A stretch of 64,000 nucleotides of DNA from Lasiosphaeris hirsuta (Eukaryota; Ascomycota; Sordariomycetes; Sordariales; Lasiosphaeriaceae). Below the pieces are notes generated by a model that searched no databases, was not told where the DNA came from, and saw nothing but the letters and a program-made list of their open reading frames with translations. Of the stretch, positions 1-64,000 are shown piece by piece. Numbering within the stretch: the stretch's first letter is position 1; every line of letters starts with the position of its first letter. Location of the stretch: NCBI GenBank assembly GCA_030549175.1, contig JAUKUA010000003.1:6014001-6078000 (forward strand), in the 5' to 3' direction. The translations under genes and the position numbers were made by a program.

Positions 1-359
1 CGGGAATCCTAGGGACCGCAACGGAACAAGGCTCGAGGGATATTCCCTACAACGAAAACCGGGAGCCCGTACCCGACCTTTTCTCATCAGGCTTTCATGG
101 CCAGACCGGGGCGGGAAGGGGGGGGGGGGGGTGGTTCAGACTCAAAACCATCATCGGGAGGCCCCTGTTCCTTCCAACAGCAACAGCGAATCGCGCCCTA
201 CCGTCTCTTGCCGACGGTCACTTACCTACTTTCCCATCGCCCTGGACCTACGTCCCCTTCCCATCCGCCCCTGCAGCCCGCCGACGGAAGGGAGCTCCCT
301 TCATGTCACGGTCGATCTGTCATCCCCTTCCCACCCGCGTTCCCCCACCCGCCCCGCTT

Positions 360-398
<39 letters not shown>

Positions 399-2021
399 CT
401 TTCTCCCGGAACCGAGACTTTTAACCACGTCAACGGCTAGCCGCAAAGTTCTGTTGCATGTTGGTGACGCTGTGTCTCCCACTCACTGGCTCGAGTCGAC
501 TTTTGGGGCGCGGTGGGACGAGGCGAGCTTATCTCCTAGCCTCCTGTACACAGTAAAAAGTTTTGGCCTCTTTTTTGTTTGGTTCGTGGTTTGTCTGCAT
601 TGTGGTTGAGTCTTTGACAATGGGCACGACGGGGTGGGGCGGGGATGATGGGATTTGCTGTATGGAGCGATACCACGCCATAACGACCTGCATCTTTTTT
701 TTTTCTTTCTTTCTTGTTCTTTTCCCTCAATGCTTCTTCGCGTCGTCTGGGGGTTTTCCGGCTGGGTCTACAGTAATCTAATTTTTAAACCAAAGTTGTA
801 ATTCCCACCGAGTCGTTCAATGGCGGCGGGGGACAGACTGGACCGGTTCAGGCGTTGGTCATGACCATTTTCAAAAGTTCAAGTTTGTACTCTAGCTCTC
901 TGGAGGAATATCATCATTTTGCAAGGACAAGAAAATCGCTCGCTGGGCTGGAAAACGGACGGACGTGATCACCCCCCTTTTTTGTGTTTTTTATTAGACT
1001 GCATTCAAAGGGGAACGGGTCTGACGGCGTGCTGGCAGTGGAGGAGTGTTAGGGGCAAAAGTTGGTGGCTGCCATCAGATCACGGCCGAGCGACGGGTTT
1101 GGATGATTGTGTTTGATGAATTCAGATTATTTCAGATTGGTTATACGGATTTACGCGGCCCCCAGCCCACCACATCGTGATTGATATAACGTTATCTCGT
1201 GATGGTTACTCTAAGATGGTGGTTTGGTACCATTGGAGCTCTTCCCCAACTTGATTATAGCAGTCTTCTTCAAGCTGGATGGCTCAAGTCTCAACAGGCC
1301 GGCGGCAGGTTTGCCAAACGCACAGCTGTCATATACGATGTAGCACATGGTTCCTATCAAAAGTGACAGGACGTTTCTCAAGCAATCTGGAAGCACCCTC
1401 CGCCGTGCCTAGCGCTCCGCAGAGCGACTCGTTACAGCATGCCATTTCCGCGCTGGTTGGTACATACTCTTGGCCCTTGGGACTCTGACCACCGTGCATT
1501 GGGTTCCACCTTCACGTCGTATAGGCGGCATTAGTTTAAGCGTCGGGGCGGTAATACGTCGCCATCAATGTTACTTGGTCTGTAATATGGCCAAACTTTC
1601 AACTGGTTCCACCTCCAAATCATCAAGGCCCTTAAAATCGAACAGCGTTTATCTGTCGAGGTGCCTAGCCCCAAGTGTCCTCTGTGGCTGTGGACCGCGA
1701 CTCTCTGAAATAAGGGGAATTCGGACTAGACTGCTCAGGTGACATTCGCGGCGGCTGGATCGGTTCCTGACAGGTAGCCACGTACATGCAAGCCATGAAA
1801 GAACACAAAATCTCTTGCTTTGTGGGAAGTGGCGCTCCAGCAAAACGAGGGCGGAACATGGCGGAACATGGAACATGGCAGGGCCGGAGGGAGTCTGAGG
1901 CAAAGGGGTGTCCACGTGATTTTGTGGTCACGATGCGGGGCGCCCTCCCTCCCTCTCGACCTCGATTTGACGTCACCCAAAAAAAGCTCAACTTTTGGGC
2001 CGGACGACCTTGAAAGCTGGG
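1..2021. other. Intergenic region upstream of the methyltransferase gene
   Basis: No convincing gene is visible. The stretch holds a G homopolymer near 118-131, a (CT)n microsatellite near 362-394 and T-rich tracts near 695-715. ORFs that cross these tracts translate into low-complexity Pro/Ser/Leu peptides. The last few hundred bases would be the promoter and 5' UTR of the gene starting at 2022. Confidence 0.6.
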
Positions 2022-3209
2022 ATGGATCCGCCGGCACCGAACCCAGCGGCGCGCCAGAGTGCGAGTGCGCAGAGCAGTGCGCAGAGCAGCGCGCAGGTCG
2101 CCCGCTTCTGCCATCAGTACCTGCAATTCGACTCGGGGCTGGATTTCCCAGACGGCGAGCTGCTCCGCAACGCAGCGACCCAGGACATCCTGTACGACTG
2201 GCTGTTTGCCGACCAGGCCGTCATACCGCCGCTCCATCCGCGGTACCGGCTGAGGGTCCTCAAGGAGCTCATAGCCAGGATCGAGGCCGCCATTGTAGAC
2301 TGGGACGAGCATGTGAGTAGCAGTGCTCTCTCTATCATTTTTTTTCTTTTTTTCTTTCTTTCTTCTTCCGTAGTAGTCATCTCATAAGTCAAAACGCCGC
2401 AGGGCATCTCGGACGACCTTATGGCAGCGCTATCGAGCCTGATGTCTATGCCCTTGCCATCCCAGACCGATGCCGCGCAGCAAAAGTGCTATGTCCAGTA
2501 CCACCTCTCCCTCCTCGGGCCAGGAGGAGACCCAGCTCTCCGTCTCACCGACCCGCACATCACCCTCCTGGAGTCGCGCGCCCTCATCTCGGCGGCTGGC
2601 ACCACGGGGCTGCGCACCTGGGAGGCGTCTCTGCACCTGGGCCAGCACCTCTGCGCCAACCCGGGCCTCGTCCGCGGCAGGCGCGTGCTCGAGCTGGGCG
2701 CCGGCACCGGCTACCTGGCCGTGCTGTGCGCCAAGCACCTGGGCGCCGAGCACGTCATCGCCTCGGACGGGTCCGACGACGTGCTCAACCACCTGCCCGA
2801 CACCCTCTTCCTCAACGGGCTTCAGGGCTCCGACCGGGTCTCCGCCATGGAGCTCAGGTGGGGCCACGGGCTACTCGGCACCGAGGAGCCGGCCTGGAAC
2901 GGGGGCAGGGCCGTCGATGTGGTGCTGGGCGCCGACATCACCTACGACGCGAGATCGCACCCGGCGCTGGTGGCTACGCTGGAGGAGCTGGTCGGTCTGT
3001 TTCCGGATGCCGTGGTGATCATCGCGGCAACCGAGCGAGGCAGGACGACGTTTGAGAGTTTTCTGAGGACCTGTGAGAGCAGCGGCTTCCTCGTCAGCAG
3101 ACAAGACTTTCCCGTACTCCCGAGGAAGGAGCAAAACGGGCCATTTTACGATAGCCAGATGCCCATTCACATTTGCAAGCTGAAATATGTGCCAGGGGGA
3201 AAGCGGTAG
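2022..3209 (+). CDS. EFM3: Protein-lysine N-methyltransferase, EFM3/FAM86 type
   Basis: Exons are 2022-2312 and 2403-3209, with a 90-nt phase-0 intron (GTGAGT donor, CGCAG acceptor), giving about 365 residues. The N-terminal third carries a FAM86-like region (CHQYLQFDSGLDFPDGELL). The C-terminal two thirds are a class I SAM-dependent methyltransferase fold: motif I is VLELGAGTGYLA (about residue 190), the acidic end of strand 2 follows (ASDGSDDVL), and the post-motif strand is VVLGADITYD. Known members of this family (yeast Efm3, human FAM86A) trimethylate a lysine on translation elongation factor 2 in the cytosol; assigning the same substrate here is inference from family. The start was chosen because the ATG at 2022 follows a GC-normal leader and opens directly into the conserved domain. 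It is an ordinary housekeeping gene beside ribosomal protein S24. A generic methyltransferase-16 family member is the alternative. Confidence 0.85.
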
Positions 3210-3519
3210 CGCGTACAAGACAGCATCGGCGCTCATTGGCTACAGTGCGGAAAAATGAATTGATACTGCTGCCAAGTCCTCGAATGAATTGTGTGTTGGG
3301 GCACAGACAGCCCCACTTCTGTACTTGGAGAAAACTGGTTGCCTAACAGACTAGGCCCTAACTGAAGATTAGGGCTCACGCCCAATTAAGCGGACACGGG
3401 ACCGGAATTTTTCGAGGTCCACTCAACGCAGAGGCCTGCAAAAATCACCACTGCAAAGAAAAATCCCAACACGCAACCTTCCGGTCACCGACAACATCGA
3501 CAAGACAGATACCGCGAAG

Positions 3520-4313
3520 ATGGCCGATTCGGATTCCCCCGTGACTCTGCGCACGCGCAAGTTCATCCGCAACCCTCTGCTGGGCCGCAAGCAGATGGTC
3601 GTGTGAGTTTTTCCCACCATTCTCCGCGCGCCCCCCCCCCCCCCCCCCGACAAAAGACATGGCTCCGGCGACTACCGGCGCGACGATTCCACCCGGAATC
3701 CTGGCCAGACGCGAGGCCTCGAAATTGCAAAATTGCACTTGGTTGCTCGCTGATGGCTGGGATTCTGGGCGGGGTCAGAGCGGCTGATGGGCGTCGGGGC
3801 GATGAAGTTCGTTGGGGGGGGGCCGTCGGGGACGAGGAATTGATGGTTCGACGAGTTTTTTTGCTGACTGGTTTGCTTTCAGGGACATCCTCCACCCGAA
3901 CCGCGCCAATATCTCCAAGGAAGAGCTCCGCGAGAAGCTCGCCGGCGTCTACAAGGCGAACAAGGAGCAGGTCTCTGTCTTTGGCCTGCGCACACAGTTC
4001 GGTGGCGGCAAGACCACCGGCTTCGCCCTGGTCTACGACTCCCCCGAGGCCATGAAGAAGTTCGAGCCCCAGTACAGACTTATCCGCGTCGGACTCGCCA
4101 CCAAGGCCGAGCGCGCCAGCAGACAACAGCGTACGTGTGCCCGCTTCTCCTGCTGCGACAGCCGCGATCCTCGGCTGGGCGGAGCAAAGCAAGATGACCG
4201 GACAGACACAGCTGACATTTCTTCCCCTCACAGGCAAGCAGCGCAAGAACAGGCAGAAGACCCTCCGCGGAACAGCAAAGGTCAAGGGTGCCAAGGCGAA
4301 GAAGGACAAGTAG
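3520..4313 (+). CDS. RPS24: 40S ribosomal protein S24 (eS24)
   Basis: Exons are 3520-3602, 3883-4130 and 4234-4313, giving 136 residues, the normal size for eS24. The first exon encodes [20 protein letters not shown] and the second contains the signature [20 protein letters not shown]. The third is the basic tail ending in K-rich repeats. Intron 1 (280 nt) has a GTGAGT donor and TTTCAG acceptor and includes an 18-base C homopolymer at 3631-3648. Intron 2 (103 nt) has GTACGT and CACAG. A long intron just after the first coding exon is typical of fungal ribosomal protein genes. The protein sits in the small subunit and contributes to rRNA maturation. The 310-bp gap to the upstream gene is the promoter, with a pyrimidine/CA-rich leader before the ATG. 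Very secure. Confidence 0.97.
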
Positions 4314-4855
4314 ACGGCGGGGCGTACATTTTTGCGGCGTCTTCTACACCTTTGGTTTCGATTTCTTCGAGGGACGGGACAATGGTTGTGGCTCTGTGTA
4401 TTACATCGATTGCAACTTACGCCTGGCAATTCGAGATGACATGATTCTGCAACGGGGGATCCAGCATGGAGGCGTGACGGTCGGGCTCGGGCTTCGAGGA
4501 TTCTTTGCAGCAACATAGCATTCAATACAGGGGTGTTTTCCAGGTTTGTGTGCCGCCCATGCCGAAGCGGTGATGGGTTTGCGAGCACGCCGGCTGCACG
4601 ATAATTCCAGGTCTCATCTCGTCGTCTTTACGTACTCACTGTGCCAGTGCAGAAACAGAATCAATGTGGTATGTTTGTATGGGAGATGCATCAAGCATCG
4701 GGGTATCTAATGATGACAGGTCGCCCACCGGCCCTAGTCTACGAAACGCGCCGCCCGATCCAAACCAAACGCCATCCAGCCCGATCAATTCCCCCAAGAT
4801 ACGCCATAAGACGCCCTTTCTCACTCAGACAAGTTGTACACAAGCAAACCCAACC
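4314..4855. other. Convergent intergenic region
   Basis: 3' flank shared by RPS24 (plus) and the small secreted protein gene (minus). No ORF here resembles a protein family. Confidence 0.5.
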
Positions 4856-5395
4856 TCACCCCGCCAAGAGAACCGCACCAACAGCCCCAGCCACAGCCAC
4901 GGCCGCCGCCGCTAGACTGCTCCCCCTCGCCCTCCCGCCCGAAGACTCAATCTCCACAATCGGGATGTGCCACCCGCAGTGCGAGTACGTCCCCATGGTC
5001 GCGCACGAGTAGTACGTCGTCTGCCGGAACCGGAACACGTTGCCGTCGGCGTCGACGCCCGTCTGGAACCCGTCGTCACCAACATCGTTGCCGGCGGCGG
5101 CGGCAGCGGTGGCGGCCTTGTTGCCGGGGGCTGGGGGCGTAGTGATTTGCGGCGGGGCGGCTTGTGGTGCCGTTTGGACGACGGCGGCGGCGGCGGCGGC
5201 GCGGAGGTCGAGGGTTGCGCTGGGGAGCTGGTTGGTTCGGGATGATGGCGGGAGAGAGGTGGTGGTGGCCCGCGGGGGTGTGGTCGGGCGGGTTCGCCGT
5301 ACTAGCGCCGGGGGGGTTACGCTGTTGGCGGCTGCTGGGGAGAGGAGGGCGGCGGTTTGGAGGAGGAGGAGGGCGACGAGGGTTGGGGGGCGCAT
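4856..5395 (-). CDS. Small secreted or GPI-anchored protein
   Basis: Single exon, 179 residues. It begins with a clear signal peptide (MRPPTLVALLLLQTAALLSP, cleavage likely after AAA-NS). A Pro/Thr/Ala-rich linker fills residues 25-105. A compact conserved-looking core follows with two cysteines (TTYYSCATMGTYSHCGWHIP, about residues 126-145). The protein ends in a Gly/Ser stretch plus an Ala/Val-rich hydrophobic tail (SLAAAAVAVAGAVGAVLLAG), as expected of a GPI attachment signal. I recall the YYSC...HCGWH pattern from unnamed fungal surface proteins, but I know of no assigned function. Very GC-rich codons and (GGC)n-like stretches make the linker unreliable. The ORF is open from a good ATG and convergent with RPS24. 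Hypothetical protein, probably displayed on the wall or membrane. Confidence 0.6.
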   Translation of the reverse strand: MRPPTLVALLLLQTAALLSPAAANSVTPPALVRRTRPTTPPRATTTSLPPSSRTNQLPSATLDLRAAAAAAVVQTAPQAAPPQITTPPAPGNKAATAAAAAGNDVGDDGFQTGVDADGNVFRFRQTTYYSCATMGTYSHCGWHIPIVEIESSGGRARGSSLAAAAVAVAGAVGAVLLAG

Positions 5396-6401
5396 TGTGT
5401 GTCTGGCTGAGCGAGCGGTTGGTACGTGCTATGGGTGGGGCTGGAGGAGCAATGTGCCGTGACGGAGTTTTGTATTAATAGCCAAGTTTGAGATGCACAA
5501 GACACTTCTTGCTATGATGATCAAGGACCAAAATGACACCGCGTGAGGAACGGCAATCCCCCAAGGCTTTATTTATACCCTCCCACACCCACCTCCTTTT
5601 GCTAAGAAAGGCATCCAAAACCACCAGATCGAACCCTCCACACTCCATCCCAAGCCAGCAACCCTCCCAGAGCGCACACCTAAAAAAATTAAAATAAAAT
5701 AAAAACCTCCAGGCCGTGCAGCAAGACTGCCACTGACTGGCAGCGAGCAAACGGCGCTGGTGCGGGAGGACAGCGCAGTCACAGGGGCGAGGACCACCAA
5801 AACCCACTCATCAAAGCCTAAGTAATCATCAGCCCGCGAGAAGGAACCGCTCGCGTTCGTTGCGTCGCTGCGAGACTCAACGGCTGATGGTGTGCAGTCG
5901 ACTGGCTGGGGCTGCAGCGGCGGATGGAGGGGTAGAGGGGCACGCGCGTTTCGAGACGGAGCTGGGCGCTGGCGTGAGGGCGGCCCTGATTGGCTTGATG
6001 TTTGCGCAGTCACTGCGCTGGAAAATTGACACGGTCCACGACATCCAGCAAACTCACTGACTGACAAGTGTTTCGTTTCAACCTACCGCCCAATCGTCGA
6101 CGCCAAGCGCAGGCTCTTCAACACCAAACACGGGGCTTCACGGTCAACGCCTCTCCACGTCAAGTTTGGAGTGCCCCAAGGAAAAACCTGTAAAGGTATG
6201 ACAGCTACTTTTAGCTAACTACACACATAACACTGTCAACGCTCTGAAAGCGGACATGTTCCAAAATCCCCAAGGCAATCGCTTGATGTGTTCCCTTCCA
6301 TCAAAAAGCAACTTGCCATGTGCTCCTAAAATGCACGCCCCCGCTACAAATAAAAGGTATCAATTGTGTAGTAGCCGAATTAGTCATCACCACCAGTTCC
6401 C
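5396..6401. other. Intergenic region
   Basis: Promoter side of the small secreted protein gene (minus strand) and 3' flank of the large acidic gene (minus strand). The ORFs present translate into low-complexity peptide and no family is recognisable. Confidence 0.5.
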
Positions 6402-9400
6402 CTAAAACTTAGCTGACGTCTTTTTTCTTCGCGTCGGACCGGCACTCGCCCATCCGCCTACAGTCTGCCGGTGAGCAGTCATCCTCCTTGGCACGCTATC
6501 GAAGGCTGACGCCGCAGTGGGCATGCTCGCGCCGCCGCGGTGGCGTTGCCACTTTTTCTTAGCCCAGCCCGGACCCGAAGGCAAATCTGGATCCTGATAC
6601 GTATCGTCGATGCTATCTTCGGCGTAATCTTCCACGACTTCGGGGGAGGGACTGCTAGAGACGAGCGAGATGACTTGGGAACCTTTTGGGATCCTGAATG
6701 AGCTGCTGGGCGTTGCCGACTTGTTCCTCGCAATCCGGGGCCGAGGGGGTGGCGGCTCCAGCGGGGTTTGTTCCGTCTTGGGCTTCGACGGCGATGTCCC
6801 TTTCTTCGCCTTCGGCTTCTCGATCGGTTTGTTGGCCAGTTGTTGGGCAAAACTCGACATTTTCCCGCCGTTGCTCTGATCGAGTTTCTCTTTCTTAACA
6901 CGGACTCTGTTAAAATTAAAATCGGACAGGACATCCTCGTTATCGAGATCGGAAGCGGCCTCTAACTTGCGGGCCTTGCGAGCATTGATCACCTTCTCGA
7001 CGGCGATGTCAAGGGAGCTTTCAGGATTCCCCAGCACGGGCAACGCAGCAGCGGCCTCGCTCCGTTTCGGCGAATGGCGTTTTGGCGACGGACGTTTCGA
7101 CCAAGGGGCGATGGGCGATGCTTCTGATTCCGAATCGTCATCGTAACCTTCCTCCATGTAAGCAGCTGGATCGTTCATGTAAAGGTCCGGATCGCTCTCC
7201 AGGTCATCATCCAGCTCCTCGTCGAACCCGCCCTCATCTGACTCTTCTACGCTCAACATCTCTCTGTCGTCATTCTCATGCTTTCCGTCCTTGCTCAACG
7301 GGGCCTCAGACCCTTCGTCGATTTTGTGGGGTCCAGCCTCGACGGAGTCATGCAAGTCTCCTCCCAGCTCGATACTGATATCTGAGCCAGGATGCTTCTC
7401 GCTCTGAGCACTCGGAGCGTCCGAGTGCGGTGGCGCGAGCTTTGGATATTGAACTTGGCCCTCGACAACCGGCTCCAAGTCCGAGAAACCGTTGAATGGT
7501 TCAAGAATAACCGGCTGTGACTCGGCAAACAGAGAGGAGGTTGGTGGGTCCTGAGAAACCGTCTGTACTGTCTTGGTTGCCTGTGGGCTGCTAGGGGGGA
7601 AAGGCGATGGCGGCTTGGATGTGGGAATTTCCGTTTCTTGCGACATCTCCTGTAGCTGACGCGTCGGACTGCTCACATCCAGAGGTCCTCCTTCGGCGAC
7701 AGACAGGTCAATGTCGTTACGAAAACCAGCTTCGTTCATGAGAACACTAATCTCATGCCGCCGGTCTTCAGTCATCGAGATATCCTCCTCAATCAAGGGT
7801 TGGACCGCCCGAGTTTCGGTCTCGCTTTCGATAATCGTGTCAGGGATGACGGTTTCGCCGGTGTGCTGAGCATCGACTTCCATGCGGCCAGACTGGCCCT
7901 CATGTTCTTGGGACTGTGAAGCCTCAACTTCCACCTCACTAGGTTGGCTCTCCTGCGCCTTTGGCTGTGAAACTTCAGCTTCCATTTGGTCCGGCTGGCT
8001 TTGATGTTCCTTTGGCTGTAAAGTCTCATGGTCAATAGTTCGGGACTGATCAGTGGTGGTCGAGTTGCTGCCAACTCGCTCAACCGTACAAGGTGCAGAG
8101 ATTCGGCAAACAGGATTGGGTTGCTCCCCAACCGCCAGTGGGTCTGAGACTTCTTGCTCGGGCTGACGCAGGATTCGGGGCTCGATCATGTCTGATTCGC
8201 ACAAGGTTCGATACCCAATCTCAGCACCGTCTTCAGCGTCATCATCCATCCCAGGCAACTCGAACTTGTCGTAGACACGGTTCCCGTCATCATCGTAGAT
8301 CTTCTCGTTCTGGTCAAGGTTCCAATCGCGCTTTGCGAGTCGAGCCCGGAGAGACTTGTCGTCGTGATCAACACTAACAACGAGGGCTACCATGCTAGAC
8401 ACCTGCGGTTGCCAATTTGTCGCCTTAGAAAGCAGCCACTGCTTCCATGTGATGACCATTCCGGGCCTGGCCTCACCAGGTGCGAGCGTAGGGAGGGTTG
8501 ATAAGTCATTCGGAAGGAAAGGCAGATCCTCCTCTTCAGCGTCTTGACTCGGCTCCGGCGACTCATGGAGCTGCTCTGGCTCGTCGTCGTAGTTGAGCGT
8601 GATGTCTGCGTTGCCAATCTCATCGGCGGCGCTGAGGTATGACTCTCCCTCGAAGCCTTCGTCGTCTGCGTATCCCGCATACCTGCCCCTTTTGGCACTA
8701 GGCTGGTCGTCTTCCTGGTAAAAGTCTTGCTGATTGCGCTGCTTCCGCTTGCCCCCCTTCTTTCTCCAGGAATTCTGCTGTTGGGGATCCCAGCGCTGGA
8801 CGAAGGGGAAAGGCGGCTCGCTGAGCTCGACCCCTTCTTGGCAGCATTCCACACCACGGTAAGTGATCTTCTCACGCCAGGCCACAGGGTCTTCCTCTTC
8901 TGGAACTTGATCCTGAGGGTCATCACCCGCCTGACCATCGCCTGAACTCTCAAGTCGAGCGTTAGGCAACACACGTACGTCTTTTATCAACTTTGCACGG
9001 AGTGCCTCCTCCTCCGCCTTGGTTTTCGGAGCTTTCACTCCGAGCGTGGCGAAAAGAACCCGACGACCAGCGCCGACGTCGAGTCGCGATGTTCGCTGCG
9101 AGGAAGCCGATGTCTGCTTAGGTGTCTCGGCTGTTGGGGCAACAATCTCATTTGGGACAGTAGCAGGCGATGCGGAAGGTTCAGTCACGTTGGAGTTGTC
9201 AAGATTTTTGTCAACATCCATAGAGTCGTTCGAAGCCGGCTCTTCTTGAAGCCCAAGACTCTTGAGCAGTGCTGCCTTCTTTGCGGCGAAGGTGTCGGAT
9301 GCCGTCGAAGCTTCCTGTGGTTGGCTAGCTGGCATTTGAGAATCAATACTGGCGGTCTGAGCATCCTTTTTTGCCTTTTCCGAAGCTCTCCTCCGCGCGT

Positions 9401-11539
9401 TGCGTCGCTGTGTAGCTGTTGTACCTTGACCTGGCAATGACTGTATGCCGGCATCGACAAGGGCCTGGATTTTAGGTTCTGCGGCATCAGAGCCACCTGG
9501 GCTAAGCCGAGCAACGGTGAGGGGCTTGACCCGGGCAGCCTTTGGTCCTGTTTCTGATTTTGACTTGGGTTTTGGGGTCGGTTCATTACCTGACTCTTCA
9601 CTGCTGCTGTCCTCAACATCCGGGGAATCCCGATCCTTATGCGAAGAGCCTGCTTCACCACCAGAGTTTCCGCCGTCCTGATCGCTGTCACTGTCACTTG
9701 AGGAACTGTCGTCGCTAGAGCTGTCACTAGAGCTGTCGTCTGAACTATCGTTGCTGTCACTAGAGCTGTCGTCTGAACTGTCGCTGCTGTCATTGTCTTT
9801 CATGCTGACATCCGAGTCCTCAGCACTGCTCTTGTCGCTAGAAACCTTGGCACCACCTCGAGGTCTCTGAACGCTCTTAGACGAGGCTTCCTCCGGCGGC
9901 CCACTGTCGCTATCACTATCACTGTCATCATCACTGTCACTGTCATTGCCGCTACTGTCACTGTCAGATGCCGGGGGCTCCTCATTATCCGAATCTGGCT
10001 GGAAACCGTCATCCGAAGAATCATCGGCGACCTCATCTCCGTTGGGGGTCGGAGAGGGCTTCTTGTTGGTTACCGGCTCCGACTCAGGGAACCAGGGTGA
10101 TGATTCTCTACTGCTGTCGGAGCTGCTGGCAATGTCATCAGGAAGAGCAGCGGGCGGCCTCACGGTCTTGACAGCCTCTTCCTCGGTGTCCTCATCGAAT
10201 CTGATATGGACAGGAATATTCACAGATTTTCCGGACTTGCGAAGGGCTTCGACCATGTGGGTGGAAGCCGTTCCGGCCAAAATCGAGCCCGAGGGGAAAC
10301 CGTACTCATCGTAATGCTTAACCAATGAGCTGACCGACTTGGCATCACTGCCACTGCTCTCTGCATCGTCTGCCTGGTTGGACTCCTCAGACGGGAGAGA
10401 CCTGTTTGACTCCCCAGACTGAAGAGTCCTGTTTGAATATCCAGACCCAAGAGACCTGCCGTGTCTACACATGGCGCGGATCGACATTTGTGCCTCGTGT
10501 GTCTCGCGCAGCTTCTTGTACGCCCTCATCTCGTCTTTGTTAGAACCAAGAAGCGCTTGTTCGCAGTCAACAACCGATGCGGTGGGGAATGCTGCACGCA
10601 ACGCCGTGATCTTATCAAGAGCCAAAAGATCAAGGGCGGCCTGGGTCATAGCTGCCCCAGAATTCGATTGGTCAGGGCTGTGGGCTTCTTCCTCCGGGCT
10701 CTGCTCTGGGATCTGCTCTTCCTCCGGCTGAAAAGGCTCGTCCTCCAGCTGAGCATTTTCCATTTGGAGATCCCGAAGCTCATCATCTATCTCGGCACCA
10801 TCGATTTCGATATCTTCGTCCGCGTCATCGGCCGCGTCTTCAACAAAGTCGTCGTCCTCCTCTTCATCGTCATCGTCAGCCTCAAAGCCGGGGTCATCGA
10901 GGTTGTCGAATGCGGCAGTAACTCGGACGCTATGGGGATCTTCGTAGTCCTCGTCTTCCTCATCATCTTCACCGTACTGTGTAAGGAGCAGCGGCGGGTC
11001 AGAGTCCGAGTCATGACCGTCTTCTTCGCTATCGTAGGCAATGCGGCGGCGCTTGAGAGGAGGGATGTCGATGGGTGGCCGGTCCCCAGGGGCCCTGAGA
11101 CGGGCTCGACCAAAGGGAACACCATCGATGAGGTGTCTACCACCAAGAGATATTTGGTCGCGGCCGCTGAGGCGACGCTTCTTCCGGTCTTCGGTGACGA
11201 GAGGGCGGATACTAGACAGCTAATGTTAGAAGAGAAAAACGGAAGCCATCAGGAACATGGGGAAAGCTGCACTCACAATATCTCTTCGTCGTCCTTCAGG
11301 ACGACAGACACCGACTGAAAGTGCAGGCAGTCAAAGCCGTGACCCTCGGCGTCGCGCAGCTCGACGACGTAATCCTCTAGGCCCCAGTCGTTGCTTTCGA
11401 GGGGGATGATTTCATTGACCTGCTCGAGAAGATTGGCGATGGTGGGATTGTTCTCGAGGGCGATGGTGAAGATGACTCGCACTTCGGGGAGGCCATGGCG
11501 TCGGACGACCAAACGGAGGCGAAAATTGTTGTCCTTCAT
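6402..11539 (-). CDS. Very large acidic nuclear-type protein with a coilin-like layout
   Basis: Exon 1 is 11277-11539 and exon 2 is 6402-11211. The 65-nt intron has GTGAGT and CTAG signals and phases agree (2+1), giving about 1690 residues. The N-terminus (residues 1-88) looks like a ubiquitin-like fold: basic strands RLRLVVRRHGLPEVRVIF, then an acidic helix and a GFDCLHFQSVSVVL strand. A conserved-looking segment follows (IRPLVTEDRKKRRLSGRDQI and HLIDGVPFGRARL). Residues about 150-700 are disordered acid/serine repeats (SSDDSSSD type). Near residues 850-1060 is a second folded stretch (GVECCQEGVELSEPPFPF; WKQWLLSKATNWQPQVSSMV) that could be the atypical Tudor domain of coilins. The C-terminus is basic and disordered. 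Ub-like head, long disordered middle and Tudor-like segment match coilin, the Cajal body scaffold, but sequence identity is not obvious to me. A fungal DUF-type protein is the alternative. Confidence 0.7.
9675..9985 (-). repeat. Asp/Ser-coding repeat tract
   Basis: The DNA is a degenerate run of GAC/GAT and AGC/AGT/TCT codons inside the large acidic gene, giving tandem SSDDSSSD-like units over about 100 residues. Such tracts expand by slippage and are common in nuclear scaffold proteins; many serines sit in casein-kinase-2-like acidic contexts. Confidence 0.6.
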
Positions 11540-12542
11540 GGTAGCCGTCCGTCAGCTGCGTCACGCAGACGTCTCGGCTCTCGATGTTTGACGCCGTTGT
11601 TTTTCCCGTCGTAGTAGTATGCCGCAAGCTGGCGGGAGAGGAAAATGAAAGAAAACTCGAGTAGCAAGTTAAGGCAAGTGCAATGCAATGTGCAAATGTA
11701 GGGCGCGTTGCTGCTTGGGCAGCCCCAGGCACGAATTGTTCCAAGACGCGTGTGATTTTCTTTTGCTGACGCCTCTCGCGAAGCTAGCATGGAATGCCCA
11801 TGAATTTGATTTGGAGCTGCAGTGCAGTCCGCCAGAAATTTGTTTTCCATCCAATGGATTGCGGGGCTTTCCAAGCGCAATCCGGTTGGCCTGAAAAGCC
11901 CCCTCAACCCCACCTCAGCCCCACCCATACCGGAAAGACCAGCCGAGCGCAGGGGATGAAATTGACGGGAATCCTCAGCCTTGAAGCGTCGATAACGCCT
12001 TTCCATCATCATCATCATCAAGAAAAGGTATCCTAACGTTTGAACGGCATATTTGGGTTTAATTAAGGCCTTTCCAGTATTAATGGCGGAGTTTCTAGCA
12101 TTTCAAAACTTCAACAGACCTTTCCCAGCCCTTGACAAGCTCCAAAGTCCCGCGCTTACAAACAAACCAGGGTTGGATTGTGCAAAACGTCATAAGATTC
12201 CTGACTGTCTCGATGATCGCTGTTGGGCATTTTATGTTTTCATTAAGTCTAACCAAAACTCCCTCCCAATACCGTGCAAAATAGAGTTGAGTGTCAAAAG
12301 CCTACTACATAGATACCCCCTAGTAGAGGCTTGGCCGAATGGCAGTTCTGTGCGAGGCATCGGCCTCGTCTTCTTCTGTCCCAGAGAAAATTTCTTTCCC
12401 AACAAAATAAGCTTTGGACGGTAGTCTGGCAATTCAAAGAAGATTCGAAGAAGAAGCCCGATTTTGACAACAACCCAAACTTCTTTTTGAATCTTCATAC
12501 AATCCTCAGTCACACCCACTTGCCGATGCCCCGCGGCCTAAG
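11540..12542. other. Intergenic region
   Basis: Promoter of the large acidic gene (minus strand) followed by DNA of lower GC content towards the orphan ORF. It includes a short (CAT)n run near 12005-12021. No conserved coding signal is visible. Confidence 0.5.
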
Positions 12543-13079
12543 ATGATGGCTAAGGAACAAGACCTCTCCCAGTGGGAGAAACCGGTCAATATTCTTCCTA
12601 TCGACGAAATAAAGGAGGAACTACATCTCATCGCCGAACTTCAGGTTACTTGGGGGAAATACTTTACAGAATGGACCTTACGTGAGCCTGGCAAGTATCA
12701 GCCGTTCTCCGATGCCAATATTGCCGCGTTAATGGTCTACGACTTGACTGTGTTACGAACTGTAGAAAGAAAGGAAAAAGAAGCTATAAAGTATTTTACC
12801 TCTGAGCCTGGGGCTGGCATTGACTTCAAATGGAATCTGGTCTGTCTAAGTCGACCACTCCATAACTGGTGGCGTCAAGCCTTATTCGGGCTAAAATGTC
12901 TCGGTATCCTCGATGTTCCAGAGACAGAAGGGAATATGAAGAAGCTGAAGCTGAATGTAGGCCTGACAACACCGGATGTGTTAATAGGTGCTTTCTCAAA
13001 CATTGACGGCAATCCGGCACTCGGAATGAGGCCAGGACAGTCTGTTATAACAGGTGACATTTTTCTATGGCGATATTGA
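12543..13079 (+). CDS. Orphan ORF, hypothetical protein
   Basis: An open frame of 178 residues starting MMAKEQDLSQWEKPVNILPI. It is charged and aromatic-rich (for example WGKYFTEWTL and HNWWRQALFG) and has no transmembrane or signal segment. The composition looks like a real soluble protein rather than a shadow ORF, and base composition is more AT-rich than the flanking genes. I do not recognise a family. It lies next to a decayed transcription-factor gene and may itself be the remaining piece of a larger gene, since the frame runs to a stop without an obvious domain end. A donor-like GTGACA near the end leaves open a downstream exon. Treat as a candidate gene or fragment. Confidence 0.35.
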   Translation: MMAKEQDLSQWEKPVNILPIDEIKEELHLIAELQVTWGKYFTEWTLREPGKYQPFSDANIAALMVYDLTVLRTVERKEKEAIKYFTSEPGAGIDFKWNLVCLSRPLHNWWRQALFGLKCLGILDVPETEGNMKKLKLNVGLTTPDVLIGAFSNIDGNPALGMRPGQSVITGDIFLWRY

Positions 13080-13139
13080 CCCGGAACATGTCGAGAAAAT
13101 GGCGTTTGATACAGGAAGACGGTCGACCGCAGGTTCTTG

Positions 13140-14901
13140 AGCAGCTACGGGTCGAGCGGCAGGCCGGCGATGCTCGTGTTCCGGCTAAGGTGGTTCATGG
13201 TTTTGAGGGTATCTGCGGCGAGGTGCGAGAGGTGGAATGTCAGGGAGCCGTTGACGGCGTCGAACGAGTGGCGGAGGCAGTACAGCCGGGCGACGGTCTC
13301 GAAGCGCGTCATGGAGAACGAGCTGGCTTCGCTGACCATCTTCTAGCGTATGCTTGTGTTGCCCTGGGGAGAGAGCAGGCCGGTGTGGAGGTTGTATAGA
13401 GTGGCGTAGTATTCCAAGCTGCGTGTATATTATCAGTGATACGTAGTATCCCATACAGCATCGAGTTGGAGATGTCGGTGCACATACTATGTCTTGAGGT
13501 TCCAGGGAAAGACAACATTCTTCGGCGAAATTGCTGAGGGCATGTCTTGATACCATTTGTCGAGCTTTGTTCCAAGCTCGACGACGTCGTTCTAACCGCG
13601 TGGCCGTATCTGGCAGGAAAGAGTGACGAGTCTAGCGGATACTGCAGCCAAAACTCGCCGTACCAGGACGAGTATTAGGGTCTGGCAGGGGTGTAGCTGG
13701 AGGTGTTTTGATCAGGGGCTCTCTGTAAAAGTAGTAGCCCTGCAAACTGATAACATTGTCAGCGGGCCCCTTTCTGTGCCAGCTCAATCTACAATCCAAT
13801 CCTGGTGTGTCTGTTAGCGTGTGACCTTCCCCTGGAGGTACTGAGGGAGATATCGCAGGCTTGGAAAGGCCTTCGAGCAGCAAAAGCAACATAGTGCGCA
13901 TCCAAAAAGGCATCTTTGGTATTTAGAATGCCTTTCCAGTGTTGGATCGGCCTTGTGAAACACTAAAGATGCTTTTTCTTATACTTCAAATGCTTTGTCG
14001 GGGCTCCAGTATCTCTCTTGCTGGGAGTGTCACAGCCTAACAAACAGATCAGGGTTTGATTGTACTGGGCACATACACGGTCCACGAAAAGAGGCTCCAG
14101 GCAAAGAATTCTCGTGCGTTTCCCATTCTCTTACTCTGTATGCTTCAATGAGGGTCAGGCCTGTAGAGGCCGAGGGTGTTAGCCACCCTAACTGCACGCT
14201 GAAGAAAAACGTAGCCGACGCCGTCTTGGCCGTTGTGGTTGTATTCGAGATTTAAAAGTATGGCAGTCTGGGCGAGCGTCAATATCACCCGCCCTGTTTG
14301 ACACTCAAGCTCCCACAGCCGGCGAGCCTCGGCGAGGAATTTGTAGCCTAGCCCCCTGGGGATTCCAAAACTGCCCCCGGTTGATGATGCCGGTGTAGCA
14401 ATGTTAATTTCAATCAACTTTAGTGAATCATAGCTACTTTAAATGGCCTACACTTACGCAAGTACTGGCCAGGATGGTGTTTACCATCAATGATGAGCAA
14501 AACCGGGCCTTTACCTTTAACCAAGTCGTCTAGGGAGTGGTCTTTCTGGAAGGTCGGATAGGTGGGATACTTGTAGAGGAGATAGGCAAGAACCAACCTC
14601 CTGAACAGGCCGCTGTCTGAAATCACAGTCGTCTACTCCGACGCCTTGATTTGAGGGGCAGCCGGGGATCGATAATCTCGGCACTATGATACAACTTTAG
14701 GTAGACACACTGATAGCGAGTCGGGAGGTCCCTATAGCCTGGTGACGAGGGGCTCGGACGAGAGGAAATGGCTGCTTCGTAGATAGGAGAATCGAGGTAG
14801 ATGTTGCCTGGGACCTGAAGACGAGCAGGCATCTCGGCGGCATAGGGGAAGGTGTAACGGAGCCGGGTCTCGGGAGAGAGGACGAGTTGGAGGAGGGACA
14901 A
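13140..14901 (-). pseudogene. Decayed fungal-specific transcription factor (Zn2Cys6-family regulatory domain)
   Basis: Reading the minus strand downwards, separate frames carry consecutive pieces of the fungal_trans middle-homology region. About 14626-14420 reads GLFRRLVLAYLLYKYPTYPT followed by a degraded core. About 14380-14145 reads YKFLAEARRLWELECQTGR and LNLEYNHNGQDGVGYVFLQR, close to the family consensus. About 13590-13500 reads LDKWYQDMPSAISPKNVVFP. About 13320-13150 reads FSMTRFETVARLYCLRHSFD. The pieces are in the right order but different frames, with stops between them and no complete splice path that I can find. No Zn2Cys6 cluster is visible upstream, although it could be lost between 14901 and 15700. 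The gene would have encoded a nuclear regulator. It may have lost function, or the model may hide several introns; the number of lesions favours a pseudogene. Confidence 0.65.
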
Positions 14902-15746
14902 CTATCTTTGACCTGGCACCATCGCCCGAAGCCATAATTACCGTCTTAGAACTCCGGCCGGTTCTTGTAGTTCGAACCAAGATGAAGACTCGCGGCGGAT
15001 CCCTATGATGGCTAGGGGCTCGGAGGGGTCAAAGGCAACTGTACCCTAATAGCCATGCGGCTTGTCGCACCGGGGATGGGTCCAGAACGTTGTGATTCGC
15101 CGAGATTGCTTCTCCCTCCAAACGCATTGGCTGCCCACTCGCGAGATAAAAACGTTGACAGAGACTTGGCTAGCCACAGCCTCGCCACCGGCGCTCGTCG
15201 CCCAGTCTTCTCACCGCATCCCTCTTGGCACGTCGCGGACGTGTTGTTTTCGACGCTGGGTGTCATGAAGCGGGGTTCCCTGGGGGCAGAGATGCTGAAG
15301 TGTCTTCGATCCATTTGCTTTCGCATCTCGACGTTCGAAGCCCGGCACACTACCTTAACTATTTGCACCAGGATCCGGCGTCGTGAGGGCGAGGGTCGCA
15401 CCCGTCTATGGGGACTCAACCTATGCATCGAACTTGGAGCGGACACGAACGCTGTCATATCCCTCATCCAAAACTCCCTCCAACGAGATTCCTCGGACTT
15501 CCCTAGCCGCAACCTGTCATTAGTCACCCATCGGGATTCCGCAGATGATAAGTGTATCAACTTGATCATGGATAACAATTTTGGCTGAGTGTCATGCAAA
15601 CTTCGCTCGATAGCCAAGATGGGGAGCATATACCCAAAAAAAAAACCCCCCTTCGAATTGTGATACCGCCTAATATTTACAAGTATTCCGTGCGTGAGTG
15701 TATATGTAATGCCAATGGATTTTGCATTTCCCGTTGTCCGGCCTGT
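14902..15746. other. Intergenic region, possible lost 5' part of the transcription-factor gene
   Basis: No recognisable domain on either strand. The long overlapping ORFs on both strands (about 15012-15629) have unrelated, low-information translations. The last 100 bases include an A9/C6 tract at 15637-15651 and the 3' UTR side of GTP cyclohydrolase II. Confidence 0.4.
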
Positions 15747-17051
15747 TTATCGTGACCGTGGTTGCAATGGCGACCCCATATCCAGCATGTGTCCCATCTT
15801 CTCAATCTGAATGACATTGTTAGCATTGCGCGCTGCACTTCCGATAGGGTGATGGCTTACTTTTGTCTTTAGGTAACCCTCCACCTCCGGCGCCCTGAAG
15901 CCTCCGCTGCCCTTCCACGAGAGGGGGACCATGGCCACACGTTCCCTGACGACGATCTCCCTCCTCGGCCCCTCGACGGCGCGAATCTTGTCGGGGTTGT
16001 TTGTCAGCAGACGGATGTCCTTCTGACCGAGATCTAGCAACATGGCTGTGGCGAGGCCGTAGCTGCGGGCGTCGGCAGGGTGGCGGAGGAGCAAGTTGGC
16101 CTCGACGGTATCATTGCCCAGGTCCTGTAGGTTATATGCCTTGAGCTTCTCGCCAAGCCCGATGCCTCTGCCTTCTTGGCGTAGGTAGATGATGATTCCG
16201 CCCGACTTATTGCTCGGGAGCGACATGAGCCGCGCGGCTTCGTCGAGCTGCTCACCGCAATCGCAGCGAGCAGACCAGACCGTCTCCCCGGTGTAGCACT
16301 CGCTGTGTATCCTGACTAGTGGCGGTGTTTGCTCTCCCTGCTCATCTGCCACCTCCTTCTCCTCGTCCCCGGCTCCATCTGCATGCGTGGCGCCCCCGGT
16401 CCCCGTCAACCCGCTTGTCGTCCTCCCAGGGTAGAGCCGCCCGGTGTATGCGCCCCGCACGAGCCTGTCCATTTCCGTCTCGCCCTCCCGGACAGCGTCC
16501 AAGGATTTGCTCCGAATTGCCGGGCCGAAGACAATGGCGAGGTGCTCCTTGTTGTCCACGTTGTTTGTGTAGAGATGCAGAAACATCTCGGCGCCGGTTG
16601 TGGTTGGTATCCGTGCGCGCACGACGCACTCGACGTGGGGCAGGGTCTCGAGGAGACGAGGGTGTTTGCTACCGCATCCGCCCGTGGGTATTGAGCTGTC
16701 GACAGGCACGCCGCGGGGTTCGGGGAGGAGAAGGGACGGCGCGGCATTGCTCGGCGTGGTCGTCCCCGGAGTCGAGGGCGGGGTAAAAGCAGGCGAGAGC
16801 AGCGACGGCGGCGGTGCCGGTTGTGTCAGGGAAGGCGTCGGGAGTGGCGATGGCTGCGAGGGAGCCGAGGATCCTGTCGAGGCAGCATCGTCGTCTTCGG
16901 CCGAGAGTGTAGCCGGGTCGTTGGGGGAGAAGAAGTTGGCGCGCTCGACATCGGCGTCGCTCTCGGCTGGCTGACTCGAGGTGGTCGGGGGTGAGTAGAA
17001 GGAGGGGAATTGGGCTGCGCCCTGCCATTGTCCTGATGCGATGCCTGGCAT
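15747..17051 (-). CDS. RIB1: GTP cyclohydrolase II (first step of riboflavin synthesis)
   Basis: Exon 1 is 15861-17051 and exon 2 is 15747-15806, giving 416 residues. It converts GTP to 2,5-diamino-6-ribosylamino-4(3H)-pyrimidinone 5'-phosphate. The catalytic core is complete: [20 protein letters not shown] supplies the zinc-binding cysteines, and [20 protein letters not shown] and GNDTVEAN are present, with LLTNNPDK downstream. The first about 130 residues are a Pro/Ser/Thr-rich fungal extension. Positions 15807-15860 are read here as a 54-nt phase-0 intron: GTAAGC donor, perfect TGCTAAC branch point, TTCAG acceptor. Left in, it keeps the frame open and inserts 18 residues between YLKTK and IEKMGHML, which are adjacent in other fungal Rib1 proteins as I recall them. 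Housekeeping gene, secure. Confidence 0.95.
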
Positions 17052-18069
17052 TGTGTGATGTGTGACGGCGCGGCGGCGCGGGTGTTTGTTGTAGGAGCAA
17101 ACCGGATTGAGGGGTATTCGACAGATTTACCGGGAATGGGAATGCGACGGCAGCGTGATCGCAGGCTCGGCCCGGAATCCAGTCTAGCTTGCGATAGCTT
17201 TGAGATGACGGGATGGGAATGCGGGGCAAAGCGAGATGACCAAAATGTCAAAAATGTCACGATGCGAGGTTGCAGAAAAGTGACTCTGGGGTCGGTACTA
17301 TGGTCTGCCGTGAGGAGGCAACTTTGCGATGTATCAAATATGAAAAGTAAGGAATGTCAGAGCCGAGATGCTCCTGACCCGGAGAGGGCGGCTTGGCTTG
17401 CTCATCAAGAGTTCAGCAATTGAGAGGTATTAGTCATGGCCCCCGGGCCCTGAAAGGCACTTCGCGGGGTTTCTTCGCCGAGTTTCCATGTTTCAACTCG
17501 CAACATCTGCCAGGGCGCCAGGGCCAGCCAGGGCCCATTTGCGGGGTCGCCGGCTCGCCGGACGAGCGATCGGCTGCCAGACCCGAGCACGGACGGGCTC
17601 TAAATTTATCTCCACCGCCCTTGCTCTCGTCTGCCCAATGCCCAATGCATCTTCAATCTTTCCAATTTCTTGCTTCTGCTGCCTATCAGATGCGACATCA
17701 CCATATCGCAAGCGCACTAGCATCTCAGGACGTATTCCCCCCTTGGCGGGCTCGCAATGCCAACCCAGGAACCTGACGTCATGTAGCTGCTTTGGCGGCT
17801 GGGACAGATGAGCCCTGCAGGTTTAGACTGAACAATTGCACCGTGCAAATGCGGCATCATGTGCAGTGGCTGCATTTGCATCTCGAAGCCAATTCTATGC
17901 AAGTATTTCCTTTTACTAACGATGGACCCATCTATATCATCTTTGAACTCCAGCTTTTTTTTTCCTCGACGCATTTCCCAATGTCCTTTCCCATTGCCCC
18001 ACGCCCCATTGTCATTGTCATTGCCCCGTCCCAATACCCAAAAGCAAGCCGTCTCCGAGGCTAATCTTG
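17052..18069. other. Intergenic region
   Basis: Promoter of RIB1 (minus) and 3' flank of the membrane-protein gene (minus). ORFs here have no recognisable content. Confidence 0.5.
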
Positions 18070-19390
18070 CTAAACAGGACTTGCGTCCCCTCGAATCCCC
18101 TTTTTCTTGGACACAAGTTCAGTTACCGACATTGTCGACTCTTTCCCTTTGTAGTTTGTTATTTCAAACTCATGTAGCTGCCTGTCCACCTCGCAATTCA
18201 TGGAGTCGACAATCTCTTGTTGAGTGCGGGGCTGCGACCTCATCCGGGAGCCCTCGTCGTATAGCTTGCTGGCTCCTGTCCTGGCTGTGTGTGTCCCTAT
18301 GTAGCTGGCGAGAAAGCTTGGTGCCATTATCTTGAATAGCGGCCGCATGGGTGGAACAGACACGCAGATGATGCCCAGCGAGCACTCGATCACCGTCCAA
18401 TTCAGGGGAGACACGAGGAAGTCTGTTGATGTCGTCAGTACATCACGAAACACGGTAGTGTTCAGGCGGGACCTACACGTAACATCTATCCCTTGCATCT
18501 CGTGCAGGGTAGCGATCCGGACGACGCTTGCGGCAAATGCACTAGCAAACCCCGTGTCAGCTCAGTCGACCAGCTCTTTTGGCATCTGCATGTGCACGTG
18601 GGCGCCGGACTTACACGAAGCCAATGCCAAACAGGAGACATATCACCAGGCGCTGCCTCAAGGGAAGACTCAGCGACCAAAAGTACGGCAGGGGCGCCAC
18701 AACGAGCACAAAGTCGATGAGGATGTTGACGGCAGCATTGGCGTAGAGGAAGTGGACAAACTCGAAGCACTGCGAATCCTCTATCGTGAAGTCCCATGCT
18801 GCTTGGACCGGGCTGCACTGGAACATGGTGGCAAAGATGGCGCTGATGCCAATTCCCGTCACCAGGACCCCCGTTCCGTAGAGGATGCGACGGAGTAGCT
18901 CATGGGGGAAGATGCGCAGGTACGACGTGATGATGGACAGCTTGGTAAAGGTGCTGGCCGCGGCGTAAAAGATGTGCGCCACATACATCAGCTGTGCCGA
19001 GTTGTCAGCATCGAGCATCTGTCTTTGAAAAACTGCGAGACGAACCTGTACGCAATGCTTGACGCTATCCATGATATGCTCGATTGGGGGAGCCAGGTTC
19101 CACACATGGTCTCCGAGGCCATATTGGGTTGCTACGATCGACGTGGCCGAGGATGTGAGGGTGAAGAGGGCGGCGAAGATGGCGAGAATGTCGTCGGCAA
19201 AGAACTGCTGGGTCATGTAGGCACGGGTGAAGACACGGAGTGACACGACGACGCCGACAAGCACCATGAAAGTCACATTGACGCGCCAAACGGTTCCCGA
19301 CAGCGATGACTTGTCGCTAAAGTCATACTTGGCCAGTTCCTCAGGCCCCGGTATGAGGCTATAGGCGCCTCGTTCCGAAAACACTGGCAT
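18070..19390 (-). CDS. Seven-helix integral membrane protein, SAT4/rhodopsin domain (PTH11-like)
   Basis: Four exons: 19046-19390, 18615-18991, 18477-18541 and 18070-18422, with introns of 54, 73 and 54 nt. All phases agree, giving 379 residues. The order of segments is typical: a first helix VTFMVLVGVVVSLRVFTRAY, then FFADDILAIFAALFTL, a helix around LMYVAHIFYAAASTFTKLSI, an extracellular loop with CSPVQAAWDF...SQCF, helices NILIDFVLVVAPLPYF and LVICLLFGIGF, then TVIECSLGIICVSVPPMRPL as helix seven. A hydrophilic 110-residue tail is cytoplasmic. Members are plasma-membrane proteins, some resembling the PTH11 surface-sensing receptor; ligands are unknown. Two of the three introns are 54 nt and stay open in frame (the first has an uncommon GTTCGT donor, branch TGCTGAC), so naive models would retain them. 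Confidence 0.88.
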
Positions 19391-22389
19391 CGCTCATGCT
19401 TTCTCGGCTTGTCGTCTGCTGGTCCGAGTCTGCTTTTGAGTCGTGGTCGTCGGTGCAGGTTGCTAGTTTGAGACGAACCCGATGGGCAGGTTCAAGTTGC
19501 GGGCCAGGGCGAGAGAAGAGGAAATCGGCTCCTGGTACAGACTACGTCCCTTTGGTCCAACAGCTCGCCCCTTCCTCTCAGCATGACCGCAGCCGGATTC
19601 CGTCTCGCGCGCTGTCATCCCGCTTTGACAGCAGAACCAAGCACCAGAGGGCATTGACGGAATCCCATGTGGCGTGTCAAAGACCCTTGGGATCCGTTTC
19701 CTGGGTAGCTTCCTTTGGGCTAGTTTGGGGACAAGATGCAAGGGGTCTCGATTCATATTGGGCGCCACCAGGCGGAAGAGCGGCACAGAGCCAAATTCCC
19801 TCAGACCAGGGTGCGTGCGGCTGTACCTCCGCTATACGCGGCCGCGACAATAACAAGAGCTTATTGGGTGCTGCTGATGCCATTAGCGCGATTCAACGGG
19901 ACCAGAACTCAGCCCATCGCTCGGTACCAGGGTGTGATTCACCACCATTCCCGCCCCGTCTACGACGGAAGGATGCTACCTCTTGCGAAATCGGCGATAA
20001 ATCTTTGATCAGATTAGAACACCATCGCCGACTGACGGTCGTCCGGCTTGTCCCGCCAGAAATTACCCCGACTAGCTGTTATCACACTAAATGAAGCATA
20101 TATAGCTGCGCCTTGGACCCCGACGGGTTCGAGAGTTTCACCTACACTAAGGCATGCATTTGGAGTGGTAATGTGCTGTATTGCTACTATCTGCTATGGA
20201 GATTAAGGTGCAAGATTCAGGAGTGGGCTTGCACCTGTGCGAAGAAATATGGTGGGCTGGAGCGTAGGCCTGTTGGCCTGTGCAGGCGCGGCACCACCCT
20301 GTGTGCCTGTGTGCCTGGGTGCCTGGGAGTGCCCCACTCCCAACACATGCCCTGGTAAAATCCATCTTCTGTTATCGGAAGTCTATAGCGACCACTTGAC
20401 GATGGGAATCTTCCAGAGCCCGATCGCATACAACACACCCCGATGATGTTCGGACAGCCACGGCAAGGGCTTCCCAATTTCATGAAATGACGGCTTGCAC
20501 ACGTGTGACGCAAGGCATCTTAGCCACATATCGTGATGCAGCCTCGGTGGTAATAGGCGTGGGGGTTTGCAGCTGCAGGCGAAGTCAGATGGCGATTGCT
20601 GGGATCGGAATATAAAGCTTCGAATCGTCAAGAGTTTTCCTCACGACAAGGGTAAGGTGGCGCGAGATTCCGGGCCTGGTAGGATTCCCAGCTTGGCTCA
20701 GCAGCTGGAGGGGGAAGCCGTATCCTGACAAGGGGCTTCCTCAGCTTCGCCTCGAAAGCTTGAAACATAGTGCTCACCAACACGCTCACTGCAGCCTACC
20801 TGCATTGCTCACGGACGATAGACAAGGAACTGACATGCCCCCCTAAAGTGAGTTACTACAGATTTCGTTAACGTATTCAGGCAGATAAATGTTTGAAAGC
20901 TAGGCTGTCGTCTGATCTTCATTCGTTACAAGTACAGTCGTGCCAGCATCAGACATGGCTTCATGAACGAGGGCATGCTGTATTGATTATACTCGTTGCT
21001 GCCTCTTAAGTCTCTATCAGCCTATATAGCCTAGAGCTACCAGGATCTAGTGAGTTGATTCTGCAATCATGGGCGCCACTGACTCCATAGGCTACTAATC
21101 CTTTTAGCTCCTAAACCGAGCAGACTGGTGCTCAAACTCAGACTTGTAGTACTAGGACATGCGCGACAGCAGCTGGCAGTTTCTAGCCCAAGTTTTGAGC
21201 TATTTATAAGTAGCTTCCACGGTAGCTTGTTGCGTTAGAAAGCGCTCATAAGAGGTCGTCATTTCCCAACACTGAAAGAGTTAGGCACGTATCGGACGTA
21301 TCTCGGAACTAGAGGGGCCTTGGCGACCCAAGTCGGGCTGAGTCACGGCCCGGCCAGCTTGAAGCTGGGGAAACCCCGGATTTCGCTGCCGTGCACGCTC
21401 CGTTGCAAAGAAAACCTCGATTTCTATCTATTGAGACAGCAGCTGGCCCACCTTAGGGCTGGGGATCAAACGTATGATGGCAGTCGCTGCCCCATCCCGA
21501 ACGGCAAGATGGACAAAAAAAAAAAAAGCAGGAGCTCAACCGAGTGCTCGAGACGTGGCTGCCTCAGATAGTGCACCGAGGGCTAGAATAGACCCCGAGA
21601 ACCCTGAGGACCGCAGGCGACCAAGACTTTCCAAAACATTGTATCCATGGACTAGTTAGTGGTGGTTGACGTTGCATCAAAGCTCACATCCTGTCGTCAC
21701 CGACCCCTTGGTCACGCCTCTTTAGCCTCTTGGCCCACCTCAGCTACCATTCGGCTGCATCGTGTCTGCATTGAGTCGGCCAATTACCGACGCGGGCGGG
21801 ATACTGTGCTGCCCACTGACCGTCCACCAGCCCGTGCGAAGCCAGTGCCGACAGGGAAGGGCGCGCCGGGAAATCTACCTACTGGGCCTCCTCGCGAGCC
21901 GAGGTTCAGCGAGCAAGGTTCCCCGGGCACGCGATCCTGTTCCGCATGCTCCTGCATTCAGACACACTGCAAGCGGCGTTGATAGGCCAGTATGGTGGGG
22001 AAGACACGGGCGATGCAGGGAATGTCTTCAGCGCTGCTGCGCTCGAATGGTTGCCACATCTGTGCGCAATGGTGTCGACAAGCGTCAATGGGGATCTATG
22101 AGTATCAACGAGCATCAATGAAGCAAGGTTCGTGGCACGGCCCTCAAGTTCTAGGTCGCAGTCGAACGACCCGAGTGAGGGAAACTGCCGATGTGGTAAT
22201 AGCTGGACGCGTCGTTTACATCCAATCGCCCCCGAGGTTGACCCAGAGGCAGTCTCCCGCGGGTGCCACACGAATACCCACGGGAAAGTCGTCCGAGGTA
22301 GAGCAACCAACACAGCCAGGGGAAGAAGAGGCGGCTCATCCGCTGCCAATGTCGATCGAACCGCTTTCTTGGCTCTGCTTGGCTCACCG
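19391..22389. other. Long gene-poor region
   Basis: About 3 kb with no supported gene. ORFs such as 19396-20094 are long but translate to arbitrary sequence. Local features are a GCCTG/GTGCCTGG short-repeat patch near 20270-20335 and an A12 tract near 21516-21528. The first few hundred bases should be the promoter of the SAT4-type gene ending at 19390. Confidence 0.5.
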
Positions 22390-22970
22390 GCCAGGGAACG
22401 AACCTGATGTTCATAAACACGCAGCCCCTCAAGGCCGATTACATCGTCATTCTCTGTGTTGTACGGCTCGGAATCATCCATCAGCCGCCATTTGCACCCT
22501 AGCTTATATCTTTCCTTTGCAGACCCTAAGCATCATCTACGTCGGCATCGCTGCCGCTGCCATCCAGCATGGAGGTGGCAGACACGTCACGACGCTCGAG
22601 CCGGCGGAGGTAATTATGGACATATACTACACCATTATATCCTTCGTCCTCGGCGTCATGCCCTTCATTATTCCCAAGTCTGCCGTTGCCATACTCCTCA
22701 ACAAGATCTTGAATCCAGGCACGGTTCGTGTCATGATCATGTGGGTTTGTGTAGGTCACCTACTTCCTGCCGGCCGTCGGCATGCTCATCATCAACTTTG
22801 CCCAATGTACCCCAGCTGCGGCACAATGGGGTGGCGTCGAGGGCACATGTTGGGACCGTGTGATTGCTGTCGACTATGCCCTCGCTCTTGGTGTCGCGTC
22901 GGCCGTCTTTGACTTTTACCTGGCTATCTTGTTCAACTTGACAATATTTGAAAGGCTCGTTGACCACTGA
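22390..22970 (+). pseudogene. Decayed SAT4/rhodopsin-domain membrane protein gene
   Basis: An exon-like piece ending near 22466 reads FINTQPLKADYIVILCVV. It is followed by an intron-like gap (GTACGG to TTTGCAG) and then by LSIIYVGIAAAAIQHGGGRH and VIMDIYYTIISFVLGVMPFI, which are family-typical. At about 22741-22756 the frame shifts. The protein continues in another frame as VTYFLPAVGMLIINFAQCTP and GTCWDRVIAVDYALALGVAS, then ends at a stop (22968-22970) before helices six and seven. No first helix is visible upstream. It resembles the intact genes at 18.1 and 41.2 kb but appears to be a separate, more distant member. The frameshift, missing start and truncation indicate a pseudogene. Confidence 0.72.
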
Positions 22971-23587
22971 GCCAAAGGGTTGCTCACCGGCTCACCTCCG
23001 GTCCATACCCCCACAAGTTTGCAAGAGAACACGCCCGACTTGGACAAGAACGCCACCCGGTAGGTGCTCATGAATTAAATAAGCAAACGATTTGCCCCCC
23101 CCCCCCCCCCTCCAAAAAAAAGTAACCCGTCTTTCTTGTTGCGGAGGTGGCTTCATAGTGAAGATCAGTTTTTAGTCCGACTGAGGTTATGAAAAATCGC
23201 ACTCCGGTTTTTCATGCCCTAGCCGAGAATCGAACTATCAGCTGCCTAGATGCGGACACCTAGGCAGCCCAGTCGGATAATTGTATGCCGGGGGCTACAC
23301 CCATACCACTGCGCCAACTTGGTCTGTGGCATCTTCAGTGGCGGTTGTTGGAAAGGCCTCTGGGAAGGTGGTAGGTATATATGCCCCCGGCGAGGAAGCT
23401 TTGACAAGTCGCTCATTCACCCTTTCGGTCAAGGGTCAATCGGCGCCACTGATATCCCAAAAAAAGCTCTCGAACCAGCCGGAGCTGGTGTGTGTGTGTG
23501 TGTGTGTGTGTATGATTCTTATTCTACTGCAATAGCTTTGGATATGCTAAGATCAAGGGAGAGACGGGGCAGAACGAGGCGCGGCGC
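22971..23587. other. Intergenic region with C tract, tRNA-like relic and TG microsatellite
   Basis: Contains a C16 tract at 23095-23110, the tRNA-like structure at 23220-23323 described separately, and a (GT)n microsatellite at about 23489-23511. No coding sequence is supported. Confidence 0.5.
23220..23323 (-). ncRNA. Degenerate tRNA-like element (possible tRNA pseudogene or SINE head)
   Basis: On the minus strand an exact A-box-like TGGCGCAGTGG (23306-23316) is followed by a five-pair stem CCCGG/CTGGG in the anticodon-arm position. Next comes a perfect 8-bp hairpin CTGCCTAG...CTAGGCAG (23242-23267) placed like a long variable arm, and then a B-box-like AGTTCGATTCT (23226-23236). The T stem and the acceptor stem do not pair, and position 33 of the anticodon loop is not T, so this is not a functional tRNA. 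It may be a decayed class II tRNA or the head of a SINE. Confidence 0.35.
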
Positions 23588-25647
23588 CTACCATATCAAG
23601 ACTTCTTGGGATTTCCAATCTCGAACCTTTGGCTCCATATTTCTCGGCCGTAAGAAAGCAATCCTCCGGTATCCTCTCTGGTTCTTGTCCTCGTTTGCGT
23701 GCAACAGGAGTGCATAGTCCAGCGGCCGGATGTTGCTGCCGCCGTGCCAAGTAGCAATGTACACGACGAGCGTCCTTTTCCATTTAATGGAAGCTTGGGT
23801 GTTTTCAACATCGTAAAACACAACCCAGTCGTGCTCGAGTTTCTTGAGTTTTCGATAGTTCTTACATTGGGCCACCATTTTGAGCGATCCTACAATGGAA
23901 CTAACTGGCCCATCAGCAGTCTGCACCTGTTTCTCTTGAAGATCACAATCCAGAACGAAAGCCGGCCGCCTCCCAAATTCCTCCTGGATATGGATAAAGT
24001 CGTTCATGTAGTACTTGTACACCCTGCCGTCAAGAGACGCCCAGCTCCACGACGGAGCCCGATGGTAGCTCGGCCGGCTGGTGGCGAGACCGCTGTCAGC
24101 GCGGAGGCCTCGGTCCGCCTGCCACAGCAACCCCCGGGTCAAATCACTTCGCCACAGGCCCGCCAGGTACTCGTCGTGGACCATGCTCTTCCAGGCTTCT
24201 GAAAGGCCTGCCAATGCAACCAGTTTGTCACTCTGCTTGGTCAGCGACCGGGCCGTAAAGTCCACGACGATCTGGTGCCAGCGCAGAAAGGCGTTCTCCT
24301 TGTCCGTCAGGGGCCTGTCCGGCATGTGGCTGCTCAGCTCGGGATTGTGGTAGTTATGGACTGGTTTGGGAGCGGGAATGACGCTGGCGTCGCCCAGCAG
24401 CCGCTTGAAATGGCGCTCGTCAACATGCTCGAGTGTTGTATCGCCAATTCTGCCCCCCTCCGCGAGCGTCGTGGTCTGGCACTCCCAGAAGTGCTGCTGC
24501 GAGCAGACGTGGAGCACGCGGGGCGAGAGAAGCCTTTCTTGCAGGGTCCAGCCGCGTCCGTTCCATCGAGAAGCCGCCACCTCGGCCTCCCATGTCCGAG
24601 GGTTGGGGAAAATGTAAAGCCAATAATTCTGCTCGCTCTCTGGTAGGCCGTTGACGGCGAGGGGAACTATTGGTATCGGCCCCACCCCGTCCTCTCTTTT
24701 GGATAGGAATCCAGAGTGACTGTTGACGCCGAGCGTGGCGGCGAGAGAGAGCAACGCGTTCCCGTAGATCCCGGCCATCTTGCTGCTCTCAAGCCTCCAG
24801 TCGCTCGACGAGTCCTGTATTATGCAGAGGCTGTCAATCCAAAGATATCGCACGTCCAGCCGGCGGGAGAAGGTGACGGCGTCCTGGAATGTCTTGGGCA
24901 GGGTCGAAAACGGAAGGCTTTTCTTGTGCTGCGAAATGTTTGACGAGGTTGTCTGGACCGGGAGCGAACCCCCCCAGCAGTGGCTCAATGCGATGTAGCG
25001 ACCTTGGACGGGCCCCTCACAGAGGCGTGGCTCCTGTGTGCCGTCCGAAGGCCCGACATTGATGAGTCGGGATGGTATCACGTTCGGAAAGTGCTTCTTG
25101 TTGCATTGGGGATGGTTGGCAAGGCAGCTGCTGACCCAGCCATTGATCAAGTCGAGGGCGGTGTCGGCGAGTGGTTCACGAGAGATGGTTGTTCTGTTCC
25201 AGGTGCCGTCGGGTTGGACCAGCATGTCATCTACCACCAGTCAGAGACTGTGCAATAGAGGAGGCTGTTACTCACCTGGACAGACGAAGAGGTGGAAAGG
25301 TCCCCCCTAAGCTCTGCTGGCATCGTCTCCGACCCATCTTCGGGATACCTCACAGCGTCGATATCCCAAACCAAGGCAGCCTGGTTTCTGGTCTGGGTGC
25401 TATCACTGTTTACGTTCCGCTCAATCGTCCATATTACTCGAATCGAGCCCGTCACGGCCTTCCGAGGAGAGCTCACAAGCATGGACGAGCGCCAATCGTG
25501 GAAGCTGAGCAGGCGACACAGAGCGCATCGTGACTGCTGGATGTACGCCAAGTTTGGATACGAACAGTTTATTGGCGTGTAAGGAACGTCGGGTAGAATT
25601 TGTAAGACCGGGAGGCATTGCACACACAAGTTGACTGACGACTGCAT
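23588..25647 (-). CDS. HET-domain protein (heterokaryon incompatibility family)
   Basis: An upstream exon, about 25276-25647, starts MQSSVNLCVQCLPV. It encodes the usual N-terminal region with paired CxxC-type cysteines (SRCALCRLLSF). The main exon, 23588 to about 25230, holds the HET domain: YIALSHCWGG, then TFQDAVTFSRRLDVRYLWID and SLCIIQDSSSDWRLESSKMA, and the WNGRGWTLQERLLSPRVLHV block. HET proteins trigger cell death after fusion of unlike strains and also act in fungal NLR-type immunity; no partner domain is fused here. The intron between the exons (donor GTGAGT at 25275, acceptor TAG at 25231-25232, 45 nt) leaves a one-base phase conflict. The joined model therefore needs an indel, an unusual splice site or an assembly error. 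The main exon itself is fully open for about 547 codons. Confidence 0.8.
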
Positions 25648-26400
25648 GATTTGATCCTGGGGAGGAGAGAAGTGGAGATATGCTGAAGGTGAGTCAAAGT
25701 GTGCAAAAAAAACTTCAAGTTCACCATGGAGCAGATGACTTTCCCAGGCATCCAACATTGCGAGAGGCGAAAGCGGGGTAGCGAGCGTTACGTTGAACTG
25801 CCTACCGACAATAGATCCCGGAGAGGGCTGGCACATCGACGAAAGCTGAAACTTTGCCGCTGTAACCTCAACCGGGTACCGATGTCTCGGGACCTACTGC
25901 CTTGGACTTGTCAAGAAGCTTGGTGCTGGGGATGATTCGGGTCGATAATGACCAAAAGGAAGAAAAAAAGGGAGGAGGGGTAGCTGCGTAAGGTAAGGAA
26001 GGAGCGTTGAGCCTTGGATCCGAAAGATAAGTAGTGAATTATGCTTGCATGAGGTAGGTACCTTCCATTATTTGGGAGTGAAGACAAGCAAAAGTAGAAA
26101 GCACAACTAGGAACTCACTCCACGCCGAGAGCCTTTCCCATTCTTTAGGACGGGAAACAAGAAACTTGAAGCCGCACCAAGTAGTACCCTAGCTACTGTG
26201 CTAGGGCATAGCAGCTGCTTCAACTTGGAATCCAAATTCAATCCTCCAACGTGTCTCAAGATAGGTAGTGATAGAGGATTTACTAAAGGGGGGGGGGGGG
26301 GAGGGGTTGCCACTCCCAGACTTCCCGAACCCATCCTGACGAGATGATGTCTAATGTATGCGATTACTCAAATCGCCTCGGGGCTTCTCTCGGCGGCGGC
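25648..26400. other. Intergenic region
   Basis: Promoter of the HET gene (minus) and 3' flank of the F-box-like gene (minus). It includes a G tract at about 26288-26301. No gene is supported. Confidence 0.5.
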
Positions 26401-27303
26401 CTAGACCCCAGGCCAAATGTGAGAATCGTCTTCCGCAGCCACCGAGTCATCATCCAAGTCAGGATGCACCCCCGTCCACAATAGCTGAGGGACATCGATA
26501 TCTCTAAACCGATACTTATGCGTCACGACATTCCACCCCAGGCCACGCATGAGCTGCACCCACTCATCATCATCCCAAATACCAGGGCGCCAATACCTAT
26601 TGACAACGATATTCCCTGAGGGAACAACAGCCCGAAACTCTGAATCCAGCAAAGCCAAAGCCTCTTCGACCAGTCCTCTTTTGCGCACATAACGGTCAAG
26701 ATCCTGAGCCGTCCCAGCCACGATTTCCAGCGTGTCCAGACTCGTGCACCGCTCCCGTATCAAGCTGAGCATGAGGGGGTCAGACAGACAGCGGAGGGCC
26801 CCCTCTCCAGCACTTGGATACGTCTTGAAGCGAACAACAGGCACCGGCCGGCCGCGGCCTTCCTCAGGCCGTCGGCGGTCTAGGTTGGACCGGAACTGGG
26901 CCCTGACATGCGGCATGGGAATGCACAGATGGCGGATGTAGCGGGCGTTACTGGTGCCGATTCGGTTCAGAAACGCCGGGAGGGAGACGTGCTTGTTCGA
27001 GAAGACGGTAAAGATGTTTTGGCTGTAGAGTTGGTGGACCGCCTCGGTGTGGATTTGTTGACATGTCGCGAGGATGGCGGTGCTGGGGCCGGAATCGATG
27101 CCGGGCGGGGTGCATCGACAGTCCACGTCATTTTCGTCGTCAGAGTCTTCGAGGTTGTAGCGCCTGTGCTCTGGGAATCGTGGAGTTGTCCGGCGCAGTT
27201 CGCCCATGCAAATGCACACCTCGATGGGTTCGGATGAGATTAGGAGAATTGGGTAGATTTGGTTACGGATCTCGCCAGGGAGGTCGAGGAACCTGAATGA
27301 CAT
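26401..27303 (-). CDS. F-box-like hypothetical protein
   Basis: About 300 residues in one exon. The preferred start is the ATG at 27303, which opens straight into the F-box-like LDLPGEIRNQIYPILL; an upstream in-frame ATG at 27336 would add 11 residues. The rest is typical of the large group of fungal proteins with a short N-terminal F-box-like helix pair. It includes TAILATCQQIHTEAVHQLYS (the conserved 'ancestral helix' usually reading LLxTCRQIxxEA), NARYIRHLCIPMP, and RCTSLDTLEIVAG. Whether it binds Skp1 is unknown; most such proteins have no tested function. It is soluble, with no signal peptide. Confidence 0.7.
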   Translation of the reverse strand: MSFRFLDLPGEIRNQIYPILLISSEPIEVCICMGELRRTTPRFPEHRRYNLEDSDDENDVDCRCTPPGIDSGPSTAILATCQQIHTEAVHQLYSQNIFTVFSNKHVSLPAFLNRIGTSNARYIRHLCIPMPHVRAQFRSNLDRRRPEEGRGRPVPVVRFKTYPSAGEGALRCLSDPLMLSLIRERCTSLDTLEIVAGTAQDLDRYVRKRGLVEEALALLDSEFRAVVPSGNIVVNRYWRPGIWDDDEWVQLMRGLGWNVVTHKYRFRDIDVPQLLWTGVHPDLDDDSVAAEDDSHIWPGV

Positions 27304-28532
27304 GTTTACAGACACGCTAAATCCGAGACCGGCCATGTCAGCTGAGCGCTGTGCGCTGTGCGCTGTGCGCTGTTAGGATGAACCCAAAGAGTCAAGTGTG
27401 CGGACGTACAGACAGGTGGAAACAAACAATGAAGAACTGGGGACGAGGCATTTATCGCTAGCCGCTAGGGTAAGCAAAACAAGCATGCCAATGTCTCACT
27501 GCATTTCTACTCATTCTGCTAACCCAAATAGAGATGGCGTGTTGTGCTCAGCCCCCGCCCTGCTCTGTCGCTGCATCATGTCAGCACTCAACTGCCGGTG
27601 TTGGAGCCAGCCCGGAATACCTTCAAAAAAAACCTAGTACGGACAAACTTGTGTGCTGAATGCTCTGCACACTCTTTGGATAGGAAAATCATTTTTGGGG
27701 TTTGTTGAGTTGGTTTTGGGAAGGGGAAGCAAGCCACTTGCTGTGGATGGGGTACTGGTTTCTAGGGACTAGCAGCTTTATGAGCTGATGAATCAGATCC
27801 CCATGAGGGCTGTCGGTGGGCAGGGCACTGATCATGTTCGGTTCCAGGTACGGATAGTATTCACCAGAAGTCTCCACAAACGCTGCCAAAATGACTCATC
27901 AAAGGCGGTTGAAACGGCGCAACTGGGAAGCAAACTTTGGTCTTCTGATATGTCTGGAATTCGTGTGACATTGTTGTGGGCCCAGGTCCTGGTTCACTGG
28001 CAGCATCCGTCCCGGGTTGAGTGTCAATCGCCTGGGGGGGAGGGGAGGGGCATTTCTGCCTTGCAGAGCCGTGGCCAATGGCGTTTTTAGCATTCATGGG
28101 TAAGGGTTCCTCTTTGGATTTTTGAGCGAGGTCAAGCACTCCCCCACCTCCAATTTCCTCTGGTTCTGTCTCATTATTTACCATACCGAAAGTCTTCGCA
28201 CTGTTTGATCACACTGTTTGATCACACTGTGCATTCACTTATATAACTGGAATACAGAGGAACATCGTCACAACTTTGCAGCAATGGGACAGAGAGCAAT
28301 GAACCGGTGGTCTTTGAAGCCTCGTGCCCCTTCTTTGACAATTGTTTCAAGACAACTACAAAATGGCTTGATGGACACACCATCACCACCGGGCTTCCCC
28401 ATGCTTTGCGCGGAAGTCAACACATTCGCACTATCGTTGCTATCAACCACAGCGGTAGCACCCAACTCGGCAGGTCATTGCTGTCTTGAGAACTCCTAGC
28501 CTTTCCCTGAATCAGTCGTAGGATCCGGCGAG
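27304..28532. other. Intergenic region with a possible small ORF
   Basis: Contains a GCGCTGT tandem at about 27346-27372 and a direct repeat TGTTTGATCACAC at 28200-28226. A minus-strand ORF at 27861-28184 (107 codons, starting MVNNETEPEEIGGGGVLDLA) has plausible composition but no recognisable family and no clear downstream exon. I do not call it a gene. The last few hundred bases precede SPT3. Confidence 0.4.
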
Positions 28533-29960
28533 ATGAGCAACAAGGGCCCCAAATACCGGGACCAGATTCTCCTCGTGAGCTGAGCCATATTGGAGATATT
28601 TCCTCCCACACTCTAGACACCACACACTTCTTAGCTCCGGATACCGTCTTCCAGACAAGGATCGCTACCAACTATGAGCGCTAACCAGAGGCCCAGATGA
28701 TGCTGGTAGCCGGAGAGAAAGGCAGGCCCTCTCACGAGACCACGACACTGCTAGAGAATATCGTCCATGAACACGTAGTGCACATGGTAAGCTGACCATC
28801 CACACATCCCCTGCCGACACCATGTCATCAATAACACGAGGGAAAGCTGGTCACCGCCAGGGACCTGGCAGCGCGGCGCGGCTCGGCCCGATTTACGGTG
28901 AACGACCTCCTTTTCCAAGTGCGGCACAACCCAGCGCGGATCGGGCGGCTCCGCAACTTCCTCCGCTGGCGACGGATCCGAAAGACGGCGACCAAGATGA
29001 CGGAGCGAAAGCCCGGCGACGGCGGCGAGCTCGACATGGACAACGACGATGCCGAGGCCATCCTCGCCGAGGAGAGCGGCGGCGAGGCCGAGGCCGGCGG
29101 GGGAGCCGGAGTGCCGACGGCGGGGCCAGCCCCCGGCATAGACATGTTCGCGCCGCCGCTGCCGTGGTCCATCGCCTCCTTCTTCCCGCACGCACGCGAC
29201 GTCCTCGCGGGGATCGACCTCGACGACGACGACGATGACGACAACGACGATGACGACGAGGGGGACGCGCTGGAGATGGTCGACGACCGCGACCGACTTC
29301 TCCCCAGCTTCCGACCACGCAACCCGAACTCGCGGCTCGCGCGGCTGCTCAAGGACGACGAGCGCACGCGCGCCATGACGCCGGCCGAGTACGCGGCGTG
29401 GTCGGACGCGCGCACGGGCGGCTCGTTCCTGCTGCGCAAGAAGCAGCTGTTCCGCGAGTGGGCCGGGCTGGGCGTCGTCGCCGACTACAAGGCGAGCGAG
29501 GAGGTCCTGGGCATCCTGGGCTTCCTGGTCAGCGAGTGGGTGCAGTCCATCACCGAGGAGGCGCTGCGTATCAAGCGGCAGGAAGAAGAAGAAGAGGAGG
29601 AGGAGGAGGAGGAGGAGGAGGAGGAGGAGGAGGAGGAGGAGGAGGAGGAGGAGGAGGAGGAGGAAGAGGCCGGTGGCGGCGGCGTGGGCGGCAAGATGAG
29701 GGAGTCCCCCTTCGGGCCCGCGCGCGGGGTGGTGTCGGTTGATCTGTTGGCTGGGGATGGGGAGGACGGGGAGGGGGCGGACACGGCTATCGGGCCAAGA
29801 CATGTGAGAGCGGCCGTGGAGAGTTTGCTGGCTCTGCCCAAGAGGAAGCGGGCCTTGCTGAACGGGTCAAGGTTGCGTTATCCTTGCAGGTTTAGATTGG
29901 TAAGTTTGCCTGCTCGCTCGTTCAATCTTGGTCCGAAGTGCTAACCTGCCCAAGCTCTGA
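28533..29960 (+). CDS. SPT3: SAGA complex subunit Spt3 (TBP-interacting histone-fold protein)
   Basis: Four exons: 28533-28574, 28691-28786, 28847-29899 and 29955-29960, giving 398 residues with phase 0 at every junction. The N-terminal histone fold is recognisable from HETTTLLENIVHEHVVHM and LVTARDLAARRGSARFTVND, followed by VRHNPARIGRLRNFLRWRRI. A linker contains acidic runs. Then comes the family block AMTPAEYAAWSDARTGGSFL and KQLFREWAGLGVVADYKASE and EVLGILGFLVSEWVQSITEE. The C-terminus GPRHVRAAVESLLALPKRKR and the final RYPCRFRL-L match the Spt3 end. Spt3 sits in the nucleus, binds TBP and helps SAGA deliver it to promoters. Oddities are an about 30-residue pure Glu tract, a last coding exon of two codons, and a first intron whose best in-frame acceptor is GAG rather than the neighbouring CAG. 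Confidence 0.85.
29580..29668 (+). repeat. (GAG/GAA)n trinucleotide repeat coding poly-Glu in SPT3
   Basis: An almost uninterrupted run of about 29 GAG/GAA codons within the SPT3 reading frame. In other Spt3 proteins, as I recall them, this position after ALxVK is a short acidic linker, so the run is an expansion. Length is likely polymorphic. Confidence 0.8.
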
Positions 29961-30337
29961 GATGTTGTCTCACAGAGACGGGGGGGGGGGGGCGGTCCAT
30001 TGAGGGCCACAAGGTGCTAAATCATGAATCATGACGGTAATGATATTCTACAGCTCATCATTAGTAGCGACGCAGCTTGTCAACTTTGAGAATATAAAAA
30101 GAGTGTGAATTAAGTCTCTTTCCCAAGTCCGAAATGCCATGATATTTACTTGCAGGTACTCCTAATGTTGCTGCAACATCCCAATGACTACAATTTACCC
30201 TTCCTCTGCGCTAACCATGGCGATGACACCTTTTTGTCAGACAGCAAATATCGCTCTCATTATCCCGTTCAAGTCGTCGTGAAATCATCATAGCCCAACC
30301 AACGATGCCCCTTTTATGAAAATGACAAACTATCCCT
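29961..30337. other. Convergent intergenic region
   Basis: 3' flanks of SPT3 (plus) and the FAD oxidoreductase gene (minus). Includes a G tract at about 29980-29991. Nothing else seen. Confidence 0.5.
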
Positions 30338-33229
30338 TCAATCCTCATCGACACGGAACAGCGCCAACGCCATGGCGTCAGACAGGACTGACCCACTCGG
30401 ACGCTTGACGCTGAGGAGCCGTGTCAAGTTGACCTCACCTCCGCTGCCAACGGTCCCGCTATAGCCGGGGGATACCGGCCAGCTGTGCGCTTCTCCGAGA
30501 TACCCCTCGCCCGCATAACTCGAAATGTCTTCGGTGATGGTGAAGTCATCATCATCCTCGCTCCTGGTCCCTGGCACACTTAGGCAGCTCACATTGCTGT
30601 ACCGCCTTGTGCTAGGCAGGGTGGGGGACAGGGGGGAGGGTAGCTTGTTGTTGGTGGCGTTGCTCCGGCGGAGACTGCCGGCGCTGGGCTCGAGGAAGCC
30701 CTTATTACTATTACTGAGGGGAGTGGGCTGCTGCACGGGCGCGTCCATGCTTCGCCGGCTGTCCATGCTGATGCGGCTGTCCATGCTCGTGCGGCCCATA
30801 GGGTTGGGCGACTTGGACCGGGTGCGCGGGGCCTCGAAGCGGGCGTTGGACGGGGCCGGGCCGGTGCCGGGGGGCCGGGTCTTGGCGGCTTCCTTCTCCT
30901 TGCTCTTCTCGATGGTGAGCATGCCCCACAGCTGCTGCATCCACTTTTGCTTCTCCTCGGGCTTCATGGAGCGGATGGGCAGGACCTCGGCGCCGGCCAT
31001 CTCGCGCGTGGGCCAGGGGAAGCTGACGGCCATCTCGCGCAGGGTCTGGCTGTGCATCTGGCGCAGGACGATGCGGATCTGGGGTTCGATGTTGGCCTCG
31101 TGCTTGAAGGCCCAGTCGTCGCGGCGCTCGAGGCGGTCGCCGATCTGCGTCATGGCGCCGACGAGCCACTCGAGAGCGACCTCGTCGGGAACCGAGGCGG
31201 CCTTGCTGAGCAGCCAGCCCAGCATCTCGGGGGTGCCTGACTGGTTGAGGATGGGGATGCTGCGCTTGTCGTGCTCGCGGTTCTGGAGCTTGAGGATGAA
31301 GTCGTTGTACTCCTTCATGGCGCTCAGCTGCAGCCCGGCGAACCGCCCTCCGTTGAGCGCGTGCACGATCTCATCGCCGAGGGCGATTCCCGCTTTGATG
31401 CCGCTGTTGAGCCCACGTCCGGGCCAGAAGTGGACGGTCTAGACGCAAAACATGTCAGCAAACAATAATTTTTCTGGATTTTCTTGGGTAAAATGTTTGA
31501 TGGTGGCCAGGGGGTGCACCGTGCCGCGCAGTGGAAGATAGATGTTGCTGCCGCTGCTGCTGCTGCTGCTTGCCCAGTGCAGTGCGTTGATGCGCTGCAG
31601 CGGCTGATTGTGGGGAAGGTGCGACGGGAGATGATGTGCTGACCACCGGAAATCCCCCACCATTCGAGACATCGAACCACGAGCGGAAAAGAGAAAAATG
31701 AAGACCAGAAGAAAAGCAAAACATACCATGAGCGCGTCGCCTGCTAGTGCCACGAGAGCGTGCGGGCGATGCACGAAGCGCGAATCCTCCAGCGGCAACA
31801 TCTGCACACCCTCGCGGACGGCTTGCACGACGATGGGGATGCGCACGACATTGATGACCTCGCTTTCCTTGAAGCCAAACAGCTTCAGCCCGTCCTCGAT
31901 CGACTTCCACTCTGGCGAATTGCGGTCCTCAGACGGCGCGAAGACCCTCCCCTCGTCGAACCCTTCCGGAATGCTCCCGTCGGGTCTTCGCAAACACGCC
32001 GGGCGGCCAAAGTGGATCGGCTGGCCGTCGACACTCAGCATCTTCTCCCACTCCTCCTCGGTGAGCTGCATGTTGAGGTATCCCCGCCCGTCGTGGTCGC
32101 TCGCGTTGAGCAGGTAGCGCGTTTGCCCGAGCGTCAGGAACATGTTGAGCGGCTGACTCCACGGCAGGCCGGCTTTCGGGCCGCGGTCAAAGGCCAGGCC
32201 CAGCGCGTAGCTCTTGCCGCGCTCGTTCTCGTACCCCCGGAAATAGCTCCTGCGCACCCACGACGCCGCCCCGTCGGTCCCCAGCAGCACGTGGAAGTCG
32301 CCGCACTTGCCCTCTGCGAGCTCCTCGCGCGTGACACCCTCGGCGTGCAGATGGATCAGGCCCCGGAACTCGTCGGCCTGGCACCGCTTCAGGAACCGGT
32401 CCTCGACCTTGCGGATCTGGATGTTGGCTGAGCCCGGCCACACCCGCTCGGGCCGGCCCTGGAAGAGCGCCTGGTACGACCCCTCGGTCAGCAGCGTCGT
32501 CACCGAATCCTGCAGCGTAACCACCTGGTCGCGGCGCTTGGCGTCGGGCGGGTAGTCGAAGACGCCGTTCTTGTCCATCACCCACCGCCGCTCCCACACG
32601 TGCACCTCCACCTTGCCCGCGCCTTTTTCCGCGAGTGAGATGGCTGAGGCGAGGCCTGTGGGGCCGCCGCCGATGATGCACACGCGTAGCCGGCCGGCCG
32701 GGTACCGGTACCGCACAAGTTCGCCGTACGGCAGGGGCTCGAGGTTTCGGTGCAGTGTCGGGTCGAAGAAGAAGTCGAGGATGGACTTGTGCCGCTCCGA
32801 GAAGGCCGTCTCGGGGAACTTGGACCGGACCAGCATGAACCGGACGGCCTGCAGCATCGGTGTTGCGATGAAGTCGGCGTGGCGGTTACCATAGATGTTC
32901 ATCTGTATGGAGAAAGCTATGGCCGCGACGTTGCGGTTCTGCGTCTGGTCGGCGACAATGGCGCGCAGCGCCATGTTGATGTTAGGGTCGCCGTTCATGC
33001 TGGCGAAGCGCAGCAAGAAGATGCGCGCCCGGTCTAGATCGCTCCGACTGGGATCCGGGCCGCCCCAGGCCTCCTCGTATACCCGTGGGAAGAGCATGAC
33101 ATCGTCGAAGCTAGCTTCTGCCGGATTCGGGGCCGCGGGGGAGTTGACGGCCGAGATATTTGCGGGTCGCTGGCGGAAGGCGAGCCCCGGCGGTGGCACC
33201 GAAGGTGCAAGAGTCTTGACGCCGCCCAT
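30338..33229 (-). CDS. FAD-dependent oxidoreductase/monooxygenase-like protein
   Basis: Exon 1 is 31727-33229 and exon 2 is 30338-31438, giving about 867 residues. The 288-nt intron has a GTATGT donor and a TGCTGACATG branch region before GTCTAG; phases agree. An N-terminal extension of about 150 residues precedes the Rossmann dinucleotide motif RVCIIGGGPTGLASAISLAE. Downstream are KRRDQVVTLQDSVTTLL, the FAD-proximal VLLGTDGAASWVRR, and ALVALAGDALM continuing across the intron into TVHFWPGRGLNSGIKAGIAL, the second FAD-binding element in place of the usual GD...P..G.G. A helical region and a Ser/Arg-rich disordered tail (SMDSRISMDSRRSMD repeats) follow. The fold suits a group A-like flavoprotein hydroxylase. 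The substrate is unknown. An upstream in-frame ATG at 33400 would add 57 residues, but that stretch looks like leader sequence. Confidence 0.8.
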
Positions 33230-35872
33230 GGTCGAGATGGGATTCAGTGGTGGCTTCTTATTTCGATGTGGCCTCAGCCGTGCTTTGAACCTTGGTGAAA
33301 AAGAAAATACTCGCTCTTCGGGTGGACCAAGTGGTGAGGCGGGAGCTCCCTGATAATCTAGGGGCTGTGTTAGCAGCATTGTGGATGATTTGCCGGGCAT
33401 GTTGCGGGCCGAGATGCAAAACCACGGGCGGAAAAGACACGATTACAGAGAAACACAAACACCAAACGAAACGTCGAGGCAATACTGTTTCCCGCAAGGG
33501 TTATATCATCTGAACCTCGTCAAGGCCGTTCCTATTGCCCTGGGAGAGCTCTGGTGCCTTTTAAGGGGGACGGGAGGCGGCCTTGCCACAAGTGGATGGA
33601 CGGTGTTCCAACGCAGGGCAGAGGGGAGTCGAGGACTGGACGAGACGCACTCACAACAACCGGGTGGGCCACACTGCTATTCCAGTCTCGGGCCAGTCCA
33701 AATGGCGTTGGGTGGTCAGGCAGGAGACGGCCGTGGTCTGCCAGTTAGGCCTCGATACACACCCGTGAGGCGCGGAATTGGGGGGTTGACGGCGTCTCGG
33801 GTTGGCACTGCGCCCGGAACTGGTGGAACTGGTGGAACTGGTGGAACTGGTGGAACTGGTGGAACTGGTGGAACGGTATTGGGCTTCTTAGAACGAGAAG
33901 ACGACGAGCAAACAATCACTTTGCTTTTATCAGGGCGTCTATCTGTGCCCAGAAAAATCGACAGGCCTTCCCAAAAATGGCGCGGCGCCAATCACCGCCC
34001 GAGGTCGAACATCCCGACGGGGACACCACCTCCAGACACCTCCATGGCTGCAAAGCTTGGATCTCTCGAGTCACTTGGCCCTGGCTCCCGAGACGCCCCG
34101 TGGTTGGACGCCACGACTCTAGAGTTCTAGAAGCTAGACACAGGCCGCACAGAGGTAGGTGGGGTGCTATTTCGAGAGGCGGTCGCTAACGCGATGGCAG
34201 GCCAAAAGAGAGTGTGTGAGTGAGCGTGACTCTGCAACTTTGCGACCTGGCCGGTTTTAGTCTGGCCTGGGCCTGATTTTGCTCAGGATTGAAGTTGAAG
34301 TTCACGTGTTTCAGGTCATTCAGCCGTTGCTCTGCACAATCTGCAGACTGCAAGGGAGCAAGACGGCGCCATCTGGAACCGACCACTTGGCGCACTGCGC
34401 CCGTTCGGCCGCCGTTTCATCCGGCCACAAGAGGCCAAAATTGGAGGTTGCAAATGGATGATGTCCAGTGACGCGACGACACAAATTCCATGCAAGCGCC
34501 AGCCGTGTCGAACCGCCAGGGACCAACCGACGGCCAGCCACTTCCCCTTCTCTTTCACTTTGAGCGCTCATAGGGACTTGCTTTGCTTGGGAATGCCGCG
34601 CCGAGTGTCTGGTAGCGTTTGCAGTCTGCTCCAATGCGCCACCGGGAGTGTGCATGTGTCGCACATTAGCAGCACCCACCCAAGCCGCCGCAGACTGACT
34701 CACCGCGACCGCGATCGGGGATCTTTTCAAGATCAAGCCTAATCCCGGTTTTCTTCTGTGGCGCCTCTGGTGCACTCCGAGCTGAAGCGTTGTTATCTGA
34801 GCTGAACCCTCGTTTGCAGAGTTTCAAGGCTTTCTGCGAAGTTTGGAAGCCCTGCTACCGAGCTAATAAAGCACCTACCAGCTCCGGGGCCAAGATCCGA
34901 GGATTTCTTCCCTCTGCCATACAGCGCACATCAACGCGGGATGGAAGGTGCTTATCTTTGCGCGGAACGTGTTACTAGTCTTGGAGCGCATCCCAAACTA
35001 CATTGCAGCGATGCACTATGCGCATTTGACATGCTGAAAACAGGAGATGCACCTGAGCCAAGTCGTCGGCCACGCTCTCAATACCAAGTGGTCCAAACAA
35101 TACGCCTCCCCCCATCAAGTCATCTCGAACTCGATTAATCGAGACACACGCGTTTGATGATATCGTTTTACTTGCTCCAACTGCCTCGCTGAAACGGGCG
35201 AACACACTACCCTTTTCGGGAACACAAAGATACTTGCATAAATCCTTCCGCCCCCAACGCCGACAATGATACCAAAACAAGTCTATCGAATCGCGATGCC
35301 TTCAAACATGTCAACCTGCCCCCACCGTTCGCCTAATCCTAAGAAGGTAAGGTCCAAAAACCTGCGCAAATCTCAAGGCCGTTGCTAAAAGGGTTCTGTC
35401 AACCATCCACCGACGTTCATGTCGGGCTATCATTGACATCAGGCTGCTTCGATAGGTATTCAGGTAGCATTACGTCTGTCGGCGATGCCTTACCGCGCCC
35501 GGTAGGGCTTTAGATATCCTGATGAGGCGGATCCTGCAAGTGCACTTTCGGTCGTTGTGGCGTTCAGCATTGTGTGAGCAGCCCCCAACAGACAGCGGAC
35601 GGCCGCTGGGGCGCTTGGGGATTGGTCCAATGGCAGCAGGTTAGTCCTGTTGTTCACTGGCGGACTGCATCCGACAGAGCCCATAGCGCAGCCTAGTGCA
35701 ATTTTTATTTCACAACTTGGACCGCCATCTGTCAATAGGCCCCATCTATATTTTGTTACCGAGATATCTCTTTTGGGGGGATGTCTACTAACCAAGCCCG
35801 CGAACATGTCTACAAAGCAGAATATAAGGGCAATACACAATCACCCAAGTCTGTATCCCCACCATCTCGCCA
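33230..35872. other. Long intergenic region with a 9-bp minisatellite
   Basis: No supported gene over 2.6 kb. The tandem GGTGGAACT array is listed separately. Overlapping ORFs on both strands near 34.2-34.8 kb translate to arbitrary sequence. The first part is the promoter of the FAD oxidoreductase. Confidence 0.5.
33821..33874. repeat. 9-bp minisatellite GGTGGAACT
   Basis: About six near-perfect tandem copies of a 9-base unit (GGAACTGGT in another register), ending in GGTGGAACGG. The tandem translates as Gly-Thr-Gly in one plus frame, but no gene context supports coding. Confidence 0.85.
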
Positions 35873-37000
35873 ATGATCCCGAAACGCAGCGGTCTCGACC
35901 ATGACAACCTCGATCCAACCAGCTGTTTCGGCAACCCCCGCGGCCCTCTAGACATCTCCCTCCCTAAAGTCCTTGAATTCACCAGAAACTGCTCTGCCGC
36001 TGCGAACTGGGCGGTGACTGAGTATATGGACTTCCCCACAACACTGGATTACATTGCCCAGTCTCTTTCTCCTGACCACGAGCCGTCACCGTCAGATTAT
36101 GACATTTACGAATGATTCCTGCAGGACACGCTCAACGGGGACGGTCAGCTGTTCGGCAGCATGGAAGACCACGCCATGAACAACCGCACGGTCGAGTTGT
36201 GCAAGGGTCACAGGTGGGAAGGCAGCACCGATATATTCGCCGGGATCGGTGTAAGTCTATCTCGATAACGACGCACACCAGATGGTCATCAGCTACTACG
36301 TTGAAGCAACGCTCACAACTGTCTACCTCGCGGCCCTCATTTGCGACCACTCCACGTACAGGCTCAACTCTCGCCAGCCCGCCAGGCACTCCAAGCTGGC
36401 CGCGGGTGCTCGAGGCGTTTCGCAAGACGCGCAACGCCTTTGTCGACAACGCGGCCCTGTTGGTGTCGGGGTACGCCAAGGACATGCCGCCCCCCTGCGG
36501 CTACCGCGGTTGGCCCTGGCTGCAGCCCGTCCGGCAGTACTGGTGGATCGTCGTCGCGTCGCTCAGCTTTGTCGGCATGTGGGCCTACCTCGTCCCGTCT
36601 TGTTCACCGTGTACCGCGCCATCGTCATCCACCGGGCGGGGCCGTCGCAGAAGGACTTGGAATGGTCGTTTATCCAGGTCCTGGCGTTGGCCACGTGGTT
36701 CCCCATCATGGTGGACTTTGTTTACATTCTTGTTTGTTAGTTTGCCTGGCGGGTGGATGATGCCGTCATTGCTAATTTATCTCTAGCGCAGTCAGCCCGC
36801 AAGAGGGCCTCGAGGGGCACATTTCCAAGCGATACAGCGTGGCGCGGAATGCAACCTGGGAGTCGGGACTTCACGGTCGTCGGGATGGTGGTGTCGAGGT
36901 CGACGATGGCGGAGTGGATGGGAATACCAAGAGTCAAAGGAGCGATACGAAGCTGCCGCTTATGAGCGTTGATCCACCGGGGAACCTGTTTAGTCCGTGA
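35873..37000 (+). pseudogene. Multi-pass membrane protein gene with reading-frame lesions
   Basis: Successive frames give one plausible protein. An N-terminal hydrophilic part begins MIPKRSGLDHDNLDPTSC. A segment GHRWEGSTDIFAGIG precedes MVISYYVEATLTTVYLAALI (membrane). Next come RVLEAFRKTRNAFVDNAALL, YWWIVVASLSFVGMWAYLVP, VLFTVYRAIVIHRAGPSQKD and WFPIMVDFVYILV. After a good intron (GTTAGT to CTCTAG), a hydrophilic tail ends at 36998-37000. The 'xDIAGIGV...SYY' core is shared by unnamed fungal membrane proteins with several helices. Lesions are a TGA at 36113-36115, a frameshift near 36395 and another near 36597. The only join at GIG|MVISYY is a 31-nt intron-like gap, shorter than normal introns. 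Either decay or indel errors in the assembly explains this. Confidence 0.55.
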
Positions 37001-38412
37001 GGGGCACACAAAAGAAATAAATGGTGGAGGTGGTGGTCTTTGAGGTTTTGTTAGCGTGCACCGGGTTTCCAAGTAATTCCAAAAAAAATTGATTTCATCC
37101 CGCCTTTTCCGGCAGAGGTGTGGTTTTCCTGCAACTTTCCACCTGTTGGCGCATTCTCCGAGGCTCAGACACACAAGCTTGGCTCAACAGTATCGGATAC
37201 GGCCTTGCTTCCACCTCATGAAGGCACTAGCACGGTGCTCTTTCCGCTGGCGCCATTCTGGCTCTGCGGGTCGTTTCAGTTGCAGAGGTGAGCCGTTTTT
37301 CTGGTATATATTGATGGTGTCCGAGTAAGGTGCTGACATGGACTGCAGGTGGTTTGGAGAAATAAATTGATTAAACTCTTGGCGACCTCATCCTACGTAC
37401 TCCTTTATGAGACTCAGTTCCCAGAACCTGATACTTTTCTACACCGCCCACTGCAAGCAATGGGGCCAAACAGACGTGAAGGTTCTAGCGTGCCTTCATC
37501 ATCGTCTCCGGCAGTCTCCAGCCCGACGGGAAGGAGAGCAACCGTGCAACCAATATCGTAACTCCCCCCGGTTTCTACCCACGGCCTGCCCTCCCTCTTC
37601 GCCTTCCCTGGAACTGGCAGTCTGAGGTTGTTGACCTCTTTCGAGAGGCTAAGCTTCCGTGATAAGCTGAGCACCACCTAGAGTGGTGCAGTGGTTCCCC
37701 CAGTGATGAAACGGTACCTACTAACATTGAAGCATCTCTAGCATAGCTTCCGAGCAATGCTGAGCAAAACCAAAATCTGCTTGGGGGGGAGGGGGGAGGG
37801 GGGCTTTTTTTTGGGGGGGGGGTTGGAGGGTGCAGGATGTCTTATAGAAGCCAGGAAAGCTTTCTTTTTGCATCTATTGAGCTATAAAACTTTGTGCGTT
37901 GGCGCGCAAAACGCCTCTTTGCTGAAGATCCGGAGAGATTCGAACCTTGCTGCTGTTAAGCTTCTGCCGGGCGGTTTCGCCACTGGATGATTGTTTCGAG
38001 AAGACATGCCGTGCTTTCCGCTTGTTGCCCGGTGTAACTATGCCTTTCCCCGAGTTCTCGCCAACCCATTGCCGACACTTCGGATAATACCGAGAGACGG
38101 CGCTGAGGGGAAGAAGCACACCTGTTGGTGTTTACGGGTCGCAATTAAGGGGGGGACGATAGGTTGAAAGCTGCACGGATAAATTGCACCCCCTCGGACG
38201 CGCCGTCCTGCACTATCGCCAGGCCGGCCGATATTATACCCCAGATTCCAAGCTCGGAATGGCATCCGAGTTTGATTGCGGCATTTTGGGAGGGCTTAGA
38301 AAGGGGAGCAAGGTGATCATGGGAGGCAGGTACTAAAGGGGGGAGGGAGGAGGCGACGACGGCTATGGAACCAGCGACCTGGACCCCATCCACGTCCACA
38401 CCGGCACCCAAG
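37001..38412. other. Intergenic region with G-rich tracts
   Basis: Contains broken G runs at about 37782-37823 (G8, G7, G9 separated by a few bases), which could form G-quadruplex structures. No gene is supported. The last 200-300 bases are the promoter of the SsuA-like gene; a purine-rich GGGGGGAGGGAGGAGG stretch lies at about 38338-38354. Confidence 0.5.
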
Positions 38413-39366
38413 ATGCACGCCCGCCGCTTCCTCCGCCTCCTGGCGGCCCCGCTGTGGGCCGCCTCGGCCCTCCGGCTCGCATGCAACACGGCCTGGATCG
38501 AGCACACGCCGCAAGCCTACACGTTCAAGAACACGTACAAGGGCGACACGCCCGGGGTGCTGGTCAGCGGCGGGGCGGCGAGCCTCAGCGACGCCAGCAT
38601 CGACCTGGCCGCCAACGCCGAGACGCAGGGGCTCAAGCAGTACGCGACGCACCGCAACTACCGGCTGATCTACGTCATTGTCGAGGTCTCGTACCGGCTG
38701 GTGGCGCGGCGCGACGCCGGCGTGGCGCGTCTGGCCGACCTGCGCGGCAAGCGCATCGGCACCGCGTCCGGGTCGTCGGCCGAGGTGTTTGTGCGCCAGC
38801 TGCTCTCCACCGCCGGGCTGGCGCACGCCGACTACACGCTCGTCTCGGGCGGCGTGTGCATGCGCGCGCCGTGCGCTGCCGGCAGCTTCCCGGCGATGCT
38901 GCGCGACCGCAAGATCGACGCCTTCGGCATCTGGGAGCCCGCCGTCGAGCTGGGCGTCCAGGCCGTCGGCGAGGCCGAGGCCGTGCTGTTCCAGAACGCG
39001 TCCGTCTACCGCGAGATCTACAGCCTGTACTCCACCGTCGAGAAGCTGCGGGACCCGCCGACGCGCAAGAAGATTGTCGAGTTTGTGCGCGCGCTGAACC
39101 AGACGCTCGATCTCTTCCGGAACGAGCCCGACAAGGTGTATGCCGCTGTCGGCCAGACGGTCGGCGTCGATGTGCCGGTTTTGAAGGACGTGTGGGCCGA
39201 CCACAAATGGGGGCCCGGCAGCCTGGGACCGGATCTGCTGGATTACTTGGTGGTCGAGGACGAGTATCTTGCCAAGACGGACAAGAGGGCCGGCATATCG
39301 CGGGCGGACCTGGCCAAGTTTATCGACACGAGTGTTTACGACGAGGCGTTGGCCTTGAAGGGCTGA
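38413..39366 (+). CDS. Secreted SsuA/THI5-like substrate-binding protein
   Basis: About 317 residues from the ATG at 38413, intronless. This start was chosen because it opens into a good signal peptide (MHARRFLRLLAAPLWAASAL). An in-frame ATG at 38365 would put 16 polar residues in front of it. The mature part resembles periplasmic solute-binding proteins of the SsuA/TauA/NMT1 type. RLADLRGKRIGTASGSSAEV is the conserved turn before the ligand-binding helix, RQLLSTAGLAHADYTLV follows, and FPAMLRDRKIDAFGIWEPAV is the second-lobe motif 'aL..G.vDA...wEP'. In bacteria such proteins deliver sulfonates, taurine or pyrimidine precursors to ABC importers. Fungal THI5/NMT1 relatives make the thiamine pyrimidine, but that family is cytosolic and carries a CCCFC motif that is absent here. 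The secreted form probably binds a small extracellular ligand; the ligand is unknown. Confidence 0.82.
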   Translation: MHARRFLRLLAAPLWAASALRLACNTAWIEHTPQAYTFKNTYKGDTPGVLVSGGAASLSDASIDLAANAETQGLKQYATHRNYRLIYVIVEVSYRLVARRDAGVARLADLRGKRIGTASGSSAEVFVRQLLSTAGLAHADYTLVSGGVCMRAPCAAGSFPAMLRDRKIDAFGIWEPAVELGVQAVGEAEAVLFQNASVYREIYSLYSTVEKLRDPPTRKKIVEFVRALNQTLDLFRNEPDKVYAAVGQTVGVDVPVLKDVWADHKWGPGSLGPDLLDYLVVEDEYLAKTDKRAGISRADLAKFIDTSVYDEALALKG

Positions 39367-39542
39367 GAGGCAGTGACTAAGGTTGTGTGTAATTTTGTTG
39401 CAGGCTTTGCTCTTCAAGTTGGTAATGCAATGTTGACTTATAAGTTGTGTATTTTTTTTTGGGGTGCAGGCTTGTCAATGTATGAATATCTGCTACTGGC
39501 CCCCGCTCTCCTCCTGAAATTCCCCCCTCTGCCTTCCTCTTC

Positions 39543-40208
39543 CTAGCAGGCCTGCGTCTGAATAGCATACGCCGTCGTGCACCCGATGTTGTTGCACGAA
39601 TCCGGGTCGCTGCACGGGAAGCTGACGACGGCCGTGGGCAGGGCTCCCGTGCAGCCACAGGGCCGCGTCAGGACCGAAGTCGTCGTGCACCCGGGCACGA
39701 AGCAGGAGCGGCAGGCGGTCGCCGTGGACGTGATGGTGGGGCACGCAGCAGCCGGGGCGCACGCCTTGGTGACGGTGCTGGTGGTCGTCGCCACCTGCGT
39801 GACCCGGACCGTCGCCGTCGAGACCGAGCGCACCGTCGACGTGCTGACCACCGTCGTGCTCCTCACCGCCGTGCTGACTACCGTGCTGACGACGGTGCTG
39901 ACGACGGTGCTGACTACCGTGCTCACCACCGTGGTTGCCGGGACGGTGATGGTCTCTCTTTGAATGTAGCTTGCCGTGGTCGTGGTCGTCTCCGTTTCCG
40001 TCTCCGTCTCGGTTACCGTGATGAAGCTTGTGGGAATACCGGGCACGGTTGTTCGGCCGGTGCGAATCGTCGTCGGCGTCACTGTGATCTGGCCACACAC
40101 GCCGCTTATTATCAAATGGTCAGCAACAAAAAAAAAAAACAACAAGGGGATTGCGACATGGACCTACCTCGCGAGCACACCGAGGAAAATGGGGAGCAAG
40201 GACAGCAT
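39543..40208 (-). CDS. Secreted Thr/Val-rich repeat protein with Cys-rich C-terminus
   Basis: Exon 1 is 40168-40208 and exon 2 is 39543-40104. The 63-nt intron (GTAGGT donor, AATAAG acceptor) contains a T12 tract, and phases agree (2+1), giving 200 residues. The split signal peptide reads MLSLLPIFLGVLAS and is completed across the intron. The mature part has a TETETETETTTTT run and five VVST tetrapeptide units (encoded by a 12-base tandem), then a Thr/Val-rich region. The C-terminus has about ten cysteines (CAPAAACPTI, CRSCFVPGC, CGCTGA, CSDPDSCNNIGC). No GPI signal is obvious, since the chain ends at ...QTQAC. It is probably an O-mannosylated wall or secreted protein. I do not recognise a named family. 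Confidence 0.68.
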
Positions 40209-41183
40209 TTTTGTAGCCTAGGGCTGCGACTAGTGGAAACTTGAGCTAGATCGTGCAGTGAATCGTGTTGAAGGCGATGTTGATTCATTCACGATGGTTT
40301 TCGGAGCGCGCCCGGACAGCTTTATCTTGAACCTGCATCCTGACAACAGGTAAAAAGTTGCAGCTATATCACTTGGCGTCGGGCTATACGTATATTACCT
40401 TATATGACGGAGCGTCCTTTTGAGGGGGAGAATGGGGAAATCTTGACAGAGGGAGACGCTCGGGTACGTCAATGGCAAACCTGCTTGTCCAGGTCGGTGG
40501 GTGGACGTGGTTTTCTCCGAACCCACCGATGGCATTTCTGGTCCAGATCGCAGCTGAGATCGCACGCGGGCCAATGGCGGCAGCTCTCTTAAGTGGCTAC
40601 TATGCTGCCGGGCAAATTTTTTTGCGTTGCAATTGTGCCCTGAGTGGCGCGCCATCTTCCGTCGAGGCCACTATGGCGGCTGAATGGGGGGGGTGGTGCC
40701 CCAGTTTCCAGGAACTTTAATCAGTGGCGGCCTATAAATAACAGAAAGGGCCTGGCCGATGCACGGATACAGGTTACGGAGGCGGCCAAAGTTGCCACCT
40801 GGTTGATTCATTGTGTCCCGTTGATGGAAACCAATCCACGTTGGAAGAGAGGCGAAGAGTCCTGTCAGTTGGCCTTGGAGGTATGAATCCCAGCCGCGCC
40901 GGACAGCAACACTACTCTCCTAGGGTAAGGTAGTAGTATCATTTTCCACCTCGCACTACTACCCGCATCCCTTATTCAAACCAAAAAGACGCCCGTGAAA
41001 ACGCCCAACCCGCTACCCGCCCCTAAAAAGGCGCCCAACCCGCTACCCGTCCCTAAAAAGGCACCCAAAACCTGTCTCTACTGTACGCCTCATAGTATGC
41101 TCCCAGATTACCCCCCCTCCCCCCCCCCCCCCCCCCCCCCTTTTACCCCCTCGTCACGGCGCAAGCTCATGATGGGCGATATA
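40209..41183. other. Intergenic region with tandem 30-bp repeat and C tract
   Basis: Two copies of a 30-bp unit (CGCCCAACCCGCTACCCG then CCCTAAAAAGG) lie at about 41002-41061 with a partial third copy. A C-rich homopolymer interrupted by a single T is at 41111-41140. No gene is supported. It separates the secreted Thr-rich gene from the SAT4-type gene ending at 41184. Confidence 0.6.
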
Positions 41184-42613
41184 TCAAACCTCGTCGCGAC
41201 TCTTGCTCTCCAGCCCAGAATCCCGGGCATCACGGTTCCGCGTCATCAGCGTCTCGCTGCTCCAGGTCGAGCCCGTCATGGGCACGAGATCTCTCCGAGG
41301 CTTGTTGTAGTAGACGCGCCGGGACGAGCCGTTGGTGTCGACCAGGTGTCGCCTCGACCGGCTGCTGTGGTGGCTCGGGTGGTGCTGCTGCTGGCCGCGC
41401 CGCCGCGACGGCCGCACGCTGCGCACCAGCATCCGCAGCATCGGCACCGAGGCGGCCATGATGGTCACGGCCGCCTCGGCGTTGCCCCAAATGACGAGCG
41501 TCACGCCGTCGTCTAGAGTGCTGTTACTATCTCCTGCTGGGTTGGATGAAAAAAAGAAAAGGAAGGAAAAAAAAAAAAAAAAGGAAACAAAAAAAAAGAG
41601 GTTAGTAGTGACTAGTGCTTACGTGGAAAGTCACGCCCGCCAAGCTCCGGGAGGGATGAGCATTTGATGAATGCTGCCGCGGCCGCGCTGGGAGCGGTTA
41701 GTGCATGGCGTCGACTGCGGGTCGGGGGTCTTGTCTGTACTCACAAGACGCCCATGCTCATTGCGAGCGCGACTCCTATCTTCTCCTTTGTCTCCATCTG
41801 CAGCCGCATGATGATCTGCCAGGGGATGATGGCGAATACCAGGTCCAGGATGCCGGAGTATGCTGAAAGACGCCAACGCTGTCAGTCGGCCGATGATAGA
41901 CAAAAGTCAGTACCTACGCGGCTGGCTTACCGGTTGTGAAGATGCCGTAGGTGATGATGACATTGGGGCTCCAGCAGGTGCCCCTCATGAGGGGGTGCCA
42001 CGCCTTCTCCAGGGGCATGCATCCCACCCAGAAGAACATGGCGGCCATGCCGAGCAGCAGGTTCATGGACACGACGGCGAACCATATAAAGATGCGCGTC
42101 TTGCCGTGGATGCCGTCCGAGATGAGCAGCAGGGTGATGGCGAACGACGTCTTGCTCCACGCCTGGCTGCAGATGGCGAGCGTGACGGTGATCTGGCCGA
42201 TCAGGTACATGTCGTTGAGGTTCTGGAACGGTATTTGCCAGGCGTGCTTCCCGTAGCCCAGGTCGATGGCCATGTTTGTGGTTACTGCGCTGCCGAGCAA
42301 CGCGAGCTGTTGGAAAGTCTGTTAGCTCCTGATTCCGATTCCTCCTGCCGCGCACCCGCCGCCTTACCCACGCCGCAATGGCAAAGTAGTCGTCTGGGTG
42401 GAACCGCCGGTGCCGTGCTGCCTTGCAGTACAGCCTCATGAGCAGGAACAGCAGCGATGCGCCGACCAGTATCCAGACCGACACGCGCGTCGTTGGCCCG
42501 AGGTCGTCATCCTGCAGCCTCGACCGCCAAAAGCCCGGAAAGTTGGTAAAGTTCCTTGTGTCGGTGTCGCTGTTGGCGGTTGGTAGCGTGTTGTTGAAGG
42601 TTGAGTTGTTCAT
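41184..42613 (-). CDS. Seven-helix integral membrane protein, SAT4/rhodopsin domain
   Basis: Five exons: 42368-42613, 41931-42306, 41745-41862, 41623-41687 and 41184-41536. Introns are 61, 68, 57 and 86 nt and every phase agrees, giving 385 residues. Family landmarks in order: VSVWILVGASLLFLLMRLYC, RFHPDDYFAIAAW, the helix around MYLIGQITVTLAICSQAWSK and TSFAITLLLI, LLLGMAAMFFWVGCMPLEKA, TCWSPNVIITYGIFTT-AYSG, ILDLVFAIIPWQIIMRLQME, KEKIGVALAMSMGV and TLVIWGNAEAAVTIMAASVP. A basic, Ser/His/Arg-rich cytoplasmic tail follows. The acceptor for exon 3 was fixed by phase: of two nearby AGs only TTTCAG at 41863-41864 keeps the family sequence. These are plasma-membrane proteins of unknown ligand. 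It is divergent in sequence from the gene at 18.1 kb, so it is a paralogue rather than a recent copy. Confidence 0.88.
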
Positions 42614-43823
42614 GATGGGTCGATCATCCAGCGGGCGCCCGGGAATCACAGCCGCCTAGCTCTCTGGGTCTTCAAGTTGGTAGACGACAAACTCGGACCG
42701 TGAAATAGCGAATAGGGGTATACAAGACCGGCTAGAGCATTTTTGGGAGGAGAAGAGAAGAAAAAAGTGGGAGAGGTCGAAAAAAAGGAAAGCCGGCGGC
42801 ACGGGAGAGAGGCGGTAGATGAAGATGGAGTTCAACTGCCCACTTTGGTGGGGGATGGCCGGGCGATCGCGGTATCAGGACGCACGATGCGCGCAATGCG
42901 CAATGCTGGGCCGAGTCGACAAGAGTCCAGGACAGCATCTCGGATACCAGGCAATCGGCTGGGCCAAGCCGACTGGTGTGGGGAGCAACCGTCGATCCCG
43001 CAAGCCCCCCTTCCCGGGCGCTGAAACACTGGCAGAGCGGAACGGCACTCTTGCGACTCCAAAAGCCACGCGAAATGCCATGATGCGCAACCCCCCGACC
43101 GGCGCCTCACTTGCACCGACCGGGCCCTGGGTGCCGGTAGCGTGTATGGTGGCCCGGATATGCGTGCAGTTGCGTTGCAGTCTTGAGAGAGGATTTGACA
43201 ATTTGTGGATTTACATACATACCTCAAGACCATTAGCAATTCCCGAACAACCAAAAGCGCGCCGCCGGCCCGCCAAAAGGCTATGGTGCCAATGTCAAAA
43301 ATGTCGGCGCGCACAGATGTTTGAGCCTGAGATGCCGATGTCTGCCCCGGCTCGGCGAGTGTGCACCCAGATAAAGTACGTCGATCACACACAGGGCCTC
43401 GCGAGAAGCGGCGCCCATGCCCTTCTAGAAAAATCTCGGGCTCGAGTCGATGGAGACCTCCCCAAACCTCAACCAGAGGCCATGGACTTGGCGGGGGGGG
43501 GGGGATTCCTCGGTGTTTCTGTCTTTCTGGCACTGGATTGTCGGTCTGTTGCGACTTGTCTTGGAAGCCGCTCGGGTGTGGAGTGTGTTGTGTTGTTGCG
43601 CGCTAGCGACCGGTGGTTTGGGGAAATCTGAAATCTGGGGTAAAGGATTGTGCTGCTATTAATAGATGCTAACCGAAGCCTCATTGGTCAAAATAATGCC
43701 ATTGCAATAAGAATGAAGGAATAAAAATAAAAAAAAAGACTGGTAATTTGAGGTTGAGAGAGAAGAACGGGTGTCCTAGCATCATCGATTTGGTTCCAAG
43801 TGGTTAGTTATCCTCCATCTCCC
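42614..43823. other. Intergenic region
   Basis: Promoter of the SAT4-type gene and 3' flank of the HxxHC membrane protein, both minus strand. Overlapping ORFs at 42.8-43.6 kb on both strands have no family content. Includes G10 at about 43493-43503. Confidence 0.5.
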
Positions 43824-44454
43824 TCAGCGTCTCCAATTCATGCGCACGCACTTATACGTCCCCAGCTCGGCATTGCTGCTGGCCTGCCACCCCTCGTCGT
43901 CCTCGACCAGCTGCCCCATACAGTGCTTGGCGTGGTAGTAGCTCAGCGTCTTGTTGTCAACCCACTCCCTCCGCTCGTGCACCGCTGTCGAAAGCTTGGC
44001 CCACATGAAGAGGCAGTGCTCGGTGTGGAAGCGGCGCGTCCAGATACTAACATGACGCCCGGCCATCAGCTGCTCGACGGATATCTGCTGCGTAAGGTTG
44101 CTGTCGGTGTTCCACGGCCGGTCCTCGAAGACGGGCCACTGCGCCGTCAGCGAGTCGTAGTGGCACTGCAGCGGGATCCACCCGTAGAAGAGCGGCTCCA
44201 TCTTGCACCCGCGCGAGAGCGCTGCTGTTGCCGCAGTCGTTCATCAGCGGGGGGTCCGGGGGCGGGCTCAGTAAGAAGTAGTAGACCGCGCCGGTGGCTG
44301 TGACGGCGAGGGCGGCGAGGGCGGATATAGAGAGGAGCCGGCGGATTTACCACATGGAGTCAGATGGTGTCTTGCCGCTTGCCGATACGGCGCCATCAAT
44401 TGGGGCGTACCGGACGCCCCGGTAGGACTGGCTCGATTTGTAGATGCCGAACAT
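43824..44454 (-). pseudogene. Single-pass membrane protein with two HxxHC motifs (UstYa-like layout), reading frame broken
   Basis: From the ATG at 44454 (MFGIYKSSQSYRGVRYAP) the frame has a short cytosolic head. Next come a transmembrane helix (LLSISALAALAVTATGAVYY), a conserved MNDCGNSSALAR, and then GCKMEPLFYGWIPLQC. The lumenal domain carries RRFHTEHCLFMWAKL and SYYHAKHCMGQLV and ends at 43824. I recall this as a common fungal family of unknown function. The two HxxHC motifs, the single N-terminal helix and the size mirror UstYa/DUF3328 oxidases. An evolutionary or mechanistic link is my inference. Two lesions are visible: a TAA at 44347-44349 just before the helix, and a one-base frame change in the GCGCGCGGG stretch near 44210-44222. 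It is transcribed away from the peptide precursor gene, 0.9 kb apart. Confidence 0.6.
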
Positions 44455-44696
44455 GTCGAGGTTGAGATGTGGTGGGCTGCTTGTTGACGGCCGAAATTCT
44501 CAACAGTCTTTTGATGCTTAAAATGGATAGAACCGGGAGTAGAGGGAGGAGGAGGGTTGAGGGAAATCAGAGAGAGACGAGAAACCTCCGACGGGAAATC
44601 TGGGTGGATACTGGACCTTGAGTGATTTTGTGACAGAATAAGTTGCTTCAATCTATTAGGAGATAAGGCCCAGTAGGAATGTGAAAAGATGAAACC

Positions 44697-44723
<27 letters not shown>
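44697..44723. repeat. A27 homopolymer
   Basis: Uninterrupted run of 27 A in the divergent promoter of the peptide cluster. It could be a nucleosome-free poly(dA:dT) tract or the tail of a processed insertion; no gene relic adjoins it. Confidence 0.8.
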
Positions 44724-44727
<4 letters not shown>

Positions 44728-44964
44728 CAGATAGACCAACATGTATATTCAGGGCCGGAGATATAACATACTGAAAGGTGACATGATGTACACACTGGCT
44801 GAGAAAGGAAGACGAGATAATTCCGCTGCATTGAGGTTATATCTAGTTCAAGTAACAAGATTCTCCAAGGCCTCGTCACTGGATGGGATTATTGGGAACA
44901 TACATCGCGATGCACTGCGTTACATGATGTGTGTCTTGTCAAACAGGGCAACAGCGACCAAACG

Positions 44965-44981
44965 CATACTCGCCGAGTATG
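44965..44981. promoter_or_regulatory. Perfect palindrome, candidate pathway-regulator site
   Basis: CATACTCG-C-CGAGTATG: two 8-base arms around a single C, 380 bases before the precursor ATG. The half site CATACTCGG recurs at 45031-45039, beside a CCAAT box. Symmetric sites with CGG/CCG-like cores are typical for dimeric Zn2Cys6 activators. The binding factor is unknown and no regulator gene is present in the cluster itself. Confidence 0.4.
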
Positions 44982-45361
44982 AGATAGGAAGGAGCTTGGC
45001 ATATGCTGTGATAAACAACGGATCTCACAGCATACTCGGCTCTGATTGGCCATGGTTTGTAATTCCAAGGGATGAGAGCGTCGAATACCAGCGGCCCTCT
45101 GCTATAGGTTTGATGTGGCAACGACGACTCCCTAACCTGTAGGTAAGCATAGGCCCGAAGTGTCGTCAATATCATGGGTGCTGCGTGGGCAATCCAGCAA
45201 GGCCAACTCAAGGAGTGGCTAATACCAATATTATACAGGATGTCCATAAATGAGAGCAGGTTTCGAGCTGAACTCACATTTGGTTTCCGTCTCTTCAACC
45301 GCCAGCATTTGATCATCCCACAGTTTCCCAAACGACCACAATTCTCATCTTTCATCCCAAC

Positions 45362-46014
45362 ATGAAGGCTTTCACCTTTGCCGCAGGTTGCCTCGTGGCG
45401 ATTGCTGCTACCGCTCCGGTGGCAGACACCAACTCGGCCGTTTCTCCCAAAGGTAGACAACTTAACCACATCCCATTTTTAGCAAAGAAATGGATTCTGA
45501 CTTTATTGACATTTTGTTTCAGCTGCTCGCTACTTTGAGTACTATTCGGTGCCCGCAGGGGCTGATGGAGAGGCCGTCAAGGCAGCCAAGGGTAAAGCGA
45601 ATCAGAATTTCCGATGGAACTCCAGAAAAGAGCTTAACCAGAAGATAGACAAACGTGATTTCCTCTTCTACCCCGTCCCATCGGGCGCCGATGGAGAGGC
45701 GGTCCAAGCCGACAAAGGTACGAGGGCAGATTCCAGAGATCCTTGACGATACTAGTCAGAATAACCGAGTTAACTAGGCGGCCAACAGCCAAGCGTGACT
45801 TTCTCTTCTACCCCGTCCCATCGGGAGCTGATGGAGAGGCTGTTCAAGCTGCCAAAGGTACTTTGGCAGATCCAAATTTCGGAAATGCCTGCCAGAATGA
45901 GGCTAACATGAAGTAGAAAAGCGGGATTTTCTTTTCTACCCCGTTCCATCTGGCGCCGATGGAGAAGCCGTCTCGGCCAAATGTATGGTCTCCGGTTCCC
46001 CAGAGTCTATTTGA
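45362..46014 (+). CDS. Kex2-processed repeat-peptide precursor (candidate dikaritin-type RiPP precursor)
   Basis: Exons are 45362-45452, 45523-45591, 45649-45717, 45789-45857 and 45917 onward; with the last exon unspliced the stop is at 46012-46014 and length is 131 residues. Residues 1-22 are a signal peptide (MKAFTFAAGCLVAIAATAPV). Exons 2-4 are each exactly 69 nt, and all introns are phase 1. Units 2-4 have KR (Kex2 site) followed by DFLFYPVPSGADGEAV and a short acidic/Ala/Lys spacer leading to the next KR. Unit 1 is divergent, lacks a preceding KR and reads YFEYYSVPAGADGEAV. This is the design of fungal precursors such as those for ustiloxin, phomopsin and epichloecyclins: a secretory signal, then tandem cores released by Kex2/Kex1. 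The neighbouring UstYa-type gene strengthens the assignment. The core sequence is not one I know. An alpha-pheromone precursor is less likely, as no WC..GQ..W-like core is present. Confidence 0.85.
45523..45982 (+). repeat. Four exon-plus-intron units encoding 23-residue peptide repeats
   Basis: Each unit is a 69-nt exon (the last is partial) plus a 57-71 nt intron. Exons 3-5 are nearly identical in DNA around the segment coding FLFYPVPSGADGEA. The introns between them also share fragments (GGCAGAT, AATTTCxGA-like), so the duplicated unit included intron sequence. Because all junctions are phase 1, units can be skipped or multiplied without changing frame. Confidence 0.8.
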
Positions 46015-46970
46015 GTGACCAGTGTACTGACGGCGAACAAAGAGAAGCCGGGCTACCCAAACTGACGGTAACAGTCCAAATTTGAGGCAACTTGCTACGC
46101 ATAGAGTTTATGCTTCAATTGTTGACATAACGCGGCCGTTCTGGTGACTTTCAAGAAGTGCTACTTGATATTGAGGTAGATAGGACTCTGGGTCTCATGG
46201 GAAGACTAGTTGCCGAGGATAAATGAGACATGCGTTATTCTATGTATTATTCAATATTGTCGTTTTAATCCCCGCATGATTGTGACTATGATCCTGAATT
46301 GTTACCAGTTATCACCAGGGTTATTGCATCCCGGGTCTTGGTACTTGTAAGTGACATCCGATAGGTAATATTCCCTTTACATGACACCATGACAACTTAG
46401 AGAAATGCGATCGTCGAAACTTGAGTTGAGCCGAGGTGAACATGTCTACGTGGTGTATTAAAAGCTGCAGCGGCTTACCAAGTGGGTTTCTAAACGGAGT
46501 GTGCATTCAATGCTTGAGGTCCGCAAGTTCAACTCGACAAGTTGCCCGTCGGTGTATATGGGTGATACCGTGGGGAACGGAAGGATGCTCTACAAAGAAG
46601 CCGTTGGTGTTTTAAGCAAGCACCTGATCTCCTAAGCCTAGTTCAAGCTCTACCTTTCCGTCCCAGATGGCTTGTTGTGTCTAAGTCAGCAACAGTAAGC
46701 ACATCGCAGTCAGAGATCGACGTTAGACTACCACCACCATGTGCGCCCGGCCGCCAACTTACCTGTACTTGGAAAGTGCATCGGAAATATCCAAACACCA
46801 TGACTGCATATTCCCACGTTTTACCAGATATTGTCCTACTCCTTTCGCAGCCGACATCAACGACGTCTTAGGCGGTTCCGCGCTTGGCTGGTTGTTTCGC
46901 TCCCTCTCCCCCTCTTTGACTGGAATGAATTCTCCAAGCCAAAAGAATTCCCGCGTTGGAATTTGTCGAA
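46015..46970. other. Intergenic region between precursor and UstYa-type gene
   Basis: No coding sequence is supported. Contains the 3' UTR of the precursor and the promoter of the UstYa-type gene. No second copy of the 44965 palindrome was found here. Confidence 0.5.
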
Positions 46971-48021
46971 ATGTCTTCGTTAGAAGAGAAATCCCGGTTT
47001 TCGAGTTCTCTCGAGCTTGAGACCAGCGATCAGCCCTTGTTAGCTGGCGGCGAAGCAGAGTCAGGGTCAAAAACACCACGCCGGCGTGGCTACTCCGCAC
47101 GCTTTTACCAGATCTTGCCTTATGTACTGGTATTGCTTGCAGGTACCAATCTTGTGACGGTTCCTCTTCTTCTTACAAAACATTCCTGCACTCCAGGCGG
47201 TCCCATATACCCCAGTTTGTCCTCTCCTTGTGAACATGTGTTGACCTAGCTAACCCCCTCGTTCAGAACTCAAAGGTGTTGATGAAACATATCGCTGGAC
47301 GCAATCTACTTCCACATTGTTCTCCCAGAGCCAATATGTTGCACGACCATCGCCAGAGGTGGATGCACTGTGGAAGGATCTCGGGGCCGAGAGTCAGTCC
47401 TCTCGCCCCACTGGCAGCTGATCACGAATCTAACACGATGCAGTCGATGACATCTTGATACCAGCTCACTACGGGAAAGCGATCGACGTATCGCCAGAAC
47501 ATGCCTTTGTCGAGTTTGAGCCAGGCAACCCCTCATTTGTAGTGTCGGTAGAGGCTTTTCATCAGCTTCACTGTCTCGTAGGTTCTGCACCCGGGAACCA
47601 ATCATGGCTGCTGTACTCACTCTTGTCCCAGAACCTCCTCCCGCAAGTCATTGTTTTACAATGCAGACTACTACAAGGACCTCGGAGTGAAAGAGTTTCG
47701 CAATCACGGAAAAACACTGCAGATGCACATCGGTATGAGGTCGCTTGACTGTTTTCTATCTCGTGAAAAGGGGCTAATACCGTACGCCTAATAGATCACT
47801 GTCTTGATATGCTGAGAGAACGGCTGACGTGCACAGCAGACGCGGGCATCCTACCGTCGTTCTACACCATCTACAACACAACGACGCCCGACTTCAAAAG
47901 AGACCATCACTGCCGGGATTATCAATCACTCCAGGCTTGGGGGAAAGCAGCGAAAGCGCTTCCCAAGGGCATGCTGCTTCGTCCCCCAGAAGGGGCGTTT
48001 GTATTGGAACATGTGCCTTGA
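46971..48021 (+). CDS. UstYa/DUF3328-type oxidase (peptide-modifying), with a one-base frame conflict
   Basis: Exons are 46971-47214, 47267-47392, 47444-47577, 47632-47732 and 47795-48021. Residues 1-45 are cytosolic (MSSLEEKSRFSSSLELETSD), followed by a membrane helix (YQILPYVLVLLAGTNLVTVP). The lumenal domain carries both family signatures: FHQLHCL at the end of exon 3 and HIDHCLDMLRERLTC across exons 4-5. It ends QAWGKAAKALPKGM then EGAFVLEHVP. In ustiloxin, phomopsin and asperipin pathways such proteins catalyse oxidative cyclisation of the precursor core, with the HxxHC motifs binding metal. Intron 3 (47578-47631) is 54 nt and stays open. After splicing, exon 4 reads N-L-L and then needs one base fewer in the CTCCTCCCGC stretch at about 47633-47644 to continue with RKS. 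The gene is therefore either mutated, mis-assembled or spliced in a way I cannot see. Confidence 0.8.
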
Positions 48022-48140
48022 GGCCACCATGGTAATACGGCATATGCACAGCGTTATAGACAGGATATAGCGAGTTGTTGCTCAAATTATAGGTTACAGC
48101 ATGTCTTTGACCTCTTGTGTCGGACGTATTCGGTAGGAAG

Positions 48141-50180
48141 TTATAGCTTTACATCCCCCCCCTCCATCGCCCTCCACTCTTTCTGCCCGAAAGGGGCGTA
48201 TGTCCCGTCTCTGAGCCAGAAAACGCTATCCCCTAGCATTTTGGCGGGATCCACACTCTGATTTCGCAGCCCGTTTTTCTGCTGCTTATTCGTCCCCGTG
48301 TTCTGCAGACCAACATCCTGAACAATCCTCAAGAACAGCGGCACCGCGTACTTTGGCAGGTTATCCCTGGCATGCTTCGCGAGGCTGGCTAGCAACTCCT
48401 CACTCGCCAGCGGCTGATCGATCGCGAGGGCGACACAGCCCGCCCTCCCGTCATGATGCGGCAGCTGCACGCCGTAAACATTCGCCTCGAGCACAGCCGG
48501 ATGGGTGCCCAGGGCCTGGGCCACCTCGGCCGTTGACACATTCTCGCTCTTCCAGCGGAAAGTATCCCCGATGCGGTCGCTGAAGTAGAGTCGGCCATCC
48601 CCGACCCCGTCCCACCGCAGCACATCGCCGGACCGGAACCAGGCGTCACCGGGGCGGAACACGCCCCGGGCAATCTTGGAATCGGTCGCCGCGCTGTTGC
48701 CAAAGTAGCCCTGGAACCGCGCACCCACGTCGTCGCTGGGCAGCTGCACCACGAGCTCGCCGGCCTCGCCGGTGTGCGCCCGCTGGCAGAAGCCCGTCCG
48801 GGGGTCGCGCCACGGCGCCTCCGTCTCGAAGTCGAGGCGCACGATGGCGCTGCGCGAGGCGACAAAGGCCTTGGAGAGCACCCCGTACCGCCCGATGGCC
48901 CCCTTGGCGAAGTCGTTTCTCGACAGGTTCCACAGCCCCAGCGCACCTTCGGTGGCTGCGTAAAATTCGAAAATGGTCTGGGGGGGAGGGTATTAGCTGC
49001 GGGCCCCCCGATAACTTTTTTTTTTTTTTTTTTTTTGAGAGGTACGAACATCTATCCCGAAGCGCTCCTTGAACTTGTCCCACACGTCAGGCCGCAGCCC
49101 GTTCCCCATGGCGATGCGCACATTGTGTTTCTTGTCGAGGTTCTCGCCCGTCACTGGGTCTATCTCGGCCGGTGTGACGGTCAGGTACCGGCACGTCTCT
49201 CCCACGTACAGAAAGCCGGTGGCCTTGGTCTCGCGGGCCTCTTTCCAAAAGGTCTTGGTTGAAAACCGGCGTCCAAGGGAGACCGCCGCGCCAGCGAAGA
49301 GGACACTAGCTACGCCGATGCACGAGGCGGAGCTATGGTAAAGGGGCATGCACTTGAACTAGTTTATTAGATCTAGAAGAGCGACAGGCTGGGGGAAACA
49401 AGGGGGGGGGGGACTCACGACGTAGAAAATGTCATTGCCCTTCAAGCTCATGCCCTTTACCGCCATCATGGCGGCCATGTAGATCTTGCCCCACGACACC
49501 ACGGCCGGCTTCGGCAGGCCTGTGGTACCCGAGGTATAGATCAGAATAGCCATGCCGACATAGCTCTCAACGTTGCGCACCTCATCCATATACCTCGCCG
49601 GCGCGGCCGCCGCCGCCTCCGCCTCCACTTCGGGCGAAAACACGACAAACCGCACGGCCGGCAACTCCCCGCGGACCTCCTCAGTCAACCCAGCCTCCAA
49701 CCGCGGATCCACGATGGCAAGTGTCGCCGCCGACGCACGGAGCGAGTGCGTCAACGGCGCACCTGTCAAGTTATGATTGATAAATGCCGGCGTGGCCCCG
49801 ACAGCCCACAGCGCGAACCACAAAAACACAAACGCCGCCGAGTTGGTAAAGTCGAGCGCGACCACGTCGCCCTCGCGCACGCCGTGCATCTCGCGCAGCC
49901 AGCTGCCGTACCGCAGCACCGCGTCGTACGTGGCCGCGTACGTGTGCGCGGCGCCCTCGAAGAGCAGGAACGGCCGCTGGGCCGTGGCCGGCGACTGCGC
50001 GTGCTCTTCAAGCACGTAGAAGAGGTTGACGCGGCCGGCGCGCGAGGCACGGATGAGCTTGATTACGGCCCTGCCGAAGATGCGCGCAAAGACTACGTCG
50101 TGCTCGAGGGAGAGGCGTGCGTTAAGGTAGGCTGCGCCGGCGACGCTGGCGGCGGCGGCGGTTAGGGCGAGGGAGGCCAT
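48141..50180 (-). CDS. FATP/FAT1-type acyl-CoA synthetase (AMP-binding enzyme)
   Basis: Exons are 49419-50180, 49050-49358 and 48141-48977; introns of 60 and 72 nt, all phase 0, giving 635 residues. The N-terminus is a membrane-associated helix (SLALTAAAASVAGAAYLNAR). The AMP-binding P-loop is ILIYTSGTTGLPKPAVVSW, followed by MPLYHSSASCIGVASVLFAG, the family motif TIFEFYAATEGALGLWN and RSGDVLRWDGVGDGRLYFSD, then DTFRWKSENVSTAEVAQALG. This layout fits the very-long-chain fatty acid transporter/activator family (yeast Fat1), at peroxisome, ER or lipid-body membranes. Intron 2 has a GTTCGT donor and a T21 tract on the plus strand (A21 in the transcript). It is convergent with the UstYa-type gene, only 120 bp apart. 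A role in peptide acylation is possible but unsupported; a housekeeping lipid role is the simpler reading. Confidence 0.88.
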
Positions 50181-50744
50181 CTTTTTTTTTTTCGTCGTCT
50201 TCTTCTTCTGGTATTGGGTGGGGGTGCTGTGAGGGAGTCAGGACATCGGATGCCCGGATTTTATTATAGATACGTGGGCTGGTGAAGGGGGACGGTGTTG
50301 ACAACGAGACCGAGGTGAGGGAGAGGGAGCTGGCTCATTGCTGACACCCAGTATTTCCAGTTTGGGGGTAGTTGGAGTCCGTGTTGGAGCACGTTTTGTC
50401 GCCGTGGTTGGGGAGTGAGGGGAAAGGACCAACATACCGAGGCACGATCCCACATGAGTTTCAAGTTGAACCCCAACTCGGAACGACATTAGAGACCACG
50501 GTGCTAGTCTTGTGCACTGGGACCAATACGACGCCAGAGACACTGTAGCCTGCGACTTGAGCGAGAACAACTTATTCAATTCATCGCTCTGGGGAGAGGG
50601 TGTACCAAAAAGAATTTGGCCGGGCATGGCTTCGCTGCCCATAAATTTCCCTAAATTTTTGGCAACCAAAATTCTCTCCTTTCAAGACTAAAGTCTAGGG
50701 CACCCCTGACCCACCCCACACCATCGGTATTCCTCACTGGTCGC
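50181..50744. other. Intergenic region, boundary to repeat-rich DNA
   Basis: Promoter of the acyl-CoA synthetase gene. No other gene is seen; the ORF at 50238-50669 has arbitrary sequence. Downstream of about 50.7 kb all coding traces are relics. Confidence 0.5.
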
Positions 50745-51038
50745 CTGTATTACTGGCCCTGGACGAAAACGACCAGGACGGCCGAGAAACTGTCGTCAGT
50801 AGTCAGCACAGAGTCAAAGAGGCAAAGGTGGCCGTGAAGATGTTCACTCTTGAAGTGCTGGCATCGTTGAGCCACATCACGCCGATGGCGAATAAGGCAG
50901 TGAAGCCGCTGATATAGAGCAGCTTCTACATCATCGTCTAGGCTGTAGTCAAGATGCCTATGGCTACTGTTGGTAGAACGCAGGCTATGACCATTGCCAC
51001 GGCTGAGGTGAATTTGAGCATAATCGACTCCTGTATTC
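50745..51038 (-). pseudogene. DUF6594-type membrane protein relic with RIP-like stops
   Basis: Minus-strand translation gives MLKFTSAVAMVIACVLPTVA, then IGILTTA followed by TAG, TMM, TAG, KLLYISGFTALFAIGVMWLN, ASTSRVNIFTATFA, and, in a shifted frame, SAVLVVFVQGQ before a stop. This is the C-terminal pair of helices of the fungal DUF6594 family, as I recall its ending (...TAxxAVLVVFV). Both internal stops are TAG where CAG is easy to imagine, the expected product of C-to-T RIP. Only the last about 90 codons remain; nothing upstream is recognisable. Confidence 0.6.
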
Positions 51039-51723
51039 TACCACCCTAGTCTGCTGGAGATTGTCAGCGATCAAACAGGAACGCTGCAGCCTGGCTGCAC
51101 CCTGATCAAACTATACCAGGGAGTGCTACTGCAGTAGCGTCTCCACTCCTGTATCTAGAACTACCAGTCAAGGAGATGATAGATCCCTGAAGGCGTAGAG
51201 GGCCACTAATAGCGACAATGGCAATCGTGATTGCCCAGATTCGTCTTATATAGCCAGGCTGGTATTAACCGAACAATCGGTTGCGCAAGATGCCGGGTTA
51301 CTCGCGATATTGCTAGCCACCAACAAAGGTTGAGCTGAAGAGATATGATAATCCGGTTTGTTCAACTCAGCTATAGAGTTTTTCCAAGATATCTTTTCCG
51401 AACCAACTTGCAGGTGAACTCCTCCTGTCATTTACCGATTTAACGAGAGAGACGCATGTGTTCAGCCTCATGTTAGCTTGGTACCTGATAGGGGTGTTTC
51501 AGGGGGGTTCGAGTCAGACAAATCCATTTAAATTGAGTTGTGAGGTATAAACCAAAAAGTGCTGGTACATTACAGCTAGCGAAAAACACTGCAAAAACAG
51601 GGTGATCTAGTGTACAGATAGATTCATTATAGTTTCGTGCCTCAAAGCCCCCAAAAAACGTAATCCACTTGCCAGCTGCCCACACATTACTTCCACCACC
51701 TCCAAGCTCTCCATCTTCAATCT
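51039..51723. other. Unassigned repeat-flank DNA
   Basis: No conserved coding signal. The part from about 51480 to 51723 is presumably the 3' non-coding end of the Tc1/mariner element whose transposase relic follows. I could not find a matching terminal inverted repeat by eye. Confidence 0.35.
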
Positions 51724-51885
51724 TCAATAGCCAGTATATCTACCGTTGGCCTTGATACAGGTGTGCAATCGCCGCGGCATGGAGTGGATCAGTTTAAGAA
51801 GGTAGTCCTCTGGAATAGCCTCCCACGCAGCCATAATAGCCTGTTTGAGGTTATTTCTAGAGAGCGTAACTATGTACTGTCATGA
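51724..51885 (-). mobile_element. Tc1/mariner-type transposase C-terminal relic
   Basis: On the minus strand the frame ends SRNNLKQAIMAAWEAIP-EDYL, LKLIHSMPRRLHTCIKANGR and YTGY-stop. This is the conserved end of DDE_3 transposases ('AWExIPxxxxxxLIxSMPxRxxxxIxANGGxTxY'). The catalytic DDE/D part is absent or unrecognisable upstream, where the frame is interrupted. It is a dead fragment. The LINE described next inserted only about 60 bp beyond it. Confidence 0.7.
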
Positions 51886-51940
51886 ATGTCTTTTCACCGC
51901 CAATGGCTTTCTACATAGCCCTGACAACATAAAGGGCCAA

Positions 51941-53806
51941 CCCTGAAAACGGTAGATTGATTGATTGATAGGTTAACGTCTGGGGTTCGCCTAGGGCGAC
52001 GGGGACGCCGGGGGCCGAGGGCTATAGGCCCGAGCCCCCGGAAAGCTCGTGTAGACAACTATGAGATCCTCCTGCCCAAAATCCTAGCCTAGAATATACC
52101 CTTTGCCGTTAGAAGGTCCCACCAGCCCATCATAACTTACCTATCGCTCAAAGGTACACAAAAACTCCGTAGAGAAAAGCTACCTTTAATATCCAATAGG
52201 AAAGACAGGAACACCTTCCTCTCCCTCCACTTTGTTTCCTTCCCCGGGGTCGTGGGCCCTCGCCCACTCCCTTTCTTCGACAGTCTGCAGGGTAATTTCT
52301 TCCCGGGGTGATCCTTCCTATACAGGCCGAAGAGGGCTGGTGCTGGTTTGTTAGGGCGTAGGAGCTGTAGTGGCGAGCCTCCTCTCATGGTAGGAGTGAA
52401 AGTCCCCGTGCCCGGTTCTCTCTGCTAGGAGTGTGGCGAGCTACCTCCTTTGTAGTTTGAGCTCCGGGGGAGGCTCTCTCCTGAACTTAACCTTCCAGTG
52501 GGCGTAGTTTACGGGTCTAACCTCCTCCTACTACTCCTAGTATACCCTTGCCATGTGCCATCGGCCAGCGGGGCCCCCCTCTGGGTCTCCCAGCCTACCG
52601 GGTACTTAGCCCTCTCGTGTCCTCCCGTGGTATAACGTTCGTACGGTAATTCGCCCTTACACTTCTTCTTGAGCCCGTGGCACCTATCGTAGCTATTCCC
52701 AACGGTCTCCTCCCGTCCCCGATGACGACCTTCGGGTACTTCCGGGTCGTTTACCTTCTTCCTTCGCTCCGACCTCTAACCTAGTGGTCTGGGGATACCC
52801 GGCTTGGTCCCCCTTCCCTTAGGCGACGTTAAACCTTACTACGATTGAGTAGTCTACCCCTACCCTACTGAGGTTAAGGACTCTGGCGGCGTACTTCCTT
52901 CGCCTCTCTTCGAGAGCAAGGTTGATAGGCGGGATCCCTGATTCTACGTAGATGGCTTGGGCCGGCGTGATTTTCTAGATCGTGAGGGCGGCCCTAAGGG
53001 TGTCCTTAAGGACTCCCTCAAGCGCCGTACCCCCCCTCCCTTCCTATCCGTAGCCTTCGGGGCCCTTCTACTAAGCTTCTGACCCGTACAGAATCCGGCG
53101 CATTATTATGGCAGCTACCCCTCTTACCTCTAGGGCGGGGGATAAGACGGCCGCCTCTGTCCCTCCCTCTACCCTCACGAGTAGGTCGTCGGCGTATATG
53201 AGCCTTCTTAGGCAAGCCTTCACTGAGGTTTCCAGATAGAGGCTAAAGAGGATCGGTGATAGGGGGAGTCTTATGGGAGCCCGGATTTGGTACGGGGGCT
53301 GACCCCGTCTATCCGGAGTATAGCCTGCCTTCCTACCAGGAAGTTTAGGACGAAGTTGAGGAGGGCCGGGGGTCATTCTTGCTTCCTTATCCCATTAATG
53401 AGCCTTATTTTTTTTACACGTTATTGAAGCGTCCGGCGATGTCTCCCGTGAGGATCCCTTCTACCCTACCCCTCCGTAGGCCGTCTTCGACGTCGTGGAC
53501 TAGCGTGGTAAGAAGGTTGGTGGCCGACCTCCAGGGGGCCCCTCCGCACTGATCGGTATAAAGGGCCCTCCCCGCTAGGGCCGCCTCAGTAACCTTAGCC
53601 GCCACGACCCTCTCTAAGCCTCTCCCTTGGGTCAGAATAAGGGCTATCAGTCCAAGGGACCGGGTGGTAGTTGGGTCCTTCCCCTCCTTCGGTAGGAGGA
53701 TCACCTCGGCCGTTCGCCATGCCCTAGGGCAGTACCCCGTGGCTAGGCAACCCTGCAGAGGGCTCGGATTCCCTCCGCGAAGGCCGATACCCCTGAAAAC
53801 GGTAGA
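51941..53806 (-). mobile_element. 5'-truncated non-LTR retrotransposon (Tad-like LINE) with 16-bp target-site duplication
   Basis: The element body is about 51957-53790 on the minus strand. It is flanked by identical copies of CCCTGAAAACGGTAGA at 51941-51956 and 53791-53806. Next to the left copy is the 3' tail, read on the element strand as CCTATCAATCAATCAA. The sequence encodes pieces of a reverse transcriptase: ATGYCPRAWRTAEVILLPKE with GKDP, SLGLIALILTQGRGLERVVA, DQCGGAPWRSATNLLTTLVH, LPLSPILFSLYLE and the catalytic RLIYADDLLVRVE at about 53160-53205. Frames are interrupted by many TAG/TAA. TpA is frequent and CpA scarce, as expected after RIP. The 5' end begins inside the RT domain, so it was truncated on insertion. 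The tail, duplication and truncation are the classical marks of target-primed reverse transcription. Confidence 0.85.
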
Positions 53807-56800
53807 AAAGGTACATCCCAAGAATACTGCCGCCTTGTCAAAAGCCACACACGCAAGCCACACACGCAAGCCACATCACTGCAAGGCCCGCATTCCAGTG
53901 GCCCACCACTTGCAAGGCCGGCTCGCATCGATTGCCCACCACTTACAAGGCCAGCCTGCGTGCCAATTGCCCACAGGGCATCACAACACGTGGTCGCAGC
54001 GCTGGGAACAAGAGCCGCACAGGTGGCAGGGCCGGTAGGGTGTGCCAGAGGTGGATAGTTATCGCGTTGATAGACCCTTTATTGCGGATTTGAGCGATTT
54101 AAGTCGCTGCAATACAGTCAATTGGGTGTTGAATTGAGTGCTCAATTGACTGCAATGCAATTAATTGACTGTGTGGCCTTGACAGCTCTGACGGTGGTGT
54201 GGCTCAAAGGCGGTGTGTAGAAATCGGAGTGCATAGTTACGCTCTCTTATTTAACAGAAGTTGTGCGAGGAAGTGGGGAAGATGACTATCAGCACAGCAC
54301 ATCGTCGCAAAAGAGACAGGGAACAGCGTGTTTGCTACGAAAGAATGGCAAACACACATCAAAAAGTGTGCCAAACTGCTTAGTTATATTACTGCTAAAG
54401 AGAAGAATAGAAGGCCAGGATCTGCAAGATCCTGGAGGCACAGATGGGTAGTGGGCTGCCTGCCTGCACACTAGTGGGGTGGGCCCCACCATGGGGTAAT
54501 TGCGGGATAACATCGGGAGGTCCCTCTAACAAAGAAAAAATTGTTAGTACCCTTATCATTTTCTTATCGCCATTTTGCTCATGACGTGAAGGTGGGGTAC
54601 AGGTCACACCCATAAGTGGGGCAATTTGATAGTACGTAGATAGGATTGGGGCTGGCAAGCAACAGACATGGAGAAAACAAAGTCTTTTTTTTTACCGATT
54701 CAATTGCGTGGCAGGGAGGCATCAGCACCAATCCGAAGCCTGTCTGTTTGACCTGTCCAGAATATTGATAATTTCGGAAGAATCAAGCCAATCCCGAGCT
54801 GGCGAGCTGAACCGCGCGGAACCGTACCTCTGGCAAAGATCAGTACCTGTCTCCCAGCCATCCGACGCCGCTCAGGCCTGATGTGGGCAAGACAGAGCAA
54901 AGGGAAAACGGTGATAGATTCTGTGGTGTTGCGGGCCAGGATTTCCCTGGCCTGCAACAGCTATCTTGGTGTGGCCCAAAGGGCACTAGCTAGGCGAGGT
55001 GGCGTGTGCGCCCTGCACCCTCGAGGTGGGGCACCACCTCCAACACCTGACGCTCCTTGTTCCGAACGCTCACAACTAAGAATCACTCGGCTCTAGTCAG
55101 TCTGAAGAGCTTTCCACTCAGCCACGGCGCCGTCAATCTTTTCGAGATGGGCGCTATGGCCGATGCGGCAGAAGCAGTACCTGAGGGTCGGTCGACCAAT
55201 GCGATAGACAGGATCATACGCAAAGCGCAGTTAGAGGGGGCCAGCAGCCTCCTCGAACAGCCGCTTGATCTCCCGGTTTTCAGAGGAGAGAGAGTGTTTG
55301 CTTAGCAGTGCTCATCGACTCGATAAGCTGTAAAACTGGAATAGGCTCGGCAGCCTGGCAAGGCCTCGTATGCCGGTGACTTCTGTAGACCGGCAGCCGG
55401 GAGAGGAGCAATGCGCAACTGTAGTGCACCGTGTCGGCGATGGGGGGGGGGGGAAACAGGAACGCCGGGGATGCAGGGGATGCAGGGGATGCGGGGGGTG
55501 TGTTCTGGAACTCTTGGGATTTTCACCGCCAATGACTTTCTGGAGAAGTTGGCGCGTCCGATTTGGTGGCGGTTATCGATGGGCGCGGATGTATTTGTGA
55601 TCAGTCGCCTGCCCCGCGTGGATTTTGGGAATGCCATTGACAGTTCCTGTTTGTCCATTTACAATGTCATGTTCCACCGCGCTGAACTGAGTACCTGCGT
55701 CAGGAACTAGGGAAAGAGGCTGAGCTCCGCTTCCGGGAGCATCTAACACGGCACAGCACTGACCGGGCGGCGTTGTCTCAAGGGAGCCTTCATCCTTGAC
55801 TGTATTTAGGTGGTGAGAGAAGGAGTGGCGAGGCTGAACAAGAGAAGAAAAGGAGTGTCTGGGGCGGCGGACTCGGCGGGCTGGCTCTATCGCGAGTGAA
55901 GTCTTTCTGAAATAGCTGCTGGGATATCTGCATGCGAGTGGTCCGGACAATTCCTAGTACTAATAGTGTAGAAGAACAGGGGAGTAATAAGCTATCGTAG
56001 GCGCCTTGAAGTCGAGAATACGCATGTATTGTGAGCGTTGTGAGTATTGTAGTTTCAGGGTGCTCGAGGATTGCATAACGAGCTAGAAGAAGAGGCGTCG
56101 GCATTTAATTTGGCAGCCTTCTGATGCGTAAAAGTTAGCATGGTCATTGGAATTGCCCCCTTGGCTAATACCCCTGAGCGAAAAATAAAGTAAAAAGTGC
56201 CTACCTGAATCTGGGTAGCGATCTCCCTCAAACTCTTGAGTTGCTGTGCTGAACATCATTGCCACGCCGTGGGTTCCTGCGCCATTGCCAATTGTGTCTG
56301 TCTCTTCGTTTCCAATTTCGTGTGTCGTTCCCGCCGCCGTCAACGGCTTGGTTCGTCTGTGAACGAACGCCCTTTGGGAAAGATGTTCCAGCTCGGGGGC
56401 AGTGCCTGCTACCACCATTTCATCGTGTCAAAGAAGCGCCGAGCCCCTTTCCAAGTCAATGTTTTGGCCGATTCAATGTCGCAAGGAGGAACAGTCTGAG
56501 CTTCGCCTCCATCCATCCCAACGCCACTACACCCTCTCGTAGCTGTAGTTGGGCGCGCAAGTTCGAGCGGGGTCGGAGGCTAGGGGAGGGCAAGCCTGTG
56601 AGGATGCCTACGCCGCCCCCCCCAAGGAACCGTACCGAGCCGTGGTATTATGCGTCTAGCCTAGAGACGGGCTGTATCGCGTTGATGGTGCCTCCGAGTT
56701 GCTGGGAGAAGAGGCCAAGGGAAGCGCCATTCCCCAAGCCCCTGTCATCGGGGAGTGGCAGAGAGTCGTGGGTGATGCGATGGAAGTCGTGAATCGGGGC

Positions 56801-59800
56801 TGGGTGAGAGATGGCAGTGAGGCGAAGATTTGAGGTTGTGGTGAACATCGGTGGTTTGTGCTGGGCTGTTGTGGAAAGGAGAGATGGCGCTGGGGCTGCC
56901 GTGCCGCGAAGCTACTAGCCGTAAAGTCGGAGACGGGATGTATCGAAGCAAGCGCTCGTTGAAACCCTTGACGATTATCCTCTCTCCATGTTGTCGGCCG
57001 TTGAGTGCGTGTTGACATCACGGACTCGGCACTCACGTCGGGGTACGAGCCGTGATGCTCGGAAGCTGGCTCTTTTTGTAGACTGGATATCGAGGCGGAA
57101 AGGAAAGTAGGTTCGTTGGAGAAAGAGTTCAGCATTGACTGCTTCCTGACGGAAACCATCTCGCAGTGTTATTAAGAGTGGAAGAGAGCGGCCTCCCTGG
57201 ATCCGCGGCACTCCACAAGGCTTTCGCCCCCAGGCGACCGTGCACCCCCCCTTCCCCCCCCCCCTTCCCCCCCCCCCCCCAACCAAATTTTGAAGTCAAA
57301 TTCACGCTGAAGGGCTCCTCGTCGCAGCTGTCGGTGAAACCAGAACATGCGCTCCAGCAGCCTTTTGGGGCGTGGTTGTGGTGTAGAGGAAATTATCCCA
57401 TCCCATCCAACCAACTTCATCGGTCGCAGGAAGCTAGGCGCCGCCCCGTTCCCAACCGCGATTCCCAGTAATTTTCAAGTATGGGCACACCAACCTGGCG
57501 GTCCCTAATGGATCTGCTGACTGTTTTGTACGATGATGCATTGACTATGGATGATTGCTTTTGTCCCGTTTTCACTTTCAGCGGCATGCAGGGCGGCACG
57601 TCCTTGCCACCAACCATCCCGCTAACACACCCGTGTATGCGGGCCGAGAGCTGCATGGGAAAGACTAGGGATTTATTTAGCTTTCCTTTGCCGTCTTAGC
57701 GGGCGGTAAGGTTATCCGGGCTGTAACATTTCCCCCCCGCTTTCCCATACCCACTCCCAATGCCGTCCAGGGCTCTGAGTTGGGCCAAAGGAGAGTGAGT
57801 GGCTTTGGATCCGTGACATCAGTGGTCGCCATCTGGAGTATCTTGTCAAAGGTTTCCAGGTACTGCATAATGACCTCGCTGCGGGTGGTCTCCGCTAGTG
57901 TAAAGCCATCTGAATCGTTTCCTGCCTCTAGTTCTATAGCCATGATCTCTTTGAACGCGATTAGCCATGTCTTCAGCCCGCGGGAACACGTATGGGGGTA
58001 AGTCACCATCTTGTGTGGCATGTGGCATAGCAGCCTGAAAGAACCAAGATCCGGTATGCAGTATGCCTATGGACTGAGAGACCGTGGGGGGCAGCGGCGG
58101 CTTTTGTCGGTGGGCACAACACAGGGCCTGGTCAGGCCTGGCCATCAGTGGAGACTGGTACACACGCAGCAAGTCCTACGTCAAGGCGCGGCTTGGTGGT
58201 TTTGTATGACAATGGGTGAGGATGTTAGATGTCTGAGTGATCACTGGCAAGTGACGGCTTTGTATTATCTCCAAGAATGGGAGGCCCTGCTCTCTTTACA
58301 TACCACCAATACTTATGCTCCCCCCAAGACCGGAAGTGAATCATTTTTGGAGCAAAGAGCAAAAAGAACCGAAAGAAATGCCAGCAAGAGCTGCACTCCG
58401 CCAAGTTTGTCTGATGCCGCCGGCTCACCGGTGCACACCGGTGCACACGCGGAGCCGGCCCGTGGGGGGCGTGGGGCACATGGCGCACCTATTTGTTCCA
58501 CTCGAAGACCGCCACGAGTTGGCATTCAGACTGTGAAGAACCGGAGAGTAGTCAGCTTGGTCCACACAGGTGTGTAAAATGGGAGGATGGCGCCTACCGA
58601 GAAGCAAAGGCAAGCGGTTAGGCCACACCGAAGCAGAAAGAAAAGGCCAACAGTCCAGGGTTTACGCCTCCCGGCTTCTGGCCCCATCGCCACCAAGCGA
58701 AATATTGCAAAGGAGCACCGCCTCTTCCATACAAAGAGTAGGGATCAGAGCAGAAAAATGGGGAAGGCCCTGGCTGGCACAGCTGGGGGTGCTACGGCCT
58801 TGTACTATTCGACATGGTCTCGCCGGCCAACACATGCACGACGGACCCTGAAAGGAGAATCGACAGGGAGGTGTGAAGTGCTGCATCGAGTCTACCAACA
58901 TGGTTGGAGAGTGAACCACCAGGCGGCATGTTTCTAGGACCCACGAAACAAGAAATCGTGGAAAGAAAGGGTAACAGTTCTTTCGCACTGGCATATCATG
59001 CATGCAGAAGCGAGGGCGAGGAAAGAAACGGGGGCCGCGCTGGACGGCGCTGGAGACGAACGGTAGGTAACGATTTGACAGTAATGAATCAGGTGTCGAA
59101 AAATTTGGTGGGGTGTGTGAAGAAAGGTAGGGTCGTATCGTGGCATAGCTGGCATGCGCTGAAACAAAGCCGGCAAGCGCTTGATGAAGAAGGTCAGGGA
59201 GCGAATCACCGAGGTGTTGGCGATGTGGCTGGACTGGGATTTCTCCTTTCCTTTGCACCCCGATTTTTACCCAGCCTCCACCGGGACTCCGAATGGCGGC
59301 TCATAGGCTAATATGCACCAGACTCAATGCGTGTTGTAACAACCATTGCGTGAAGCTCTACCGCAGAGGCAAGGCTGCACCCGTCCAGATCGAACTAGGG
59401 TCCAAAGGGGAACCAACTGACTCGAACCGGCGGATGAATCAGTTAGCTGGGATCAAAGTTCGGTCGCGGGCTGCTGAGCTACAGCTATCCAAACTCCTGG
59501 GTCCGTAAGACGGAAGGCAGCCAAAGCAAGAATTCATCATTCGGGAGAATTCCTGTCGAGAAATATTAAGGATCCCGAGAATTTAATTAAGTTGGGAGCA
59601 AAACCCTGCAGGTGCAAAATGGTTGCTTGATGGCGCACTCACATCGGGGGCGAGCAAGTGTCCAACAAGGCAGGCCGTGTGTTAGTGAAAACAACTCCTT
59701 CTCACGCCTAAACCTTAGCAGCCCCCCTCGCAATACCCAAGACCGCTGGGAGCTGACCTCCTGCCCAACTTCTGTCATCGAAGCCCGGTCCGCGCGCATA

Positions 59801-61640
59801 CTCTTCTTGATCCTAACAAGTCCAGCGACCCTAATAACCTCTGGAAGAACTTTCTGGCATTTACCGTTTTGCGTCCCATATTTTCCACATGGGTACCATC
59901 AACACGCCGCAAGCTTTTGCCTTCTCCCGAACACAGCCGAAGTCAGCCAAACTGCAAGCCCGACATGCACACGACGGGCGTGCCTAGCGCGTTGATAGGC
60001 CTCCTGACCCCGGAGGTTGACACTGTGATGTCGCGTAGTCCGGCTTTTGCCTAGAAGATGCGCGTCGATAGCCAGTCTGTTCCGAGGTTGATCGTCTACC
60101 CCAGGTACTGCAACGCGCATCGCTAACTCTTCCAAGCAGCCAAAAGACCCGAATCTCAGTCCCCTTGTGTCATCTCGACCGCGCGACGTCCCCTCCCCCG
60201 AAGCCCAGAGAAGCCGAGCCCGGGGATTCTGAAGCAAGTTGTTATCAGGAGTACAAAATAGTCCGGAGGCTCTCCACCTTCGAGCAGCCGTCCCTGTTCC
60301 AACAGGCTGACAACCCAACAGAGGCAGCGCTTGGAAGTACTCGTCTGCCCCAATCGCTGAACCTAGTGGTTGGGGATGTTGCTTTGTCCGATCGATAGGA
60401 GCCACTACAGTCGTCGCGTCTTCAACGATACTTATCAGGGCGGAACACAACTTGGCGGGGGGTCGCCAATAGGCACCCGGAAAGATGAACACCAGACGTC
60501 GGACTCGATCGTGGATAATATGGCGCGGGATTTTGGTCGAGGCTGCGGCTGGGGGTGCTTGAAACAAGATCGAGGCGTCGTCCAGTCACGGAGGACTTAC
60601 CGTCTCGATCAGGAATGGGTTGAAGCTGATCTCGGTATCTCGGGTTCCGAGGCACCGTTGCACCAGTCCTTCTGCTGGCTCCCAACCGCCCTTCCAGTTC
60701 ATGAGATGGCACTATGACCGGCCACCAGCCCCACCCTCTCTTCCTTGCGCTAGGCCGGGGACCCGTCGGCGGTGAAGTTGGCGACCGAGTCGAGATCGAG
60801 AACGTGGGTGGTGAGCACCCAGGAACAGAGATAGCTCGCTACTGCTTCTACCGCTACCCAACCCGCCCTCTGAAGCGGATGGGTTATTGTTGGGTGTCAA
60901 CATGGACACAACGCAACCTACCCTGGGCGAGCGTGAGCGAGCTGTGGGCGGCGCCGACAACCAGAATGGTCGCATTGCGTATAGGAGGCCGTATGGAGCC
61001 GAAGGTAGCTGGCATAGTGGCGTCTGGCCGGCGAAGCGACTCTGCATACGGCGAGATACACATGCGATAAGGCTTGATGGCGCTAAACCCGCTTCCAGCC
61101 CACTTCGGGGTGTATTTACCGGGTGCTGGTTCTGGTGTTTGCAATCGAGCCGGGGCAGATCGCCCTCACACTGCCGCCAATCGTCGTCTCCACGTCGGCA
61201 CAGTTCCCCTTTCCGTGCTCGCTCTGCTTAGCTACTACAATACCAGTCGCATCATAGCTAGTTGTTTTCTCGGGACCAGCTCCTTCTCTTCGCAACTGGT
61301 CCCTACGCTAGAGATCACCGTCGCCTCAGTGGCACGCTCATCGGCTTATTGCACGCGCCCTACCATGATTCTCTTCTGCTTTTGCGGCAAAGCACTATCC
61401 TCAAGCCTACTTTCTTCATGGATATGCTGTGCTGTTGCCGTCTTTTGAAGTATCAAATTGTACTGGCAACTTGGTCTGGATGTTTTGTGCGAAGAATCTG
61501 GGCATACGAAATTTCCTTTTTCGTACGTCGCCCACGTGACACTGCTTACCCCGGCTCAGGGCCGGCTCAGGATTGGCTCAGGATTTGCTCAGGCTTGCTC
61601 AGTCTTACTCACTCTCAGAACCATTTCTGGAAGGCTGTGC
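53807..61640. other. Gene-poor repeat region without a supported gene
   Basis: Nearly 8 kb where no ORF on either strand matches a family I know. Noted local structure: a short-period repeat of CAAGCCACACACG and TTGCCCACCACTT-like words at about 53840-53975; an inverted repeat around CAGTCAATTG...CAATTGACTG at about 54115-54153; a GGGGATGCA tandem at about 55468-55495; C tracts at 57245-57280; and a CAGGATTGGCTCAGG-like repeat at about 61555-61610. ORFs of 100-200 codons (for example 56656-57159 and 57677-58021, minus) have ordinary composition but no recognisable domain and no splice partners. They could be lineage-specific genes, but I cannot support them. Confidence 0.4.
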
Positions 61641-64000
61641 CGTAGCATCTACAACCACTTTAACTCTAGCCGAGCGAGCCCAGAATTGGTCCCATATATA
61701 AAAATAGCTGCGCGGGTCCCCGTGTTTATAAAGCGAATGGTTCCGCCTTCACTTAGCTTCTACCTCGACATCTTACACCTACCTACAGCTAACTGCATAC
61801 ACTCTTGTTATTTTATACCTTTGAACTTTTCACTACCCTTAACAAAACGCGAGATATGGAGCTCGAATCAACGGCGTTCAAATTAGCAGATGCTGTTATT
61901 GAGCGGGTGGTAAAGAGAGGCCTTACAGCAGACTGCACCAAGATCGACCCTTGTATGGTTCGTAGGAATCTGAGGCCTAAGAGCAAAAACCGCTATTTAC
62001 GTGTACTTGAGGTGTAGCATTCGTAAGTAAATATAAATATCGCGTATATGATTTATACCAAGGCCTAATATAATGTAGATATGAAAAGATATATGGTCCT
62101 TCCGATTCTCGAGATATGTAGGTTATGAAGCATTTTACTAAGACTGTAGCTCTCGGTACGAAAGGTAAGCTCGATGAAGAGGATGAACTACTAACCTCTG
62201 ATAGCCTAAAAGGTATAATATGTTGATTTTATAATACTTAGAAACGATATTATGATTTAGAGATATCCTTAGGTATTAAGTAGTTAATAACGCTGGTACG
62301 TTAAGTTATGTTACTACTTGAGTATGTCCTAAGATATTATAATAAGTTAAGATGTTAACCTATATAGTATATTTAAGGGAAACTGTCACACTGGTAGGCT
62401 CACCCAAGGTCAACAGGGTCACTGACCTCCTTGACCGAGCCATACACCAGCGGCACGAACCATACACACACACACACACACCCATTGACCCACGAATCAC
62501 GTGGAGAAGGGAACCATCACAGAGGATGGCCACAACGTGGCTCAACCTCGTGACATGATCCCACGTGTGGTAAATGGCCTATTCAGCCGACACACAGGTC
62601 AGCGGATTCTCCTAAGCGCCCACGGGTCGTGACGGAATGCCCAGAACCACTCACAAGCCAGAGCAGCCGTACAACGGATCTCGCCTGTGCTAGGCAACGT
62701 CATCAGACTTTAGATTTGTCATGGACAAGCCACCTAACCTCAGTATCGTGGTCAGGGCCTGCACAGTCAGCCCAGATCCTGCAGCTGGTCTTTCGAATCA
62801 TGCACCTCCCCGCTATCGCTGGCATTCCTTTAGAAGACTTAGAACCCGACGTTCTCCGGAGTCTAGCTTTAGTGGTGACAGGTAGCCGCGACTCCCGTGT
62901 GTGAGTCACGAAGGGAACCGTTACTGTAACAGCCGACCTAGGGATCAACCTAACAGCGCTGTAACTAACGTAAGTACTAAGGACGTAAAGGAACACCTAC
63001 AGCGATAGATACCATGCCGCTAGAGTTGTATGGATAAGTATTAATACCGGCTACGGATTACCATGTGATAGGCCGGCTTCACTTGGCTTGTAGCCACGGA
63101 TTTGTAGGGTGTGAGAGACGGGCGGCTAGAAGGGAGATTCGAGACCGACGGGTAGTTAGGAGGATCCTTTAGGTATTTTAGTATCTTTATATCTTGTATA
63201 TAGCCTTTCATAAAAGAACAGGTGTGCTGCGATGGATCCTCGAGAGGAAGAAGCTCCCCAGTTCTCTTTGGACAAACTTAGAAAGATTATCAGCTGAACT
63301 TCAGTGAAGCTGAGGGGTAATATAACCTTGTGAACCCTTCTGTTTCTTCTGACTTGTAACTACGAAGTATTGTGTCTTATCTTCTGTTGGATCATTCCAT
63401 CTCCCTGAACCTCCTTCTCCCTAGCTCTCTACTACTTTGTATTGCGATAGTTAACTCCTTTACCGTTCTGTCCTAAACCTCTGAATCGGACCTTGTGCTT
63501 ATTAGCCTTGTGAAGATCAAGTTCTTGAGTTCGTCGTGTGAAAGCTCTGAACTAGACCAACAGTAATTGTCGGGGTGGTTCGTTAAACGGTTGAGTCGGG
63601 AGTTAGGAAAAGGTTAAAGCTCTGTAGTCTGATTCTTCATTCGATATCTCACCTTGTGGTTGTCACACCCTAGGCCTTCGTGGGCTAGCCTGTGTCACAC
63701 TTATTTCTTAAAACTACGAACGACATATAGTTTCGTCGGTAGTAATCTAAGGAGAAGGCTACCTTCGCCGTATTAAGATCCCATAGGTAGTCCGGCTAGT
63801 ACTGTTGTAGTTACTAATACGGTAAAAGAATGTTACATTTTATATCGAGAGGAGAGATTTCGAACGTGATATGGAAGAAATACTTTACTTAGTGTCGTAG
63901 GACGATTTCCTTGGTATATTTCTTACCTGATTTAAGGTTAATAGTTCCATTGAAAGCTTCTAAGGGTTTCGGGATCGTTCTAGTTATATGAGAGATATTT
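61641..64000. repeat. AT-rich, TpA-rich island (probable RIP-mutated repeat)
   Basis: From about 61.85 kb the base composition drops sharply to AT, with words such as TATA, TTAATA, CTAGT and GTATA very frequent and CpA rare. No open frame longer than about 100 codons exists. A (CA)n microsatellite lies at 62463-62480. Pieces resembling long-terminal-repeat ends (TGTCACAC at 62386-62393, TGTCACAC again at 63661 and GTGTCACAC at 63692) are present, but I cannot define element borders. The island continues past the end of the window. Confidence 0.5.
61855..62225 (+). pseudogene. Decayed gene start, possibly a Crypton/FluG-type recombinase-like protein
   Basis: A TATA-like box (TATATAAAAATAG at about 61694) and a pyrimidine-rich leader precede an ATG at 61855. 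The frame reads MELESTAFKLADAVIERVVK, then DPCMVRRNLRPKSKNRYLRV, LEV and a TAG where TGG would give a tryptophan, then HS. A further piece at about 62125-62215 reads MKHFTKTVALGTKGKLDEED. The 'LRPKSxxRYxRVLEVW' style and the following block recall the N-terminus of fungal FluG-domain proteins related to Crypton tyrosine recombinases. The match is from memory and short. TGG to TAG is what RIP produces on the opposite strand. Confidence 0.35.

Follow-up and report, generated by a model that had tools for sequence, protein, structure and literature searches.

Does a small repeat-bearing gene of Lasiosphaeris hirsuta encode a precursor of UstYa-dependent peptides, and, if so, would this strain make the product? 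The gene lies in a window of 64,000 nucleotides, the whole stretch of DNA that was analysed (C8:6014001-6078000 of a 44.4 Mb genome in 14 contigs). An earlier note on this DNA had described a repeat precursor at 45362-46014, and the coordinates, the signal-like N-terminus and the four units were all borne out by the sequence. In our splice model, which was derived from the sequence, the precursor gene (45362-46014, plus strand) has five exons and encodes a 131-residue protein. The four modelled introns, of 70, 57, 71 and 59 nt, are all GT-AG and all in phase 1, and exons 2, 3 and 4 are exactly 69 nt each, which makes the model self-consistent. Furthermore, the intron 1 junction is the same in P0001, the gene model of a relative in Lasiosphaeria hispida. 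Exon 1 (45362..45452) encodes the signal-peptide-like start MKAFTFAAGCLVAIAATAPVADTNSAVSPK, in which Lys, a hydrophobic stretch and A-T-A are seen, and P0001 begins similarly (MKAFATLTALVAIAAAAPMANTDSAASPK). Unit 1, ARYFEYYSVPAGADGEAVKAAK, is encoded by exon 2 (45523..45591) and is preceded by K-A-A-R without a dibasic site, as found from the splice model and codon comparison. These two approaches, together with the genome search, place unit 2, (D)KRDFLFYPVPSGADGEAVQADK, in exon 3 (45649..45717) and unit 3, (A)KRDFLFYPVPSGADGEAVQAAK, in exon 4 (45789..45857); the genome search and splice model place unit 4, (E)KRDFLFYPVPSGADGEAVSAK, in exon 5 (45917..46014), with an optional tail CMVSGSPESI*. 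The protein thus reads as a signal-like start ending in SPK, followed by A-AR-YFEYYSVPAGADGEAVKAAK, D-KR-DFLFYPVPSGADGEAVQADK, A-KR-DFLFYPVPSGADGEAVQAAK and E-KR-DFLFYPVPSGADGEAVSAK-CMVSGSPESI. All units start with K-x-[K/A]-R, and the exon borders fall inside codon x. By eye, a possible fifth intron is visible (GT at 45983, AG ending at 46042, with CTGAC between), the splicing of which may place the stop directly after Lys in place of CMVSGSPESI*.

The precursor contains four units of 22-23 residues each. Repeats of 23 residues had been claimed for all four; the repeats stand, with this slightly variable size, and unit 1 carries a different core, YFEYYSVPAGADGEAV, after K-A-A-R. Units 2-4 each follow K-x-KR and have DFLFYPVPSGADGEAV in common, so that, as had also been claimed, a dibasic KR site lies ahead of three of the four units and an identical 16-residue segment is present in three of them. 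The residues after KR are DF at all three sites. Within the aromatic part, DFLFYPVP, the residues Phe2, Tyr5, Val7 and Pro8 are constant in 4/4 units, and Tyr5, the residue by which a core is judged for dikaritin cross-linking, is in the core of every unit. When the 44.4 Mb genome was searched with the 23-residue unit, four matches were obtained at E <= 10 (4/4 candidates scored), all of them in the precursor, which argues against a chance repeat. Synonymous and nonsynonymous codon differences stand at 8:1 between units 2 and 3, 8:2 between units 2 and 4, and 11:2 between units 3 and 4 (21 codons each), where a one-codon offset at the unit end adds one nonsynonymous count to the comparisons with unit 4. 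Since units 2-4 differ mostly synonymously, the peptide, and not merely the DNA, has been held constant; a tandem DNA repeat without coding meaning was rejected on the same ground. Unit 1 differs from the other units by 7-8 nonsynonymous and 8-9 synonymous codons, and this is not mere drift because L. hispida has exactly the same AARYFEYYSVPAGADGEAVKAAK. Likeness among introns 2-4 amounts to 66-71%, compared with shuffled means of 55-58%, and intron 1 shows little of it. The intron likeness weakly hints that exon and intron may have been copied together. Given the layout of one core per 69-nt exon, with both ends in phase 1, such copying of an exon plus its intron is the probable way in which the gene grew.

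Downstream on the same strand lies a UstYa-family gene (46971..48021, plus strand; exons 46971-47214, 47267-47392 and 47444-47577, a piece at 47642-47732, and 47795-48021), the start codon of which, at 46971, is 956 nt from the precursor. Its PF11807 (UstYa) match scores 80 bits over window positions 47293-47946, and the genome as a whole has 41 PF11807 matches. The motif HQLHC is found at 47560-47574 and H-I-D-H-C spans the last intron. Two HXXHC motifs have been proposed, in the accessible part of PMC12048977, as a mark of RiPP-related DUF3328 proteins, and a PF11807 protein with two such motifs beside the precursor, as found here, is what defines the dikaritin class. When widened by 2 kb, all other UstYa matches together occupy 111,007 bases, 0.25% of the genome, so the nearness of precursor and UstYa would arise by chance about 1 time in 400. 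A search with the N-terminal piece of the UstYa protein (168 aa; 58 candidates) gave two relatives with E <= 1e-10. These are P0002, from L. hispida (76% over this piece), and P0003, from Echria macrotheca (49%), with PF11807 scores of 144 bits and 144.7 bits, respectively. By taxonomy look-up, Lasiosphaeria hispida and Echria macrotheca belong to the Sordariales. The predicted structure of P0002 (mean pLDDT 44) was too poor for a fold search, a PDB sequence search with P0002 gave 0 matches, and NCBIfam contained no family above cut-off for the four proteins tested.

The earlier note had called for a search of fungal proteomes with the 23-residue unit. Among 5.77 billion proteins (6065 candidates), the only relative of the precursor at E <= 10 is P0001, L. 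hispida B0T25DRAFT_628299 (E 8e-26). This single relative, and the absence of the four core strings from the open-licence literature searched, are consistent with the claim that the core is undescribed. Beyond its similar start, the P0001 model has an identical unit 1 and one DFLFYPVPSGADGKAV unit; it keeps coding through a stretch matching the place of window intron 2, and then reads on into a tail that matches the window in four collinear pieces (46020-46082, 46673-46705, 46677-46766 and 46777-46800), reaching 170 nt before the UstYa start. These pieces are in changing frames and one contains a stop, as expected of homologous non-coding DNA. The best of them, at 25.8 bits, was equalled by 0/1000 shuffles of the tail (maximum 23.5), and the other three, at 20.0-21.9 bits, are each singly below that maximum. 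Since the tail matches intergenic DNA of the window, the L. hispida precursor very probably has the same placement, directly before DNA equivalent to that preceding UstYa in the window. P0001 and P0002 are both listed on a contig of 6,826,676 bases. In the L. hispida counterpart of DFLFYPVPSGADGEAV, Lys replaces Glu.

The public P0001 model was observed to retain an intron-like stretch and to extend into apparently intergenic DNA. For this reason, precursors with a one-core-per-exon layout can escape repeat searches of annotated proteins, and other small-exon precursors like P0001 may be mis-annotated elsewhere.

Upstream of the precursor and divergent from it lies a second gene with a membrane-anchor-like start and the motifs HTEHC and HAKHC (43824..44440, minus strand), the open part of which comprises 138 residues at 43827-44240. 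Six proteins match it at E <= 1e-5; P0004 (100%) is the window's own, P0005 of E. macrotheca is 66% identical, and no L. hispida relative is among the matches listed at this threshold. P0003 and P0005 are both listed on a contig of 2,595,912 bases. PF11807 was found neither in two window pieces of the second gene nor in 5/5 relatives (P0005-P0009). In a profile comparison with UstYa, only 42 columns around the HxxHC pair could be aligned (probability 30%, E 5e-4). Two HxxHC motifs are present in the second gene, P0005, P0006 and P0007, and in neither of the predicted proteins P0008 and P0009. We regard the second gene as putatively UstYa-like, going by its motifs and its place, but do not count it in the family. 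The relatives P0005-P0009 have no Pfam match above cut-off; the longer members have a membrane-anchor-like start, most contain CKMEPLFYGW, and WTRRFHTEHCLFMW with the second HxxHC occurs in 3/5. The predicted structure of P0005 (mean pLDDT 47) was too poor for a fold search. Elsewhere in the window, no peptidase, exporter or methyltransferase family was found among 19 ORFs scanned with Pfam, and 0/42 genome matches to PF00264 (tyrosinase) fall within it. The Pfam scan also revealed apparently unrelated genes: a fungal rhodopsin-like gene (41917-42321), an NMT1-like gene (38317-39366) and AMP-binding pieces (48144-50237). A weak RVT_1-like match at 53074-53394 (minus strand, E 0.0044, below the Pfam cut-off) is perhaps a retroelement remnant.

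The PF11807 neighbour, its very probable pairing with a precursor in L. hispida and a peptide under selection lead us to consider it likely that this Sordariales locus represents a small RiPP cluster of the dikaritin type, in which UstYa would cross-link cores freed by Kex2. Points that speak against this reading are the frame breaks in both HxxHC genes, the want of a dibasic site before unit 1, and the negative results for tyrosinase in the window and for peptidase, exporter and methyltransferase families in the 19 ORFs scanned. Ustiloxin, phomopsin, asperipin and, as is thought, epichloecyclin are made by secretion, Kex2 cutting and UstYa cross-linking, according to the sections available of PMC6514808, PMC9233826 and PMC8982410. 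Membership of the class of precursors that includes those of ustiloxin, phomopsin, asperipin and epichloecyclins, as the earlier note had proposed, is well supported by the adjacent UstYa and by the related precursor and UstYa of L. hispida, that is, mainly by facts outside that note. Judging from its N-terminus, the precursor would be secreted into the ER. Kex2 would cut after the K-x-KR motifs seen in its units and so free DFLFYPVPSGADGEAV... peptides, the spacer of which would consist of Gly, Ala and acidic residues. UstYa, from the adjacent gene, would then oxidatively cross-link the aromatic part DFLFYPVP, and peptidases would trim the Gly/Ala/acidic spacer. On this view the mature product would be the oxidatively cross-linked aromatic half. 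In the part of PMC7329392 available, a DUF3328 gene lies near 1758/7878 Kex2 repeat proteins, and Tyr is present in 65.6% of the repeats of DUF3328-accompanied Kex2 repeat proteins, against 38.2% in others.

Whether this strain makes the peptide is a separate matter, since both HxxHC genes contain frame breaks, which lessens confidence in a product. We regard it as a serious possibility, although not one that we favour, that the family is as described and the cluster has decayed here, the modifying genes being pseudogenes and the precursor left unringed or unexpressed; this is compatible with the dikaritin-type reading. The UstYa frame changes after HQLHCL, which ends at 47577, and before RKSLFYNADYY, which begins at 47642, in a region where P0002 and P0003 are continuous, and this change may be a lesion, an assembly error or an unusual splice choice; a GT-AG choice could bridge the frame with the loss of a few residues. 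In the second gene, comparison with P0005 of Echria shows a stop within the frame near 44347 and a shift of frame near 44215; these may likewise be lesions or assembly errors. Local assembly errors are possible, but open frames as long as 1605 aa (6402-11219) and 459 aa (15747-17126) elsewhere in the window count against frequent errors. The precursor gene, for its part, is intact, and the last UstYa exon is identical to that of L. hispida in 71/76 residues, so any decay would be recent. The UstYa of L. hispida and the E. macrotheca counterparts of the two enzyme genes are recorded as continuous proteins, so that L. hispida offers an intact UstYa and Echria an intact relative of each enzyme gene. 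For this reason we place more trust in the assignment to the family than in production of the peptide by this strain.

Because exons 2-4 are each 69 nt with phase-1 ends, skipping one of them would leave the frame unchanged. In a more elaborate arrangement, the exons might act as exchangeable cassettes of a single gene, with alternative splicing setting which cores are made (YFEYY of unit 1 or DFLFY of units 2-4) and in what number, and with the second, non-PF11807 HxxHC enzyme acting with UstYa on the peptide. We hold this arrangement to be tentative and on the whole unlikely.

A further alternative, which we judge improbable, is that the gene yields an unmodified secreted repeat peptide, such as a pheromone, a hormone, or a wall or signalling peptide, and that its UstYa neighbour is unrelated. 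A signal followed by KR-separated repeats is the design of such peptides as well, and in the accessible part of PMC7329392 the neighbourhood of 6120/7878 Kex2 repeat proteins is free of DUF3328 genes. Against this, UstYa is the immediate neighbour, and the same pairing is very probably present in L. hispida. No XA/XP (Ste13) dipeptide, as defined in the text available of PMC6339444, follows KR, and the unit lacks the W or C of the PCW-type pheromones described there. Pheromone-type repeat genes, as far as the available sections of PMC7329392 report, are without DUF3328 companions, with three exceptions. An alpha-type sexual pheromone precursor was rejected, as there is no Ste13 dipeptide (DF after KR, 3/3) and UstYa lies 956 nt downstream. 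It is very improbable that splicing differs, with intron 2 retained or the exons misread so that the units never join: intron 2 (57 nt) has a length divisible by three and contains no stop, and P0001 codes through the corresponding stretch, but 4/4 introns are GT-AG and phase 1, three exons are exactly 69 nt, and retention of intron 2 would keep all units and KR sites in frame.

In the same genome, 20 stretches around other UstYa matches, excluding those at C11:2481772 and C14:332414, were scanned for repeats that contain dibasic sites. The scan marked 6 of the 20 stretches, and by eye five contain clear repeat precursors beside the UstYa match: DATQYYDKR in L018 (about 7590-7960), DTVIPDKQKYEKR in L022 (about 2400-2900), LAKDGIKIKAVNTYKR in L028 (about 2800-3100, minus strand), ARHHKGKKTNGKR in L030 (about 1500-2100, minus strand) and ARQGGKKVTFLPKDYKR in L032 (about 2600-3150, minus strand). 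As at the window locus, the repeats are flanked by KR, and UstYa matches share the 10-kb stretch with them. Their repeats are in one open frame, whereas the window gene has one unit per exon, and their cores are, by eye, unlike the window core. A longer spacer after the first unit of L028 is perhaps an intron. The one-unit-per-exon layout is particular to the window gene among the six precursors compared. A reversed-sequence control of the repeat scan gave 7 rows, 7/7 of which map onto arrays marked in the forward scan (2 in the window precursor, 1 in L018, 2 in L030 and 2 in L032). Because reversal leaves the repetitive character of a sequence in place, the control is barely informative on chance and uninformative on coding, and the evidence that the precursor repeat is a peptide lies in the comparison of synonymous and nonsynonymous codons.

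Several other features were observed in this genome. Some of the five other precursors have Lys-rich or His-His cores. In the sixth stretch marked by the scan, L025, a secreted-looking Gly-Tyr repeat protein (GYGSYGxYKPPAG; about 1000-1110, minus strand) without clear KR spacing lies near a UstYa match. At C11:3845137-3859710, six UstYa matches, some of which may be exons of one gene, have three tyrosinase matches (C11:3856711-3857442) between them; this is a candidate ustiloxin/phomopsin-like cluster. At C13:706204-715414 UstYa matches are unusually dense, with eight in about 9 kb, some of which may again be exons of one gene; the repeat scan marked no KR-repeat precursor in L016 or L017, which belong to this C13 group.

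To the UstYa-dependent peptides this work adds an undescribed core, together with a locus that at least two genomes of the Sordariales have in common. New cores are common in this field (838 types and 2560 stand-alone in the portion of PMC7329392 available), and the class of the precursor is already known; its core is undescribed and its exon-per-core gene is unusual. In the open-licence literature searched, we found no precedent for a one-repeat-per-exon precursor.

Among known systems, as far as the consulted sections of the cited papers describe them, the ustiloxin and phomopsin clusters are alike in having KR-flanked repeated Tyr-containing cores and UstYa homologues (PMC6514808). They require a tyrosinase, whereas the window has no tyrosinase match, and their cores, YAIG (PMC6514808) or YVIP (PMC7329392), are unlike those of the window. 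Ustiloxin or phomopsin proper was rejected as an identity, given that no tyrosinase of the UstQ/PhomQ type matched in the window. The asperipin-2a cluster (aprA, aprY, aprR and aprT) shares with the window a UstYa-type gene without a tyrosinase; it comprises four genes, none of them a tyrosinase (PMC6514808). It includes a reductase and an exporter, neither of which was identified at the window locus. Its core, FYYTGY, and the DFLFYPVP of the window both have several aromatics, although the sequences differ (PMC6514808). The epichloecyclin cluster of Epichloe (gigA and a UstYa-like cyclase) resembles the window locus in its signal peptide, its few KR-separated imperfect repeats and its clustered UstYa-like gene (PMC8982410, PMC9233826, PMC6514808). 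In the parts of this literature available, epichloecyclin cores join an N-terminal Ile to an internal Tyr, whereas the window core is without Ile and begins with DFLFY or YFEYY.
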